From positions 2,418,001 through 2,482,000 of the forward strand of contig NZ_CP046884.1 of NCBI RefSeq assembly GCF_014522205.1: a stretch of DNA of 64,000 nucleotides, given 5' to 3'. The stretch comes from Corynebacterium poyangense. Its GTDB lineage: Bacteria; Actinomycetota; Actinomycetes; Mycobacteriales; Mycobacteriaceae. Numbering within the stretch: position 1 is the stretch's first letter; every line of letters begins with the position of its first letter. The notes beneath the pieces are model-generated. The model was not told where the DNA came from, ran no database searches, and saw only the letters and a program-made list of their open reading frames with translations. Both the position numbers and the translations under genes were made by a program. Shown here piece after piece: positions 1 through 64,000 of this stretch.

Positions 1-893
1 CCACGAGGGAAAAGATTCAGCGCTTAGCCAAGGAACAGGGATACCGTCCCAATGCCCAAGCTCGCGCTTTGCAAAGCCGAAGAAGTGGCAGTATCGGACT
101 GATTGTGCCGAGTCTGGTCAACAGCTATTTCGCGACTATGGCCACCCAGGTCCAAGCTGAAGCAATGGCGCATGGGCTTAATACCCTGATTGTGAACGCT
201 AACGAAAACCCCGACACCCTCAACGATCTTTTAGATAACCTCTCCCACCACCAAGTTGATGGCGTCCTCTGTGTTCCTTTAGAGGAATCTCGTGACCGCA
301 TTGAGCAATTAGCAAGCACCATTCCCGTGGTTCTTATTGACCGGGATTTGCCGGATTCACAACTCTATAGCGTGACCTCTGATCCCGCCCCCGGAATGCG
401 ATCCGCACTTAAACTCCTCAAGCACCATCACCTCCTCCCCCTTGGTTACCTGTCCGGCCCGATGAGCACCTCAACAGGCCGAGAGCGCCTCACAGTTTTT
501 CAACAAGGGTGCGTCGACTATGAAATAGATGATCCTCGAATATTCCTCGGCGGATATGAACAACAACGCGGCCTAGAAGATGCCCTCACCCTACTCAAAC
601 AGGGCGTACGCACCCTCTTTGCCGGTGATTCCATGATGACCATTGGTGTCCTCCAGGCCTGTCACCGTCACCGGCTGAGAATTCCCCACGATGTCGCCGT
701 AGTGGGGTTTGACCGTCACCCGGCTTTTGAACTCCAACAAGCCCCTATCACTGTCATCGATCAGCATGTGAGTGACATGGCTACCCTTGCGTTTCGCATC
801 TTAATCGGAGTTATGGCAGATAATCCGCCAGATCAGCGTCGTACTTATATCAACACCACGTTAATAACTAGAGAATCTACCCAATGTTTATAA
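1..893 (+). CDS. rbsR: LacI-family ribose operon regulator RbsR (5' end missing)
   Basis: The reading frame is already open at base 3 and encodes the end of a LacI-type helix-turn-helix (TREKIQRLAKEQGYRPN), so the true start lies left of the window; the TTG at 69 is internal. About 297 residues are visible. After the hinge comes a periplasmic-binding-protein-like effector domain beginning GSIGLIVPSLVNSYFATM and closing with the typical DVAVVGFDRHP and a C-terminal TLITRES. The stop lies 18 bases before rbsA. LacI members in this position repress ribose uptake and release DNA when sugar is present. The RbsR identity is inferred from the linked rbsACBD genes; the family assignment is secure. 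Confidence 0.9.
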   Translation, partial: TREKIQRLAKEQGYRPNAQARALQSRRSGSIGLIVPSLVNSYFATMATQVQAEAMAHGLNTLIVNANENPDTLNDLLDNLSHHQVDGVLCVPLEESRDRIEQLASTIPVVLIDRDLPDSQLYSVTSDPAPGMRSALKLLKHHHLLPLGYLSGPMSTSTGRERLTVFQQGCVDYEIDDPRIFLGGYEQQRGLEDALTLLKQGVRTLFAGDSMMTIGVLQACHRHRLRIPHDVAVVGFDRHPAFELQQAPITVIDQHVSDMATLAFRILIGVMADNPPDQRRTYINTTLITRESTQCL

Positions 894-911
894 ACGACCA
901 GGAGGTGAAGA

Positions 912-2441
912 GTGGAAACCATCCTTGAACTGAAAAACGTCAGTAAATCATTTGGCCCAGTTCAGGTGATTAAAGATGTTTCGTTGAAAGTTCATCCTGG
1001 AAAGGTGCAAGCCTTACTGGGTGAAAACGGTGCCGGTAAATCCACTATCATCAAGATGATGGCCGGCGTTTACCAACCAGATTCGGGTGAAATTATTGTC
1101 GACGGCCAACCGGTCCGCTTTCCTAATACCAAGGAAGCGGAAAAATACGGCATCGCCACTATTTATCAGGAGCTGAACCTAGTCCCCAGTATGTCAGTGG
1201 CAGAAAATATCATGCTCGGGCGTACTCCTGCCACCGGCGGCCTGGTGAATTTCCCGGAGCTCAAGCGCCAGGCCCAGGAAGCACTTGACGTTATTGGACT
1301 AAAAGTTGGGCTCAATGACGTAGTTGGTGACCTCGGCATCGCCAAACAACAGCTCGTAGAAATAGCCAAGGCTTTGTCTATGAACGCCCGGCTTTTAATC
1401 CTTGATGAACCTACCGCGGCACTAACAAGCAAAGAAATAGATCAGCTCTTTCGCGTCATTGATCATCTCAAAACCCAAGGCGTAGGCATGGTGTTTATCT
1501 CGCACCATTTAGAAGAGATTGCCAGGATCGCGGATTCCGTCAGCGTACTTCGCGACGGCCAGTTCATCGCGGAGGTTCCAGCCACCACCCCCGAACGAGA
1601 ATTCGTCAAACTCATGGTGGGAAGAGAAATTGATGAACAGTATCCCCGGGTCAAAGGCGACATTGGTGAACCAGTTCTCGAGGTTCACAACATCTCTCAT
1701 GCCCAGCATTTTGAGAACATCTCTTTTCAGGTACATGCCGGGGAAATTCTCGGAATTGCGGGACTGGTAGGCGCCGGACGCACCGAAGTCATTCGTGCTA
1801 TCGCCGGGGCAGATTCTTATGATTCAGGACGTATTGTGGTGCACGGTCACCTACTTCCCAAAGGCAATATCGCTGCTGCCATTAAGCGGGGAATAGGGCT
1901 TGTTCCGGAGGATCGGAAAAACCAAGGACTGATTCTTGATGCTCCGGTTTCTGACAATATTGGCCTTGCGACCTTGCATAGCTCCGGAAAGTGGGGACTC
2001 GCAGATCGCGGTGGGCAACGACGTCGGGCTAAAGGAGTGGCAGAAAAACTCAAGCTCAGGATGGCGTCTATTGACCAGCCGGTCCGGGATCTCTCTGGCG
2101 GTAACCAGCAAAAGGCCGTCTTTGGACGCTGGGTTATGGCCCAGTCCCAGGTTTTGTTATTAGATGAGCCCACCAGGGGTGTGGACGTAGGCGCCAAGGT
2201 CGAAATCTACAACATCATCAATCAGGTGACCGCTCAGGGCGGGGCGGTGGTGATGGTGTCTTCTGATTTGCCGGAAGTACTGGGAATGTCGGACCGCGTC
2301 CTCGTCATGTCCGGCGGCAAAATTGCCGGCGAACTTCCCCCTACTGCTTCTCAAGATGACGTGATGTCTCTGGCCGTGGCCAATGTGCCTGACAACGTCG
2401 CTACTGCTCCCACCCCGAACCTTCGCACCCTGGAGATTTAG
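912..2441 (+). CDS. rbsA: Ribose ABC transporter, duplicated ATP-binding subunit RbsA
   Basis: This 509-residue protein has the two tandem ABC cassettes typical of sugar importers of the RbsA/MglA/XylG class. The first cassette has Walker A GENGAGKST at about residues 37-45 and Walker B LLILDEPTAAL near 157. The second has the signature LSGGNQQK followed by Walker B LLLDEPTRGVD near 415. As usual in this family the second Walker A is degenerate (GLVGAGRTEV). Translation starts at GTG 912, preceded by the strong site AGGAGGTG. It powers ribose import with RbsC and RbsB, whose genes follow directly. Confidence 0.96.
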   Translation: METILELKNVSKSFGPVQVIKDVSLKVHPGKVQALLGENGAGKSTIIKMMAGVYQPDSGEIIVDGQPVRFPNTKEAEKYGIATIYQELNLVPSMSVAENIMLGRTPATGGLVNFPELKRQAQEALDVIGLKVGLNDVVGDLGIAKQQLVEIAKALSMNARLLILDEPTAALTSKEIDQLFRVIDHLKTQGVGMVFISHHLEEIARIADSVSVLRDGQFIAEVPATTPEREFVKLMVGREIDEQYPRVKGDIGEPVLEVHNISHAQHFENISFQVHAGEILGIAGLVGAGRTEVIRAIAGADSYDSGRIVVHGHLLPKGNIAAAIKRGIGLVPEDRKNQGLILDAPVSDNIGLATLHSSGKWGLADRGGQRRRAKGVAEKLKLRMASIDQPVRDLSGGNQQKAVFGRWVMAQSQVLLLDEPTRGVDVGAKVEIYNIINQVTAQGGAVVMVSSDLPEVLGMSDRVLVMSGGKIAGELPPTASQDDVMSLAVANVPDNVATAPTPNLRTLEI

Positions 2442-2445
2442 TGCC

Positions 2446-3402
2446 ATGACTACTCGTAAGTCCTCCTTCTCGATAAAAGAGTGGATGCTCAGCAATGGTG
2501 CCCTGGTCGGGCTGATTGCCTTAATCATCATCCTCGCTCTGGCCTCACCGGCTTTCTTGAGCTTCCACAACCTCATCAATGTGGGGGTCCAAGCCGCTAC
2601 TGTCGCTATCCTCGCCTTTGGTATGACCTTCGTCATTGTCACTGGCGGTATCGACCTCTCAGTTGGTGCTGTCGCTGCACTCGGCGGAATGGTCGCCGCC
2701 TATAGTTGGGCTGAGCTCGGCTTACCCGGCTGGCTCACCCTCATTCTTGGGCTTCTCACCGGTCTCCTCGCTGGAGTTATCGCCGGATTATCTATCGCCT
2801 ATGGCAAACTCCCAGCGTTCATTGCCACCCTTGCCCTTATGTCCATTGCCCGCGGGCTCACCCTGGTCATTTCCGAGGGATCCCCCGCAGCCAGCCCCAA
2901 CGCCGTCAACTGGATGGGTACTGATCTCGGATTCCTCCCCATGCCCGTCATCATGATGTTCCTTGCTGGGCTCATTTCCTGGTTCATTCTTTCTAGAACA
3001 GTCCTCGGCCGATCCATGTACGCCATCGGCGGAAACTTCGACGCCGCCCGCCTATCCGGACTACCCGTCAAACGCATCCTCATCAGCGTATATGCCTTAT
3101 CTGGTCTTTTTGCCGCCTGGGCCGGTCTGGTTATGACCGCGCGGTTATCTTCCGCCCAGCCCAACGCCGGCACCGGTTATGAACTCGACGCCATCGCCGC
3201 GGTCGTTATCGGCGGAGCTTCTCTCACCGGTGGACGCGGCGGTGCCTGGGGCACCTTCATCGGTGCGCTCCTTCTCGCGGTCATTCGAAATGGTTTAAAC
3301 CTGCTGAATGTGTCTTCTTTCTGGCAGCAAATAGTCATCGGCATCGTCATCGCCGTTGCCGTCGGTTTTGATGTCATCCGCAATAAAACAATTGCCCAAT
3401 AA
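2446..3402 (+). CDS. rbsC: Ribose ABC transporter permease RbsC
   Basis: A polytopic membrane protein of 318 residues of the BPD_transp_2 (ribose/xylose/galactoside) permease family. Hallmarks are the early FGMTFVIVTGGIDLSVGAV segment and the late IGGASLTGGRGG motif that contacts the ATPase. I place the start at ATG 2446, five bases after the rbsA stop and behind a GGAGAT site within the end of rbsA; an in-frame ATG at 2383 would overlap rbsA by 59 bases and add an unrelated leader. Length and hydrophobic profile match the family. It forms the membrane channel with RbsA. Confidence 0.95.
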   Translation: MTTRKSSFSIKEWMLSNGALVGLIALIIILALASPAFLSFHNLINVGVQAATVAILAFGMTFVIVTGGIDLSVGAVAALGGMVAAYSWAELGLPGWLTLILGLLTGLLAGVIAGLSIAYGKLPAFIATLALMSIARGLTLVISEGSPAASPNAVNWMGTDLGFLPMPVIMMFLAGLISWFILSRTVLGRSMYAIGGNFDAARLSGLPVKRILISVYALSGLFAAWAGLVMTARLSSAQPNAGTGYELDAIAAVVIGGASLTGGRGGAWGTFIGALLLAVIRNGLNLLNVSSFWQQIVIGIVIAVAVGFDVIRNKTIAQ

Positions 3403-3424
3403 AACCAAGGTGGTGTGTTCTTCC

Positions 3425-4369
3425 ATGAAGAAATTGACTCAAGCACTGGCCACCACCCTGGTGGCCGGGTGTACTGGGGCGATGATCGCCGGATGTGGCG
3501 TCGAACCTTATTCTCATGATGAGATTACGCTGGCGCTATCCACCCAAACCAACCCCTTCTTCGTTCAGGTGCGTGATGGTGCCCGAGCCAAAGCTGAGGA
3601 GCTGGGGGTAACTATCAATGTCCAAGACGCCGGGGATGACGCCCTTAAACAAGCGGATCAACTCAATAACGCTATTGCCACCGCTCCCGGCGCGGTGCTA
3701 GTGAACCCGGTGGATTCTGACGCGGTCGGAAATTCCGTCGTCGCTCTCAACAAAGCCAATATCCCGGTTTTTGCCCTGGACCGTACAGCGAACGCCGGTA
3801 AACTCACGTCCTACGTTGCCAGCGATAACATCTCTGGCGGAAAGCAAGCTGCCGACGCGATGGCCCAGGCAATCGGCGGAAAAGGCAAAATCCTCATTTT
3901 GCAAGGAACACCGGGAACCTCAGCTTCTCGGGACCGAGGACAAGGGTTCCGGGAGCAACTTGCCTACTATCCCGGGATCACTATTGCTGCCGAACAAACC
4001 GCCGGTTTTGATCGCACCAAAGGCTTAGATGTGGCCACGAACCTCTTACAGTCCAATCCAGATGTGGTGGGGATTTTCGCCGAAAATGATGAAATGGCAC
4101 TAGGAGCAATTGAAGCTGCCGGCGGACGCGCCGGAAAAGACATTGCCATCATCGGCTTCGACGGCACTGCGGAGGGTCTCACCGCGGTTCATGCCGGAAG
4201 CATGACAGCCACCATTGCTCAACAACCAAGAGAGCTGGGCGCTACTGCTGTAGCTCAAGCTCAGTTACTCCTGAGTGGACAAGAAGTTCCAGGGGTGGTT
4301 CCCGTTCCAGTGGTGACAGTAGACCAGCGCAATATTGCTGAATTTTATCAAGAAGAACGGCACAACTAG
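3425..4369 (+). CDS. rbsB: Ribose-binding lipoprotein RbsB
   Basis: A substrate-binding protein of 314 residues (Peripla_BP_4 fold), reading EITLALSTQTNPFFVQVRDG early and AIIGFDGTAEG late, both typical of RbsB. The start chosen is ATG 3425, giving a basic N-terminus (MKKLTQ), a hydrophobic stretch and two possible lipobox cysteines (LVAGC at 12-16, MIAGC at 20-24), so the protein is likely lipid-anchored outside the membrane. AAGGTGG lies about 11 bases upstream; in-frame starts further left (3356, GTG 3413) would overlap rbsC or add leader. It delivers ribose to RbsC/RbsA. Confidence 0.94.
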   Translation: MKKLTQALATTLVAGCTGAMIAGCGVEPYSHDEITLALSTQTNPFFVQVRDGARAKAEELGVTINVQDAGDDALKQADQLNNAIATAPGAVLVNPVDSDAVGNSVVALNKANIPVFALDRTANAGKLTSYVASDNISGGKQAADAMAQAIGGKGKILILQGTPGTSASRDRGQGFREQLAYYPGITIAAEQTAGFDRTKGLDVATNLLQSNPDVVGIFAENDEMALGAIEAAGGRAGKDIAIIGFDGTAEGLTAVHAGSMTATIAQQPRELGATAVAQAQLLLSGQEVPGVVPVPVVTVDQRNIAEFYQEERHN

Positions 4370-4378
4370 GAGCAAATC

Positions 4379-4759
4379 ATGAGGAAACAGGGAATCCTCA
4401 ATTCCCAACTTGCTGGACTGATTGCCCGCCTCGGCCACACCGACACGGTTGTCGTCGCTGACTGTGGTCTCCCCATTCCCTCCCATGTCCCGGTGGTAGA
4501 CCTCGCCCTGGTTTTTGGCGTACCACGTTTTCACGAAGTGTGGCAGGCGCTCATCGGAGAGTTAGAGATCGAAGCCATCACCATAGCGCAGGAAACTCCA
4601 GCAACGCTTCGGGAATTAATAATGCTCGACGCAACCCCGGTCCAAGAAGTCAGCCATGAGGAATTAAAAAAGCGATCCTCTAACGCATCCTTTGTGGTGC
4701 GGACTGGGGAAACTACCCCGTACGCCAATGCAATTATCCACTGTGGGGTGCCGTTTTAA
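4379..4759 (+). CDS. rbsD: D-ribose pyranase RbsD
   Basis: A 126-residue protein opening MRKQGILNSQLAGLIARLGH, the diagnostic N-terminus of RbsD with the catalytic-region histidine, followed by VVADCGLPIP. RbsD interconverts the pyranose and furanose forms of ribose so that ribokinase can use it; family length is about 130 residues. It lies nine bases behind rbsB, with AGGAGC upstream. The operon ends here without a ribokinase gene; the next gene is mntH, so RbsK must be encoded elsewhere. Confidence 0.95.
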   Translation: MRKQGILNSQLAGLIARLGHTDTVVVADCGLPIPSHVPVVDLALVFGVPRFHEVWQALIGELEIEAITIAQETPATLRELIMLDATPVQEVSHEELKKRSSNASFVVRTGETTPYANAIIHCGVPF

Positions 4760-4881
4760 AGATATTCGGTCCCCTGATCCCGCAGCAGAACCAGTAGCGG
4801 CCTATACTCAGGTTCGATAACTCTCAATGACCCATAAAGATCTATCAATCACTAGGAAAATAAGGTTTCAGGAGATTGAAC

Positions 4882-6165
4882 TTGTCCTCTCGCCCAGCCG
4901 CTGCCGGGCTTAACCCCACTACACCGTCCCTCGCTGTTCCCCAGCGTCTTTGGCGGCTATTGGGACCGGCTTTTGTCGCTGCCGTTGCCTACGTCGATCC
5001 AGGAAATGTTGCCGCCAATATCACCGCCGGAGCCCGCTACGGCTACCTCCTAGTGTGGGTCTTGGTGGTAGCTAACCTCATTGCGGTGGTGGTGCAATAC
5101 CAAAGCGCAAAACTAGGCATCGTAGCCGGGAAATCCTTACCTGAGTTACTCGGTGAACGGCTCCCAACCGCACAACGAATCAGCATGTGGGCCCAAGCGG
5201 AAATAGTAGCCGCCGCCACCGACATCGCTGAATTAATCGGCGGCGCCATCGCCTTAAATCTCTTATTCGGGATCCCTCTTTTTCTTGGTGGAGTCATCGT
5301 TGCCGTCGTGTCTCTGCTTCTGCTCCTCATCCAGAACTACCGCTACCAACGGGCCTTTGAATCCACCATCATCGGCCTCCTTGTCCTCATAACAGCCGGT
5401 TTCATGGCGGGATTATTCTTTTCTCCCCCCTCACCCTCCGGAATAGCTCACGGACTCATCCCTGGCTTTGCGGGAACAGACTCCGTCCTCATCGCTGCGT
5501 CCATGCTCGGGGCCACCGTCATGCCCCACGCAATTTATCTCCACTCCTCCCTCGTAATTCACCGCCACGGCACCACCGGCTCCTCAGGAACCGAGTACCG
5601 GATTAGCCCTAAACGGCTCCTCCGGGCTTCCCGATGGGATGTGGTCTGGGCTCTGCTCCTTGCTGGTGCAGTCAACATCGGTCTTCTCCTTCTTGCCGCC
5701 TCCGCACTAGGCGGGCAGGACAACACCGACACCATCGACGGTGCCCACGCCGCCATCGAATCCACCCTAGGCCACAGCGTCGGCATCATTTTTGCCATCG
5801 GACTTTTAGCCTCTGGTCTGGCCTCTACCTCAGTAGGCGCTTATGCAGGCTCAGAGATTATGAAGGGTCTACTCCATATCCGCATTCCAGTTAGCGCCCG
5901 ACGCCTAATCACCGTCATTCCTGGCCTTGCGCTCTTATGGTGGGGCGTGGAACCCACCTGGGCGTTAGTCATTTCCCAGGTTGTGCTCTCCTTTGGCATC
6001 CCCCTAGCGATCCTCCCCTTGTTCCGCTATACAGCTAACCCCACTATCATGGGCGAATTCGTAGACTCACCTTTCAAGAAACTCACTACCTTGGTCATTG
6101 CGCTATTCATTGTGGGGCTTAATGCGCTTCTTCTGGTGCTCACCTTTACTGGGGTCGGGGTATAG
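4882..6165 (+). CDS. mntH: NRAMP-family divalent metal/proton symporter MntH
   Basis: A polytopic protein of about 427 residues with the NRAMP signatures: AYVDPGNVAAN in the first unwound helix (Asp and Asn metal ligands) and ATVMPHAIYLHS in helix 6 (Met-Pro-His). This family imports Mn2+ or Fe2+ with protons. The start is probably TTG 4882 because AGGAGA ends six bases before it; the TTG at 4876 abuts that site. A possible -10 element TATACT lies near 4803. No metal-responsive operator could be recognised. It ends 14 bases from the convergent acyltransferase gene. Confidence 0.94.
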   Translation: MSSRPAAAGLNPTTPSLAVPQRLWRLLGPAFVAAVAYVDPGNVAANITAGARYGYLLVWVLVVANLIAVVVQYQSAKLGIVAGKSLPELLGERLPTAQRISMWAQAEIVAAATDIAELIGGAIALNLLFGIPLFLGGVIVAVVSLLLLLIQNYRYQRAFESTIIGLLVLITAGFMAGLFFSPPSPSGIAHGLIPGFAGTDSVLIAASMLGATVMPHAIYLHSSLVIHRHGTTGSSGTEYRISPKRLLRASRWDVVWALLLAGAVNIGLLLLAASALGGQDNTDTIDGAHAAIESTLGHSVGIIFAIGLLASGLASTSVGAYAGSEIMKGLLHIRIPVSARRLITVIPGLALLWWGVEPTWALVISQVVLSFGIPLAILPLFRYTANPTIMGEFVDSPFKKLTTLVIALFIVGLNALLLVLTFTGVGV

Positions 6166-6179
6166 CAGCGCTGACACTA

Positions 6180-7325
6180 TCAGAGCACTGAGAGGGTTTC
6201 AGCGGTTTTATTCCTCTCCGATTTCGTCTGCCCTCGTCCCCAAAGCGTGAAGCGTGAGCGATTACTGAATACTTCCATCAGGACCCGTCGCGCTGGTTCT
6301 TCCACCAAGATATAGCTAGCGGCGGCAACCACAAGGGAGACGGCGGTTGAGGCCACAAGGATGATGAGGAAATCCGTCCAGGAACCGCTGAAGTAGGGGA
6401 TCCCCAAAACCGGGAAGATTACCTCCAAGATGGCGACGTGCCAGAGGAAAAAGCCGTAGCTCCAGCGACCGCAAGCCTGGAAAAGTTCCGAGCTCAACAG
6501 TCGGGAGGGGGGCCCAATCAGGTAGGGAACTATGATGAGGAACGCAAAAAGCGCGCCGGCCAGAATGCGTCGGTTAAATTCCCCGGCACTGGGATGTTCT
6601 AAACCGAGGGGGCTAAACCATTCCTGTCCCGCAGCCCAGAGGACCACGATGGCTAGCGCCCAGGCGCCAGGTCGCAGCAGAGGCGAACGGGCTAGGGGGA
6701 GGCGTTGAAGAAAAGGTTCGGCTTCCGCGCACACGATTCCGACGGCAAACCACAGCGCCCAAGAAAGCGGGAATAGCTGCAGATTAACTGGGGCCCAGGC
6801 GGCCCCTTCCCAGAGCCAGGGCCAGGCTAAACCTCCAGCCACCAGAGCTAGGACGGTGAGGATTCGCCATCGCTTGGGAAGCAGGAGGATCAGGGGCAAG
6901 ATGAGATAAAAGGCCACTTCCACGCAGAGTGACCACAGGTGCGTTAATCCTGCCACAAGTCCGTGCGGAACATAGATTTGGGTGAGGGTGAGCGTGGCGA
7001 TGATCTGAGTGACAGAGGCTCCCATGAAAAGCAGAACCACCACACAGAGGCAAAGGTAAGCGGGGAGAATCCGTACCGCGCGTTTGAGGTAGTAGTGGCC
7101 GAAGCGGGAATCATTACGGTGCCGTCGCCACAGCAAATAGGCAGAAAGGGCAAAAAATACAGCCACAAAGAAATCACAGCGGGCGAGGATGGCGCCCGGG
7201 GTGGTGGCGGGATCGATTCCCACTTGGAAGGCGACGTGGGTGAGCAAAATCCCCCACGCTGCAATGGCTCTGAGGCCCTGCAACATGGGAAGAAAGCTAG
7301 TTGCGTAGGATGATTCCATGGGCAA
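6180..7325 (-). CDS. tmaT: Membrane acyltransferase, family 3 (TmaT-like, Rv0228 orthologue)
   Basis: A 381-residue integral membrane acyltransferase of the OafA/Acyl_transf_3 family. The N-terminal LQGLRAIAAWGILLTHVAF carries the conserved Arg and His of the family, and about ten hydrophobic segments follow. The neighbouring DUF3068 gene and the block behind it reproduce the gene order around M. tuberculosis Rv0228 and C. glutamicum tmaT, where the enzyme O-acetylates trehalose corynomycolate before MmpL export; that substrate is inferred from synteny. Start: TTG 7325 has GGGAG nine bases upstream; ATG 7319 is a close alternative. Confidence 0.8.
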   Translation of the reverse strand: MPMESSYATSFLPMLQGLRAIAAWGILLTHVAFQVGIDPATTPGAILARCDFFVAVFFALSAYLLWRRHRNDSRFGHYYLKRAVRILPAYLCLCVVVLLFMGASVTQIIATLTLTQIYVPHGLVAGLTHLWSLCVEVAFYLILPLILLLPKRWRILTVLALVAGGLAWPWLWEGAAWAPVNLQLFPLSWALWFAVGIVCAEAEPFLQRLPLARSPLLRPGAWALAIVVLWAAGQEWFSPLGLEHPSAGEFNRRILAGALFAFLIIVPYLIGPPSRLLSSELFQACGRWSYGFFLWHVAILEVIFPVLGIPYFSGSWTDFLIILVASTAVSLVVAAASYILVEEPARRVLMEVFSNRSRFTLWGRGQTKSERNKTAETLSVL

Positions 7326-7383
7326 CGTAGGCAGCTCCCTTCATGTCATGATGTTGCTCTGAGCCTACCTGGAGGAGAACCCT

Positions 7384-8538
7384 GTGCCCGGAACCACCGC
7401 CCAAGGCGCAAGTTTAAGGCGCCGGATGTTCGGAGATCGACGCCTCAGGCGCACCCTGTTATCCCTACTGATAACGATAATTCTGCTTTTCCTCATCGGC
7501 TCCGTAGGCCCGCGACTGCTCATCTTCTTCACCCGCCCTATCCCGCTGGATCAGGATTATTCCTTTAGCACTACCCCGGTAACCGGAATTGTCGCTGGCC
7601 AACCTCATAGCATTAGCTCTACCTTGACGGTGCATACTGCTGCCGGATCTAAATCTAAATACACCCAGGTCAGCACCCAAAGAACCATTGAGGCCGACGG
7701 CTCTCCGATACTCCAGCTTGAGGACCAGGTTGACCTTATCCGTAGCTCAGCTTTTCCAACGCCCGAGCCCACGAGCCACACAAGTCTAGTGCTACCGACT
7801 GCGGGTATCACCTTAAGCAGTGAGAATTTCATTCGCGAGGGGTTGCAGTACTTCATGCCCTCAAGCACAGAACGACGTTCCTTTAATTACTTTGATCCCC
7901 TTACCCAACGTCCCACCCCACTGGATTATGTGGATAAAGATCAGCACGCAGGGCTTCGCGCCTACCTCTTCCAACAAGATGTGGAACCGGTGGATCTGGT
8001 GGAATCTGCTATTCGCTCTCACACCCAGCCCACCAAAGAAGGAGACGTTATTACCGAGGACCAGCGGCCGCACCTTTCTCAGTTAGATCCGCAGCTGCAA
8101 CAAGACATCCTCAAGTTGAGTCGAACCGAGGTGACGTCGAACCTCTATCACGCAGACGAACTTCAACACCGTGGTTTATCGGCAGATTCTGCTCTTACCG
8201 TTCACCCCTATTACACGGTGGATCGCAAAGTATGGGTGGAGCCACGATCCGGCAAAATTGTTGATGTATCTGAAAACGTGCTCATAGTGTTAGCTAATTC
8301 TGACGACTCCGCCGCCCAGGACGCCCAAGCCTGGCGGGCAGGAAAAACTATAAATCCGGCGCGGGTGGTGTTTTCCGCCCCCTTGCACTGGGATGAGCAC
8401 ACTGTGTCCCAGCAAGCTCAGCTTGCGGCGGACCGGGTACACACCCTGAGAATTTTGCAATGGGTAGCGGTGCTGAGCACCACGGCCATGGTGATCTGCG
8501 GAATCGCTATGGTGGTGGTTCGGGTGAAAGGGCACTAA
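7384..8538 (+). CDS. DUF3068 envelope protein (lipomannan maturation factor orthologue)
   Basis: A 384-residue protein with an N-terminal membrane segment at about 25-47, a long extracytoplasmic region with strand-rich DUF3068 features (for example DYSFSTTPVTGIV and HPYYTVDRKVWVEPRSGK) and a C-terminal membrane segment near 360-380. The start is GTG 7384 after GGAGGAG. As I recall, the C. glutamicum orthologue beside tmaT (NCgl2760) is needed to make mature lipomannan and lipoarabinomannan, and the mycobacterial one is essential. It stops two bases before the next gene, indicating one transcript with the membrane protein. Confidence 0.85.
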   Translation: MPGTTAQGASLRRRMFGDRRLRRTLLSLLITIILLFLIGSVGPRLLIFFTRPIPLDQDYSFSTTPVTGIVAGQPHSISSTLTVHTAAGSKSKYTQVSTQRTIEADGSPILQLEDQVDLIRSSAFPTPEPTSHTSLVLPTAGITLSSENFIREGLQYFMPSSTERRSFNYFDPLTQRPTPLDYVDKDQHAGLRAYLFQQDVEPVDLVESAIRSHTQPTKEGDVITEDQRPHLSQLDPQLQQDILKLSRTEVTSNLYHADELQHRGLSADSALTVHPYYTVDRKVWVEPRSGKIVDVSENVLIVLANSDDSAAQDAQAWRAGKTINPARVVFSAPLHWDEHTVSQQAQLAADRVHTLRILQWVAVLSTTAMVICGIAMVVVRVKGH

Positions 8539-8540
8539 TA

Positions 8541-10082
8541 GTGCTGCGTCCGCACTGGACCACGATGGCGCTAGGTGCCTGGTGCGCAATGGTGATCACT
8601 GCATTGCTTTTGCCACTTGCTCATCCTGGCCCGCTAACGCTACGCGACATGGTAGTGCTCCCCCACCCTGCCCTATCGCCCGGCGCCTTGGGTTGGGGGG
8701 ATCTTCCCGCTCGTAACTCTCCCCAAGATGGGGTTTTAGCTTTAGCCGGAATGGTCCTTGACGCCAGCTATTGTGCCCGCGCAGCTATTCTTCTTTCCGC
8801 CCTAGCCGCCACCGCAGGGGCTCTCGCCATTGCCGGGGGACGCCGCCGTCCCTTTTCCTCAGCAGCAGCGGTTTTCATGGCCTTATGGAACCCCTTCATC
8901 ATTGAACGACTTCTCCAAGGCCACTGGTCTCTTGTCATTGGAGTATGGCTACTCATCCCGCTCACCTGGGCAGGTCTAAACGGCCGCACCCGGCTCCAAG
9001 CACTCTGTCTCTGGGCGGCATCACTGACTCCCACCGGCGCCGTTTTTGGACTCATCACCGGGCTGATCACCGCGCGCCGTCGCTTAGTCGTGTTCTTCTG
9101 GGGACTTCTGTGTTGTCTGCCGTGGCTCGTCCCCGCCTTATTGGCTGCCCTGCACCAATCTTCTTCTGCGCTAGTCACCTCCGCTTCAGCGAACGTTTTT
9201 AGCCCCCGCGCAGAAGCTTTAAGCGGCACCGTGGGAACATTGCTGGGGTTAGGCGGTATCTGGAATAGCTCCGCTGTGCCTGCCTCCCGAGAAGCTGGCT
9301 TTTCCCTGGTTGGAGCACTATTAGGACTAGTGATCTTAAGCTATGCCCGATCCTGCCCGCGGTCTATTCATCTACTTCTTGCCCTGGGTGTCGGTGGGGC
9401 TTTCCTCGCCTGGATAGTCCCCCAACCTCTCTCCTGGGCCGTGTCCACTATTCCCGGCGCGGGACTGTTCCGCGACTCTCAGAAGCTACTCGGCCTAGCA
9501 CTACCCGGCTATGTGTGGGTGTGCGCCCGGATCAAACGCCGCACTGTAGCTGCGGCCCTGATCCCGCTGATATTTTTCGCTATGCCCGACGCCCCCCTCG
9601 CGCTCAAAGAACTCACCCCCAATAATCCTCCGGTAGTGATTGACGGCAGCTTTGCCCAAGGAAAAGAAGTGCTTATTCCTGAGATTGGTGCAGTAACCAC
9701 CATTAATGGCACACCGATGGTGCAGCCGTGGTCTAAAGCAGTAGCTTTGGTTGAACCAGGACAACTCCAGGTGGATGGGATAATAACTGATTCTGCTAAT
9801 CCGCGTTACCTGGCTGCCATGGACGCCTGGGAGAACAAAGATATGCCCGCGCTGGAACAACTTGGAATAGGAATAGTTGCAAATAGCCACGGTGAGGTCC
9901 TGGCCGCCACCCCGGCAGCTAAACCCTCACTCATTACCGGACTTAGTATTCACCTCTTTTGGCTTGCTCTGCCACTACTTTTGCTATGGCCTGCCCGGTG
10001 GCTTCCCAGGAGAATTGCTGAGCAAAAACCTGCGCTTGACACCCCAACTCAGACCGGCGCTGCGGATTCTGCCACAAACTAA
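8541..10082 (+). CDS. Large polytopic membrane protein, Rv0226c-like, function unknown
   Basis: About 513 residues with roughly a dozen hydrophobic segments and a 35-residue polar tail. The start is probably GTG 8541, with GAAAGGG about nine bases upstream, directly behind the DUF3068 gene. Segments such as NPFIIERLLQGHWSLV and the multi-helix layout recall GT-C glycosyltransferases, but I cannot see a clear acidic catalytic motif after the first helix, so no activity is assigned. Position between a lipomannan factor and a GT4 gene suggests a role in envelope glycan assembly or transport. Its 3' end overlaps the opposite GT4 gene by 140 bases. Confidence 0.8.
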   Translation: MLRPHWTTMALGAWCAMVITALLLPLAHPGPLTLRDMVVLPHPALSPGALGWGDLPARNSPQDGVLALAGMVLDASYCARAAILLSALAATAGALAIAGGRRRPFSSAAAVFMALWNPFIIERLLQGHWSLVIGVWLLIPLTWAGLNGRTRLQALCLWAASLTPTGAVFGLITGLITARRRLVVFFWGLLCCLPWLVPALLAALHQSSSALVTSASANVFSPRAEALSGTVGTLLGLGGIWNSSAVPASREAGFSLVGALLGLVILSYARSCPRSIHLLLALGVGGAFLAWIVPQPLSWAVSTIPGAGLFRDSQKLLGLALPGYVWVCARIKRRTVAAALIPLIFFAMPDAPLALKELTPNNPPVVIDGSFAQGKEVLIPEIGAVTTINGTPMVQPWSKAVALVEPGQLQVDGIITDSANPRYLAAMDAWENKDMPALEQLGIGIVANSHGEVLAATPAAKPSLITGLSIHLFWLALPLLLLWPARWLPRRIAEQKPALDTPTQTGAADSATN

Positions 10083-11055
10083 GCACATAGTCCCGAAACT
10101 GCGACGGGGAATGAGCAAGTAACCCGGTTTCTCCGTGGATGATGGAGTCTTGTAACCCGCCGGAGCTGACATATCCCACCGTAGGGGTGGCATGTTGGGC
10201 AGCTTCAATAACCGCCAAACCCCACCCTTCTTTACGGGAGGGCATGAGGTGAATATCCGCCCGTTCCAGCAGCGCATGTTTTATCGCTTCACTGCACTGA
10301 CCATGGAAACTAATCCGATCTTCAACCCCGCTGCGCCGGGCATATTCTTTGAGATTTTCTGCCCACCATCCGCTACCAACAATATCCAGGTGACAATCCG
10401 GCACGGTGGCAACCAGATCAATTGCTTGCTCAATATGCTTATGCGGAACTAGGCGAGAAAGCGTCATGAGGTGCGTGGCCGAGAGCCGATTGAGGTGCGG
10501 AATATCGCTGGGCAGCGGATCCACCCCATTGCGGATAATCCGGATCTGTTCCGGCTGAACCCCTAGCTGAACTAATTCCTCTGCTGATGGCTGAGACACG
10601 GTGATATATTGGGAGTGGCGATACACTCTGGGTGCAACCCGGGATTCTAGAAACCACCCCAGGCGGGCGATGAAAGGGCCTGCAACTGGCCATTGTTCTC
10701 GGTGACAGTGATGAGTCAGGAGGATGGTGGGCCGGCCGGAAAATATTTTGGCAAAAAAGGGGATTCCGTTTTGGGTGTCGATGACAACGTCTACGTCGGC
10801 TAGTGGGCCGAAGCCTAGCCGGCCCCGAAGCATCCGCCACCAGGCGCGAGGATAGACAGTGAATTTTCCACCCGCCCGGAGATAGCGAATTCCCTTGCGA
10901 CGGCTCCTAGCCGGGGCGTCAGTGTAGGCACTGGTTTGGTAAACCACCTCGTTTCCTTGCTGTGCGAGGTATTCCCCGACGCGCTCTAGGTATTGTTCAC
11001 TGCCTCCCCCCTGGGGATGGGTGCTGTCACGCCAACAGAGCAAAAGGATCTTCAT
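9943..11055 (-). CDS. GT4-family glycosyltransferase (Rv0225-like)
   Basis: About 370 residues with GT-B organisation. The N-terminal domain opens MKILLLCWRDSTHPQGGGSE, the glycine loop typical of GT4 enzymes. The C-terminal donor-binding domain contains the RKEGWGLAVIEAAQH motif, where the EGWG...E pattern contacts the nucleotide sugar. It is probably cytosolic or membrane-associated and acts on an envelope glycolipid or glycan; the acceptor is unknown. Start ATG 11055 is preferred; TTG 11058 is adjacent. It diverges from the methyltransferase gene with only 29 bases between, and its last 140 bases overlap the convergent membrane-protein gene. Confidence 0.86.
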   Translation of the reverse strand: MKILLLCWRDSTHPQGGGSEQYLERVGEYLAQQGNEVVYQTSAYTDAPARSRRKGIRYLRAGGKFTVYPRAWWRMLRGRLGFGPLADVDVVIDTQNGIPFFAKIFSGRPTILLTHHCHREQWPVAGPFIARLGWFLESRVAPRVYRHSQYITVSQPSAEELVQLGVQPEQIRIIRNGVDPLPSDIPHLNRLSATHLMTLSRLVPHKHIEQAIDLVATVPDCHLDIVGSGWWAENLKEYARRSGVEDRISFHGQCSEAIKHALLERADIHLMPSRKEGWGLAVIEAAQHATPTVGYVSSGGLQDSIIHGETGLLAHSPSQFRDYVLSLWQNPQRRSELGCQAQVFAQQFSWEATGQAIAKVVAEQAKRGEY

Positions 11056-11084
11056 CAATCCTCAACACTATCCTTGGTACTGCT

Positions 11085-11825
11085 ATGAAAGAACTTCGCC
11101 ACCATGCAACGCTGCGACGCTCCTGGAAACTTCTTTCCGCGTTTCGGTACGAGCAGTCAGAACCAGACCGCTTCTACCAGCCGCTAGCAGCAGATACCGC
11201 GCAGCTCATTGAGGATGTGGTGGGGGATCTTCGCCATAAAACAGTCCTCGATATTGGTGGCGGTCCAGGCTATTTCCACCGCGAGTTTGCCGCTAGAGGA
11301 GCCAGATATATTGGCGTCGAACCTGATGTGGGAGAAATGGCAGCCGCCGGAATTACCATCCCCCACGCCATTCGCGCCGATGGGATGAACCTCCCCATCA
11401 AAGATGAGGCTGCCGACGTGGTGTATTCCAGCAACGTCGCCGAACATGTTCCCTTCCCCTGGCGCATGGCTGAAGAGATGCTTCGCGTCACCCGCCCCGG
11501 CGGGGTGATGATTTTTAGTTACACCATTTGGTTGGGCCCTTTTGGTGGACACGAAACCGGATTATGGCAACACTACCTTGGTGGCGACTTCGCCCGGGAT
11601 CATTATATTCGCCGCCACGGACACCCACCGAAAAATTCCTTCGGTACCTCCTTATTCAATGTGTCCTGCGCTGAGGGGTTACGTTGGGCCCGCCAGCGGT
11701 CCGACGCCCACCTACTGCTCGCTTTTCCTCGCTATCATCCCTGGTGGGGGTGGTGGATGGTGCATATTCCTGGGCTTCGGGAGTTTCTGGTCAGCAACCT
11801 TGTTTTGGTTCTACTCAAGAAATAA
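11085..11825 (+). CDS. Class I SAM-dependent methyltransferase (Rv0224c-like)
   Basis: A 246-residue protein with SAM-binding motif I VLDIGGGPGYF near residues 50-60, followed by GVEPD (acidic motif II) and VVYSSNVAEHVPFPW (motif IV), the pattern of Methyltransf_11 enzymes. Start ATG 11085 is chosen because the upstream in-frame codons overlap the divergent gene; no clear ribosome site is visible. Its order with the GT4, membrane and DUF3068 genes is that of Rv0224c-Rv0227c, so it probably modifies an envelope lipid or glycan. The substrate cannot be told from sequence. Confidence 0.85.
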   Translation: MKELRHHATLRRSWKLLSAFRYEQSEPDRFYQPLAADTAQLIEDVVGDLRHKTVLDIGGGPGYFHREFAARGARYIGVEPDVGEMAAAGITIPHAIRADGMNLPIKDEAADVVYSSNVAEHVPFPWRMAEEMLRVTRPGGVMIFSYTIWLGPFGGHETGLWQHYLGGDFARDHYIRRHGHPPKNSFGTSLFNVSCAEGLRWARQRSDAHLLLAFPRYHPWWGWWMVHIPGLREFLVSNLVLVLLKK

Positions 11826-11848
11826 TCACTGATGGTGAAATTAGCCCC

Positions 11849-11864
11849 AGGGGACAGCTCCCCT
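11849..11864 (+). terminator. Possible terminator hairpin after the methyltransferase gene
   Basis: Perfect six-base inverted repeat AGGGGA / TCCCCT with a four-base loop, beginning 24 bases after the stop codon. It lacks a clear T tract (TAGCAAAAATA follows), so efficiency as an intrinsic terminator is uncertain. Confidence 0.4.
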
Positions 11865-12061
11865 TAGCAAAAATACCTATTTCCAGGGAGTTCCGATATA
11901 TCTAAATTGTTGTAAGCGTCCTTTTTCATCTACCATTTTCACCGAGTGCACGTGTGCAACGTGAACATCTCGCCGAAAATATTAATTTTGTTCAAGGAGA
12001 AGCTGGGGTCTTTTAGCCGGAGATTTAGCCGATTTTGGTCCTTTTCTGGCTAAGAATCAAT

Positions 12062-12730
12062 ATGGCAGTCACTAATCGACGTTTTGTTGCAAAAACCCCA
12101 AATACTTTGTTGGGGATTATTCCCTTGGGCCATGAAGAGCGTGGTGTTCCCATTGGAGCAATTGCCGGTGTGACTTCCTCGCTGTCTGTCAAGGCCGTTC
12201 GGCTTATCATTGGTATTCTCCTAGTTATCTTTGCTCTCATCGTTATTTTCGACGCCCCTAAAGCAGGCGTAGGATTCCTCCTCTTCCTTCTTTTGTTAAT
12301 TGGTTTAGCAATTGCTGCTAGCGGTATTGTGGGCAGCCTGAAAATCACTAATAGCGGAGGTGCAGTCAGCGAATTCTCCGTCTCAGTATTGGAGCAGACT
12401 AAATTAGAGCAATTTGCCAATAAGCTCAATGAGTACCTCTACTCCGCGAGCCCTGCCAGCCAAAGCTGGAAACGGGCAGAAATGATGGGTAATACGGGAA
12501 ACCCCTATCAGCAAATGCCACAGCAGCCTTATTCACAACCCCCGCAAGGTTTCCACGACCAGAACTACCCTCAGCAAGGCTATCCGCAACAACCCGGTTT
12601 CCCGCAGAATTATCCGCAGCCTGGCTACCCCCAACGCTCTAGCGAGCAGCCCCAGCAGCCGTTGAACCCGTTCCGTGAACCTCATCAGGATCCTTCTTCT
12701 GATAATTCCGAAGGTAAAAACAATAACTAA
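12062..12730 (+). CDS. Membrane protein with Pro/Gln/Tyr-rich C-terminal tail
   Basis: A 222-residue protein. Residues 1-45 are polar to mildly hydrophobic, two adjacent membrane helices lie at about 48-68 and 74-95, then a polar linker leads to a tail of about 75 residues built from imperfect YPQ/GYPQQP repeats (for example NYPQQGYPQQPGFPQNYPQ). Start ATG 12062 is chosen over an upstream TTG at 12035. Tails of this kind are common in actinobacterial envelope proteins and are expected to be disordered. No enzymatic motif is visible and it is not obviously in an operon. The family is not recognised. Confidence 0.7.
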   Translation: MAVTNRRFVAKTPNTLLGIIPLGHEERGVPIGAIAGVTSSLSVKAVRLIIGILLVIFALIVIFDAPKAGVGFLLFLLLLIGLAIAASGIVGSLKITNSGGAVSEFSVSVLEQTKLEQFANKLNEYLYSASPASQSWKRAEMMGNTGNPYQQMPQQPYSQPPQGFHDQNYPQQGYPQQPGFPQNYPQPGYPQRSSEQPQQPLNPFREPHQDPSSDNSEGKNNN

Positions 12731-12738
12731 CCCTGTGA

Positions 12739-12766
12739 GGAAGGGATGGCACTCTAGCGCCCTTCC
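12739..12766. terminator. Possible bidirectional hairpin between convergent genes
   Basis: GGAAGGG (12739-12745) pairs with CCCTTCC (12760-12766) around a 14-base loop, in the 78-base gap between two convergent genes. No strong T tract follows on either strand, so it is a weak terminator candidate. Confidence 0.35.
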
Positions 12767-12808
12767 AACCGGGCTCGATCATCCCTGTGGGGGCTTCACC
12801 CTAGGCGC

Positions 12809-14515
12809 TTACGTGCTCGCTAACCACACTCGAGTCTCATAACCACGCAGTGGTGACTCCGGTGTGGTTTTTTCCTTATCTTCATAGTTCGAAAGAATAA
12901 GTCGATAACCAGGGTTAGAATCTACGGCAACGGAGCGCTCATGTTCGGTGAAATTAGACGTCACAAGAAGGGTGTCCGTCTTCGTTCTACGAAGATAAGA
13001 GAAGGTGTACGGGTCATCTGGACTCAGAAGCTGAAAATCTCCATCAATAATGACCGGGTACTTCTTCCTTAACTCAATGAGCCGTTGATAGTACTGGTAC
13101 ACCCCACGTGGATCGGCTACGTCCCGCTCCGCATTAAGCTCCCGATAGTTGGGGTTGATCTTGAGCCACGGGGTTCCGGTACTAAATCCCGCATTCTTGG
13201 TGGCCGACCATTGCATCGGGGTACGGGCGTTATCTCGCCCGCGGGCGTGAATATAATGCATCATCTGCTCATGGCTAAAGATCTTTGCCTTATCCACATA
13301 CTGAGCATAGGCATTGCGCTGTTCAATATCGTCATAATCAGATAGCTCTGGAAAAGCGACGTTCGTCATGCCAATTTCTTCCCCCTGGTAGATGTAGGGG
13401 GTTCCGCACATCATATGCAAGGTAGTGGCCAACATTGTGGCGGAAGTTACTCGCCACTGGGGACTGTCATCACCGAATCGTGACACTACCCGGGGTTGAT
13501 CATGATTATTCCAATACAGCGAATTCCATGCTTTTCCGGCTAACCCTTCTTGCCAGTGAGCTAGGTTCTGCTTCAGGGTAGGGACATCAACTTTTCCGTC
13601 CCACCATTTGCCGTAACCGTCAGGATTGCCGTCCAGCATCATATGTTCAAAGGTAAACACCATATTCAACTCACCGCGGTTAAACCCAGCGTAGGCTAAA
13701 CCATCAGCCACAGTGGTATCCGGGGTTTCTCCTACCGTCAACGTGGAATAATCATCTAGCACCTCGCGTCGCATTTCCCGGAGAAACTCATGAACTCGAG
13801 GACCATTAGCTATCAGATAAAGCGAGGATTCCCGACCACCGGCGGTGACTCGAGGATCATCGGGAAATTCGGGGTCTTTACTAATGGCGTTGATGACGTC
13901 CATCCGGAAACCGGAGACTCCCCGATCTAGCCAAAAACGCATGAGATCATAGACTTCGGCGCGGACTTTCGGGTTGTCCCAATTGAGGTCTGGTTGTTTG
14001 GTGGAAAAGAGGTGCAGGTAGAACTGCTGAGTGGGTTCATCCCATTCCCACGCCGATGGGGAAAAACAAGAGATCCAATTATTCGGCGGGATGGGTTTCC
14101 CCTCAGTGGTGTAGCCGGATGGGTCGCGCCAAATATAGTAATCCCGATAGGGATTATCACGGGAAGATCGTGATTGCTGGAACCATTCGTGTTCATCAGA
14201 GGTGTGATTCACCACTAAATCCATAATGATGCGCAGCCCGCGTTTTTGTGCTTCATGCACTAAACGGTCAAAATCATCAAGGGTACCGAACTCCGCCATG
14301 ATCGCGCGATAATCAGAGATGTCATAGCCATTATCATCATTGGGCGAAGCATAAATAGGTGACAACCATATATCTGTGACGCCTAAGTCAGCTATATAAT
14401 CTAGGTGCTGGATAATTCCCGGTAAATCACCCACGCCATCTCCATTAGAATCAGCGAAACTGCGTGGATAAATTTGATAAACAACGGAACGACGAAAATC
14501 AATATCCTGGGTCAT
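12809..14515 (-). CDS. GH13 alpha-glucosidase (oligo-1,6-glucosidase/TreC-like)
   Basis: A 568-residue cytosolic glycoside hydrolase opening with VVYQIYPRSFADSNGDG. All four GH13 regions are present: DLVVNH near 99-104, GFRMDVIN with the nucleophile Asp206, VGET with the acid/base Glu263, and NNHDQ with Asp339. Val following the nucleophile (RMDV) is the form found in isomaltase, TreC and related enzymes rather than in strict maltases, which carry Thr. It overlaps the upstream phosphatase gene by four bases (ATGA) and is adjacent to a sugar PTS permease, so it probably splits an imported alpha-disaccharide. Maltose, isomaltose, sucrose or trehalose-phosphate cannot be separated by eye. Confidence 0.9.
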   Translation of the reverse strand: MTQDIDFRRSVVYQIYPRSFADSNGDGVGDLPGIIQHLDYIADLGVTDIWLSPIYASPNDDNGYDISDYRAIMAEFGTLDDFDRLVHEAQKRGLRIIMDLVVNHTSDEHEWFQQSRSSRDNPYRDYYIWRDPSGYTTEGKPIPPNNWISCFSPSAWEWDEPTQQFYLHLFSTKQPDLNWDNPKVRAEVYDLMRFWLDRGVSGFRMDVINAISKDPEFPDDPRVTAGGRESSLYLIANGPRVHEFLREMRREVLDDYSTLTVGETPDTTVADGLAYAGFNRGELNMVFTFEHMMLDGNPDGYGKWWDGKVDVPTLKQNLAHWQEGLAGKAWNSLYWNNHDQPRVVSRFGDDSPQWRVTSATMLATTLHMMCGTPYIYQGEEIGMTNVAFPELSDYDDIEQRNAYAQYVDKAKIFSHEQMMHYIHARGRDNARTPMQWSATKNAGFSTGTPWLKINPNYRELNAERDVADPRGVYQYYQRLIELRKKYPVIIDGDFQLLSPDDPYTFSYLRRTKTDTLLVTSNFTEHERSVAVDSNPGYRLILSNYEDKEKTTPESPLRGYETRVWLAST

Positions 14516-15321
14516 GGAATCTCCACTACTATTCCGGAATGGTCAGAAACTGCTTCATCAGTATTGTCCTGAAAAACTACTTGGTAGCTTGAGACCGAGA
14601 GGTCGTCAGATATAAATACAAAATCAATTCTGAGGTTGTCTGCAACGTTCTCCCATCCGTCAATAACCCGATGCACGGTGCACTCCCCTTCGGTGTAGTG
14701 AGCACACCGAAAACTGTCTCGCCAACCGTCATTGAGCACCAACGAATAGCCTTCCCCATCTCGATTCGCGGGATTATTGAAGTCTCCAGCGATGATCACC
14801 GGGGCCTGAGCACGCAGATCCTCTAGTTGCGGTTTGAGTTGGCCCCATTCTTCCCGAAAGGCTGGCCACCAAGAAAAATGTGAACTTAAGATCCATCGTC
14901 CAGCAATGTGAGCAGCTAAGGAACGACGACGCCGATGATCAGTCCATGGATAGTCTCCACCATGATCGAGTTCACGGCACTCTATCATCCCGATGCGGCT
15001 TAACACCGCAACGCCTTCGTCGTACCTATCGAAGCCACGATGTGTACCCAGCCAGGCCCATGTCCAAGATATCTGGGGATCACCTAGTTGGCAGAGCGCT
15101 AAAACCAATAATCGAGCAAAATTATCGTGATGGATTTTTCGCCCAAAACTTTCCTTCAATCCTAAGGGGTGCTCATCGCGTGGGGTAGCAGGGAATTGGT
15201 TGACTTCTTGAAGAACCACAACATCCACGTTCTCCTGCAGGATTTCTTTGGCCAAGGCATAAAGCTTAGGGATTTGATGAACCTCAAGCCAGGAATGAGT
15301 ATTGAGCGTCAATAGCTTCAT
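14512..15321 (-). CDS. EEP-family phosphatase, MapP-like (candidate maltose-6'-phosphate phosphatase)
   Basis: A 269-residue member of the endonuclease/exonuclease/phosphatase fold. Visible motifs are MKLLTLNTHSW, VVVLQEVNQ (metal-binding Glu), SSHFSWWP, IIAGDFNNPAN and C-terminal SDHSGIVVEI (catalytic Asp-His). No signal peptide is present. The MKLLTLNTHSW opening and linkage to a PTS EIICB and a GH13 enzyme resemble MapP of Enterococcus faecalis, which dephosphorylates maltose 6'-phosphate; this function is inferred from context. Start ATG 15321 fits the family N-terminus; ATG 15330 is possible. It leads a two-gene leftward operon. Confidence 0.78.
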   Translation of the reverse strand: MKLLTLNTHSWLEVHQIPKLYALAKEILQENVDVVVLQEVNQFPATPRDEHPLGLKESFGRKIHHDNFARLLVLALCQLGDPQISWTWAWLGTHRGFDRYDEGVAVLSRIGMIECRELDHGGDYPWTDHRRRRSLAAHIAGRWILSSHFSWWPAFREEWGQLKPQLEDLRAQAPVIIAGDFNNPANRDGEGYSLVLNDGWRDSFRCAHYTEGECTVHRVIDGWENVADNLRIDFVFISDDLSVSSYQVVFQDNTDEAVSDHSGIVVEIP

Positions 15322-15400
15322 GAAAACCATGCTAAACCCGAATAGGAATTAACCCTCACCAAAAGCGGGAGTTAAAAAATACTAATTTTGGAAAATGATA

Positions 15401-15426
15401 CAAGTTGCGAACTTTAGTACAACTTG
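15401..15426. promoter_or_regulatory. Inverted repeat in the divergent alpha-glucoside promoter region
   Basis: CAAGTTG (15401-15407) and its exact reverse complement CAACTTG (15420-15426) are separated by 12 bases in the 191-base gap between the divergent phosphatase and PTS genes. The size and position suit an operator for the RpiR regulator encoded downstream. This is an inference; no consensus was matched. Confidence 0.4.
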
Positions 15427-15512
15427 CCCTAAATAGGTCCCCAAGGAAGAAAGCCAGCTTTAAAGTCAAATCAGATCACATTCATTCCTGAAGAATTAAA
15501 GGAATCACAACC

Positions 15513-17162
15513 ATGATGGAGAAAATTCAGCGCTTCGGCAGCGCAATGCTGGCCCCTGTTCTGATTTTCGCGGTCGCCGGGTTGGCCGTAGGTCTCTCAG
15601 TCATCGCACTCAATGCAGACCTGGTAGGCGGTATCGCAGAAGAAGGAACATGGTGGTTTAGCTTCTGGACAGTGTGGCAATCCGGCGCATGGACCATTTT
15701 CAATCAAATGGAGATCCTCTTCGTGCTGGGGCTACCTATTGCTTTGGCTAAAAAAGCGCAGGGGCGCGCGGTCCTTGAGGCCGGAATGGTCTACCTCACT
15801 TTCCAGTATTTTGTTTCTTCTCTCCTCGAACTCTTTGGTGACACATTCGGAGTGGATTTCTCCGCTGATCCAGGCGGTAGCTCAGGCTTGAAATTAGTAG
15901 CCGGCATCAAAACCCTTGATACCGGCATCCTGGGTGCCATTATTATCTCCGCGATCGTGGTGTGGGCACATAATCGCTGGTTCGAGAAAAAATTGCCGGA
16001 CTTCCTAGGAATTTTCCAAGGCACCCAATTTGTCTACGGGGCCTGCTTCCTCTTAATGCTTCCTTTCGCCCTGCTGACGTGTTTTGTCTGGCCTATTTTC
16101 CAGCACGGCATTGCTAGTATGCAGGGATTCTTCGTAGAGTCCGGGGTCATTGGCGTCGCCATATATACCACCTTAGAACGCCTCCTCATTCCCACCGGTC
16201 TTCATCACTTCGTCTACACTCCTTTCGTTTTCGGCCCAGCCGTCTACCCTGACGGAATTCAGCGCACCTGGATTGATAACCTCAGCACGTTCGCTAATTC
16301 AGATCAAGATCTGCGCACCCTATTCCCTGGTGGCGGCTTCGCATTACATGGCAACTCCAAAGTCTTCGGCGCCATTGGCATTTGCTTGGCTTTTTACAGC
16401 ACAGCTTTTAAGGAACGACGTAAAGAGGTCCTTTCCTTACTCATCCCGGTCTGTCTCACGGCCGTCCTCATTGGCATTACCGAACCTTTGGAATTCACCT
16501 TCCTCTTCGCCGCCCCGCTACTCTTTGTGCTTCATGCCATCCTCGCCGGGTTAATGTCCTCAACGATGTACGCATTTGGGGTATCCGGCAACTTTGGCGG
16601 TGGGCTTATTGATTTCTTGTTCCAAAACTGGATCCCCTTATGGTCCAGTCACTACACCACCTACCTCATCCAAATCTTCATTGGTTTGAGTTTTACGGTG
16701 ATCTACTTCCTACTGTTTAGGTTCCTCATCCTCAAACTCAATCTCAAGACCCCTGGCCGAGAAGACGAGGGCAAGGATATTCATCTCTACTCCAAGAAAG
16801 AGTATCGGGAGCGTAAGAAGCAGGCCACAATCGGTTCCACCACAGCAGCTGCGGAAAACAACACTGCTGACGGGGAGGAAGAAGATGATTCCTATGCTCA
16901 CCGGGCCCGCGGTTTCCTCAGGCTGCTGGGAGGTCAAGACAATATCGCTAGCGTGACCAATTGTGCTACCCGGCTACGGGTTACCGTCCATGATGAAACG
17001 CTTGTGTCCACTTCCGATGGAGAGTTTAAAGAAGCCGGGGCCCTGGGAATTGTCCGAAAGGGATCGTCTTACCAAGTCATTGTGGGCATGGATGTGCCAC
17101 AAGTCCGAGACCGCTTTGAGGAACTCCTCCACACCACAACGCCGGAATCTGCCTCATCATAG
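15513..17162 (+). CDS. PTS alpha-glucoside permease, EIICB
   Basis: A 549-residue PTS protein of the glucose/glucoside family. Residues about 1-410 form the multi-helix EIIC channel, including GITEPLEFTFLFAAPLLF, the conserved GITEP sugar-binding loop. A charged linker follows, then an EIIB domain of about 80 residues with the phospho-accepting cysteine in SVTNCATRLRV (Cys484). No EIIA domain is present, so phosphate must come from an EIIA encoded elsewhere. Start ATG 15513 follows AAAGGA. Linkage to a GH13 glucosidase and MapP-like phosphatase points to maltose or another alpha-glucoside as substrate. Confidence 0.92.
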   Translation: MMEKIQRFGSAMLAPVLIFAVAGLAVGLSVIALNADLVGGIAEEGTWWFSFWTVWQSGAWTIFNQMEILFVLGLPIALAKKAQGRAVLEAGMVYLTFQYFVSSLLELFGDTFGVDFSADPGGSSGLKLVAGIKTLDTGILGAIIISAIVVWAHNRWFEKKLPDFLGIFQGTQFVYGACFLLMLPFALLTCFVWPIFQHGIASMQGFFVESGVIGVAIYTTLERLLIPTGLHHFVYTPFVFGPAVYPDGIQRTWIDNLSTFANSDQDLRTLFPGGGFALHGNSKVFGAIGICLAFYSTAFKERRKEVLSLLIPVCLTAVLIGITEPLEFTFLFAAPLLFVLHAILAGLMSSTMYAFGVSGNFGGGLIDFLFQNWIPLWSSHYTTYLIQIFIGLSFTVIYFLLFRFLILKLNLKTPGREDEGKDIHLYSKKEYRERKKQATIGSTTAAAENNTADGEEEDDSYAHRARGFLRLLGGQDNIASVTNCATRLRVTVHDETLVSTSDGEFKEAGALGIVRKGSSYQVIVGMDVPQVRDRFEELLHTTTPESASS

Positions 17163-17208
17163 CTATACCTCTCCGCGTATCCATATTCTCCGACTATCCT
17201 CGGACGAT

Positions 17209-17988
17209 ATGGATCTTGTGGAACATGCCTGCGCAACTGGAACCTTTGCTGAGCTCAGTACCACCGAACGAACCATCTTGACCTACCTCGTCAATCACGA
17301 AGATGAAGTCATTAACTCCACCCTCTCCGCTATCGCTCGGGAAACATTTAGCTCAACTACTAGCGTTATCAGACTGTCCAAAAAATTGGGTTTCGCAGGT
17401 TTTTCGGAACTCAAATTCTTCATCAAGAACTCACGCCAAGGCCATTCCTTTAATTCTCAAGATCTTCTTGAGGGAGTTCGGGCAGATACTATGAATAGCA
17501 TTGATACCCTCCTGAACTCTCCGGAATTCTCTACCCCAATTAATATTATTCACAAAGCTAGGGTGATCTATCTCTGCGCTACCGGATATTCCCAACGGCT
17601 AGCCGCCAAAGAACTCATGAAAGCCCTTCTTAATTACGGGTATTTCTGTGTTCTTATCCCTTCTCATTTAGAACTGGAAAATGGTTTAGGCGCTATCCAA
17701 AAAGAGGACGTGGTCATGATCCTCAGCCTCTCTGGTGCCACCCCCGGCTATGAGAATATCCTGACAAAACTCAAAGCCCGAGGGGTGAAGATTATCTGTC
17801 TTGCAGCACACACTAACGGGTACATCGCCGAAGCCAGTGACCATTTACTCACATATCAGTCCACACCCATTCCCGTGTCACCACGCTCCAAAGATTTTGT
17901 TAGCCTCATTGGGCTTCATATTCTAGTGGACTTTATTATCAGAAAACTTTTAATTCAAAAAATGGAAAATAATGAAAATTCTTACTAG
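17209..17988 (+). CDS. RpiR/MurR-family transcriptional regulator
   Basis: A regulator of about 259 residues. The N-terminal helix-turn-helix (LSTTERTILTYLVNH to SVIRLSKKLGFAGFSELK) is followed by a SIS sugar-phosphate isomerase-like domain containing ATGYSQRLAAKELMKAL and SLSGATPGYEN. Such proteins sense sugar phosphates. The start is uncertain: ATG 17209 has only a weak CGGA site, and the frame stays open into the 3' end of the PTS gene 47 bases away. It most likely controls the adjacent PTS/phosphatase/glucosidase genes in response to the phosphorylated disaccharide. Confidence 0.87.
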   Translation: MDLVEHACATGTFAELSTTERTILTYLVNHEDEVINSTLSAIARETFSSTTSVIRLSKKLGFAGFSELKFFIKNSRQGHSFNSQDLLEGVRADTMNSIDTLLNSPEFSTPINIIHKARVIYLCATGYSQRLAAKELMKALLNYGYFCVLIPSHLELENGLGAIQKEDVVMILSLSGATPGYENILTKLKARGVKIICLAAHTNGYIAEASDHLLTYQSTPIPVSPRSKDFVSLIGLHILVDFIIRKLLIQKMENNENSY

Positions 17989-18406
17989 CCCTCAAAAAAT
18001 CTCCACTATTCTTTTTTGGTACTGGTTACTTTCCGCTCTTGCTTTTCTTGCTCTCCGTACTTTAGGTCTCCGAAATAATTCGAATAATTTTCAGGATTTA
18101 TCTACAGATCCAGGACTCACAATAGCTTTCACCCTTGCCTGTCTCTCCCTTATTGTGGCAGTTTTCTTAAAATCGCTCACATCCCAGGGGTTTTCTCCAC
18201 TCCTAAGAATTTTCCTTCCAGTGATCTTTATCCAACAGATTCTTCTCTGGAACTTCCCCGGAGCCGCTGGCGTGGGATTATTGTGGTGGAATAGGCCCCG
18301 GTGGCCGCAACCCCTTCATCACCAGATATCAACCTGGGTTTTCTACCCTGCCCTCGCGCTGATCATCGCCGCTTCACTACTGATGTGGATAGTCCAGGTG
18401 AGCTAA
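17972..18406 (+). CDS. Small four-helix membrane protein, unknown function
   Basis: A 144-residue hydrophobic protein with about four predicted membrane segments (residues near 10-30, 48-68, 76-95 and 122-142) and a Trp/Pro-rich loop (WWNRPRWPQP). It overlaps the end of the RpiR gene by 17 bases in another frame, with ATGGAA upstream as a weak ribosome site, so it may be translationally coupled. No family was recognised. Coupling to the sugar locus may be incidental. Confidence 0.6.
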   Translation: MKILTSPQKISTILFWYWLLSALAFLALRTLGLRNNSNNFQDLSTDPGLTIAFTLACLSLIVAVFLKSLTSQGFSPLLRIFLPVIFIQQILLWNFPGAAGVGLLWWNRPRWPQPLHHQISTWVFYPALALIIAASLLMWIVQVS

Positions 18407-18449
18407 CACAGCTCGGTCTCACACCGTGACCCCCAAGGCCATACTCGCT

Positions 18450-19178
18450 TTATAGTTCATCACGTTCTTCTTGATTCCAGTCTTGACTTTCGAATAAGTC
18501 CCTAAAAGGGCCCGCTTGGTTTTTCAGTTCTTCGAAGTCCCCGCTTTGGGCAAGCGCGCCATTTTCAAGGAGATAGATTGTATCTGCGTAGCGTAGCGTC
18601 CAAGCACGGTGGCTCACCAACAAGACGCTACGCTTGGGGGTTTCAGCTTTGAGCATACGGAACAGTTTGCTTTCGCTTTCAGCATCTACCGAAGACGTCG
18701 GTTCATCCAGCACAAGAAGTTTGGCGTCACTGAGTAACGTGCGGGCTAAGGCCAGTCGTTGCCATTGACCACCGGAAAGATCTGTACCGTCCCACTGTTC
18801 ACCTAGCTGGGTATCTAGCCCGTGCGATAACACGTTCACATAGTCGGCTAGGTCTACTTTTTCAAGGACTCCCCAAAGTTCCGCGTCGCTGGGCACATGT
18901 GTGCCGTAATAGGGTAAAGAAAGAAATTGTCGAATGCTGAGCTCAAACTTTTCAATATCCTGCGGCATGATCGCCACGTCGGTTGCCCTTAGGCGGCTAT
19001 ACAGCTGGCCTGCTTTGGGTTTTAGCTGTCCAGTCAGCACCTTCACGGCGGTAGATTTTCCAGCCCCATTAGCCCCTACAACCGCAACAATTTTTCCTAC
19101 CTCGACCGCTAGAGACAGATCATTGAGAACGTTTTCACTCTGGTCAGAATAGGAAAAATACACCTGTTTACATTGCAT
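18450..19178 (-). CDS. ABC exporter ATP-binding subunit (possibly split from fused exporter)
   Basis: A 242-residue ABC cassette with Walker A GANGAGKSTAVKVL, a Q-loop (MPQDIEKFEL), signature LSGGQWQRLALART, Walker B LLVLDEPTSSVD and H-loop LLVSHRAWTLRYA. The signature and H-loop spacing are those of ABCB-type exporter NBDs that are normally fused to a membrane domain. The frame extends upstream of the ATG 19178 for about a dozen codons with linker-like content and then meets a stop. The matching membrane domain is encoded immediately upstream in another frame. Confidence 0.85.
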   Translation of the reverse strand: MQCKQVYFSYSDQSENVLNDLSLAVEVGKIVAVVGANGAGKSTAVKVLTGQLKPKAGQLYSRLRATDVAIMPQDIEKFELSIRQFLSLPYYGTHVPSDAELWGVLEKVDLADYVNVLSHGLDTQLGEQWDGTDLSGGQWQRLALARTLLSDAKLLVLDEPTSSVDAESESKLFRMLKAETPKRSVLLVSHRAWTLRYADTIYLLENGALAQSGDFEELKNQAGPFRDLFESQDWNQEERDEL

Positions 19179-19204
19179 GAGGGTGTTGGGAGCAGCCGGC
19201 GTTT

Positions 19205-20251
19205 TCAGTTGTGGGCGTCATCCTCGTTGGTCGTGGAGTGCAGTGTGGCCCGCACATTCAAGTAGCGCATCACGATAGGTGCGGAAGCCATAAGTTCCCC
19301 GTAGGCACTTCCGGCACTTTTCGTAGCTAACATTGCTGAAACCACACCCAAGATCGCAGCTGCGAGCATGTCAATAGGAACTTGGGAGCGCCAGATAAGG
19401 GAACTTAATGCGCCGGCGATCAAGATTAGAGCGAAGAAACCGGAGGCAAGAGCGGAGGCAAAACGGATTGACATGATTTTCATCCAGTATCCGCGCAGGA
19501 TCTCATGCTTGGCTTTGGCCCAGTTTGCGACCTGATTGGCACCGTTCAGGACGGACAATTCCGTCCCCGGGCGGGCGTAACGTAACTGATTTTCAAGGTA
19601 GTCAGCCCGTCGGGAGGTAGCTGCCTGTTTGGGCCAATAGAAATTTTCAGCCTTAGCAATCAATGAATAGCCGAACAACTGTGGCAGCAAAGAAAGCGTC
19701 ACTAACGACGCAGCAACCACGTCCAAGTTCGCCAAAGAAGAAAATAGTAAGGCCGCGGTGGTAATTGCACCAATAATGTTCAGTGCACTGCTAGCTTGCC
19801 AAGACAGATTAAAAGGGATGGAATCGTGGGCAGCTTGCACTTCATCAATAACCGAACTATCGCGCCTTTGTGCTGGTGTTAATGATGCGTACAGGTCGAT
19901 TACTTCATATGTGTAGGCATAACGCAAAGTAAACTGTAAGCGCAGATTTAAAGCATCAACCATTGCCGATAGCGGCAAAATCCCACCAGTCACCACAACC
20001 AGCAGCACTACTCCCCAAAGAGTTAGATTCGCGCCTGAACGACCGGCAATCACGTGACCAACTACGTACACCTGCAGGGCTGGTAAGGCTGCCTCTACTA
20101 GGCGCGCCAAACACAGGCCAATCGTGACAGGAAAAGAGAATTTTAGTGCATCTTTAAGGGCATACCCAGATGAAGACAGAGCAGACCAAACAAAAGAACG
20201 CTTTGCTATAACGTCACTGCTAGAGCGTGTAACACCACCGCTAGAGCACAT
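19205..20251 (-). CDS. ABC exporter membrane-domain protein (possibly split from fused exporter)
   Basis: A 348-residue membrane protein with six hydrophobic segments laid out as an ABCB-type TMD (FSFPVTIGLCLARLVEAALP near the start, then paired helices and a late ASGFFALILIAGALSSLIW). It ends shortly after MRYLNVRATL, where fused exporters normally continue into the ATPase. The stop is 26 bases before the ATPase start, in a frame shifted relative to it. Substrate unknown; peptides, lipids or drugs are all possible. Upstream DNA (20270-20400) is strongly AT-rich and probably holds the promoter. Confidence 0.78.
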   Translation of the reverse strand: MCSSGGVTRSSSDVIAKRSFVWSALSSSGYALKDALKFSFPVTIGLCLARLVEAALPALQVYVVGHVIAGRSGANLTLWGVVLLVVVTGGILPLSAMVDALNLRLQFTLRYAYTYEVIDLYASLTPAQRRDSSVIDEVQAAHDSIPFNLSWQASSALNIIGAITTAALLFSSLANLDVVAASLVTLSLLPQLFGYSLIAKAENFYWPKQAATSRRADYLENQLRYARPGTELSVLNGANQVANWAKAKHEILRGYWMKIMSIRFASALASGFFALILIAGALSSLIWRSQVPIDMLAAAILGVVSAMLATKSAGSAYGELMASAPIVMRYLNVRATLHSTTNEDDAHN

Positions 20252-20497
20252 ACTACGACAATAAGCACGTAAACAGGTATTATCAAGTTAATTCTTCGCC
20301 CATTAGGGAAGAACAGCCTTTATTAGTTAAATAATAACGAATTACCGAAATTATTATTTTTTAGAAAATTTTAAAAAGTTTAAATTTTATTGGCGGCATC
20401 GTTCTGGCAATTCAAAATTCACAACGCAAAGGGCAAAGCCAAGCCTTATCAGGTCAACCAAGTTCTAGAAGCAATTGAAAACTGGAAGCACTGAAGA

Positions 20498-20730
20498 AGA
20501 CCTAGAATTCTGGCAACCGTGACTGAATTCCCCTCTTTGTCATGGTTGGATACAGGCCGGCAGCAGGCCGAGCGTGGCTTGCTTGATCTTATAGCCGAGG
20601 TTGTTGAGGATATGGAGTCCTCCAGTGAGGTGGTTCCTACCCCTTGGGTAGCCGTAACCGTACATCGTCATCATTACATCGCCGGTTAGCTATTGCTGCG
20701 AAGTCGGAGGAAATATCTCTGAGCACCGTG
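20498..20730 (+). pseudogene. hicB: HicB-family antitoxin remnant, frameshifted
   Basis: Translation from about 20510 gives LATVTEFPSLSWLDTGRQQ and then EVVEDMESSSEVVPTP, the core of HicB antitoxins of actinobacteria. Further on, in a different frame (20671-20730), comes HRRLAIAAKSEEISLS, the ribbon-helix-helix end of the same family. At least one frameshift separates them, the 5' part of the gene is missing, and no start is present. No adjacent hicA toxin could be recognised. This is a relic of a toxin-antitoxin unit. Confidence 0.7.
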
Positions 20731-20793
20731 AATATAGATCATGACCCGATCCATAGAAAATCGTGTGATTTCCCCTTTTCCCGCCTAAACACA

Positions 20794-20820
20794 TAGCCCA
20801 AGGATAAAATCCTTAGGCTA
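20794..20820 (-). terminator. Hairpin downstream of pckG
   Basis: TAGCCCAAGGAT (20794-20805) and ATCCTTAGGCTA (20809-20820) pair with one mismatch around an AAA loop, 27 bases beyond the pckG stop. The T tract on the leftward transcript is weak (TGTGTTTAGG), so this is a probable rather than a certain terminator. Confidence 0.5.
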
Positions 20821-20846
20821 CGCGATGGAAAGAATCTTAGTTGGGT

Positions 20847-22682
20847 TTAGCTCTTGCGAGAGAGCCGATCAGCGATCCGCTCTTTGAGTGCCTCGAACTC
20901 ATCCCAGATTTCCTGGGGCACCTTAGGCCCAAGGAACTTCAACCATTCCTCATTATCAGGCAAATCGCCTTGCCACTTCTCGGCCGGTGACCGCAGTGCT
21001 TCCTTGACATCATCCAAGGGGATGTCCAATCCTTCAAGATCCAGATCCTCAGCATTAGCGGTATAACCCACCAGGGTCTCGCGAGCAGGAACTCGTCCTT
21101 CAATGCGGTCGACAATCCACTTGAGAACACGTGAGTTATCACCGAATCCAGGCCAGAGGAAACGTCCATCATCACCACAGCGGAACCAGTTCACCAGGAA
21201 CACTGCGGGCATCCGGTCGCCGCCCTTCTTGCCCATGTCAATCCAGTGCTGGAGGTAGTCGCCCACGTTGTATCCAATGAACGGCAACATGGCCATCGGG
21301 TCATGGCGCAGCGAGCCAACCTTGGCTTCTGCAGAGGCAGCGGTTTGTCCGGAGGACAGGGTGGCCCCAATGAAAGTGGCATGATTCCAGCTCATAGCTT
21401 GGGTTACCAGCGGCACAGCGTCGGCCCGACGTCCACCGAAGAGAATTGCATCAACCTTGACACCCTTAGGGTCATCGTATTCAGGGGCTGCCACCGGGCA
21501 CTGTTTAATGGGAACACAGTAGCGGGAGTTCGGGTGGCTAGAGCGGCTTTCCCCGTCTGGGGTCCACTCATTCCCCTTCCAGTCAATAGCGTGGTTAGGC
21601 TTGTTCTCCATGCCTTCCCACCAGATGTCGCCGTCATCTGTAAGGGCCACGTTAGTAAAGAGGGTGTTGCCCGGTTCCATGGTCTTCATGGCGTTGGGGT
21701 TGGAGGAGTAGTTCGTTCCTGGTGCTACGCCGAAGAATCCATTCTCTGGGTTAACTGCATATAATCCGTCCTCGCGCAGCTTCAGCCAGGCAATGTCGTC
21801 GCCCACAACCTCTGCTTTCCAGCCGGGAATGGTGGGGGTGAGCATAGCCAGGTTGGTCTTACCGCACGCTGAGGGGAACGCGGCACATATGTGGTAGGCC
21901 TTGCCTTCGGGGGAAATGAGCTTCAGGATAAGCATGTGCTCAGCCATCCAGCCCTCTTCCTTAGCCATGACAGAGGCGATGCGCAGTGCGTAGCACTTCT
22001 TAGCCAAGATGGCGTTTCCGCCGTATCCGGAACCGTAGGACCAAATCTCTTTGGTCTCTGGGAACTGAGTGATGTACTTGGTGTCATTGCAGGGCCAGGG
22101 GACGTCTTCCTCGCCTGGCTCCAGCGGAGCTCCCACGGAGTGGAGACAGTGTACGAAGTCTCCGGTGGGGCCAATCTTATCTAGTGCCTCTTGGCCCATG
22201 CGGGTCATGATGCGCATGGACATGACAACATAAGCAGAGTCGGTGAGCTGCACACCCAGCTTTGGCTCCGGGTCAGTGATGGGTCCCATGCAGAAGGGCA
22301 CCACATACATGGTGCGTCCTTTCATGGAGCCACGGAAGTGCTCGGTCATCTCCGCTTTCATCTCATCCGGATCAGCCCAGTTGTTGGTAGGACCGGCTCC
22401 TTCTTTGGTCTTGGAGCAGATGAAAGTGCGAGACTCTACGCGAGCTACATCGGAAGGGTTGGACCGGGCCAAATAGCTATTGGGGCGCTTTTCCTCATTC
22501 AGTTTGACCAGGGTGCCAGCTTCAACCAGTTCGCTGGCAAGACGATTCCATTCCTCATCGGAACCGTCGGCAAAAACAACACGCTCTGGGGTGAATAGTT
22601 CAACTGCCTCGGCAATCCACTTCAGCAGCTCCTGATTCTCCGTCGGAGCAGGTGTTTCCAAGCCCTTGATCTCAATGCTCAT
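20847..22682 (-). CDS. pckG: Phosphoenolpyruvate carboxykinase (GTP)
   Basis: A 611-residue GTP-dependent PEPCK converting oxaloacetate to phosphoenolpyruvate in gluconeogenesis. The P-loop [15 protein letters not shown] carries the catalytic cysteine of the GTP class; [26 protein letters not shown] and [15 protein letters not shown] are further family motifs. The start is ATG 22682 with AGGAGA seven bases upstream; the frame stays open 46 codons further but that part is non-homologous leader. It lies beside trmB and the MmpL3 operon as in M. tuberculosis (Rv0211, Rv0208c, Rv0206c). Confidence 0.97.
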
Positions 22683-23064
22683 GTTTTCTCCTGACGTGAT
22701 GGACTTTCGTTGGAGTATCCACTTATCAGGGTAATGACTTCCCCCCGTTGTCGCGGGGAATTTTGCTGACAGGGCAGGTTGTATCCACCCCGGCCGAGAA
22801 TTGAGTGATTCACGGCACAAAATTAATACCCCCGGATTAGGGCACTGTTCCTAACTTCATCATCATAGAGGCTCGACGCCTACGTCCGAACCTTGCGCGA
22901 TCTCAACCCGCTACCGCCGGTGGTTGCACCCCCTTCACCCCCGTGTTACGTGACGATGAATTTATGGAGCAAGAAAAGCAGTTGAACACTGTGAGATTTC
23001 TCGCAGTACGAACCGCGCCATTATCGCCATCGGGAATTGCAGTTCCTAGGGAGTTAACGCAACA
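22683..23064. other. 382-base divergent promoter region, pckG/trmB
   Basis: No gene or short coding frame could be supported here. It must contain the pckG promoter on the minus strand and that of the trmB-mmpL operon on the plus strand. Short inverted repeats are visible (for example CCCC-N9-GGGG near 22742-22758), but no operator consensus was matched with confidence. Confidence 0.6.
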
Positions 23065-23844
23065 ATGTCCTGGATGTCTAATAATTCTGAAACGCCCGGT
23101 ACCCGCTCTTATCAACAGCCCTCAGACTTTCGCGATGGACTGGCGTATCCGCGCTTAGGGTCAATCGGGTTTCGACGTGGGACCTTAAGCGATAACCAAC
23201 AGGCTCGGTGGGATAAATACTGGCCGCGCTTTGGTCGGGAACTTGACGATGAGGTACTCGACGTTCCGGAATGGTTCAGCCGAGAGGGGGCGAAAACCAT
23301 TCTGGAAATTGGGTCTGGCACGGGAACATCGACAGCTGCGATGGCGCCGCTGGAAGAAGATACCAATATCATCGCCGTAGAACTGTATCGACCAGGACTA
23401 GCTAAGTTATTAACCCAGATTGTACTTAATGACATAAGTAATATCCGAATGCTCAAAGGCGATGGAATAGAAGTGCTGAAGCGCATGTTTCCACCCGCTT
23501 CCCTCGATGGAGTACGGATATTCTTCCCAGATCCGTGGCCTAAAGCTCGGCACCATAAGCGGCGAATCATTCAATCTGGTCCGCTGCATCTGATTGCTAA
23601 CCGGCTCAAGCCTGGCGGTGTGCTCCATGTGGCAACCGACCATGCAGACTATGCCGAGTGGATTTCAGAACTGGTGAACGTCGAACCTTTATTGGACTAC
23701 CGGGGCTGGCCTTGGGATGAGTGTCCGCAACTTACTGACCGACAACTACTGACCAAATTCGAAAACCGTGGGTTACGGATGGAGCATTCAATTTCTGAAT
23801 TTCTATGGCAGCGTACTGACGCGCCCGATACCCGGGAGATTTAA
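23065..23844 (+). CDS. trmB: tRNA (guanine-N7-)-methyltransferase TrmB
   Basis: A 259-residue protein with the SAM motif [11 protein letters not shown] and the diagnostic TrmB sequence [15 protein letters not shown], followed by [16 protein letters not shown]. TrmB makes m7G46 in the tRNA variable loop. Start ATG 23065 follows GGGAG at about 11 bases; ATG 23074 is an alternative. It is the first gene of a rightward series that continues with the NYN protein two bases later. Confidence 0.95.
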
Positions 23845-23846
23845 TA

Positions 23847-24518
23847 ATGAGTAGCTACGATGATCCTCGGCTCCCCCACCTCGGCGGCCCCTCGCATCCC
23901 GAGGAGAACACCTTATTACTGGTGTGGGACGCGCCAAACCTGGATATGGGACTAGGGGCGCTGCTGGGTGGCCGGCCTTCCTCACAACAACGCCCTCGCT
24001 TTGATGCGGTAGGCCGATGGCTGGTGGAAGAGTCCCAACGCATGTCTGAGGAGATTGTTCCGGAAGCCACTGTCTTTACCAACGTGTACCTCGATGGTGC
24101 GGAAGTTATTCGACCGTGGGTGGAAGCACTACGGAATGTAGGTTTCGCAGTATTCGCCAAACCAAAGCTGACTGAAGAATCTGATGTTGATCCGGACATG
24201 ATTGACCATATTCGACGTCGCCATGCTGAAGGGGTGTTGCGTGGGCTGGTGGTAGCTAGTGCTGACGGTCAGAATTTCCGGGAGCTTCTTGAAGAACTCG
24301 CTGAAGAAGGTCTTCCTGTTACCGTACTGGGGTTCCATGAACATGCCTCCTGGGCAGTAGCTAGTGACCTCTTACGCTTTATTGATCTAGAAGACATTCC
24401 GCAGGTGTTTCGGGAACCGCTACCTCGGATTAACCTGGACCAACTCCCCGACTCCGGGGCCTGGTTGCAACCGTTCCGGCCACTGACGGCTTTGGAACAT
24501 CAACGCGATCAGCTCTAA
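23847..24518 (+). CDS. NYN-domain protein, Rv0207c-like
   Basis: A 223-residue soluble protein opening near LLLVWDAPNLDMGLGALL, where the conserved Asp begins a NYN (PIN-like) nuclease fold; other acidic positions are DGAEVIRPW, DVDPDMIDHI and VVASADGQNFRELL. NYN domains cleave RNA in some families, but activity is untested here. It starts two bases after the trmB stop and 42 bases before the MmpL gene, the order seen at Rv0206c-Rv0208c. A role tied to tRNA methylation or to the mycolate exporter is possible; neither can be decided from sequence. Confidence 0.82.
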   Translation: MSSYDDPRLPHLGGPSHPEENTLLLVWDAPNLDMGLGALLGGRPSSQQRPRFDAVGRWLVEESQRMSEEIVPEATVFTNVYLDGAEVIRPWVEALRNVGFAVFAKPKLTEESDVDPDMIDHIRRRHAEGVLRGLVVASADGQNFRELLEELAEEGLPVTVLGFHEHASWAVASDLLRFIDLEDIPQVFREPLPRINLDQLPDSGAWLQPFRPLTALEHQRDQL

Positions 24519-24560
24519 GCTCTACAAAGGTTTGAAGAGTTCAATCAAGGAAGGGCCGCA

Positions 24561-26966
24561 ATGTTCGAAAAGTGGGGATATTTTGCCTACCGACATCGGC
24601 GAATCATCCCGATTGTCATTGTGGTGGCAGTACTAGCTCTCTATGGAGTGTTGGGAACCCGCCTGGCCGAAAGGATGAGCCAAGAAGGGTGGGATGACCC
24701 AGGTTCGGCGTCTACTCAGGCGGCCCAGATTGAAGAAGAAACCTTTGGCCGAGACAACAATGGCGACGTCATTCTGCTTTTCCATTCCCCTTCTGACCGC
24801 ACTCTGGATGATCCTCGCACCTTTGGGGCGGCCCAGGAACATCTTCGGAACATCGCAGAACTACCGCAGGTAGATCATGTCACCAGCTACTTTGATACCC
24901 GTAATGTACAACTCATCAACCAGGATCACACCGAAGCTTTTGCGGCGCTGGGGCTAAAAGGAGATGGTGAACAAACTCTCAAAGACTTCCGAGCCATCAA
25001 AGATCAACTTGTCGGGGAACTGCCTGGCGGCACTACCATCCAAGTAGCTGGCGCCACCGCTGTCGCCGATGCCCTTGATGAAGGAATGGCGGGCGACATC
25101 CACCGCGCTGAAATCTATGCCCTTCCCGCTGTCGGCCTCCTGCTCCTCATAGTTTTTGGCTCCGTTGTCGCCGCCGCAATGCCGCTGATTGTCGGCGTTC
25201 TGTCCATCCTCGGTTCCCTCGGGGTGCTTTCTTTTCTTGCTGGATTCACCCAGGTCAACATCTTCGCCCAATCAGTGGTAACGCTGTTGGGCTTAGGCCT
25301 AGCCATTGACTACGGTTTATTCATGGTTTCTCGGTTCCGCGAGGAAATGGATAAAGGAATCAAGGTAGAAACTGCTGTAGCAATAACTACGGCTACCGCA
25401 GGAAAAACCGTGGTGTTCTCCGCCGCGATGGTCGCGGTGGCGCTGTCGAGTCTTTTTGTCTTCCCCCAGGCGTTCTTAAAGTCAGTTGCCTACGGAGCGA
25501 TCTCCGCCGTAGGTCTCGCTGCTTTGCTGTCCCTAACTGTTCTACCCAGCATCTTCAGCATGCTGGGTAAGAATATTGACCGCTGGGCGGTGCGTCGAAC
25601 CTCAAGGAAAGCCCGTCGGCTAGAAGACACCTTCTGGTACCGTCTCCCCGCCTGGGCGATGAAACATGCCAAGGTTTCGACCGTGGTTGTTGCCGGCGTG
25701 TTGGTAGCTCTCGCCATTCCGCTGGTGGGCGTGACCTTTGGTGGGATCAATGAAACATATCTGCCCCCGAAGAATGAAACCAGGGTGGCCCAGGATGACT
25801 TCAACGACACGTTCCCGGCTTTCCGCACTGAACCAGTAAAACTGGTGGTGACAAACGCTGATAACCGTCAGCTCGTGCAGATTTATCAACAAGCTAACGC
25901 GGTTGAGGGGCTTACCGGGAGGTTCAGTGCTTCATCCACTAAGAACGGCACCACGGTGCTTTCCGCTGGTATTCAAGATCGTTCCTTGAATCAGCATGTG
26001 GTGGAACAACTGCGCAATATCTCCACCCCTGAAGGTGTGAAGATGTACGTGGGGGGCACCCCTGCCCTGGAAGTGGAATCCATTGAGGCACTACTCAATA
26101 AACTTCCGTGGATGGCTCTTTATGTAGTCATAGCGACTTTTGTCTTGATGTCCCTCGTCTTCGGGTCCCTCGTGCTACCGGCAAAAGCCATCATCATGAC
26201 TGTGTTAGGTATGGGGGCCACTCTCGGAATTTTAACCCTCATGTTCGTCGATGGTTTAGGTGCCGATCTCTTAAACTTCACCGCTGGTCCGCTGATGAGT
26301 CCTATCTTGGTGCTGCTTCTTGCCATCATGTATGGGTTGTCCACCGACTATGAGGTTTTCCTGGTTTCTCGAATGGTGGAAGCTAGGGATCGAAAAGCCA
26401 GTACTGACCAGGCTATTAAATACGGTACGGCCCACACCGGACACATCATTACTGCTGCTGCGCTCATTATGATTGTGGTTTGCGGGGCGTTTGGATTCTC
26501 CGAAATCGTGATGATGAAATACATTGCGTTCGGCATGATTGCGGCGTTGTTCCTCGACGCCACAGTAATCCGAATGTTCCTGGTTCCCGCCGTAATGCAT
26601 CTTTTGCGTGAAGATAACTGGTGGGCGCCAAGATTTATCCGCACCGCCTATGCACACCTCGGACATGGCGAGCAGGTGCCGGAACCTAGAGCCGAATATG
26701 TGCCAGCGGCTCGCCCCCATCCGGAGCCCGCTGCAGCTGCACAGCCTGTTTCTTCTAGCTCCGAGCCAGCTCCGGAATCTCCGCCGGCTGATCCATGTCC
26801 AGACTGGCACGAAGAAGATGAAGGGATCTATGAGGCGGAAATTGTGGAGGACCATGAGACTTCCCGCCACGGACGTCGCGCCCGAGACGATGATGAGCTC
26901 ATCCCCTTCTCAGAACTCATGCGACGATTAGAAATAGAGCAGCAAACACGAAACGAATTGGAGTAA
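24561..26966 (+). CDS. MmpL3-type RND transporter, trehalose monomycolate exporter
   Basis: An 801-residue RND protein with two repeats of one plus five helices and two periplasmic porter domains (about 30-185 and 395-515). The paired Asp-Tyr proton-relay motifs of MmpL3 are present in the helices at LAIDYGLF (Asp250-Tyr251) and LSTDYEVF (Asp596-Tyr597). The C-terminus is an acidic, Pro/Ala-rich cytosolic tail. Position beside trmB, the NYN gene and pckG equals that of Rv0206c (mmpL3); corynebacterial orthologues are called CmpL. It flips trehalose corynomycolate to the periplasm. AAGGAAGGG precedes ATG 24561. Confidence 0.93.
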   Translation: MFEKWGYFAYRHRRIIPIVIVVAVLALYGVLGTRLAERMSQEGWDDPGSASTQAAQIEEETFGRDNNGDVILLFHSPSDRTLDDPRTFGAAQEHLRNIAELPQVDHVTSYFDTRNVQLINQDHTEAFAALGLKGDGEQTLKDFRAIKDQLVGELPGGTTIQVAGATAVADALDEGMAGDIHRAEIYALPAVGLLLLIVFGSVVAAAMPLIVGVLSILGSLGVLSFLAGFTQVNIFAQSVVTLLGLGLAIDYGLFMVSRFREEMDKGIKVETAVAITTATAGKTVVFSAAMVAVALSSLFVFPQAFLKSVAYGAISAVGLAALLSLTVLPSIFSMLGKNIDRWAVRRTSRKARRLEDTFWYRLPAWAMKHAKVSTVVVAGVLVALAIPLVGVTFGGINETYLPPKNETRVAQDDFNDTFPAFRTEPVKLVVTNADNRQLVQIYQQANAVEGLTGRFSASSTKNGTTVLSAGIQDRSLNQHVVEQLRNISTPEGVKMYVGGTPALEVESIEALLNKLPWMALYVVIATFVLMSLVFGSLVLPAKAIIMTVLGMGATLGILTLMFVDGLGADLLNFTAGPLMSPILVLLLAIMYGLSTDYEVFLVSRMVEARDRKASTDQAIKYGTAHTGHIITAAALIMIVVCGAFGFSEIVMMKYIAFGMIAALFLDATVIRMFLVPAVMHLLREDNWWAPRFIRTAYAHLGHGEQVPEPRAEYVPAARPHPEPAAAAQPVSSSSEPAPESPPADPCPDWHEEDEGIYEAEIVEDHETSRHGRRARDDDELIPFSELMRRLEIEQQTRNELE

Positions 26967-26967
26967 C

Positions 26968-28017
26968 ATGCAGGCCTCGAAGAGGAAGATCATCACCTGG
27001 ACTATCTCCCTCTTCGCTCTCCTGTGCATTTATATTGCATTCCGCAAACAACTAGGCTTCATCGAAGAAGGCATCGCTACCCTCGGCCAAGTATCGCCAC
27101 TCAAAATTCTTTTAGTTTTTCTCTTCATCGCTCTTGCGCTCGTCGCCATGGCGGAAGTGATGTACCTGCTACTAGAAAACGGTGCGCCCCGGATGCGTCG
27201 TCGCGATACCACCCGGTTATCCTTTGCCGCTAACGCCTGGGCCACAACCCTACCCGGCGGCCCCGCCTTCGCCGCTGTGTTCTCCTTCCACGTCCAGCGC
27301 AGCTGGGGAGCCAGCGTCGTTCTATCCTCATGGTTCATCGTCCTCTCCGGAGTCCTATCAAGCATGTGGCTTGCGGTGCTCGGACTGCTCGGGGTATTCC
27401 TCTTAGGCGCCCACCTTTCCCTCGCCTCACTATTCAGCACCTTAGCCCTCATGTTCGCTGTCGCAGCAGCAGTGTTCTACATCTCCCGCAACCCAGAGTT
27501 TCTCGCTCACGGTGTCATCGCTCTGATCACCCGCTTTAATAAACTCACCCGCGCCCCAGCTAACCGCTGGGTCGATACGGTGAGGCACCAAATCCTTCAA
27601 CTTCGTTCCGTGGAACTCAGCCCAACACGCTTCAGCCTCGCCGCTTTTTGGTCCCTCATGAATTGGGTTTTTGACATCCTCGGACTGTGGGCTTCTGTTT
27701 GGGCTATCACCGGCTCGCTTCCCTGGCTTGAACCCGAACCCGACTCCACCACTCTCGTCGGCGTGGTCCTTGCTTTTGTCACCGCAAAAATCGCTGGCAC
27801 CGCCCAAGTCACCCCCGGTGGCCTCGGTACCGTTGAAGCTGCCCTCGTGGGAACCCTTGTCGCTACCGGCATGACTGCCACCACCGCCACCGGAGCAGTG
27901 ATTATCTATCGTCTGATTTCCTTCATCGCTATCACCGTTATTGGCTGGGTGATCTATGTGATTCACTACGCCCGAAGCGGATTCAAACCCACCAGAAGAT
28001 TAAGCTCGAAGTCATGA
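26968..28017 (+). CDS. Flippase-like membrane protein (LPG-synthase TM / YbhN family)
   Basis: A 349-residue protein with about eight membrane segments and the family region LSFAANAWATTLPGGPAFA early and KIAGTAQVTPGGLGTVEAAL late, both features of the lysylphosphatidylglycerol synthase transmembrane (UPF0104/YbhN) family. It lacks the soluble aminoacyltransferase domain, so lipid translocation is more likely than lysinylation. The start ATG follows the mmpL stop by one base, and it overlaps the next gene by four bases (ATGA), implying tight co-expression with the mycolate exporter. Confidence 0.85.
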   Translation: MQASKRKIITWTISLFALLCIYIAFRKQLGFIEEGIATLGQVSPLKILLVFLFIALALVAMAEVMYLLLENGAPRMRRRDTTRLSFAANAWATTLPGGPAFAAVFSFHVQRSWGASVVLSSWFIVLSGVLSSMWLAVLGLLGVFLLGAHLSLASLFSTLALMFAVAAAVFYISRNPEFLAHGVIALITRFNKLTRAPANRWVDTVRHQILQLRSVELSPTRFSLAAFWSLMNWVFDILGLWASVWAITGSLPWLEPEPDSTTLVGVVLAFVTAKIAGTAQVTPGGLGTVEAALVGTLVATGMTATTATGAVIIYRLISFIAITVIGWVIYVIHYARSGFKPTRRLSSKS

Positions 28018-28388
28018 CTAAACCCGCTATCGCTGGCATCGATGCCCTCGCTATATTCCTGTTCGCTCTCCTTGCTCGGATAGCTCATAATTCCGCCGAT
28101 CTCCCCTTATCTTTCCTCGGAATTCTCAACTCAGCCTGGCCATTTTGGCTAGGTCTGGCCCTGGCGTGGGCGATTATTTATATCCGACGTCTACCTGGCC
28201 TTCCGCTCTCTCCGGCGGGCGTTCTTATCTGGGTGTGTTCCGTCGTCGTAGGCCTTGCAATCTGGGGTATCAAGCACGCCGCTTTCCCCCACTGGAGCTT
28301 CATCCTGGTAGCGGGAATTACCTCAGCAATCTTGTTATTTGGCTGGCGTTTCCTCTACTCCCGGTTCTGCACGAAGAAACGTGGCTAA
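28014..28388 (+). CDS. DUF3054 family membrane protein
   Basis: A 124-residue protein with four membrane segments, opening AGIDALAIFLFALLARIAH and containing FWLGLALAWAIIY, which matches the DUF3054 family of small actinobacterial membrane proteins. Function unknown. Its start overlaps the previous stop (ATGA), so it is the last intact gene of the trmB-mmpL series; the following GNAT frame begins inside its 3' end. Confidence 0.78.
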   Translation: MTKPAIAGIDALAIFLFALLARIAHNSADLPLSFLGILNSAWPFWLGLALAWAIIYIRRLPGLPLSPAGVLIWVCSVVVGLAIWGIKHAAFPHWSFILVAGITSAILLFGWRFLYSRFCTKKRG

Positions 28389-28830
28389 ACTTTATCCTGT
28401 AAAATCTTCTATCCGCTATCAAGGTGAAAAGCACCTTCCTGCCTCAGAGCTTGAGGATTTATATAACTCCGTGGGGTGGGGTGCCTACACCTCCGATCTT
28501 GAAGCGTTAGTTTCCGGAGTAGGGAATTCCCGGTACGTCGTTACCGCCCGCGATGATAACGGCACACTACTAGGATTAACCCGAATTGTTGGGGATAGCC
28601 ACACCATTGCTTACTTGCAAGATATCCTGGTTCGCCCCACTACCCAGCGCCAGGGAATAGGGCGAGAACTCATGAACCGAGTTTTTCAACCCTTTATACA
28701 CTGCCGGCAGCACGTCCTGATCACCGACGGGTAGGACAAACAGCGGAAATTCTATGAAGCACTGGGGTTTTGCGAATACCGAGACTTCACTGGCTTGGAA
28801 TCTCGATGCTTTCTTCGCTTTCAAAACTAG
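28381..28830 (+). pseudogene. GNAT N-acetyltransferase with in-frame amber stop
   Basis: The frame from GTG 28381 encodes a GNAT domain with the acetyl-CoA loop DILVRPTTQRQGIGRELM (R/Q-x-x-G-x-G/A). A TAG at 28732-28734 interrupts it after HVLITDG. The same frame then resumes with KFYEALGFCEYRD, the usual closing strand of such proteins, and ends at TAG 28830. A Glu codon (GAG) would fit at the interruption, so one base change explains the break. The truncated product of 117 residues lacks the last helix and strand and is unlikely to be functional. Confidence 0.8.
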
Positions 28831-28838
28831 GCCACAAC

Positions 28839-28890
28839 ATAGCCCCTGCGGTGTCATCCTGATACAGATAACCGCAGGGGCTATTTTTTA
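28839..28890 (+). terminator. Rho-independent terminator closing the trmB-mmpL operon
   Basis: ATAGCCCCTGCGGT (28839-28852) pairs perfectly with ACCGCAGGGGCTAT (28871-28884) and is followed by TTTTTAACC. This is the clearest intrinsic terminator in the window. It serves the rightward transcript and may also halt the leftward small gene at 28920-29027. Confidence 0.88.
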
Positions 28891-28919
28891 ACCTCAAGCT
28901 ACATTGAGCCCATCGGGGT

Positions 28920-29027
28920 TTAACGGAACTGGCTGATGAACTTGTTGATTTCAAAACCAGCGTAATCAGCTGCCACAACCACAGCGTTGATCAGTTCACC
29001 GATGATGTCAATGGTGATGCTCAGCAT
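28920..29027 (-). CDS. 35-residue amphipathic peptide, porin-like small protein candidate
   Basis: ATG 29027 to TAA 28920 encodes 35 residues opening MLSITIDIIG and closing FISQFR, with a hydrophobic centre (NAVVVAADY) flanked by charged and amide residues. GTGGAGG lies eight bases upstream, a near-perfect ribosome site, and a TACACT -10 candidate lies at 29074-29069. Codons are strongly biased to ATC, AAC, GCT, TTC and AAG, as in abundant corynebacterial proteins. Corynebacterial outer-membrane channels PorA and PorH are similarly short, acidic to neutral and lack a signal peptide; the resemblance is in size and character, not in a recognised motif. A small membrane peptide or regulator is also possible. 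Confidence 0.65.
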   Translation of the reverse strand: MLSITIDIIGELINAVVVAADYAGFEINKFISQFR

Positions 29028-29223
29028 AAGTTTATCCTCCACTTAAGGATCGGTAATCGGGATTCTTTAGTGTAATCCCCTGGGGTCTTTACATCGTTAC
29101 ACGATAGCCGGATTTCTCCAGAAACTTTCTACCCAGATAGGGGTAGTGTGATGTGTTTCTCTTCCCATCCTTTAATCTTAAAAACTAGTCAGATTATTCC
29201 TTGGAGCTAGAAAGATAATTCTC

Positions 29224-29727
29224 ATGAAAATCAAATTTTCCCGCCTCGTTGCCGTTCCAGTTCTCCTCGGCGCCCTCACTTTTAGCACCGCATGCAGTGG
29301 AGATTCCAAGGAAACGTCCACTTCTACGAGCACCAGTACCAGTACCTCTAAATCCAGCAGCTCCTCAAGCTCTACTACCCGTTCAAGCGGACACATGATA
29401 ACCGAGGGAGAGCAAAGCGGCGGCCAGAACCAGGAACCGCAACCTCAGGGCGGATCCGGCTCTTCCGGGGGACATCATCACAACGCTCCGGCGCCAGCCC
29501 CAGCACCGGCACCTGCAGCTGGAGGCGCAGCTCCTGCCCCGGCGCCTGGCGGTGAAGCTCCTGCCCCTGCCCCCGAAACGCCGAAACCAGGTGAAGAAAA
29601 ACCCGGCGATGATAATAAGGATGACAACAAAACCACAACCACTAGCACTGCGTCATCGACCGCAACTCCAGATGAGGGAGACAAGGACAATAACACTGGA
29701 GGCGGAGAGGGAAACGGCGGGAACTAA
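29224..29727 (+). CDS. Low-complexity lipoprotein
   Basis: A 167-residue protein with a lipoprotein signal (MKIKFSRLVAVPVLLGALTF, then STAC with Cys24). The mature part is almost wholly disordered: a run of Ser/Thr dipeptides (STSTSTS and a Ser block), a Gly/His/Gln patch, an Ala-Pro repeat (APAPAPAPA) and an acidic Asp/Asn/Lys/Thr tail. It is likely anchored in the inner membrane and spans part of the wall. The repetitive DNA may vary in length between strains. It diverges from the 35-residue gene with a 196-base promoter region. Confidence 0.72.
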   Translation: MKIKFSRLVAVPVLLGALTFSTACSGDSKETSTSTSTSTSTSKSSSSSSSTTRSSGHMITEGEQSGGQNQEPQPQGGSGSSGGHHHNAPAPAPAPAPAAGGAAPAPAPGGEAPAPAPETPKPGEEKPGDDNKDDNKTTTTSTASSTATPDEGDKDNNTGGGEGNGGN

Positions 29728-29754
29728 ACCAATTGCCTCCAGTCCGCCCCAGTT

Positions 29755-29802
29755 AAAAACTCCATTAAAGACACTATTCTTCATTCATGCCTTTAATGGA
29801 GT
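29755..29802 (-). terminator. Intrinsic terminator of the genK-genH transcript
   Basis: ACTCCATTAAAG (29759-29770) and CTTTAATGGAGT (29791-29802) form a perfect 12-base stem with a 20-base loop. On the leftward strand it is followed by TTTTTAACTGG, giving a T tract. It lies 70 bases beyond the genH stop and also follows the rightward lipoprotein gene. Confidence 0.8.
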
Positions 29803-29872
29803 CCCAAAACCTGACTTATGAGTGTTCTACTGCCGTTCAGTTTTACAAGTCGTCTCCTCTAGCTGAAGACTA

Positions 29873-31192
29873 CTAAGAACCAACAATATCTTTTAATTCT
29901 TCAGGCATTTTTCCTAGATCCGGGTTCTTCACATATGCCCTTTCTCGATGGTCATACCGCCAGAGCCAATCTGCATACTTGTACCAACCGGTTCCGCTAA
30001 CAGCACGAAACAGCTCATTTCTGATAGCCCTAGCACGGCCAGACTCGTGCCAGAGATCCCCCCAGAACCGCCCAGTTGTTTGGATTCTAGTACACCGTGG
30101 AATCCGTTCCGCTTGTACTTCGTCGAGAATATGGTCCCAATTTACTTCACCATTTTCAGCCACGTAATCAGCTGCATAATCAGCAATGCAAGCAGCATCT
30201 TCCATAGCCATTACTGCTCCCGACGCCAGGTACTGCAAAGGAGGGTGCGCTGCGTCACCTAGGAGAATAATACGGCCCTTCTTCCAATTATCTAAAGGCT
30301 CGCGATCACTCATCTTCCACCATCGATCTTTCCAAAGATAATCAACGCGACTTTGAACCGATTGATGACAATGTTTATAAGCTACCGAGAGTTCTTTATT
30401 TGTTCCCCATTCTTCAGGTACAGCCCCGTTGTCAATCGCGTCGAAATAATTTTTTGACCTAAATACACCCACTTGATTTAGTAGCTCTCCACACCGCAAA
30501 GGGTATTGGATGAAATGACAATCTGGGCCAATGTAACCCAAAACATCCTCTAATTCACTCATGCCTTTATCTTCAGCAAGTGAGGATGTTCCGCGATAAG
30601 CAACATATCCAGAAGGAACAGGCTGATCTGAAATAAACTTCTTTCTGAGAGTAGAGTGAATCCCATCAAAAGCAAGCAAGACTTCCGCTTCAACAGACCG
30701 TAGACCGTGCTGGTCTTTAATCTCTGCCTTCACTTTGACGCAATCACCTTCATGCTCAGTGGCTGCATCCACTACTTTCACGTTATTCAATAACTGCGCC
30801 CCAGCGTCTCGAGCTGCATCTACCAAAATACTTAGTAAGTCTGAACGGTGAATGACCAAGTACCGACCGCCGTAGTGTCGTTCAAAATCTTCATCAAAGC
30901 TAAGTCTTAACAAGTCATCACCAGAGACCGCATCTCGGAATTGGATTGCTTTTGGGAGATAACCGGCATTAACTGCTATATCGAGAACTCCCCACTGTTC
31001 TAGCATCCTCCACCCATGAGGACCTATTTGGAGTCCTGCTCCGACCTCTCTGAACTCTGCCGATTTTTCGAAGAGTTCTACAGCCGCACCCTTTTGTGCT
31101 AAAGCTAGCGCAGCAGAAACACCACCAATTCCCCCACCCGAAATGATGATTCTCGTGCCCTCCAAAGAAGCATTGTTTTCTTTTAAGTTCAC
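29873..31192 (-). CDS. genH: 3-hydroxybenzoate 6-hydroxylase (FAD monooxygenase)
   Basis: About 439 residues of the class A flavoprotein monooxygenases. The N-terminal Rossmann motif is [17 protein letters not shown], the DG motif [10 protein letters not shown] lies mid-protein, and the GD motif [20 protein letters not shown] continues as in known 3-hydroxybenzoate 6-hydroxylases. It uses NADH and O2 to make gentisate. Neighbouring transporter, regulator and ring-cleavage genes confirm the pathway; nagX is a synonym. GTG 31192 has GGAAGG seven bases upstream and is preferred; ATG 31207 lacks such a site. Confidence 0.92.
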
Positions 31193-31229
31193 TTTTCTAC
31201 CTTCCATAGTTCTGCATTTTTGGTCTTGC

Positions 31230-32498
31230 TCACTTGAGCTGTTTACGCAAGACCAGGAACATCAAAAACGATGACAGTAATGCCGAGAACCCAAAGAGAA
31301 TGAAATTAGAGTTGACACCGAATCCCCACCCTAAAAACAGGCCAGCAAGTTGAGGGGCCACTACCGCCCCAATTCGACCAGTACCTAGTGCCCACCCTAA
31401 GGCTGTGCCCCTCAAACTACCCGGGTATCCATTTGCAATGGCAGCAATTATCAAAATCTGGGACCCATGCGTTCCTACACCAGCACAAATCAAAATTAGA
31501 TAGACTGCCCAAACCGGTGGCATAACCAATAAAGAGCAAAGTGCCACACCTGCTATAAAGGCAGCGATAATACCCGCTTGAAGTGGTCCGAATCGGTCTC
31601 CAGCCCAAGCGGTGAGTCCTGATCCAATAATTGCACCGATGTTCAGGGCAAGAGTGAACAGTAATGCTGCACCTAAGTCATAACCAGCGGTTTCCATTAA
31701 CCTGGGAAGCCAAGTTCCAAGTCCGTACCACGCAAATAGCGTGACAAAGGTTGCCAAAGCGAACCAGAGCGAAATCGTGCGGTATTTGGAACCAAGCAAA
31801 TCTTTGAAACCTGAACTTTCCGGAACGGCAGCTTTCTTGTTGGCGTCAGGTTTTAGATCTTTAGGTAGATACTTCATCGCTAGCGGTATTCCAACCGCTA
31901 GGGGGATAACTGCAACAAGGAACATTATTCGCCAGCCCCATTCTGGATGGCTTGGTACTACGCCTGTTCCGAGTAAAGCTGCCAAGGATCCACCGAGGGG
32001 AACCCCAGACATCATGAGGGTTGCCCACGCCGACATTGTTCGTCTTGGTGCTACCTCAGCAGTTAAAGCGTTGACTGATGGGACTAAACCACCTAAACCT
32101 AAACCAGCAACGAACCTTAAACCCCCGAAAAACCATGGGTTTGGCGCAAAGGCGCAACAGACAGTGAATACCGAGAGAATAACCACAGATAGCAAGACAG
32201 CCTTTTTTCGACCAACAAGGTCAGAGATCCGACCGATAAAGATGGCTCCCAGGGCCATCCCTAAAAAGGCAGTGGAACCTATGGTTCCCAGAGTGGTATT
32301 CGTTAAATTCCATTCTCTAGCCAAAGAGGTCTGCACGGTGCCATAAACAATCAGGTCATAGCCATCGAATATTACAAAGACCCAGCACACCAGTAATGCC
32401 ACAAGCGAGGATCCGCTGACCCCTAAAAAGCTTAGACGTTTAATGCTGCTCTTATCTCTCTCCTCACCTATCTGAGGAGTAACTATTACTTCCGTCAT
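31230..32498 (-). CDS. genK: MFS aromatic acid/proton symporter
   Basis: A 422-residue major facilitator with twelve membrane segments, of the AAHS (aromatic acid:H+ symporter) family. Recognisable are [18 protein letters not shown] in helix 1 with the functional Asp residues, [15 protein letters not shown] in the 2-3 loop and DRFGPLQ in the 8-9 loop. It probably imports 3-hydroxybenzoate and gentisate. It is 22-37 bases upstream of genH and divergent from genR with a GenR-like box between them. No strong ribosome site precedes ATG 32498. Confidence 0.92.
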
Positions 32499-32537
32499 AT
32501 TGAGATAGTGACTGTGATGTAGGATATAGAAAAGATT

Positions 32538-32554
32538 TTTCCGCTATTTGGAAG
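32538..32554. promoter_or_regulatory. GenR-like operator between genK and genR
   Basis: TTTCC-N7-GGAAG, matching the ATTCC-N7(5)-GGAAT pattern that I recall for the C. glutamicum IclR regulator GenR in all but the outermost bases. It lies in the 64-base divergent gap and overlaps the ribosome site of genR, which would allow control of genK and autoregulation. Confidence 0.55.
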
Positions 32555-32562
32555 ACAAATCT

Positions 32563-33378
32563 ATGCTCACTCCCCCACCTTTTACCTCTCAGCCCAAGGA
32601 CTATCTCGCCACGGTTGATCTGGCTCTCGTTAGCGTTTTGCTTCTTAGAGAAAAGGGAAGCACTTCGGTTACTCAGCTGGCGAAGGACCTTGACATTAAT
32701 CCCCCCAGGGCCCACCGAATCCTCCAGATGCTGACCTACCGTGGTTTTGCAACCCGAACAGAGTCTCGGACCTATCTAGCTGGCCCTTCACTGTCTTCCA
32801 CGGGGATTAAACCTGGGTATGGTTTTGCACTTACACGGCTAGTCCAGGATCACATTACCGCGATCTCCCGTGAGAGCCATGAAACCTGCCACCTAATTGT
32901 GCGCTCTGGGACCAATTGCCATTTCCTTCATTCTGAAGAAGGATCTCTGCCCGTTCGGGTAGGAAACCGAAGAGGTCAGGTTATTCCAGCTCATCTAAAT
33001 TCTGGAGGATTAGCTACTCTCACCGATCTCTCCACACACGAATTATCCAGCCTATATCCTGATATGGGGGAGAAAGAGATGCTGGATTTACGTCGGGTTC
33101 TGCATCGAGTGAGAAAGCAAGGATTCGCCGTAAATCAGGGAATGTACGAAAAAGATGTATCCGCCATCGGCATTGCATTACGCAACGATGTTGGTGATAC
33201 GTTAGGAGCGCTCTCTTTGGCGATTCCTACTTCAAGATTCCGCCAGGTCAGGGATCGCTGTATCGAAATAATGGTTCGTCGTTGTAAGGAACTCAACCAA
33301 GTTCTCGAGAAGAACCACACGACGCATTCCGAATCTTTGAAGAGAGTAAAGATCTCAACCACGGGAATTCATCCCTAA
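32563..33378 (+). CDS. genR: IclR-family regulator of gentisate catabolism
   Basis: A 271-residue IclR-type regulator. The winged helix-turn-helix (VSVLLLREKGSTSVTQLAKD then INPPRAHRILQMLTYRGF) is followed by the IclR effector domain, including QGMYEKDVSAIGIALRND. ATG 32563 is preferred because GGAAG lies eight bases upstream; TTG 32548 would add five residues. Orthologues repress genKH and activate or repress genDFM in response to 3-hydroxybenzoate and gentisate. It lies between the two divergent transport/hydroxylase and ring-cleavage operons. Confidence 0.92.
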   Translation: MLTPPPFTSQPKDYLATVDLALVSVLLLREKGSTSVTQLAKDLDINPPRAHRILQMLTYRGFATRTESRTYLAGPSLSSTGIKPGYGFALTRLVQDHITAISRESHETCHLIVRSGTNCHFLHSEEGSLPVRVGNRRGQVIPAHLNSGGLATLTDLSTHELSSLYPDMGEKEMLDLRRVLHRVRKQGFAVNQGMYEKDVSAIGIALRNDVGDTLGALSLAIPTSRFRQVRDRCIEIMVRRCKELNQVLEKNHTTHSESLKRVKISTTGIHP

Positions 33379-33379
33379 T

Positions 33380-33396
33380 TTTCCAATATATGGAAT
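33380..33396. promoter_or_regulatory. GenR-like operator upstream of genD
   Basis: TTTCC-N7-GGAAT, with the same half-sites and spacing as the site in front of genR, two bases after the genR stop and 89 bases before genD. Recurrence of one palindrome at both promoters of the cluster supports a shared regulator. Confidence 0.6.
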
Positions 33397-33485
33397 GTGC
33401 TTTGGATTACAAACATAGGCTCCTAAATTTTAGGCAGAGAGCTAATCGCATTCGAATCAATTTGGCTATCTGACTAGTTATTTTC

Positions 33486-34673
33486 ATGAAAACGATTGAG
33501 CTGCGTGGAAAGCGAGGGAACGTGGATAACTTAGATGCCGAGGTTAAAACAGAGTTACTCGGCGAGGACCATAAGGCTGTGCGAGAGTCATGCGTAGTGC
33601 CCGGCCCTATCCCTGAAGAAGCCGAGGAACTGGAGCAAATTTACCAAGAGATGGAAAACCTCAATATCAAACCTTTATGGACTCAGATTGATGGACTTAT
33701 GCCTTCAACCCCTGAGCCCAAGGCAGTTTCCCATCATTGGAAATGGGAGGAACTCTACCGTCTAGCAAAAAAATCGGGAACTCTAGTTCCCGTAGGCCGA
33801 GGAGGAGAGCGCCGTGCGATCGGACTCGCCAACCCAGGTCTTGACGGCAATACTTACATATCACCTACTTTGTGGTGTGCAATTCAGTACCTCCAACCGG
33901 GAGAAAACGCACCAGAACATAGACACTCCCAAAATGCTTTCCGATTTGTGTTGGAAGGTGAAGGCGTTTGGACGGTCGTTAATGGTGATCCCGTCCCTAT
34001 GCGTAGAGGTGATTTCTTGCTAACTGCAGGATGGAACTTCCACGGTCACCACAATATTGCGACAGAACCGATGGCATGGCTAGATGGCCTCGATATTCCA
34101 TTTGCTCATCAAATGGATTCTGGCTTTTTCGAGTTTGGTTCTGAAGAACTAACCGATCAAAGCACTCCAGAGAAATCTCGTTCTGAACAATTATGGGCAC
34201 ACCCCGGACTTCGTCCCCTGGCTTTCCCTGGACCCATGAGCTCTTCTCCCATTGGCCGTTATGCCTGGGAACATACAGACAGCGCGCTTAATGCTCAGCT
34301 GGAGCTAGAAGATGCCGGGTACCCCGGTGTCTACGAGCCGGGACATGCCGCTATTAGATTTAGCAATCCAACAACTGGTGGAGATGTGATGTCTACTATT
34401 AGGGCTGAATTCCACCGCTTACGGGCTAACGTCTCCACTAAGCCGCTCTACGAAGTCGGAAATCGCGTCTTCCAAGTTTTCGAAGGCCAGGCCACCGTCC
34501 AAGTTGGTGAGCAAACCTTCAAAGCAACTAAAGGCGACATCGTTAACGTCCCATCCTGGCAGCAATGGCACATTGAAGCTGGAAATGAAGGTGTCGATCT
34601 GTTCTGTTTTTCAGATCACCCGATATTCGAAGCCCTACACCTGAACCGTACATTCTCTCCGAAAGGAATCTGA
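33486..34673 (+). CDS. genD: Gentisate 1,2-dioxygenase
   Basis: A 395-residue bicupin ring-cleavage enzyme. The first cupin has metal-binding residues in [16 protein letters not shown] (His145, His147) and in GWNFHGHHN (His186/His188). The second cupin (about 290-385) lacks a full histidine set, as usual for the family. It opens gentisate with O2 using Fe(II) to give maleylpyruvate. It leads the genD-genF-genM operon; genF starts four bases after its stop. nagI is a synonym. Confidence 0.95.
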
Positions 34674-34677
34674 ACAT

Positions 34678-35505
34678 ATGCGTCTCGCTACTATTCGGCA
34701 AAACCAGACCACCTCTGCAGCACGGATAGAGACTGAAAATACCGCAGTCTTAATCCCCGGATTCAAGGATCTTGGTGAACTCCTTACAGATGCAAACTGG
34801 AGAAACATCGCGAAGGACGCTTCAGGGCAATTAATCGAGTTCGAGAAAACTGATTTAGCGCCTCTCGTTCCTAATCCCCGGAAGATTATTTGCGTTGGCT
34901 TAAATTATGCCAACCATATTCGGGAAATGGGGCGGGACCTACCAAAGTACCCGACTCTGTTCGTGAAGTTCGCTGAAGCACTCACCGGCCCTTATGATGA
35001 CATCGAAGTTCCGGCCTATGGTGCCGAAGCTCTTGATTGGGAAGGCGAACTTGCCGTTGTAATTGGAAAAACCGCACGTCGCGTTAAGTCCTCTGAGGCC
35101 AAAGATTACATTGCTGGCTACGCAGTCATGAATGACTATACCCAGCGCGACCTGCAATACCGCACTCTGCAATGGCACCAGGGAAAGTCTCTGGAGAAGT
35201 CCGCTGGATTCGGCCCATGGCTTACGACCACTGACTCCTTCACCTTTGGTGGTGAGCTAGCCACTTATGTAGGCGAAGATAAAGTCCAGTCAACTCCAAC
35301 AAATGATTTGGTTTTCAAGCCTGAAGACTTAGTAGAGTACATTTCTCACATCTATCCACTTGTCCCTGGCGATATCATCATTACCGGCACCCCTGGCGGC
35401 GTCGGCCATGCAAGCGATCCCAAGCGATACATCCAGGATGGTGAAACTGTAAGAGTTTCAATCGAAGGCTTAGGGGAAATTGCAAACAAAACGGTGATTG
35501 TCTGA
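34678..35505 (+). CDS. genF: Fumarylpyruvate hydrolase (FAH family)
   Basis: A 275-residue fumarylacetoacetase-fold protein with [15 protein letters not shown], the metal-binding region [26 protein letters not shown] and the C-terminal [11 protein letters not shown]. It hydrolyses fumarylpyruvate to fumarate and pyruvate, the last step of the gentisate route. It is followed by genM with a one-base overlap (TGATG), so translation is coupled. Confidence 0.94.
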
Positions 35506-36242
35506 TGGATGAAAACTTTCACGATTTACCTCTTTCGGGGCAATTAACCCTCACTCGTCAAGGGACAGCTCATTATTCCGGGCAAATAGCCCAATTGTCT
35601 TCCGAGGATTTTGATGAACCCACTCTTCTGCCTGGCTGGTCCAGAAAACACCTCATAGCCCATGTTGCATACAACGCTGCTGCACTTTGTAACCTGATGC
35701 ACTGGGCAGAAACGGGTGAAAGGACCCCGATGTACTCCTCGCCTGAAGCACGGCTACGAGAGATCGAGTTTGGCGCGACGCTAGATCCTGATCCACTGCG
35801 CAATCTCCATGCGCACACTGTGGCCCGCCTAGACGCGGCTTGGCGGGAGGCTACTTCTGAGGCTTGGCAATACCAGGTGGAAACAGCCCAAGGAAGAAGC
35901 GTCCCAGCATCGGAAACACTATGGATGCGAACCCGTGAGGTCTGGATTCATGCGGTAGATCTAGGGCTCAAAGCTTCTTTCGAGGAAATTCCTTCTATTA
36001 TCCTTAAATCCTTGCTAGAGGATATTACTTCTAAGTGGCGTAGCAGCGGAGTTGGAGTGGGTCTGACTTTGGTGGATCCTGCAGACCAACTGGAAGTTAC
36101 GGTTTTATCCTCCAGCGAGGAGCCAGAAACGATTATTTCCGGCGGTTTGTCCGGCCTCGTTCGCTGGGCTTCAGGAAGAGGAGCAGAAGGGGTTACAGCT
36201 CTGGATCGAGAGAGTGTTCCTTCGCCACCTCGCTGGTTATAG
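35505..36242 (+). CDS. genM: Mycothiol-dependent maleylpyruvate isomerase
   Basis: A 245-residue protein of the DinB-like mycothiol-dependent isomerase family. The N-terminal helical bundle has the metal-site histidines in LPGWSRKHLIAHVAYNA and REVWIHAVDLG, and a smaller C-terminal domain follows. It isomerises maleylpyruvate to fumarylpyruvate using mycothiol in place of glutathione, as expected for an actinobacterium. nagL is a synonym. It is the last gene of the genDFM operon. Confidence 0.93.
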   Translation: MDENFHDLPLSGQLTLTRQGTAHYSGQIAQLSSEDFDEPTLLPGWSRKHLIAHVAYNAAALCNLMHWAETGERTPMYSSPEARLREIEFGATLDPDPLRNLHAHTVARLDAAWREATSEAWQYQVETAQGRSVPASETLWMRTREVWIHAVDLGLKASFEEIPSIILKSLLEDITSKWRSSGVGVGLTLVDPADQLEVTVLSSSEEPETIISGGLSGLVRWASGRGAEGVTALDRESVPSPPRWL

Positions 36243-36320
36243 GTCAAACGCTTCAGCCGATAATCCTCTAAACTGTGCTCGTTGTAATTTTCCTAGTCTG
36301 TTATGAAGGATTACCTCTTC

Positions 36321-37025
36321 ATGAGCACAGAAGACTCTCATCCTCGCCCTGAGCTTCCGCACTATTTCAAGAATCCACGGAAGATCGACTACGTGATCTT
36401 CGGATATATGGCGCTGAGCGTAGCTGTCGGGCTCATCGCCCTACCGCTGAGGGTGTGGTTGATTAACCGCCCGGAGATATACGCTCTTTTCATCGGTGGT
36501 TTTACCTCCGCTGTAGTCGGTGGCGCCCACTCCACCGCCGGCGGCAGTCCCATTGTCCTTATTGTGGCGTTATCGCTGGTCGGTGCACTATGGACAGTTC
36601 CGCTATGGTGGCTGGTGGGCCGTCACTGGGGTGCGGAATATCTAGCGCAGCTCACTGCTTCTTCTAGCCGGACTCGTTATTGGGTGAACCGCCTCCAAAA
36701 GCTCCCAGCACCGTGGCTGCTAGCTGCAACCATTATCTCCTATGTTCCCTTTATGCCAACTTTGGTGATATGCAATATCCTCTCCGGAATTAAGGGAATA
36801 AAACTGTGGCTGTTTCTTGTCACCAACGCTGTCGGTGTCATTCTGCGTAACACTTTCTTCGCTCTCTTAGGCGCCCGCTTCGGTGAGGAGGTCATCGAGG
36901 TCGTGAACCAAATTAACCGCTACGCGCTGTGGGTTACGCTCATCCTCATCGGTGTCATGTTCTACTCCGCCTATAAGAAAGGCCGACGCACCCCGCCGCC
37001 GGCCAGCCCTTCTACATCGGCATAA
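36321..37025 (+). CDS. VTT-domain (DedA-like) membrane protein
   Basis: A 234-residue membrane protein with about five hydrophobic segments and the VTT/SNARE-associated core, including a GG-rich loop (VVGGAHSTAGG) and LLAATIISYVPFMPTLVI. DedA-type proteins take part in lipid carrier or phospholipid flipping. ATG 36321 has GAAGGA nine bases upstream and is preferred over ATG 36303. Its 3' end overlaps the convergent accD3 gene by 14 bases. Its place next to the mycolate locus suggests an envelope function. Confidence 0.8.
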   Translation: MSTEDSHPRPELPHYFKNPRKIDYVIFGYMALSVAVGLIALPLRVWLINRPEIYALFIGGFTSAVVGGAHSTAGGSPIVLIVALSLVGALWTVPLWWLVGRHWGAEYLAQLTASSSRTRYWVNRLQKLPAPWLLAATIISYVPFMPTLVICNILSGIKGIKLWLFLVTNAVGVILRNTFFALLGARFGEEVIEVVNQINRYALWVTLILIGVMFYSAYKKGRRTPPPASPSTSA

Positions 37026-38568
37026 TCGTGTGTTTCTTCGGAAGATCTGCGTCTTGTTTATCAGCCATCTGTCTTAAAGCTCGACGCAGCGCCAGCCGGG
37101 TATCTCGCGGCTGAATCATGGCATCGATATAGCCGCGTTCAGCAGCTACATAGGGGCTGGTCATGTTTTCATCATAGAAATCCATAAACAGCTTCTTGAG
37201 GTATCCTCGCTGTTCGGGCGGTGCCGCTGCTAGTTGTTTTCCTTGCAGCATAACCACAGCTGCCGCTGACCCCATGACCGCGATCTGCGCCGTTGGCCAG
37301 GCCAAGTTAATATCACCGGTCAGATTCTTTGAGCCCATCACGGCATAGGCGCCGCCATAGGCCTTCCGCACAATAAGCGTGATTTTTGGTACGGTTGCCT
37401 CCACCACGGCAAAAGCTAGCTTTGCCCCGCGGTGAATAAGACCTACTTTTTCTTGTTCCACACCCGGCAAATATCCAGGGGTGTCAACCACAAACACCAG
37501 CGGGATATTATAAGCATCACAGATCCTGATAAACCGTGCGCCTTTATCCGCAGCATCAGCATCAATACAGCCTGCGTATTGCATCGGCTGGCTTGCTACA
37601 AATCCCACACTTCGACCATCTATCCGACCAAATGCGGTTATCAGGTTCGGAGCAAAATTCGGCTGAATCTCTAAGATATTCTCGTCGTCACCTAATTTTT
37701 CCAACAGCTCAACCATGTCGTATCCGGCATTAGTATCATCCGGCATAAAGGAGTCAAGCTCTAGGTCAACGCCTATTTCTTTATCGCTAGGGGCTTCGAA
37801 AAGTGGGCTTTCCTCGAAGCAGGTAAGAGGAAGATGATCGAGGAGTTCATGAACTGCATGGAAAGCGGCTTCTTCACTCTCAACCACAAGAGAGACGTTT
37901 CCGTTGTGTTCTTGCTGTCGGGCACCGCCTAATTCGGCAGAGGTGATGTCTTCTCCAGTGACTTCTTTAATCACCGCGGGACCGGTGACATACATCTCTG
38001 CTTCCCCGTCAACAGCAATAACGAAATCTGTTGTCACCGGAGCGTAGACCGCACCACCTGCACATTTACCCAGCATGATGGAAATTTGTGGACTACGCCC
38101 AGAAAGCGGCATTTGGCGTCGGGCGATCTCTGAATACATGGCCAGGGAGGTCACCGCATCTTGGATTCGGGCGCCGCCGGAATCCTGAATCCCGATCACC
38201 GGGCAGCCAATCCGAATAGCCATGTCCATGACTTCGCAGACTTTTTTACCGAAGGTGACCCCCACGGAACCACCAAACACCGTCTTGTCATGTGCATAGA
38301 TAGCCACTGGACGGCCATCTATACGACCATAACCAGTGACAACACCATCGGAGTAGGGGGCGTCTTCCTCGCCAGGGGTCTTCCCCAGGGCACCAATTTC
38401 GACGAATGTTCCCTCATCCAACAGCGCGTTAATCCGCTGGCGTGGGGTAGTGCGACCCGCCTCGTCGCGTTTAGCTCGAGAATGCTCGGAGCCAGGGTCC
38501 TGTGCCTTCTCCAAGCGGGCCCGCAAATCTGCGATCTTCTCCGCGGTGGTCCTCGCGGTCACACTCAC
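37012..38568 (-). CDS. accD3: Acyl-CoA carboxylase beta subunit of the mycolate locus (AccD4 equivalent)
   Basis: A 518-residue carboxyltransferase with both crotonase-like halves. VIGIQDSGGARIQDAV and LVFVVDTPGYLPGVEQEK are biotin/acyl-CoA binding regions, and KAYGGAYAVMGSK forms the second oxyanion loop. With a biotinylated alpha subunit encoded elsewhere it carboxylates the long acyl chain that Pks13 condenses. Start GTG 38568 follows GGGAAGG. It begins nine bases after pks13, the order fadD32-pks13-accD found throughout mycolate-producing bacteria. Confidence 0.93.
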   Translation of the reverse strand: MSVTARTTAEKIADLRARLEKAQDPGSEHSRAKRDEAGRTTPRQRINALLDEGTFVEIGALGKTPGEEDAPYSDGVVTGYGRIDGRPVAIYAHDKTVFGGSVGVTFGKKVCEVMDMAIRIGCPVIGIQDSGGARIQDAVTSLAMYSEIARRQMPLSGRSPQISIMLGKCAGGAVYAPVTTDFVIAVDGEAEMYVTGPAVIKEVTGEDITSAELGGARQQEHNGNVSLVVESEEAAFHAVHELLDHLPLTCFEESPLFEAPSDKEIGVDLELDSFMPDDTNAGYDMVELLEKLGDDENILEIQPNFAPNLITAFGRIDGRSVGFVASQPMQYAGCIDADAADKGARFIRICDAYNIPLVFVVDTPGYLPGVEQEKVGLIHRGAKLAFAVVEATVPKITLIVRKAYGGAYAVMGSKNLTGDINLAWPTAQIAVMGSAAAVVMLQGKQLAAAPPEQRGYLKKLFMDFYDENMTSPYVAAERGYIDAMIQPRDTRLALRRALRQMADKQDADLPKKHTIMPM

Positions 38569-38577
38569 ACCTTCCCT

Positions 38578-41500
38578 CTATGAAAGGTTCTTAATCCGAC
38601 GCGTCAAATCCGCGCCAACCTTCCCAATTTCCGGTTCATCCACGACGCCTAAGTGGTCGCCACGGAGCTGAACAATATCCAAGTCCTCCACGATAGCGGA
38701 CCAACCACCATCCGGGTCAATTTCGGCATAGTGGGGTTCTAATTCAATGGCCCCATCATGCATCCGCTCCGCTTTATACAGTACGACAGGAACCTGGACT
38801 TTTTCCCAGCGCCGGAAATCTAATTTATCGAGAATCCGGTTATCTACAAAACTGTGATGCTGGTGCTGCAACACTGCCGCTGATAGCCCGTGAGCCGAAG
38901 CATCCGCAGTAGCCAAGAACTCCTGGATCATCCCGAGCACCGCGTCCTCACCCGCAGAATCAAGTAATTCTAGGGGAATCGGAAAATCTATATCATAGGT
39001 CTTCTTCGCGAAAGCGGCATAGCGCTGCCATCGGGCGCGGGTTTCCTCTGGAGTATCTGGGATGGGGGTACTGGGCTGAACGGTGTCAAGCAGCGCAATT
39101 AACTTCACATCCACGTCAGTGCCCTGAAGTTGAGAAGCCACCTCATAAGCCAAGGCACCGCCGAAACTCCAACCACCGAGAATTACTGGGTAACCGTCAG
39201 CGTAGCGGCGGATATCGGCCACATACTCGGCTGCGCGTTCTGCCAAGCTCCCCTCCCGGCGCTCTACCCCATATACCGGCACAGAATCTGGAAGACGTCG
39301 GGTTAATGGCTGGTAGGTCACCGTGGAGCCACCGGCTGGGTGGAACATGAATACCGCTGGCGCGGTAGACCCCTCTGGTCTGGCTCGAAGCACCCGGATA
39401 TTGCCTTCAACCTCGGTTTCAAAACCTTCCCGAACCTGGTTGGCTAAGGGTTCTAGGGTTTCAGCAGCTAATACGTCAGCGGCATTAATCTCTACCCCGG
39501 CGCGTTCACTAAGGCGCTGCGCAATACGTTCCGCCGTATCTTCGCTTATAGGTGGCAGGGGGCTAGTTACCCCTGGCACGGCGCTGCCAGTTATTCCCGC
39601 CCAGGTTCCAAAAACCATTCGTTCTGAAGCGTCTCGGGGTGCTACTGCGGCAGCATTACTTGCTGGGCGTTCCTTCACATCTGGGGTGAGTTCCTGGGCC
39701 GGGGCGGCGTTCCCGTGGCGTTGAGCCACGAGATCTTCCACCATGGTGACCACATCAGCAACCGAGGCATCTCGTAGAGCTTGCACCTGTAGCGGTGGAA
39801 TTTGGAAGTCATTTTCCACTCGGTTTTTAATTCTCATCCCCATAAGAGAGTCCAGCCCTAAATCAATAAGCGGTAACTCTCCTGGTAGATCATCGACGTC
39901 ATAGCCCATGGATTCAGAAACAATGGCTCGCAGTCGATCCTCGACACTTTCACCGCTCGTAGGATCCCAGCGCCATTGCTCGACCTCGGGTTCTTCACTG
40001 ATTTCCGGATCCACATCCTGTTCTAGGGCAGGTTGATCTTCCTCTGAATCAGCGGCACCGGCATTCTGGGTGAGGAAAGTACGGCTGCTAGCGGTAGTAG
40101 CAAAAGCCTGAGCCACCAATTGAACTGAATTCTCCCCGCGGATGTGGTACAGATCCACGGCTAGACCACCTACACTCCGCTGTACCGTGCAGGTTAATTC
40201 TCCCTCTGCTGGCAGATCACCCGTATCCACACTGTGTACTACCTGGGCGTCGGGATCCACGGCGGCGGCAGCGGCTTCAAGCACCGCTCCCGCTGAGGGA
40301 GCCTGATCTGCATTCGTGGAAAAGGCGACGCTGCCGTCGGGCATGGTGACCCGTTGCCCCGGCAATCCGCGGTTGCTGGAGCTTGCAAAGCGAGCATTGG
40401 TCCAATACCGCTGATGTTTCCACACCTGGTGCGGAGCGGGCAGCACTGTGCCCGGACCGTAGAACCAGCTAAAGTTCACTAGCTGACCGGCGCAATAGAG
40501 TTTTGCCGCAAGGTCGCTCAGAGAATCCGTAGCCGAAACTTTCCGCTTCAACACATATAACAGCTTGGCATTGGGTTGCCCGACGCTAAAAGCGGTATTC
40601 ATCATGCCCATCAAGGCAACCGGGTTGGGGGCAATTTCCACCATCGTGTCATGCCCAGCAGCAAAAGCAGCCTCTGTGGCAGCCTGGAAGTGGACGGACT
40701 GGCGGGTGCACCGGGTCCAATATTCGGGATCATGAACTACCGACCCCTCCGGGTACGTAACCCCTTTATCCACCGAGCTAAAGAGAGGGATGGTCAGCGG
40801 TTTCGGGCTGATCATCGCGCATTCAGCGGCTAATTCCCCAAGGATCGGCTCCACTGCTGAGGTATGGCCTGCGCCCTTCACCTGAAGTAAGCGAGCAAAT
40901 TTCTCCTCAGCGGCTAATTTCTCTACCAGCGCACTGACCTGATCCCGTGGACCACCAACAGTAGTCATCCCCGGCCCGGCATACACAGCCGGCTCTACCT
41001 GGGCAAACTGTGGATCCTGATTGAGTTCCGATAGTTGTTCGGGACTTAATTCCACCACTGCCATGGCCCCGAGTTGGTCCTCCAGCAAACTTGCTTCCCC
41101 CTCACCCATCAGCCGGGATCGGTGAGAAGCAATAGTCAAGGCATCCTCAGCGCTTAAGCCTCCACAGGCATAGGCCGCGGCGATCTCCCCCATGGACATG
41201 CCCATGACCGCAGCCGGGCGGATCCCCAGCTTAGTCAGATAATCTGTTAAGGCTATTTGAATAGTGGTGATGGAGGTTTGCGCAGTCTCAGTGCCATAGG
41301 TTTGCTCATCATCGTCAATGAGCTCCATGACTGACCAGCCGACTTCCCGTGTTACGACCTCGTCGAGTTCCTGGATGCGGCGGCGGAAAAAGGGAGAGAG
41401 TTCGCATAGGTCTTTCGCCATTTTGCGGTGCTGGGAGCCGAAACCGGAGTAAACAAAGACTGGGCCCATCACCGCTGGAGAGTCCGCCTGGTGAATCCCT

Positions 41501-43392
41501 GTGCCGGTTTTACCCTCCGCTATGCGACGCAACCTCGCAATAGCTTCTTCCATGGTGCTAGCTTGTACTGCCGCTCGAGAGCGCCCATGATTACGCTTCG
41601 CTAGAGAACGGGCTAGGGGAACTAAATCTTCGTCCCCATAATCGCTAAGGAAATCAGCGAGGGCTTCAGCGGCTTCTCGACGACGCGAAGGTAGTAACCC
41701 AGATACCGGTAGCACCGCAGCAGTAGGCGTCGAACCTTCAGGGGTTGCTAGTTGGGCATGGAGATTATCTGAGTCTTCGTGCTCGGGATAGCGGGCTGGG
41801 TCATAGTCACTAACCACCACATGGGCGTTGGTGCCGCCGAAGCCGAATCCGGAAACTCCGGCGATGCGATGGCCCGAATAAGCCGGCCATTCTCGTGGAT
41901 CTTCCACTACTTCCAGGTGCTCAGCATCAAAGTCGATAAAACGATTTGGGGTGCTGAAGTGTAAAGATGGCGGCAAGGTGTCATTCATCAACGACAGCAC
42001 CACTTTAATCATTCCGGCTGCTCCGGCTGCCGCCTCAGTATGGCCGAAGTTTGTCTTAGCAGAACCGAGCAGCAGCGGATCCCCCATGTCACGACCCTGC
42101 CCCAACACAGCTCCCAGCGCGGTAGCTTCAATAGGATCACCCAAAATCGTGCCCGTACCGTGGGCCTCTACGTAATCCACCTCAGCGGGATTGATACCGG
42201 CATCGGCATAGGCGCGTTGCAGTACCGCAACCTGAGCCTCCGGATTAGGTGCGGTAATACCGTTGGAGTGGCCGTCAGAGTTCACTGCGCTTCCGCGAAT
42301 GACCGCCAAGATATTATCTCCATCGCGTTGGGCATCGGCCACCCGTTTGAGTACCACTACCCCGGCGCCTTCGCCACGGATAAAACCGTCCGCATCATCG
42401 GAAAAAGCGTGGATGTGACTGGTGGGGCTTAAGACTCCGAGTTCCCCGAACGCGGTGTTAATAAAGGGATTAGCTAGTATGTTGACGCCACCCGCCAAGG
42501 CGACTGAGATTTCCCCAGTGCGCAAGGCCCGAACTGCCTGGTGTATCGCCACGAGGGATGAGGAACAAGCCGTGTCAATAGCGATAGAGGGGCCTCGGAA
42601 ATCAAAGGCATAGCTGACTCGGTTGGCAATAATGGACGTCGCGGTGCCGGTCATGGCATAGGGATGAGCTTCGGCTGGATCAGCGGAAACAAGAACCTGA
42701 TAATCATTAGCTGATGAGCCAAGGAAAACGCCGACGTCGGTACCTCTAAGCTCATTAGCGGGAAGATGAGCGTGTTCGAGAGCCTCCCACACCAATTCCA
42801 GGATGATGCGCTGCTGCGGGTCGGTGTTGGCGGCTTCTAGCGGAGAGATCCCAAAAAACTCGGCGTCGAAATGAGCGATATCTCTCAAGAAACCGCCGTC
42901 GTTATTGGTGTTGTCAATTTTTCGGCTCATCTCCGGGTCGTGAGAATACTCACTCCACCGTCCCATAGGGAGCGGGCCGGTCCCATCCTGTCCGGCAACT
43001 AGAAGTTCCCACATGGCCTCAATGCCGTTGTCCGCCCCTGGGAAGCGCGCTGCCATGCCTACCACCGCGATGTCATGGATTTCTGGTGCGGTAGCGTTGT
43101 GCTGCGGAAGGTTCGACGGTAGGGCTGCAGGAGCCGTAGGTTCTCCAGATAATAAACGAGTAGCTAAAGACGCGATGGTGGGATGTTCATAGACGATCGT
43201 GGCGTCGAGCCTGGTGCCCAGGAGGTTTTCTAATTCCCCGGACAGTACTACCGCATCTCGGGAGGACAATCCTAAGGACTCCAAGGGCCGGTCCTCAGTA
43301 ACTTCATCGAGCGGCAAACCGGTGGCTCCGGCTACCCACTCTCGAAGCCAGCTCCGCAGTTCCTGCGTGCTCATATCCATACGCGACGTCAT
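38578..43392 (-). CDS. pks13: Polyketide synthase Pks13, mycolate condensase
   Basis: A type I PKS of about 1604 residues with the Pks13 domain order. N-terminal acyl carrier (LGLSSRDAV, about 12-85); ketosynthase (IDTACSSS with active Cys about 276, EAHGTGT and [10 protein letters not shown] histidines, 107-530); acyltransferase (GMSMGE nucleophile, about 650-950); second carrier (LGLDSLMGM, near 1190-1260); thioesterase (GGWSFGGA, about 1370-1600). It condenses a meromycoloyl-AMP from FadD32 with the carboxylated acyl chain and transfers the product to trehalose. ATG 43392 is preferred; ATG 43380 has better ribosome spacing. Confidence 0.97.
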
Positions 43393-43480
43393 CCTTATCA
43401 AAAATTAAGAGTTAACCTCGTTCATTATCGTGCATGCCGAAGCAATTGTTACGCGTAGACACACCGCTGAAGAACACTAC

Positions 43481-43520
43481 AGCCCGGCACCCCATCTACG
43501 GTAATAGGGGCGGCCGGGCT
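43481..43520 (-). terminator. Hairpin between fadD32 and pks13
   Basis: AGCCCGGC (43481-43488) pairs with GCCGGGCT (43513-43520), with further pairing of CCCC and GGGG inside. It lies 31 bases after the fadD32 stop. The T tract on the leftward strand is weak (GTAGTGTTCT), so it may attenuate rather than fully stop transcription into pks13. Confidence 0.5.
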
Positions 43521-43550
43521 AGTGTGCCATTGACTAACAGATCACAGTTA

Positions 43551-45413
43551 TTAAGAATTCTGTGAGTCAACAAAACGTTTCTGGGCTACGCGACGCGCAA
43601 TCTTCGCGCTAGAGGAGCGCGGAATTTCTTGGTCTTCCAGGATGCGAATGTCGCTGGGCACAATTCCGTGCTTCGTAGTCACGGCCGCTTTAATGGCAGC
43701 AATTGCTGCTTCATCGTCACCTGGATCAGCTTCCATAGCACGCTCAGCCAAAATGACAAGCTGTTCTACATCCTCGCCAGGCACGGAGAAAGCGGCGATA
43801 GCTGCTGGATTAACGTGTGTGCTGGCTTCTGCCACGGTGTGCTCAATGTCTTGGGGATAGTGGTTACGCCCGGCAATCACGATGAGGTCCTTGAGTCGGC
43901 CGGTGATATATACCTCACCATCAACAATGACGCCCAAGTCCCCGGTAGCTAACCAGTTGTCATCGCTAGTACCCTCCGCCCCGGAGTGGTCGGGAAGCCG
44001 GGAAGCCAGGGTGTTATGGAAAGTAGCTGCAGTGTCCTCATCTCGGTTGTGATAGCCCACAGCCATATTCTCACCACGAATCCAAAGCTCACCGACTTTA
44101 CCTTCGGGAAGTTCAGCCTTGGTCTCAGGATCGACAATCACTAACCACTGCGGCTGAACTACCTGGCCGTTGGAGGTAAAAGAGGTGGCCTTTTCATCAT
44201 CTTTCGCTACCTGATGGGCTTCCCCCTCAGCTAGCTTATCCCGATCAAAGTAAGCAACCAGCGGGCGGTTTTCCCGCTGCGGTGTGGTCACCAAGAGAGT
44301 AGCCTCAGCCAACCCATAGGAAGGCCGAAGGACGTCACGCTCAAGGCCTACCTCCGCAAAAGTCTGGGCAAACTGTTCTAGGGCTCGGTACGTGACCGGC
44401 TCAGACCCCACAATGATGCCATCGACACAACTCAGGTCCAGGTGATCCGACTCCTGAGGAGCGGCATAGCGGGCCGCTAGCTCCAGCGCGAAGTTGGGGA
44501 TCACTGAATAAACTCCAGCGTTTTCCTCTCCTTCACGGCGAGAAAGCTGCTGGATCCAGCGAGAAGGTTGCTGGATAAAATCACGAGGACTCATCAACTC
44601 ATTTTCAATGCCCAGGATGGTGACAAAGGCATTGAGGATAATTCCCATGTCATGATGGAGGGGAAGCCAGGAAACCAAGCGCAGATCCTTATCCCCCAAA
44701 CCGATGGATGAGAAAATCTGCAGCACATTGGTAAGGATGGAACGGTTAGTGAGAATAACTCCCGCCGGGGTGCGGGTAGAACCTGAGGTGTACTGCATAA
44801 AGGCGGGCAGGTCTACCGGCATGACCTGAGATGAAGCCATCATTTGCTGACCGGCGAGGGTGGTCATGGGATTAGACCAGCTAGCAGCCAGAGAGTCCGG
44901 TAAAGAGTCGACCGCGATAACGCGAGGACGAGCCCGGCCAGATTGTTCCGCGAAGAAGGTGCGCACGGCGCGAGCTGAAACCCCATTCGTCAGCACGATC
45001 TTGGGGTGAGAATCAGCAAGCACTGCTGCAAGGTGATCTGCATGTCCCGGCTCCTGCGGGTCATATAGCGGCACTGGGGTCATGCCGGCGTAGAGTGCAC
45101 CGAGGAAAGCAAAAAGATACTCAGGTGAATTGCCTGCTAGAATGGCAACCCGATCTCCGATGGTACCTACTTGTTGTAGCCGCGCAGCTACCGCCTTAAT
45201 TCGGGTATTGATCTCCGTACGGCTGTATTCCCGAACTTCTCCTTCCCGCGATTGGGAATAATCCCAAGCCCTCAGGCAGATTTTTTCTCCCCCGCCGTAG
45301 GCGAGATCAGCCTGATACACCAGTTCTGCAAGACCAGCGAGCGTTAGCTGCGGGGCGAGGACAATCTCCCCCTTGTCGTTGAAAAACTGGCCCATGGCTT
45401 GTTTGAGGTCCAT
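43551..45413 (-). CDS. fadD32: Long-chain fatty-acyl-AMP ligase FadD32
   Basis: A 620-residue adenylate-forming enzyme. The AMP-binding loop is MQYTSGSTRTPAGVILT, later motifs are LRPSYGLAEATLLV and TGDLGVIVDGEVYITGRLKD, and the C-terminal KIARR tail is typical of fatty-acyl-AMP ligases. It activates the meromycolic chain and loads it on the N-terminal carrier of Pks13. ATG 45413 is chosen for the GGAGGAGAAAC site just upstream; the frame stays open for 23 more codons without homology. Confidence 0.96.
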   Translation of the reverse strand: MDLKQAMGQFFNDKGEIVLAPQLTLAGLAELVYQADLAYGGGEKICLRAWDYSQSREGEVREYSRTEINTRIKAVAARLQQVGTIGDRVAILAGNSPEYLFAFLGALYAGMTPVPLYDPQEPGHADHLAAVLADSHPKIVLTNGVSARAVRTFFAEQSGRARPRVIAVDSLPDSLAASWSNPMTTLAGQQMMASSQVMPVDLPAFMQYTSGSTRTPAGVILTNRSILTNVLQIFSSIGLGDKDLRLVSWLPLHHDMGIILNAFVTILGIENELMSPRDFIQQPSRWIQQLSRREGEENAGVYSVIPNFALELAARYAAPQESDHLDLSCVDGIIVGSEPVTYRALEQFAQTFAEVGLERDVLRPSYGLAEATLLVTTPQRENRPLVAYFDRDKLAEGEAHQVAKDDEKATSFTSNGQVVQPQWLVIVDPETKAELPEGKVGELWIRGENMAVGYHNRDEDTAATFHNTLASRLPDHSGAEGTSDDNWLATGDLGVIVDGEVYITGRLKDLIVIAGRNHYPQDIEHTVAEASTHVNPAAIAAFSVPGEDVEQLVILAERAMEADPGDDEAAIAAIKAAVTTKHGIVPSDIRILEDQEIPRSSSAKIARRVAQKRFVDSQNS

Positions 45414-45543
45414 GTTTCTCCTCCCTCGACCTGCTTCGCGGTGCGAAAACACCAGGTGTTCTTCAGACCCGACGACAGGCAATGGTGTGTTTTGCGTGTG
45501 AAAAATATACCAGGCTTATTATTGCTTAAGTTCTTAGCCCGGA

Positions 45544-46476
45544 CTAATTGTTTGCATCGATCAATCCATTAACCCATCCCACAACCCATTGATTTGCCGT
45601 GGTGCCAGGAATAACACCTGGGTTGGTGGCATATTGGGCATGAACTCCATTGGCACTCACCAAAGCCTGGGCCCGAGCCATGGCATTACCTAAATCTCGG
45701 GGGGCATCACAGATTGAGTCATTGGGAGCACATATAGAGAAGGTGCGATCCTGAAGTTCACCAAAACCACCTTCTCGAGGCCCCCGCATGGTAGCGCCGG
45801 GAACAATGGGCTGAACCAGAGCAGACACTGGCGCCAACGCCACCTCAGCGCCCACTCCGCCGACCTCAACGCCGGGGTTGATACCCACTCCAGGTTCGCG
45901 TCGCCCATCGGCAACAATTGCTACACCGAGCACCCGGTCCGCCGGAATCACCCCGGCCCCTTGACCGATCCGGCTAGCAATATCGCCAACAATCACCGCA
46001 CCCTGGGAAAATCCGCTGAGAATATAGCGGGTATTGGGGCATTGGTTGTGCATGGTCTGCAGCTCATTTTCCAGTTTGGAGGTGCCTTCCTGTCGGGATT
46101 GGTCATAGCTCATTTCCTGTTGCGCATTGACGTTTTTAAATTGCGCGGTATAAGGAAGCGTCCAGACCTTCACCTGGTTCTCTGGGTATCGCTGCTGAAT
46201 AGGATCAGTGATGCTCAGCATAAAAGAGCGAGGATTGGCGTGCGGATGAATAGGGTCATCATCTGCCGCTGATTCCCATGTTCCTGGAGCAGCCACAACC
46301 TCCACAGCCGGACACCACGCGGGTTGCTCAGGAGCGGGACCTTGAGCACCCGGAAGCGGGCCTTTTGTTTCGTTAACGGAGCGTTGCCACTGCAAAAGAC
46401 CCGCACCAATAAGTACCAGCACCACGATGACGGCCAGAACCGTCAGGAGTTTTCTCATCCTTTTAGCAGTACGCAT
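45544..46476 (-). CDS. Cutinase-like serine hydrolase (Rv3802c orthologue)
   Basis: About 310 residues. A basic N-terminus and one membrane helix (LLTVLAVIVVLVLIGAGLL) are followed by an extracytoplasmic alpha/beta-hydrolase domain with the nucleophile in ILSGFSQGAVI and cysteines near CPAVEVV and FSICAPNDSICDAP. The mycobacterial orthologue is an essential phospholipase/thioesterase of the mycolate locus. Start ATG 46476 overlaps the upstream lipoprotein gene by 14 bases and has AAAAGG eight bases before it. The catalytic Asp and His were not placed with certainty. Confidence 0.88.
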   Translation of the reverse strand: MRTAKRMRKLLTVLAVIVVLVLIGAGLLQWQRSVNETKGPLPGAQGPAPEQPAWCPAVEVVAAPGTWESAADDDPIHPHANPRSFMLSITDPIQQRYPENQVKVWTLPYTAQFKNVNAQQEMSYDQSRQEGTSKLENELQTMHNQCPNTRYILSGFSQGAVIVGDIASRIGQGAGVIPADRVLGVAIVADGRREPGVGINPGVEVGGVGAEVALAPVSALVQPIVPGATMRGPREGGFGELQDRTFSICAPNDSICDAPRDLGNAMARAQALVSANGVHAQYATNPGVIPGTTANQWVVGWVNGLIDANN

Positions 46477-46954
46477 TCTTCGCTGCCTTTTCAATCATGG
46501 CTGCGACCTCATCGACGGATTTATCTGTCCTGTGTTGTTCAACTAGCTGGCCAGCAATGGCTTTTATCAAAGTATGGCTTTGCTCACCATCCTGACAATA
46601 GGTTTGGGCGGTAGCCACGATCGTGTCTTCCAACGTGCTCACGTCCACCCCCTCATTTTTCAGGGTGCTCAAAAGCTTCTGCTCCTGCTGAGGACGAGAC
46701 TGGTCATCAGGGATCCGCTCCACCTCCCGAGCACCACGATCTGAGCCGCCACTTGCCGTAGAGGGTTCTTGGGCCCGGCTGGTGTTTGTTCCTGACGATG
46801 TGGCACTGGCACTAGAGCTACTGGAACTATCCCTCGTTAACGGGGATACCGTCGTACTAGGAGCACCTTGGTTGTCAACCGTGGCTTCACCGCCACAGGC
46901 AGCCATACCGCCAGCTAAAGCGAAAGTGAGGGCAACTACCGCGAGTTTCCTCAT
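46463..46954 (-). CDS. DUF732-like lipoprotein of the cop1 operon
   Basis: A 163-residue lipoprotein with signal MRKLAVVALTFALAGGM and lipobox MAAC (Cys20). A Ser/Thr-rich linker leads to a helical C-terminal domain with two cysteines (QTYCQDG and the terminal NAYC) and the pattern LLSTLKNEGVD...VDEVAAMIEKAAKNAYC in separate stretches, as in DUF732 proteins. ATG 46954 overlaps the mycolyltransferase stop by one base (TAATG) and the gene overlaps the cutinase-like gene by 14 bases, so all three are probably translated together. Function unknown. Confidence 0.8.
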   Translation of the reverse strand: MRKLAVVALTFALAGGMAACGGEATVDNQGAPSTTVSPLTRDSSSSSSASATSSGTNTSRAQEPSTASGGSDRGAREVERIPDDQSRPQQEQKLLSTLKNEGVDVSTLEDTIVATAQTYCQDGEQSHTLIKAIAGQLVEQHRTDKSVDEVAAMIEKAAKNAYC

Positions 46955-48894
46955 TAGTGACGTTCCTCCTGGATTTGTCCGTTGATTTCCCGGATGATGC
47001 CGTGCTGGAATTTCATTTCCAAACCTCCCGCCGGAATATCTTTCATATCCTCGGTGGGCCAACCGTATTCACCCTGTTCCCAACGATGTTTACCCCAGGT
47101 ATCAAAAATCTGACCGTAGCGAATCACCTTCGGGCCGAGCTCATGAGTCCAGTAAATATTTCCGTGTTCGAACTCCTGGAACGCTCCACCCGGAATGAGG
47201 CGCTCATTGCCAGTGGGTTGACCCAGGGATTGAACTGCGGGGTCATTAGCTACCCAGCGCTTCCCAATATCGCCGCGAACCCAGTGGACCCCGTGGTTCT
47301 TCGTGCGCACGAACCATCCACCTTGGAAGGGGAATACGGTGTTGCCATTGAGATCAAAAGCATTGCCGTTGGGGTAACCGAACTCACCGCGCTCATAGTT
47401 TTCTGCACCCCAGGCTTTCATGATGTCCTCGGGCACCGCAAAAGCGCCGAGCTCCCTGGTCCAATAGATAGACCCATGCTCAAAGTGGACAAAACGCCCC
47501 ACGCCGTCGGGCGTTCCTAATTCTGTGGTGACCGGGAATCCCAGCCAGGAGGTGGCCGCCCCCATCGAGGAATATAAACCGTTGATGGTTCCGTACAGGG
47601 CGTAGGCGCCAGTTTGCGGAGACCAGTAGGCCGTACCATTTCGGAAGTCCTGAGCCACTCCGCGATCCATGGCGTATTCATTGGTCACGCAGGAACCAAC
47701 AATCGACAGATCCAACTTGGCGATATCACCCTGGACAATACAATCTGAGCCCCGATCCTCCCGGGACAGTGCCATGGCGTCAGCCATATAGGGCCAAGCC
47801 TGACCGATTTCGTACTGCCAATAATCCCAGGAGTGGACCCCCGAGGGACGGAATTGGGTGATCACATTGACCGGTGTTTTCTTCGCCGCATTCACGAAGG
47901 TTTGACTGGTCATCCGGGATAGAACTTCCAAGGACATGCCCGCAGCACTACCCGGACGTGAAGCGGCAGAACCAGGTTGACCAAAGTCATCGCGGCCGGA
48001 ACCGGCAGAGACATATACGGTAGATCCCTTGAGCGCCTCAATGCCGAGCTTAGGATCATGGTCAATCCAGTCTTGGGAATAGGCCGGGCCCCACATGGCG
48101 TCGGAGTTAAAACCACCAGCATCTTGCTGAGCCACCTTGATGGCTTCGGGCATTCCGGGGCTGGTGGTATCTAGGTAACCGGAGAAGGAACCAACGAATT
48201 TGAAGATTCCTGGGTTTCGCTCGGCAAGGTTAACGGCAGCGGTACCACCCATGGAAATTCCGACGACGCTTCGGTTGCGGTTAGAGCGGAAACCATTATC
48301 CAGAACCGGAATCAGTTCCTTCATCAAGAAGGTTTCCCACTTGTAGTTCTTTCCGTTGTTGGGTTGCTCCCAATCAGAGTAGAAGGAACTTTGACCTCCG
48401 ACCGGAAGAATCACGTTGACGTTGCGATCAGCAAATTGCTGAGCAATATTGGTTTCGATTGTCCAGCCGTTTTCATCATCGCGAGCGCGTAGACCGTCAA
48501 GTGCCCACACTTCAGGGAAGGTGCGCGTGGGGTTGGAGTGCCAATCCCGAGCCAAAAGGATCTGAACCTGCATCAATTGGTCTGGCATGGCTGCGGATTT
48601 AATAAACACCTTGATGTGGCGACTGCTGATCCACTCCACCCGATCCACGCTGACGCCTGCGGGCAAACCACCGACATCCGGGTAGGTGGTTTCGACGGGG
48701 GTGCGCACCGGCGGTTCACCTGGAGCATCGGGCGCCGCAGTGGAACCAAAAAGTTGCGAAGATAAGTCCTGGGCTCCAGCGGTAACCGGACTGAGAATGC
48801 CACAGCCAGCAGCTAAAGCAGTGGGAAGGGCGGTGGCAGTCAGCGCAATCCGGAGGGAATGCCGCCGGGTGTTACGTGGTGCGGTATCGCTCAT
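46954..48894 (-). CDS. cop1: Secreted mycolyltransferase with LGFP repeats (PS1/Cop1 type)
   Basis: A 646-residue secreted esterase. After an N-terminal signal region (SLRIALTATALPTALAAGC) comes an antigen-85-like domain with WALDGLRARDDENGW, the nucleophile in VGISMGGTAAV and the catalytic histidine in HSWDYWQ. The last 200 residues are LGFP-type repeats (for example SWLGFPVTTE and FEHGSIYWT) that anchor the enzyme in the arabinogalactan layer. It moves corynomycolate from trehalose monomycolate to arabinogalactan and to a second trehalose ester. Start ATG 48894 is chosen over an open extension. Confidence 0.95.
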   Translation of the reverse strand: MSDTAPRNTRRHSLRIALTATALPTALAAGCGILSPVTAGAQDLSSQLFGSTAAPDAPGEPPVRTPVETTYPDVGGLPAGVSVDRVEWISSRHIKVFIKSAAMPDQLMQVQILLARDWHSNPTRTFPEVWALDGLRARDDENGWTIETNIAQQFADRNVNVILPVGGQSSFYSDWEQPNNGKNYKWETFLMKELIPVLDNGFRSNRNRSVVGISMGGTAAVNLAERNPGIFKFVGSFSGYLDTTSPGMPEAIKVAQQDAGGFNSDAMWGPAYSQDWIDHDPKLGIEALKGSTVYVSAGSGRDDFGQPGSAASRPGSAAGMSLEVLSRMTSQTFVNAAKKTPVNVITQFRPSGVHSWDYWQYEIGQAWPYMADAMALSREDRGSDCIVQGDIAKLDLSIVGSCVTNEYAMDRGVAQDFRNGTAYWSPQTGAYALYGTINGLYSSMGAATSWLGFPVTTELGTPDGVGRFVHFEHGSIYWTRELGAFAVPEDIMKAWGAENYERGEFGYPNGNAFDLNGNTVFPFQGGWFVRTKNHGVHWVRGDIGKRWVANDPAVQSLGQPTGNERLIPGGAFQEFEHGNIYWTHELGPKVIRYGQIFDTWGKHRWEQGEYGWPTEDMKDIPAGGLEMKFQHGIIREINGQIQEERH

Positions 48895-49122
48895 AGTTGT
48901 TCTTTGTCCTTGATTTTGCGGTCGGTTCAGCAACCCGTCACGAAGGAACCATGCCGAAGGTTCCCCTCCTCCGGCATGAACTGCACAGATTCGCGACGGT
49001 GGCATAAAAGCACTGACTTCAAGTTTAAGTACAACTTGAGGGTTTTGGGAAGTGACACACCGGATTTTTCTTTTATTTTGGGGACAGAATTAGCCCCTCT
49101 TTACCCCCTCGTTATACACAAC

Positions 49123-49154
49123 GCAACCCACCCTCAACGAGGAGGATGGGTTGC
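49123..49154 (-). terminator. Hairpin downstream of the cmt-type gene
   Basis: GCAACCCA (49123-49130) pairs with TGGGTTGC (49147-49154), with further pairing of CCTC and GAGG inside, 32 bases beyond the stop of the mycolyltransferase gene. The leftward strand continues GTTGTGTATAACG, a weak T tract. Confidence 0.6.
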
Positions 49155-49185
49155 AGGAAGGAAATTGTGAATCCGGAACCGGGTT

Positions 49186-50199
49186 CTACCAGGCGTTCAT
49201 CACATCCAAGATGCGCGGCTTAGTGGCGTGGAGTTCACCGGTGAAGTTCCGCCAGTTGTGAAGACCATAAGCCGGGAAATCTTCGGCATACTTCACGCCT
49301 TGAGCTTGTGCGCTCAGGGTCCATACTCGGGTGGTGTAGAGCGAGAAAGCCTCCAAAGGAGAACCAGCGATCAGCATATTCGGAGGCAGACTCCACTCAT
49401 CCGGGTGAGGAACGCCGCTTGCTGCAGAAACAAAGACGTCACTATTGCGCAGTCCGCCCAAGTTGAGCATCGGGTCATTTTGGAAACGACGCGGGTTGAG
49501 CATACTGCCATACATGGCGTTGATATTGAATCCACCGGCATCCAGCAGGGCCACGCGCATCATGGTCTGCATACCCGGCAAGGTGGTAGCTAAGTAACCG
49601 GAGTAAGACAGCACCTGGCGGAACTGATCCGGGTGCTTTGCGCCCAGGTTCATGGCTGCAGTGCCGCCCATGGACAACCCAGCAATAGCGTTGTTATTGC
49701 GAGCAACGCCGAAGTTCTGCTCCAGGTAAGCAGGAAGCTCCTGGGTAAGGAAGGTCTCCCACTTGTAGTTCACCGGGTTGTTGAAGTCATAGGTAGCGGG
49801 ACCTTCCCAGTCTGCATAGAAGGAAGCCGCACCACCAATCGGCATCACCAGGGTGATGTTGTTGTCTACGAAGAGACTCTGAGCGTCAGAATCATTAACC
49901 CAAGCATTAGTTGCGTCCGTTGCGCGGAGACCATCCAGAAGGTACAGGCCGGCGTTACCGCCGTTTTTAGCGGGCTGAATCTGGACCTGAATGGGGTGTC
50001 CGGTTGCCGGTGAATCCACCGTACAGCGCTGCACCCAAAAGCCCACCGCATCCCATACACATCCGGGACCTAGAACATCGCGGTTTGCCGCTGCTGCCGT
50101 ACCGCTACCAGCCACCATCAAAGAAGTGGCGGTTACCGCGGCGGCAACCACAGCAGAGGCCTTTTTCCACAAGCCTCGCAAGCCAGTCTTCGTAGACAT
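49186..50199 (-). CDS. cmt2: Secreted mycolyltransferase without LGFP repeats (Cmt type)
   Basis: A 337-residue secreted antigen-85-like protein. A signal peptide of about 45 residues ends near GTAAAANRD; the catalytic Ser is in AGLSMGGTAAM, YLLDGLRATD is the substrate-loop strand and HNWRNF holds the catalytic histidine. Start ATG 50199 follows AAAAGGAGA. Its position beside cop1 and aftB matches cmt2 in C. glutamicum; the paralogue number is inferred from that. It probably makes trehalose dicorynomycolate. Confidence 0.9.
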   Translation of the reverse strand: MSTKTGLRGLWKKASAVVAAAVTATSLMVAGSGTAAAANRDVLGPGCVWDAVGFWVQRCTVDSPATGHPIQVQIQPAKNGGNAGLYLLDGLRATDATNAWVNDSDAQSLFVDNNITLVMPIGGAASFYADWEGPATYDFNNPVNYKWETFLTQELPAYLEQNFGVARNNNAIAGLSMGGTAAMNLGAKHPDQFRQVLSYSGYLATTLPGMQTMMRVALLDAGGFNINAMYGSMLNPRRFQNDPMLNLGGLRNSDVFVSAASGVPHPDEWSLPPNMLIAGSPLEAFSLYTTRVWTLSAQAQGVKYAEDFPAYGLHNWRNFTGELHATKPRILDVMNAW

Positions 50200-50411
50200 G
50201 GTTCTCCTTTTATTACACAACTTCTTAAGTCAGTTCTCATCGAGATTTATCGACGCTCAGGCCATCAGCGTTACGGCCAATTCGAAAGTTTTATCCCGAG
50301 TGACATCGGCTAGTGTAAACCATTCCCGCCCCAAACTTCATCTTTCCGTTATCAAAACGTGAACATTTCCCGGCGTGTCTTCCCTGTTTCTCCTGCTTAG
50401 CCCCAAGAAAT

Positions 50412-52112
50412 TTATTTTTCAATAAGATAATCTTTGGGATCATCAGAAAGCTTTAAGGTTCTTCCTTCACCGAGTGCGAATCGGATGTTCTTGAAGAAGC
50501 GAGACCAACTCATCGGCTCCTGATAACTCGCAAAAAGTTCCTCGAACTCCGGGATGCGCAGTGCTTTCTGCGCGGCTTTGACTTGGTCGATATTGACTCC
50601 TGAAGGTAACGCCTTGGGGTCAGAAATATCCGCCCCACTGGCGGCAATCTGCCAGTCCAGAGCCAAGGATTTGTCATGGCCAATTCGCCCATCGGGGATC
50701 CTCGGTTGACGGGCAGCAAGAGGGGTGGCCAAGCCCACCGTGTCATACATCCTGGCATCAAGCGGAGCCTCCAAGCCCGGAGCTCCCAAAGACAAAATAT
50801 AGATCGATAGCGGCGGGTGAGTTCCCGGTTTCGGCGGCAAACTAATCCACGACTTCCCATCCGGCAAACTCAACAACGCGTCATGGTTTTTCTCCGCCTT
50901 CGCCAAAGAAACGCCGAAATCCGCCAACAACGGGGAATCTAAATAATCTTGCGCCAGCGTCGGGGCATCACCAGATTCTCGGTCCACTGCTCTGGTCCAG
51001 AACTCACGTTCATCCACAATCTTGATCGGGGCGTCGGGATGAAAAGCCACAGACCCGCGCTGGATGGTGATTCCACCCCACACCACAACCACCGCGAGGG
51101 CAACCATGCCGAGGTCTCGGCGTAAGGGGATAATCCACAGCGGCAGAAGCAGGGCGAAGAAGGGAATCAGCAGCATTCGGGCGTGCATAAAGTCTCCGCC
51201 CACCCGGATCACATAGAGAATGTGCAGGGCAGCACAAAGAACCATGAGTCCGACGGCAACCGTGGTGCGATCTTTCTTAATCCGGGCACCAGCCGGGACC
51301 ACTACTGCAAGCAGCACCACCACTAGAACTACGGGAAGCCAATACGGGTTCAAGAAATTCTTCAGGTACTCAATCCCGTTAGACCACCGCTCACCACTTG
51401 CGGATTTAGCGACCGCGGTATGCGGAGTTAACAGACCGTAGTAGCCCATCCGGAAAATCTGATAAGCCAGGGGAAGCGGCACCGCACAGCCAAGAACCGC
51501 GATGCCTCGCTTCCAGGTTCCCGCCGTCAACAGTAATAACAGCCCTACTGCACCACCATAAAGAACAAGTTCAGGACGAACCAGCCAACTCAGGCCGGCC
51601 CAGACAGCCAGCGGCATCCAGATCCTGGAGAAGCGCGCGTCGGACCATAACACCAAAAGGAGCCAGAGTACTGCAACCCAAAAAATGGAGAGTCCCCATT
51701 CCAAGCCGGACGTAGCGAAATCTCGAGCAGGCGGAAGACACAGGTAAATCAGTCCACCTAAGGGAGCCAGGAGAAAATTGTGTCGGCGATACAGATGCCC
51801 CGTCCCTAAAGCTCCAATAACCATAGCCACCGCGCTGAGGAGCAACGCAGACCATAAAGCCACCAACTCTAGCCGGGCACCACTAATGCTGGCGGCCGCC
51901 CAGATTAGATACTGCCACAGCGTGGAAGTATTGGCTTCAACTCTCTCACCCGCATTAAACACCGGGCCGTTGCCGGCCTGGAGATTCAAGACTGTGCGCA
52001 GCACGATAAGACCATCATCGGCGATCCAGCGGCGCATCCAGCCCCCCACCCCCATCCCGATTCCCAGGATGAGAGCAGACAAGCAGGTAGTGATCAGCGT
52101 TCGACGGTTCAA
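50412..52112 (-). CDS. aftB: Arabinofuranosyltransferase AftB-type GT-C, second copy
   Basis: A 566-residue GT-C membrane glycosyltransferase with about nine N-terminal helices and a soluble C-terminal domain. The catalytic acidic pair follows the first helix (MRRWIADDGLIVLRTV); FNAGERVEANTSTLWQ and LCLPPARDFATSGLEWG are shared almost unchanged with the upstream gene. AftB adds terminal beta-1,2-arabinofuranose from decaprenyl-phospho-arabinose to arabinan. The start is TTG 52112 with AGGAGA six bases upstream. It lies ten bases behind a closely similar gene; which copy is the working AftB is unknown. Confidence 0.9.
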   Translation of the reverse strand: MNRRTLITTCLSALILGIGMGVGGWMRRWIADDGLIVLRTVLNLQAGNGPVFNAGERVEANTSTLWQYLIWAAASISGARLELVALWSALLLSAVAMVIGALGTGHLYRRHNFLLAPLGGLIYLCLPPARDFATSGLEWGLSIFWVAVLWLLLVLWSDARFSRIWMPLAVWAGLSWLVRPELVLYGGAVGLLLLLTAGTWKRGIAVLGCAVPLPLAYQIFRMGYYGLLTPHTAVAKSASGERWSNGIEYLKNFLNPYWLPVVLVVVLLAVVVPAGARIKKDRTTVAVGLMVLCAALHILYVIRVGGDFMHARMLLIPFFALLLPLWIIPLRRDLGMVALAVVVVWGGITIQRGSVAFHPDAPIKIVDEREFWTRAVDRESGDAPTLAQDYLDSPLLADFGVSLAKAEKNHDALLSLPDGKSWISLPPKPGTHPPLSIYILSLGAPGLEAPLDARMYDTVGLATPLAARQPRIPDGRIGHDKSLALDWQIAASGADISDPKALPSGVNIDQVKAAQKALRIPEFEELFASYQEPMSWSRFFKNIRFALGEGRTLKLSDDPKDYLIEK

Positions 52113-52122
52113 CTAAGCTCTC

Positions 52123-53955
52123 CTAATTGGCGTGCAAAATCTCGGCGATCTCCGCCTCAGTGAAATAATCCCGAGGATTAGCGGAGAATTGAAGATGACG
52201 CCCCGTAGTTAACGCAAAACGAATATTCTTCATGAAGCGGCTGAAACTCATCGGATCTTGATACGTGGCAAAAAGTTCCTGGAATTCCGGTTTTTGAAGT
52301 GCCGCACGCGCGAGTACAACATCATCTCTGTTAATCCAGCCCGGAAGCTGATGAATATCGGCATCACTAGCAGCTACCTGCCAAATGACCGGGAGCCATT
52401 TATCATGACCAATTCGAGCGCCTTCAATGCGCGGCATACGAGCTGCAAGCGGAGTAGCTAGGCCCACGGCATCATGCACCTGCACATCAAGGGGGGCAAT
52501 CATCCCCGGTGTTCCTAATACGGTCGGATACAGATTCAACGGCTGGGTAGGTGCTTTCCCTCCCGCCGGACGAGCCAAAGGCATCCAGGAATATAACAAC
52601 GTCGGCTCTTGTTGCACTACGATCGGTTGAAGCTGCGCGGCATGGTCGTGGATAGCTGTTTGCAAAACCGGCTGAAAATCACGCATCACCCCGGCGCGGA
52701 GGAAATCCTCGGCATTCTTTGGCCCATCCCCCGGCGCACGCTGCGTATCACACGTCCAAAATTCCCGCTCATCAATAACTCCCAAATGTTCTGGGCGAGC
52801 TGGATCAGTACAGGCTTGGGAAGAACGCACCGCCACGATGCCGCCCCATGCCACGACCAGACATAGCCCTACGACACCCGGAACCATCGCACCAAGACGC
52901 CGAGACGAAGCGGAAAGCGGGACAACCGGCAGCACCATGATCGGGAGAAGAGCAGCAAAAAGCGGGATGAGAAGCATCCGGCCATGCATGAAATCCCCAC
53001 CCACCCGAATGACGTAGAGGACGTGGAGCGCACTGCACCCTAGCATGATGCCGACAATGATGAGATGGGAACGAAGCGGCCGGCGCTGATGGGTTTCCTG
53101 ACTGCGCACCCAGTATTGCCAACACACCAGGCCAATAACGAGAAGCATGACCAACCACAAAACATAGGGGTGCGCAAAATTAGTGAGGTAATGCCAACCG
53201 CTCGCCCATTCAGCACCACTGGCTGATTTAGCCACCGCAGTATGTGGAGTGAGCAAACCGTAGTAGCCCATCCGGAAAATCTCATAGGCCAGGGGCAACG
53301 GTAAGCCCCACGCCATGATCGCCATGCGACGTCGCCATGATGGCGCGCTAAAAAGTAAAACTAAAGCTACTACTCCCCCATAGAGAGCGAGCTCTGGGCG
53401 AACCAACCAACTCAGGCCTGCCCACAGGGCCAGCGGTTGCCATATCCACGGCCAGGAATCGTCGGACCATAACACCAGGAACAGCCAAAGAAGGGCGAGC
53501 CAGAGAAGAGACAAGCCCCACTCCAAACCGGAGGTGGCGAAATCTCGAGCCGGCGGAAGACACAGGTACACCAGACCGCCAACTGGAGCTAATAGCCAAT
53601 GAGTGGAGCGACGATAAAGGTGCCCGGCCCCGAGAGCACCAATAAAGACGGCGGCCACCGTGCAACCAAGGGCCACGCCAAGAGCCACCACTTCCAATTT
53701 GAAGTGGGTAATCTCAGCAACTATCCACAACAAGTACTGCCATAGTGCAGAAGTGTTGGCTTCTACTCGCTCTCCAGCATTAAAGACTGGACCGTTACCA
53801 GCTTGAAGATTACGCACGGTGCGTAGCACAATGAGGCCGTCATCAGCAATCCAGCGGCGCATCCAGCCACCAATCGCCGCGATCACGGCAAGGAGGGTCG
53901 CGCTCAGCATGGTGCTGATGAAAGCAGGATTAAGCGAACCCCGTCGATTAGTCAT
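52123..53955 (-). CDS. aftB: Arabinofuranosyltransferase AftB-type GT-C, first copy
   Basis: A 610-residue GT-C protein with the same ADDGLIVLRTVRNLQ catalytic loop, EANTSALWQYLLW and CLPPARDFATSGLEWGLS segments as the following gene, plus MGYYGLLTPHTAVAKSASG. It is longer by about 44 residues, mainly in the C-terminal extracytoplasmic domain (insertion around DEREFWTCDTQRAPGDG). It is 16 bases behind ubiA and so belongs to the glfT2-PAP2-ubiA transcript. The order ubiA-aftB-cmt fits the corynebacterial locus, where this is normally a single-copy gene. Confidence 0.92.
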   Translation of the reverse strand: MTNRRGSLNPAFISTMLSATLLAVIAAIGGWMRRWIADDGLIVLRTVRNLQAGNGPVFNAGERVEANTSALWQYLLWIVAEITHFKLEVVALGVALGCTVAAVFIGALGAGHLYRRSTHWLLAPVGGLVYLCLPPARDFATSGLEWGLSLLWLALLWLFLVLWSDDSWPWIWQPLALWAGLSWLVRPELALYGGVVALVLLFSAPSWRRRMAIMAWGLPLPLAYEIFRMGYYGLLTPHTAVAKSASGAEWASGWHYLTNFAHPYVLWLVMLLVIGLVCWQYWVRSQETHQRRPLRSHLIIVGIMLGCSALHVLYVIRVGGDFMHGRMLLIPLFAALLPIMVLPVVPLSASSRRLGAMVPGVVGLCLVVAWGGIVAVRSSQACTDPARPEHLGVIDEREFWTCDTQRAPGDGPKNAEDFLRAGVMRDFQPVLQTAIHDHAAQLQPIVVQQEPTLLYSWMPLARPAGGKAPTQPLNLYPTVLGTPGMIAPLDVQVHDAVGLATPLAARMPRIEGARIGHDKWLPVIWQVAASDADIHQLPGWINRDDVVLARAALQKPEFQELFATYQDPMSFSRFMKNIRFALTTGRHLQFSANPRDYFTEAEIAEILHAN

Positions 53956-53971
53956 AATGGTTGATCATATC

Positions 53972-54952
53972 TTAAAGGGCCGGGACTATATATACCGCTA
54001 AACTAATGCACAACAGCCACAGCACAGCCAGTAATTGCAAAACCCGGTCGGTAAGAGCTAGCTCATCAGGTGCGCCCCCATCACCCCGGTCAACGTCTGC
54101 GGCATAGCGCAAGATAGCCACGGTGAAGGGAACCATGGAGATTTGATACCACATACCTGCTGCTCCGCCCGTCTTATGGGATAGCTCAAAACCCCAGAGT
54201 GCGTAGGACATAACCACCGCGGTGGCGGCGAGAGTCCAGACAAACCTCAGATAGGTGGGGGTGTAGCCCTGGAGAGATTTGCGGATTTTCGCGCCGGTTC
54301 GCTCTGATAATAAGCGTTCGGAATACCGCTTGCCGCTGGCCATGAAGAGAGAACCGAAAGCAGCCACCAAAAGAAACCATTGGGAAAGTTCAATATTGGC
54401 TGCTACGCCGCCAGCCATGGCACGAAGCATGAAACCAGAGGACACTAACGCAATATCGACGACCGGTTGATGTTTCCAGCCAAAGCAGTATCCCAGCTGC
54501 AGCACAATATAGACCGCCACCACGATGGCAAGCGCGTGGCCTGAGGTCGCGACATAGCTAATCCCAATGGCCAGGGCGATGAGGATAACTGCCATGCCGT
54601 AGGCCACGCCCACCGGGAGCACACCAGCAGCAATAGGGCGGAACTGTTTTGTGGGATGCTGCCGATCTGCTTCCACGTCACGAGCATCATTGATGAGGTA
54701 AATAGAGCTGGCCGCAAAGCAAAACACGATAAACGCCAACACCACGTCAAGAATGGTGCGTTTATCCAGGAACGCATCGGCACCCGCAGCGGCAGGTGCA
54801 GCAACAACCAAGACATTCTTCACCCATTGTTTAGGGCGAAGTGCCTTAATCATGCCGTCAAGGAGATTCTTCGGCGGCTGCCTTTTCTTGAGGTTGTCAA
54901 TACCCTCGGTGTGCGGTTCGGAGCCCAGATGGATCTGGTCTGATTCGCTCAC
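53972..54952 (-). CDS. ubiA: Decaprenyl-phosphate phosphoribosyltransferase (UbiA family)
   Basis: A 326-residue polytopic prenyltransferase with about nine helices. The first Asp-rich motif is INDARDVEADRQHP and the second lies in AADVDRGDGGAPDE. It attaches phosphoribose to decaprenyl phosphate, the first committed step to the arabinose donor used by AftB and the Emb enzymes. GTG 54952 overlaps the stop of the PAP2 gene by four bases (GTGA), indicating coupling with the phosphatase that acts next. Confidence 0.95.
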   Translation of the reverse strand: MSESDQIHLGSEPHTEGIDNLKKRQPPKNLLDGMIKALRPKQWVKNVLVVAAPAAAGADAFLDKRTILDVVLAFIVFCFAASSIYLINDARDVEADRQHPTKQFRPIAAGVLPVGVAYGMAVILIALAIGISYVATSGHALAIVVAVYIVLQLGYCFGWKHQPVVDIALVSSGFMLRAMAGGVAANIELSQWFLLVAAFGSLFMASGKRYSERLLSERTGAKIRKSLQGYTPTYLRFVWTLAATAVVMSYALWGFELSHKTGGAAGMWYQISMVPFTVAILRYAADVDRGDGGAPDELALTDRVLQLLAVLWLLCISLAVYIVPAL

Positions 54953-55449
54953 GCTATTTGCCTCTCTATCTTCCGGGTTAGCTCTGCACCGGCAGCGCCT
55001 AACAGCGCCCCCGCGGTGACATCAGTGGGATAGTGAACTCCCAGCACCATACGCGAGCACATCATGATCGGCACAACTGACAGCGGCCAAGCAGAGTTCA
55101 TCATCCGCGACAAAAACACCATGGCGGCAGTAGTAGACGTCGCATGTGACGAAGGAAAGCTCAGCTGAGAAGGAGTTTTTACCCCGATCTTGATCCGCGG
55201 ATCATGAGGCCGAGGTCGGCGAACAATTCTTTTGATCACAACTGAGGCTGCGTGGGTTCCTAAGGCAGCCGCCCCGAGCCCTAACCACTCTTTCCGTCGC
55301 TGAGGTTCGACGCACGCCCCGACCCCAGCCAGCCCCAACCAGCCGGCAGAATGTTCCCCCATAAAACTCAAAGCTCGAGCCCCAGATAACACCCCAGGGA
55401 TGTGGGCAGTTGCTTTTTGGAGCCGCACTAATAGATCAGACTCATTCAT
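54949..55449 (-). CDS. PAP2-family phosphatase (Rv3807c-like)
   Basis: A 166-residue membrane phosphatase with the three PAP2 motifs: IKRIVRRPRPHD, FPSSHATSTTA and RMVLGVHYPTDVTAG. Placed between glfT2 and ubiA, it is the candidate for dephosphorylating decaprenylphosphoryl-5-phosphoribose to the ribose form before epimerisation to the arabinose donor. It overlaps glfT2 by eight bases and ubiA by four. Function is inferred from position; the fold is certain. Confidence 0.92.
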   Translation of the reverse strand: MNESDLLVRLQKATAHIPGVLSGARALSFMGEHSAGWLGLAGVGACVEPQRRKEWLGLGAAALGTHAASVVIKRIVRRPRPHDPRIKIGVKTPSQLSFPSSHATSTTAAMVFLSRMMNSAWPLSVVPIMMCSRMVLGVHYPTDVTAGALLGAAGAELTRKIERQIA

Positions 55450-57400
55450 TAAAGACCTTCTCCCAAGATTCCCGTGAACTTAGTTCCGGGCGTGCTGCCC
55501 GATAGCGTTCCCGCATCTCATCAAAACGTTCAGCAATCTCTTTTTGTAACTGCCAAGTTTCTTTGAGCAACTTCTTGGCTAACTCGCGATCCCGTTTCCG
55601 GAAGACCACGCCATTATTACCAGCGGTGGTAACCGTTGCAGAATCTAGGCGCGAGAGAGAGAACCATCGTGCTTGATCTGGGGTGAGGTTTACTTGGGGG
55701 CAGTCATGGTGTTCCGCTTTCGCTTCAGTGAATGAATGCTTCAGCCCTTTATACAGCCAACGCAGCTTCTTCACTTTCGCTAGCCGACCACCAATATCCT
55801 GGAGCGGAACCCCTGGGGCACCGCTAGCAGCGGGCAGTTGCGCAGCAGATGGCAGCACTTGGGCGTCGGAATATTCCTTGCGGATAGCGTTAATCCGGGG
55901 CAACGAGCTTTCCAAGATGTCAAAGAGATGCTCCGGGCCGGCGAGGAAATCTCGCATGGACTCAAGTTGGATAGCCAGGGTGGAATACTCCATGCACATG
56001 AGGTGCTTGAAGGTAGATTTCCGCAGGTTGGCGATGATTCCCTGAACTGGGCCATCATGGTACATGGCCGCAACGATCAACCGATTCCGCAGGTGGAAAT
56101 AGGCTTGCCAATCAATTGCATCATCCTTATCCGCCCACGCCATATGCCAAATCGCTACCCCTGGCCAGGTGACTGTGGGAAAACCTGCTTGCTTGCCGCG
56201 GAGAGAATACTCGGTGTCATCCCACTTAATAAATAGCGGTAAAGGCAAACCAATAGCGTCACAGACTACCCGGGGGAATAAGCACATCCACCATCCATTG
56301 AAGTCCACGTCTATTCGGCGGTGTAAGTCCCGGGAGGTCTTAGCAGCCCATTGTTCTTTGCTATAGCCGCGGGGGCAGGGGCCTGGGTCTTGGCAATCGC
56401 TGAGGGGATGTTCCGCAAAGTCATGGTCATAGTGGACGTAGGGTGCAGGAGACCACATAAACGTCCGAGGATCGACGATTTCTCCCATCGTGCGTAGCTG
56501 GGCGCGTTCCTGCAGGTTGAGCATTTGTCCGCCCAGGATGAAAGGTGACCGGGCGTATCGAGCAATTTGAACGGAACGCAAGATCGATTCCGGCTCAATA
56601 ACGATGTCATCATCCATGTAGAGGGTATAGGGAGAGTCCCCCACGTTGGTGAGGGATTCAAACATAATCCGAGAATACCCGCCGGAACCGCCCAGGTTTC
56701 CTTGTCGGAATTCATGGAATCGCTCTCCGAAATGTTCTACGACCTCGTGATAGCCGGGCTCATCGGCGGGGTGTTGGGTGCCCTGGTCAGGGAGGATCAC
56801 TGCCTCAATAATCTGATCCACCTCAGGATCACTTGCTAAAGCTTGAAGCGCATTGACGGCATCGCGGGGGCGGTTAAAGGTCGGGATTCCCACTGTGACC
56901 CCGGCGCGAAATGGTCCCACCTGGGAGCCGTCTGGCATCGTTTGTGCCTGGGGCTGGCACGGAGCGTACCACCCACCACTGATCCGAAGTTCCGTTTCCG
57001 CGACGGCATCAAACCATAACCATCCGCCATCCTCAAAATGCGTTAAGGAGATCTCAATAGCCACTTCCCCTGATTGCGTAGCCGCGCTGGCAACATGAAC
57101 CCTGGTCCCGTTGACCTTAGAGCGATAAACCTCAATGCTTCCTGCTCCCCTGGTCTGGAGATAAAGAATGACGGAATCTAGCTGAGACCAGCGTCGCCAA
57201 TAGGAAGCCGGAAAGGCATTGAAGTAGGTTTCAAAGCTTGCCTCGGTACCAGCAGGAAGGGTTAAAGTACCGCGATCTTCCCACCGAAGCCGAACCGTAT
57301 TGTGCTCTGCTTCGTGGAGATAAAGCATCCGCACATCATGAGGTTCACCATGTCTAGGTAAGAGCAATCGCTGTAACCGCTCTACTGGCTGGTTACTCAT
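55442..57400 (-). CDS. glfT2: Galactofuranosyltransferase GlfT2
   Basis: A 652-residue GT2 polymerase with an N-terminal beta domain, a GT-A core and a helical C-terminus. Motifs include GVTVGIPTFNRPRDAV (UDP binding), YTLYMDDDIVIEPES (the DDD metal site) and FIKWDDTEYSLRGKQ (catalytic WDD). It extends the galactan of arabinogalactan with alternating linkages from UDP-galactofuranose. ATG 57400 is chosen because GGAGG lies ten bases upstream; ATG 57433 would add eleven residues. The glf mutase gene often found upstream is not in this window. Confidence 0.96.
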   Translation of the reverse strand: MSNQPVERLQRLLLPRHGEPHDVRMLYLHEAEHNTVRLRWEDRGTLTLPAGTEASFETYFNAFPASYWRRWSQLDSVILYLQTRGAGSIEVYRSKVNGTRVHVASAATQSGEVAIEISLTHFEDGGWLWFDAVAETELRISGGWYAPCQPQAQTMPDGSQVGPFRAGVTVGIPTFNRPRDAVNALQALASDPEVDQIIEAVILPDQGTQHPADEPGYHEVVEHFGERFHEFRQGNLGGSGGYSRIMFESLTNVGDSPYTLYMDDDIVIEPESILRSVQIARYARSPFILGGQMLNLQERAQLRTMGEIVDPRTFMWSPAPYVHYDHDFAEHPLSDCQDPGPCPRGYSKEQWAAKTSRDLHRRIDVDFNGWWMCLFPRVVCDAIGLPLPLFIKWDDTEYSLRGKQAGFPTVTWPGVAIWHMAWADKDDAIDWQAYFHLRNRLIVAAMYHDGPVQGIIANLRKSTFKHLMCMEYSTLAIQLESMRDFLAGPEHLFDILESSLPRINAIRKEYSDAQVLPSAAQLPAASGAPGVPLQDIGGRLAKVKKLRWLYKGLKHSFTEAKAEHHDCPQVNLTPDQARWFSLSRLDSATVTTAGNNGVVFRKRDRELAKKLLKETWQLQKEIAERFDEMRERYRAARPELSSRESWEKVFNE

Positions 57401-57477
57401 TCTTTTAAGGCCTCCGTTGGAGATCGGGGACATTTTCTACGCGCACCAGCGTAGTCGAATATCCTGGCAGCTCCCTT

Positions 57478-57668
57478 ATGGCACAACCAAAATCACAGAA
57501 GAACAGTCACGGCTCACGGCACCGCTAAGCGTGAAGCTGATACGTCGATTCTCCCGTGGCTTAGCCATCAGAAGCTGAAGAAAGCCGCCGGACAAAACCT
57601 CTCCTTCGCCCTATCTGAGTTGAGAATTTATGCAGCTAACAGTGCACATGATGAACTTCGGGCGGCAG
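57478..57668 (+). other. Short coding-like remnant between glfT2 and the ABC operon
   Basis: ATG 57478 opens a 16-codon peptide (MAQPKSQKNSHG) ending at TAA 57526. In another frame translation continues as TAKREADTSILPWLSHQKLK and then LSFALSELRIYAANS. The two parts read like one basic, then helical, protein joined by a frameshift. I recognise no family and cannot exclude chance; it is listed because the gap otherwise has no gene. Confidence 0.3.
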
Positions 57669-58367
57669 CTAGAAAGACGTCGACATAACCATTTCTTCCC
57701 CCGGAATCAATGTTCCATCGCGCAGGTGATACTGACGATCTGCCCGCGCAGCTTCAGCTCGATCATGAGTAACCAGAACGGTGGCTATCTGATATTGGTG
57801 AGTTACGTCACGAAGGATAGAAATAATCTGATGGGAAAGCTGACTATCTAATGCCGCGGTAGGCTCATCAGCGATCAGGATGCTGGGCTGAGCAGCCAAG
57901 GCCCGAGCAATAGCTACACGTTGGCGTTGCCCTCCAGAGAGTCGTTGTACTGGGCGCTGTTCCAGACCCGCTAAACCAACATTGTCTAAAAGTTCCTGTA
58001 TTCGGCCTTGCGGTATGGGCTTCCCCTGAATTTTCCCCACCAGTTCTAGTTGTTCAGCGACCTTCAACGAGGGGATGAGATTAGGAGTCTGAAACACCAT
58101 CCCCATGGTGTTCCTCCGCCACCGGGTCCGGTTTTCTTCATCCGACGGCAGAACTTCTCCGCGGATGAATACTTCCCCTTCGGTGGGAACCGTCAGTCCC
58201 GCAATAACCGACAGCACACTCGATTTTCCAGATCCGGATTCTCCAGTAATTGCCACCATATGTCCGGCAGAGATCTGGAGATTAACGTTCTTCACGGGGG
58301 TGATGTGCCGATCACCATCGGGGTAACTAACAGTAATATTTCTCAGTTCTATCTGTGGTGTTGTCAT
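57669..58367 (-). CDS. ABC transporter ATPase (LolD/HrtA type)
   Basis: A 232-residue cassette with Walker A GESGSGKSSVLSVI, the ENRTRWRRNTMGMVFQ Q-loop typical of MacB/LolD/HrtA ATPases, signature LSGGQRQRVAIARAL, Walker B ILIADEPTAALD and VLVTHDRAEA. It overlaps the upstream permease gene by four bases (ATGA), so the two form one exporter of the FtsX/MacB class. In corynebacteria such a pair divergent from a two-component system resembles hrtBA with chrSA (heme export); that link is an inference from layout. Confidence 0.9.
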   Translation of the reverse strand: MTTPQIELRNITVSYPDGDRHITPVKNVNLQISAGHMVAITGESGSGKSSVLSVIAGLTVPTEGEVFIRGEVLPSDEENRTRWRRNTMGMVFQTPNLIPSLKVAEQLELVGKIQGKPIPQGRIQELLDNVGLAGLEQRPVQRLSGGQRQRVAIARALAAQPSILIADEPTAALDSQLSHQIISILRDVTHQYQIATVLVTHDRAEAARADRQYHLRDGTLIPGEEMVMSTSF

Positions 58368-59332
58368 GACAAACTTGCTCCTAACGCCAATAGCGGATTA
58401 ATAGTGGTTACTCTCCGGGTGGCGAGCCACGCCGCAGCTAATCCCAAAATGCTGGTTCCCACGGCGGGAAGCAGAATGGTCGATAGCCCCAATTGCACTG
58501 GCACCACGGCACTGGCTAGAAGCATCAGACCTGCCGCAGCTATCGTGCCGATGCTAACGCCGATGATGATGGTCAATGCGGCACCCCCGAGCGCATCTTT
58601 GAGGACAAAACTCCGACTAGCCCCGAGACTGCGCATAATTGCTACATCTCGGGTTCGCTGCATTGTCCAGATGCTGAGAAAAGCCACGATGACTAGTGCT
58701 GAGATGGCATAGAGCAAGGCCTGCATGGTGAGTAGAGAACCATGTTCTGAGGAATAAGCGGGTAAGGCTTGAAAAGCTTGACACAAGCTCAAAGCTTGGG
58801 TGCCAGCAATATCGCCGTGATTGCTCGCAACAGGCTCGTCGAGCAGAAGAGCAGTGGGTTGCTGATTGTGAGTTTTTTCTTGCCAGGTAGCAAAATCTGT
58901 CCACACCACCGGCATGTGACTATAGGTTAATTCCTTGTCGTACATTAGCTGCCCGGCGTGGATTTCTCCCTGACCACCGGGAATTACTGTGCCTACAGGC
59001 AAACCAATGTAGGTGACAGCTTCAGAATCAGAGGCGCTTAACCGTCCTTGCCTAATCCCGATGGGAGTAGGTTCGACGCCTACTGCCGCCGCCCACTGTT
59101 CTTGTTGCTGCGGAGTGATCTGGGACGTATCAAACCGGGCAGGAGAACCGTCGTGAACAGCAATAACTATCTGGGCTGGGTTGAGCGCCTCGAGAGCGGA
59201 GGTGTTTTGTTTAGCTAAACCTCCGGTTAGTGCGCTTAAACCCACCAACAGGAAGGTAATGAGGGCGACAGTGCCGCTCATCAATAAAAACCTGCCCTTG
59301 GCATGGAGCATATCTCTCAGGGAAACAAACAT
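58364..59332 (-). CDS. ABC transporter permease (FtsX/HrtB type)
   Basis: About 322 residues. One N-terminal helix (FLLMSGTVALITFLLVGL) is followed by an extracytoplasmic domain of about 190 residues and three helices in an FtsX domain with the conserved RTRDVAIMRSLGASRSFV loop. The opening MFVSLRDMLHAKGRF is typical of HrtB-like permeases and supports ATG 59332; upstream in-frame starts at 59368 and 59395 (TTG) exist, and none has a strong ribosome site. It diverges from the sensor kinase with a 112-base gap. Confidence 0.85.
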   Translation of the reverse strand: MFVSLRDMLHAKGRFLLMSGTVALITFLLVGLSALTGGLAKQNTSALEALNPAQIVIAVHDGSPARFDTSQITPQQQEQWAAAVGVEPTPIGIRQGRLSASDSEAVTYIGLPVGTVIPGGQGEIHAGQLMYDKELTYSHMPVVWTDFATWQEKTHNQQPTALLLDEPVASNHGDIAGTQALSLCQAFQALPAYSSEHGSLLTMQALLYAISALVIVAFLSIWTMQRTRDVAIMRSLGASRSFVLKDALGGAALTIIIGVSIGTIAAAGLMLLASAVVPVQLGLSTILLPAVGTSILGLAAAWLATRRVTTINPLLALGASLS

Positions 59333-59444
59333 GGTGTTAGTTTCGCTGCTGCTGGGGTGGGAAAACATCAGTTTCTTGGCTGGTTCTGGAATCAACCACC
59401 TGGTTGATGCCTCCCACCACCCCCGGCTTCTACGCTAGTGCAGT

Positions 59445-60599
59445 GTGAACCCCGCTGTATTCCATTCTTCGCCATTGGCCCAAGGGCTGCGGTGGCTTCG
59501 CCTGGTACTGCACCTTATGGTGGCGCTGCTCCTTGGCGTAGGGGTGATATCTTCGCCTCACCCCACCGCTGCACTTCTGCTACTCACCGCCAGTAGTTTT
59601 GGATTGTGCTACGTCCTAGGAACCGGCTGGGAACGACGCTTTGCACTAGGGCTAAGCCGCAAAGATTTTTCTCGCTTCGCTACTCTCTGGGCGGCGATCA
59701 TCCTCGCACTATGGGTACTTTTGGTGTACCTCAGCCCCAGCTTCAGTTGGCTGCTTTTCCCCCTCGTCTTTATCCTTCTCCAGGTTTTTGGCACCCGCCT
59801 CGGACTACTCGCCATCCTCGCCAGCTGGGGGTGGATCACCCTCGGACCTCACCCAGCCACCACCGCGGGAGCCGCGCTCGGCCCCGGAATAGGTGTGGTC
59901 ACAGCCGTAGGTGCATTTTATATTTACCGGATCTTGCTCCACGAAACTGAGGAGCTACGCCGCACTCGCTCGCAACTGCTCGCAGCCGAAAAACGAGCCG
60001 GGCAGCTTGCAGAAAGGGAGCGACTCTCCCATGAAATTCATGACACCCTCGCCCAGGGGTTTAGTTCCATTGTGTTGTTATCTCGGGCTGCGCACCATAG
60101 CGCCGACCCCAGTGAACAACTCAACACTATTCATGACGTTGCCCAAAGCAATTTAGCGGAAGCCAGAGCACTAGTTGCTTCTCTTTCCCAGGAAAGAATG
60201 TCCCTACCGCAGCTCCTCGAACAATTAGTAGAACGGACCCGACGCCAGGAAAAGGCCTTGGATAACGCAGTGCAGATTAGGTTTGTTGTGGAGGGATCGG
60301 GCGTCGAACCTTCCCCAAAAGTGAGCGATGCCCTGTACCGAGTTGCCCAAGAGGCACTCGCCAATGCGGTGCGCTACGCCGACGCTCAACGTATCCAAGT
60401 AGCCCTTACCTACTGGCCGGAACAAGTGGCGCTGGACATCCGCGATGATGGCAAAGGTGGCGCCCAGGAAGGAGCAGGCTTTGGGATCTCTGGGATGCGC
60501 GCTCGACTCAACGAGGTGGGCGGTGTTTTAGAGGTGGTAAGTGAGGCCGAAACTGGCACAATTATTAGCGCTCAAGTGTCAACCAAGGAGGCCGCGTGA
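59445..60599 (+). CDS. Two-component sensor histidine kinase (HisKA_3 type)
   Basis: A 384-residue kinase. About six N-terminal helices (residues 15-165) form a compact membrane sensor with little extracytoplasmic sequence, as in heme- or antibiotic-sensing kinases. The phospho-acceptor is in LSHEIHDTLAQGFSSIVLLSRA; the ATPase domain has VAQEALANAVRYADA (N box) and IRDDGKGGAQEGAGFGISGM (D and G boxes). Start GTG 59445. It overlaps its response regulator by four bases (GTGA). ChrS-like by layout only; the signal is unknown. Confidence 0.9.
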   Translation: MNPAVFHSSPLAQGLRWLRLVLHLMVALLLGVGVISSPHPTAALLLLTASSFGLCYVLGTGWERRFALGLSRKDFSRFATLWAAIILALWVLLVYLSPSFSWLLFPLVFILLQVFGTRLGLLAILASWGWITLGPHPATTAGAALGPGIGVVTAVGAFYIYRILLHETEELRRTRSQLLAAEKRAGQLAERERLSHEIHDTLAQGFSSIVLLSRAAHHSADPSEQLNTIHDVAQSNLAEARALVASLSQERMSLPQLLEQLVERTRRQEKALDNAVQIRFVVEGSGVEPSPKVSDALYRVAQEALANAVRYADAQRIQVALTYWPEQVALDIRDDGKGGAQEGAGFGISGMRARLNEVGGVLEVVSEAETGTIISAQVSTKEAA

Positions 60600-61222
60600 T
60601 CCGTGTGATGCTAGTAGATGACCACCCGGTTGTTCGGGCTGGACTTCGTGCCATCTTAAATGCCTTCCCCGATATTGACGTGGCATGGGAAGGCGCTAAT
60701 GGGCAGGATGCGATCACCACAGTCCGCGCCCATCCCGGAGACATTGATGTCGTGGTGATGGATCTTCAGATGCCCGGCGTGGATGGGATCTCCGCCACCG
60801 CAACCTTATCGGAATTATCCGGCCCCCCAGTCTTAGTGCTGACCACCTATGACACCCAGTCTGACATTGTCGCCGCGATCCGCGCCGGGGCGTTGGGATA
60901 TTTACTCAAAGATGCCCCAGAAGAGGTGTTGCATCAAGCTGTTCTAGACACTGCAGCGCGGAAAAGAACTCTGTCTGCCGAGGTGGCTCAAGCCCTAGCT
61001 ACCCAGCTCAGCTTTCCTGATGAAGCACTGTCCCAACGAGAAATTGAGATCCTGACCCTAGTAGCAACCGGCGCCAGCAATAAAGACATCGCTGCCGATC
61101 TTTTTATTTCGCTCGCAACAGTCAAAACCCACCTCATCCATATCTATCGAAAACTGCGAGTAGACAACAGGACAGCAGCAGTCAATGAAGCACGACGTCG
61201 AGGAGTCCTCCACCAACGCTGA
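60596..61222 (+). CDS. NarL/LuxR-family response regulator
   Basis: A 208-residue regulator with a receiver domain (MLVDDHPVVRAGLRAI; phospho-acceptor Asp in VVMDLQMPG; Lys in YLLKDAPEE) and a LuxR-type helix-turn-helix (LSQREIEILTLVATGASNKD, then SLATVKTHLIHIYRKL). It is the partner of the kinase it overlaps and probably activates the divergent ABC exporter genes. Length and architecture match ChrA-type regulators. Confidence 0.92.
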   Translation: MIRVMLVDDHPVVRAGLRAILNAFPDIDVAWEGANGQDAITTVRAHPGDIDVVVMDLQMPGVDGISATATLSELSGPPVLVLTTYDTQSDIVAAIRAGALGYLLKDAPEEVLHQAVLDTAARKRTLSAEVAQALATQLSFPDEALSQREIEILTLVATGASNKDIAADLFISLATVKTHLIHIYRKLRVDNRTAAVNEARRRGVLHQR

Positions 61223-62027
61223 CCCACGCCTTCGCTCAGTAAAGATTACTGACCAATTTCGGCAGAGCTAAAGCTAACACCTAAGGATGTAGCCGTTCTT
61301 CATGACAGAGGGTCCCTTTGATGATGCGTGTCGCGGAGCCGCGATTCCGTGGTGGAATCCGAAACACCAGATCAGATGACGCTACATGATTCGGCAATAC
61401 TGCTGTCGAAGACTCCTAGTTCGCTCTCCTTGGCACAGCAGTGCCTTCCGATAATCGGATTTTGGTGAGATTAGGTAGTCGCCGATGTCCATCGGTCTGT
61501 ATCGCGGGTTCACGTACTAATTCAGCTTCCCATCGCAGTCTAACCGAGTTCGCATGAGATCGGCTTAATAGCCAATTTGACGCAGACTCCCCTTCTGATG
61601 TGCAAGGTAAGTGAATCTTCAGGAAGAAAAACCTCAGCAACTCTCTTAAAAATCTTGTGGCATCGCCTGGTGTCAAATTACCGGTGCCCCAGCATGGATC
61701 AGTGCTTCGACCAAGCAAGCCATCAGCGACAAAGAAACTCCAAAAGTCTATCTATGATCATCTCGACTGAGACGTCCGAAGTGTTAACCACAACATTCCT
61801 GATGCCACAAGATATCCGGAATTTTTGCTAGGTCATCTCAATGCATGTGCAGTACCGGGATACATTCTCCACAGCTAGATTCGTCTTTTCAAAATCCCCT
61901 ACAAGACCTTTAGGATCTATACCTCCTATATTCAGCCTGTATCCAAATCCTGCAGCTCAATTCAATCGATAGATTATCCACCTTTGCCCAAAAGGTGAGG
62001 GAGTTACACCATCAAAATGGACCTTCC
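61223..62027. other. 805-base gene-poor region
   Basis: A seven-base inverted repeat (TCAGTAA/TTACTGA, 61236-61252) may terminate the two-component transcript. A palindrome GATTCC-N5-GGAATC lies at 61343-61359. A minus-strand frame of 100 codons (61416-61718) exists, but it has no recognisable domain, start signal or neighbour support, so it is not called a gene. The rest shows no coding signal I can support; it may be remnant DNA. Confidence 0.5.
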
Positions 62028-62999
62028 TTACTTAATGGCCACTGGGTTAACTGGGGCACCAGTGCCCGAATGGATTTTGAGTGGAGCTGCGCTGTACAAG
62101 AAGTTCCACTGCCCATCCTTGTGACAGTCATCTGCCAGGGCGTCAAGGGAGAGAATTTCACAGAAGAGGACGCCAAGGTTACGCATAAGTGCCTGATGGA
62201 GCGGCAGACTAGTACCGTTATTTGGGTCGATAGTGACCTCATTGGCGATAATGTCCGTACCTAACACAGGTATTTCCATGTCAGCGAACCATTGAACTAA
62301 CTCAGGCGAGTAGGTTAGCCCGGGTTCGATAAAGGGAGTGGCGTGGAATTTCTCCACATCGCCGTTATAGTACGAACCAATCCAGCCGGTGCGGATAAGT
62401 AGAATATCTCGCTTTTGAATTTCGATGCCCTGCTTTTTGGCTGTCTTGAGAAGATCTTCGAGGCCAAAAGTCTCACCCGGTGCCAGCACTGCTTTATCAC
62501 GGTAGGAAGCAATGTCGATCAGTACGCCTCGCCCGACAACTCCATGCTCCGCGATTGGCATAATAGAGGCTTTTTCCGTCGCCCCGATGGTACTCTCTGC
62601 AGGGTAGCCATTGTAGATCTGATCGCTATGCCAGGCGTGGCCAAGCGCATCAAATTAGGTGGTGCCCTGCAGATACATGACTACTACGTCGTCGGCATAC
62701 TCCGCACCCCCAGGAATTACAGGACCCTTGCCACACGCGAAATGAGAACGATCAATAACGTTAAAACGCTGAGTGGGACGGCGTCCTGGCCACACAGGAT
62801 CTCCAGCGGGATCGGCGATTGGGATGCCAAGGGTGAAGGTTTTTCCCGAGCGGATCGCAGCTTTACCTCTCAGGGCTTCCTGCTCATTCAAGTAGTTAAG
62901 CGACCCAATTTCATCTTCATTTCCCCACTTTCCCCAGTTTTTAGGAGAATCTGCAAGCAATTCAGCAAAATGTGGAGGGGTATTGACGGTGTTATCCAT
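62028..62999 (-). pseudogene. Cyclase-family hydrolase (PF04199-like) with in-frame ochre stop
   Basis: One continuous frame from ATG 62999 (GAGGA six bases upstream) to 62028 encodes a cyclase/kynurenine-formamidase-fold protein of about 323 codons. It is interrupted only by TAA at 62657-62655, exactly in the metal-site region: VVMYLQGTT, stop, FDALGHAWH. A CAA (Gln) codon there would restore it. The downstream part continues VVGRGVLIDIASYRDK, DILLIRTGWIGSYY and NEVTIDPN. Loss seems recent as no other damage is visible. It is 16 bases behind an SDR gene. Confidence 0.82.
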
Positions 63000-63015
63000 G
63001 TAGTTCCTCAGAATA

Positions 63016-63774
63016 TTAGTAGGTAGCACGGCCTCCGGAGAGGTCAAAGACGGCTCCGGTAGAGAAAGAAAGGGAGGGAGAGGCGAGGAAGGCAATCATT
63101 TCTGCAACTTCTGCGGGTTCCCCTACTCTGCCCATAGGGATTCGCTCCAAAAGCTGCTTTTTGGTCTTTTCGTCAAACCATGGTTGGTCAAGCATTCCTG
63201 AACCGATAAGCGCCGGTGCGATGGCGTTGACTAAAACCCCCTTCATGGCAAGTTCTTTCCCTACAGCTTTCGTCATGGCAATTACACCACCTTTCGCTGC
63301 GGCATAAGGGCTAGACAGAGCATGACCTTCCATGCCAGCAGCTGAGGCTGTGTTAACAATCCGTCCGTAGCCTTGTTTGATCATTTCTGGTATAACTGCC
63401 TTGAGCATCAAGAATTGACTAGTCAGGTTGACGTCTATATCTCGGCGCCACGTCTCAAGGTCGATTTCCCATAGAGGAACCATGCCTGAACCCATGCCAG
63501 CGTTATTAATCAGAATGTCTAGGCCACCAAATTCGGACTGGGAAAGCTCCATTGCCCGGGTGGCAAGCGATGGATCGGTGACATCTCCCACCAGAGTGAT
63601 AATTTTTCCTCTTGTGCTGCCGGCCTCTTCAATCAATACTTCAAGAGCTTGTTGATGAAGGTCAACGGCAACGACGTTAACGCCGCTTTCTAGGAACTTG
63701 GTTACAACAGCACTTCCTATACCACCTGCAGCGCCTGTGACGATTGCGGTCTGGCCAGCTATATTGTTTTTCAT
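63016..63774 (-). CDS. Short-chain dehydrogenase/reductase
   Basis: A 252-residue classical SDR. NAD(P) motif TGAAGGIG near residues 12-19, GDVTDPS, the NNAG motif in LDILINNAGMGSGM, and the catalytic Ser, Tyr and Lys in NTASAAGMEGHALSSPYAAAKGG (given here as a positional pattern: Ser near 143, YxxxK near 155-159). The Asp in VVAVDLHQQ after the second strand suggests NAD preference. Start ATG 63774 follows AAAGGA. It lies between another SDR gene and the broken cyclase gene; the substrate is unknown. Confidence 0.9.
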   Translation of the reverse strand: MKNNIAGQTAIVTGAAGGIGSAVVTKFLESGVNVVAVDLHQQALEVLIEEAGSTRGKIITLVGDVTDPSLATRAMELSQSEFGGLDILINNAGMGSGMVPLWEIDLETWRRDIDVNLTSQFLMLKAVIPEMIKQGYGRIVNTASAAGMEGHALSSPYAAAKGGVIAMTKAVGKELAMKGVLVNAIAPALIGSGMLDQPWFDEKTKKQLLERIPMGRVGEPAEVAEMIAFLASPSLSFSTGAVFDLSGGRATY

Positions 63775-63805
63775 TTGTTTCCTTTGAACTTTTAGAACAG
63801 AATTA

Positions 63806-64000
63806 TCAGGTTGCCTTGACAACATTCAGTCCCCCCGCGATCCAAATGGGTTGGCCAGTCATATAGGGGAGGTCGCCCGAAGCCAACGTTCCTACAGCAG
63901 TGCCGATATCATCAGCATCTCCCCACCTCGACAGTGGTACCCGCCCATCTGCGATGGCAGCTTCTATCTCAAGAGATCCTGCAGAAGCTGTCATGGCTGT
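63806..64000 (-). CDS. Short-chain dehydrogenase/reductase, C-terminal part
   Basis: The window ends inside this gene; about 64 codons of the 3' end are visible. The reading VPLSRWGDADDIGTAVGTLA followed by PYMTGQPIWIAGG is the standard SDR C-terminus (R-x-G-x-x-x-[DE]-[DE]-[IV] then TGQ-x-x-x-x-x-GG). It precedes the complete SDR gene by 31 bases and probably shares its transcript. The catalytic half lies outside the window. Confidence 0.85.
   Translation of the reverse strand, partial: TAMTASAGSLEIEAAIADGRVPLSRWGDADDIGTAVGTLASGDLPYMTGQPIWIAGGLNVVKAT

Follow-up and report, generated by a model that had tools for sequence, protein, structure and literature searches.

The window analysed here is a 64-kb stretch of Corynebacterium poyangense DNA (G000:C1:2418001–2482000 of a 2.62-Mb genome) in which the first-pass annotation had picked out a 35-codon frame running from ATG to TAA behind a GTGGAGG ribosome site. 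Both features hold, and translation places the gene on the minus strand at 28920–29027 (−) (the peptide itself at 2446923–2447027 in genome coordinates), with the ATG at 29027, the TAA at 28922–28920 and the ribosome binding site, read directly, at 29042–29036 (−). The minus-strand product of 29027–28920 is MLSITIDIIGELINAVVVAADYAGFEINKFISQFR, and the plus strand gives an unrelated string over the same coordinates. An alternative GTG start five codons upstream would extend the product to 40 residues, and we prefer the ATG because the relatives described below start at ATG.

The peptide gene is convergent to a plus-strand unit which includes an MmpL3-type mycolate exporter (24561–26966 (+); matches MMPL and, below its cut-off, NF052608) and ends with a DUF3054 gene (28014–28388 (+)). 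Between the two units lies a 13-bp perfect inverted repeat, read directly at 28840–28883 (arms 28840–28852 and 28871–28883) with six T (28884–28889) directly after it in the plus-strand direction, which is probably a terminator serving chiefly the plus-strand unit; its 18-base loop exceeds the limit of the terminator scan, which did not list it. We note that a GNAT-like acetyltransferase frame at 28339–28831 (+) has an in-frame TAG at 28732–28734 and then stays open for about 30 codons, and is either a decayed gene or the result of a sequencing error. On the other side, a stretch of about 8 kb (29224–37025) holds a lipoprotein-like gene and a catabolic cluster of gentisate type (the other genes of the stretch are those for an FAD monooxygenase, an MFS transporter, an IclR regulator, a gentisate dioxygenase, a fumarylacetoacetate hydrolase type protein, a maleylpyruvate isomerase and a VTT-domain-like protein). 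This parts the peptide gene from an accD3-type carboxyltransferase gene (37012–38568 (−); TIGR01117 below cut-off; protein ending in DLPKKHTIMPM), which we name accD3 because it adjoins pks13 (38578–43401 (−); NF040607 above cut-off), and fadD32 lies beyond (43551–45482 (−); NF040633 above cut-off).

Single-sequence searches with the peptide gave weak matches (best non-self E 0.2, and 0.012 across 242 Corynebacterium genomes). Several of the short weak matches adjoined a DUF3054 gene, and we therefore took DUF3054, which has a match in 239 of the 242 genomes, as the synteny anchor and collected 100 stretches (88 from the DUF3054 listing, with parts skipped, and 12 chosen for their peptide hits). 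With the window included, 50 of these 101 stretches contain a family member (E < 1e-4) and a further two a borderline one, a rate biased upward by the sampling, and all 52 members (the two borderline ones included) are oriented convergently with the DUF3054 gene. Members have 27–38 residues and the majority consensus MLSSALDLxGDIINxxxMxxN, with D7 the sole invariant residue in the seed alignment. A profile built from 38 members matches 127 of the 242 Corynebacterium genomes at E ≤ 3.5e-4 (the next match stands at 0.006), and among 249 genomes drawn from the order it matches two at E ≤ 0.01, both of them Corynebacterium. The peptide has no match in Pfam, NCBIfam or Rfam or among PDB sequences, and of the 114 clusters listed by the protein search (21 query rows, one of which contained a typing error) most are nameless, the others are hypothetical or uncharacterised apart from one with an ABC-permease label, and none has a Pfam domain. 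Some annotations do predict members as hypothetical proteins, such as B840_11580 of C. marinum and BJ985_001500 of C. tuberculostearicum, and the open-access papers listed by our literature searches included none on a peptide behind accD3. As far as the sequence searches reach, the family is a so far unnamed one restricted to Corynebacterium.

The possibility that the frame arose by chance, or belongs to a non-coding RNA that happens to contain an open frame, draws on its very short length, on a codon bias that says little about expression, as GroEL2 lacks it, and on a pooled pN/pS of 0.90 over 1149 more distant pairs (pS below 0.6), a value we discounted because we read it as saturation combined with biased third positions. 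It is hardly credible given the 14 close pairs (chosen so that no sequence enters twice; codons 2–25; no more than 12 changes), where 45 synonymous and 29 non-synonymous changes with about a quarter of sites synonymous give a pN/pS of 0.21 (binomial P 3e-11), and given a Shine-Dalgarno match of at least four bases in 65 of 68 family loci (from 120 scanned stretches, some picked for having peptide hits), a helical periodicity found in 38 of 38 members and the conservation seen at the protein level. With its homologues, constant strand, purifying selection and promoter motif, the 35-residue frame is a real gene, far beyond chance, and the conservation in related species that the first-pass annotation had set as a requirement is borne out by the homologues in 127 genomes of the genus and the close-pair ratio. 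The remaining 115 of the 242 genomes are without a member at E ≤ 3.5e-4, including C. uropygiale, the nearest relative by accD3 in our named collection (93% accD3 identity; the window's own record may be missing from that collection), and the peptide is therefore either dispensable or fast-evolving.

In many members the upstream DNA contains the end of a gene whose product terminates in DLPKKHTIMPM, that is, accD3. Among 80 named accD3 loci (the last eight, from Rhodococcus/Rhodococcoides, lack the peptide) 44 hold a member, two of these being borderline and 2.3–2.5 kb away. The distance from the accD3 stop to the peptide start is 16–222 nt (median 71) in 41 of the 80 loci and 258 nt in a 42nd (L245). 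The peptide is present in C. striatum, C. minutissimum, C. aurimucosum, C. tuberculostearicum, C. riegelii and C. glaucum, and was not found in the fetched accD3 stretch of C. silvaticum, C. jeikeium, C. pseudodiphtheriticum or C. gallinarum. The 41 loci with a short gap establish the usual order as fadD32–pks13–accD3–peptide, facing DUF3054–flippase-like–MmpL3, and this order is probably ancestral; judged by gene order, the peptide gene is the predicted last gene of the mycolate operon fadD32–pks13–accD3 in the relatives. Borderline relatives beginning MSSALSTAVDLLTDIPG lie some 2.3–2.5 kb behind accD3 (L089 405–506 and L099 396–497, counted from DUF3054, and also L243 and L244). It should be noted that the mycolate exporter operon and the lipoprotein gene named as neighbours by the first-pass annotation are less telling than accD3–pks13–fadD32, the usual neighbour in relatives which here lies about 8 kb off.

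This constancy of place bears on a reading of the peptide as a type I toxin, a small membrane-damaging product held down by an antisense RNA, which would suit its size and its hydrophobic helix with a polar stripe. We regard this as very improbable, as one operon is kept as the neighbour in 41 named loci, no genome has two copies at E ≤ 3.5e-4 among the matches listed, a search of 72,556 plasmid records gave nothing for the window's stretch, and Rfam gave no match in the window.

Upstream of the peptide gene there is a sigma-D-type promoter motif, GTAACG-N17-GAT, at 29075–29100 (−) (−35 at 29100–29095 and −10 at 29077–29075), and sigma-D control is predicted from this motif. The C. glutamicum sigma-D consensus given in PMC6338062 is GTAAC(A/G) with GAT, and the spacing rule of N16..18 comes from the present analysis. 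Using it, GTAACn-N16..18-GAT was found in 33 of 53 non-redundant family upstreams, with spacings of 17 and 18 and a median distance to the start codon of 48 nt (two of the 33 are further off at 81 and 114 nt and are perhaps due to chance), compared with a mean of 0.26 (maximum 2) in shuffled upstreams and 9 of 1040 random stretches from the same loci. A reading of the TGTAAC repeats as an MtrA-type site was dropped once the spacing from GTAAC to GAT fitted sigma-D. Twenty of the 53 upstreams are without the motif; where the distance to accD3 is known for these (19 members), the peptide gene starts 14–129 nt behind it and may be carried on the accD3 transcript. Among the six members without an accD3 end in the fetched stretch (in the window it is about 8 kb away) five keep the motif. 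The sigma-D regulon members named in PMC11175481 are fadD2, pks, pccB, porA, porH and protX. In the 64-kb window, GTAAC(A/G)-N16..18-GAT occurs four times on both strands together where shuffles give 1.25 expected. Besides the peptide's own motif, one site lies just upstream of pks13 (GTAACA-N17-GAT at 43452–43427 (−)), another (50274–50249 (−)) shortly precedes the listed start of a mycoloyltransferase-like gene of the esterase family at 49186–50220, and the fourth is inside that esterase-family gene.

The family was also compared with Pks13 across genomes, where we took Pks13 to be absent if the best E fell between 2e-14 and 2e-9, as for other ketosynthases, or if there was no match at all, and excluded the incomplete genomes G218 and G260. 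None of the 12 near-complete genomes without Pks13 carries the family, even at E ≤ 10 (Fisher p 9e-5, a value which ignores the kinship of the genomes). Pks13 and DUF3054 are both present in many genomes that are without the peptide. By neighbourhood, promoter motif and co-absence, the family is tied to mycolate synthesis.

Such ties could also mark a micropeptide of the plasma membrane which attaches to a mycolate enzyme or exporter (MmpL3, or Pks13/FadD32/AccD3) and modulates it, and small membrane proteins are known to tune RND transporters in other bacteria. The place of the gene behind accD3 and convergent to the DUF3054 gene which ends the MmpL3 unit would fit such a tuner, as would a hydrophobic helix able to span the plasma membrane, a net charge of −1 to −4 in 36 of 38 members and the failure to find the family where Pks13 is absent. 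We nevertheless think it unlikely: Pks13 and DUF3054, the two of these neighbours searched across genomes, occur in many peptide-less genomes, the peptide gene persists in the window though parted from accD3, and a partner-binding site would be expected to keep the sequence more constant than it is in the seed alignment, where D7 alone is invariant.

AlphaFold2, run on the single sequence, predicts one helix over residues 2–34 with a mean pLDDT of 93.7. Across 37 members, positions 3, 4, 7, 11, 14, 21, 22 and 25 are polar in 59–97% and all fall within 60 degrees of one helix face, while the remaining positions from 5 to 23 are polar in no more than 24%; position 18, on the polar face, is hydrophobic and M or W in most members. 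The helical moment exceeds that of shuffles (z > 1.64) in 38 of 38 members, with the window peptide alone barely above them (p 0.04). Of 38 members, 24 have a serine within their final four residues (at 32 of 35 in the window peptide), and the absence of a signal peptide was judged by eye. The modelled shape suits a membrane helix that packs a polar stripe against its own copies. The first-pass description of a leaderless and amphipathic small gene is upheld, and the gene is also conserved and linked to the mycolate envelope.

Leaderless amphipathic helices of 27–38 residues would also be expected of a secreted surfactant or antimicrobial peptide, a reading modelled on the phenol-soluble modulins of staphylococci (the resemblance is one of general type and is not sequence-based). 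This would leave the linkage to mycolate genes and the sigma-D motif without reason, and a Pfam scan of 38 members at E ≤ 10 gives six unrelated families at chance level with no toxins or haemolysins among them, so that we hold it to be improbable.

Codon use had been put forward as a sign of high expression, and the bias towards C-ending NNY codons is indeed present in the peptide gene (12 of 15, while 13 large genes from the window together give 719 of 1479). It is weaker evidence than claimed, as the count for this genome's GroEL2 is only 49 of 100 and the family's excess over accD3 is small (315 of 392 versus 3499 of 4861 over 40 loci). Since GroEL2 is without such a bias, we do not accept codon use as proof of high expression.

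We consider that the peptide may be a leaderless, sigma-D-controlled mycomembrane peptide of the ProtX/PorH kind, and would give this reading a probability of about 0.5; that it functions as a porin is a fair guess. In such a scheme, sigma-D would drive the peptide together with the mycolic-acid enzymes, and the peptide, like ProtX, PorA and PorH, would need no signal peptide to pass through the plasma membrane. It would then be anchored in the mycomembrane, probably by O-mycoloylation of S3/S4 or of a serine close to the C-terminus, and might oligomerise with the polar stripe facing inward, forming either a pore or a structural mycomembrane peptide. Few mycomembrane proteins are known in corynebacteria, with four porins and ProtX named in PMC9671496, and a conserved peptide which is encoded with mycolate enzymes and carries a sigma-D motif represents a concrete candidate for a part of the envelope.

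The same place behind accD3 can also hold other short frames. C. glutamicum, which gives no match to the family at E ≤ 10, carries at 57 nt from its accD3 stop a frame of 27 residues, MATIFAVLSGIDFLSVSLSYLQGFLSY, with AGAGGAG as its ribosome site and GTAACG-N16-GAT upstream, and four further frames of 25–28 residues occur at this position in three other loci (L162, L237 and L239). In L162 (G079) two different short frames of 27 and 28 residues stand in tandem behind accD3, each with TAAGGAG. The five frames resemble the family in their place and good ribosome sites, and three of the five have an LSGID-like core; they differ from it in a weaker helical moment and, for the four other than C. glutamicum, in having no promoter motif. 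In C. uropygiale, a candidate of 35 residues lies 768 nt behind accD3 and lacks the sigma-D motif. The short frames in the accD3 slot may be either distant homologues or replacements. We tentatively suggest, at somewhat under even chances, that the last cistron of the mycolic-acid condensation operon, under sigma-D, represents a class of fast-evolving mycomembrane micropeptides with at least two sequence types in one slot (one being the C. glutamicum 27-residue frame), by which peptide and mycolate would be made in step. With its own frame in this position, C. glutamicum would allow the question to be addressed in the model strain.

Among known systems, the porins are the obvious comparison, and the first-pass annotation had suggested a small mycomembrane porin as a new member of the PorA/PorH type. 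The peptide is short and leaderless with a predicted amphipathic helix, as the PorA/PorH porins are, and PorA/PorH, PorACj and PorACur are likewise tiny, leaderless, helical and from the same genus (published porin lengths are 37–57 residues in PMC3792995 and PMC5944148, with PorACur at 37 and PorACj at 40). In these two sources the PorA and PorH genes are placed between groEL2 and ppk2, whereas the peptide gene lies outside this interval, and the likeness to PorACj and PorACur is one of description and not of sequence. The groEL2–ppk2 interval of the same genome (PPK2 match at G000:C1:2285970–2286650, GroEL2 match at 2287980–2289500) has two frames of its own, which we label PorA-like (69 residues, L165 2494–2703 (−)) and PorH-like (78 residues, 2760–2996 (−)) from their place and size, although both are longer than the published porins; the PorH-like frame has no sigma-D motif within 200 nt. 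Against the family profile they score −0.8 and −1.5 bits, respectively, and 686 and 960 of 2000 shuffles attain these values. We therefore do not regard the peptide as a PorA/PorH family member, as the porin-like frames of this genome sit at groEL2–ppk2 and score no better than shuffles, and neither Pfam nor NCBIfam gives a match to the peptide itself. Next to another PPK2 gene in this genome we also noticed a 39-residue amphipathic frame with AAGGAG, beginning MADLALSIT (L164 1169–1288 (−)), which has no match to the family profile and is possibly another small envelope peptide.

A width of 50–80 Å is given for the mycomembrane in PMC12632848, and many family members, at 27–33 residues, are short for this. 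ProtX of C. glutamicum (cg2875) is described in PMC5310785 as having 38 residues and being O-mycoloylated on Ser37. We located it via a primer printed in that article, and on this ground took the genome as C. glutamicum; the serines read from the genome (3, 10, 21, 32, 37 and 38) agree with the published description. ProtX is encoded at another locus, its Ser37 is mycoloylated whereas mycoloylation of the family is only proposed, and it gives a weak match to the family profile (4.6 bits, a score reached by 31 of 2000 shuffles). In layout, however, ProtX is like the family, being leaderless, with 38 residues, a serine at position 3, an aspartate at position 6 and a Ser-Ser end.
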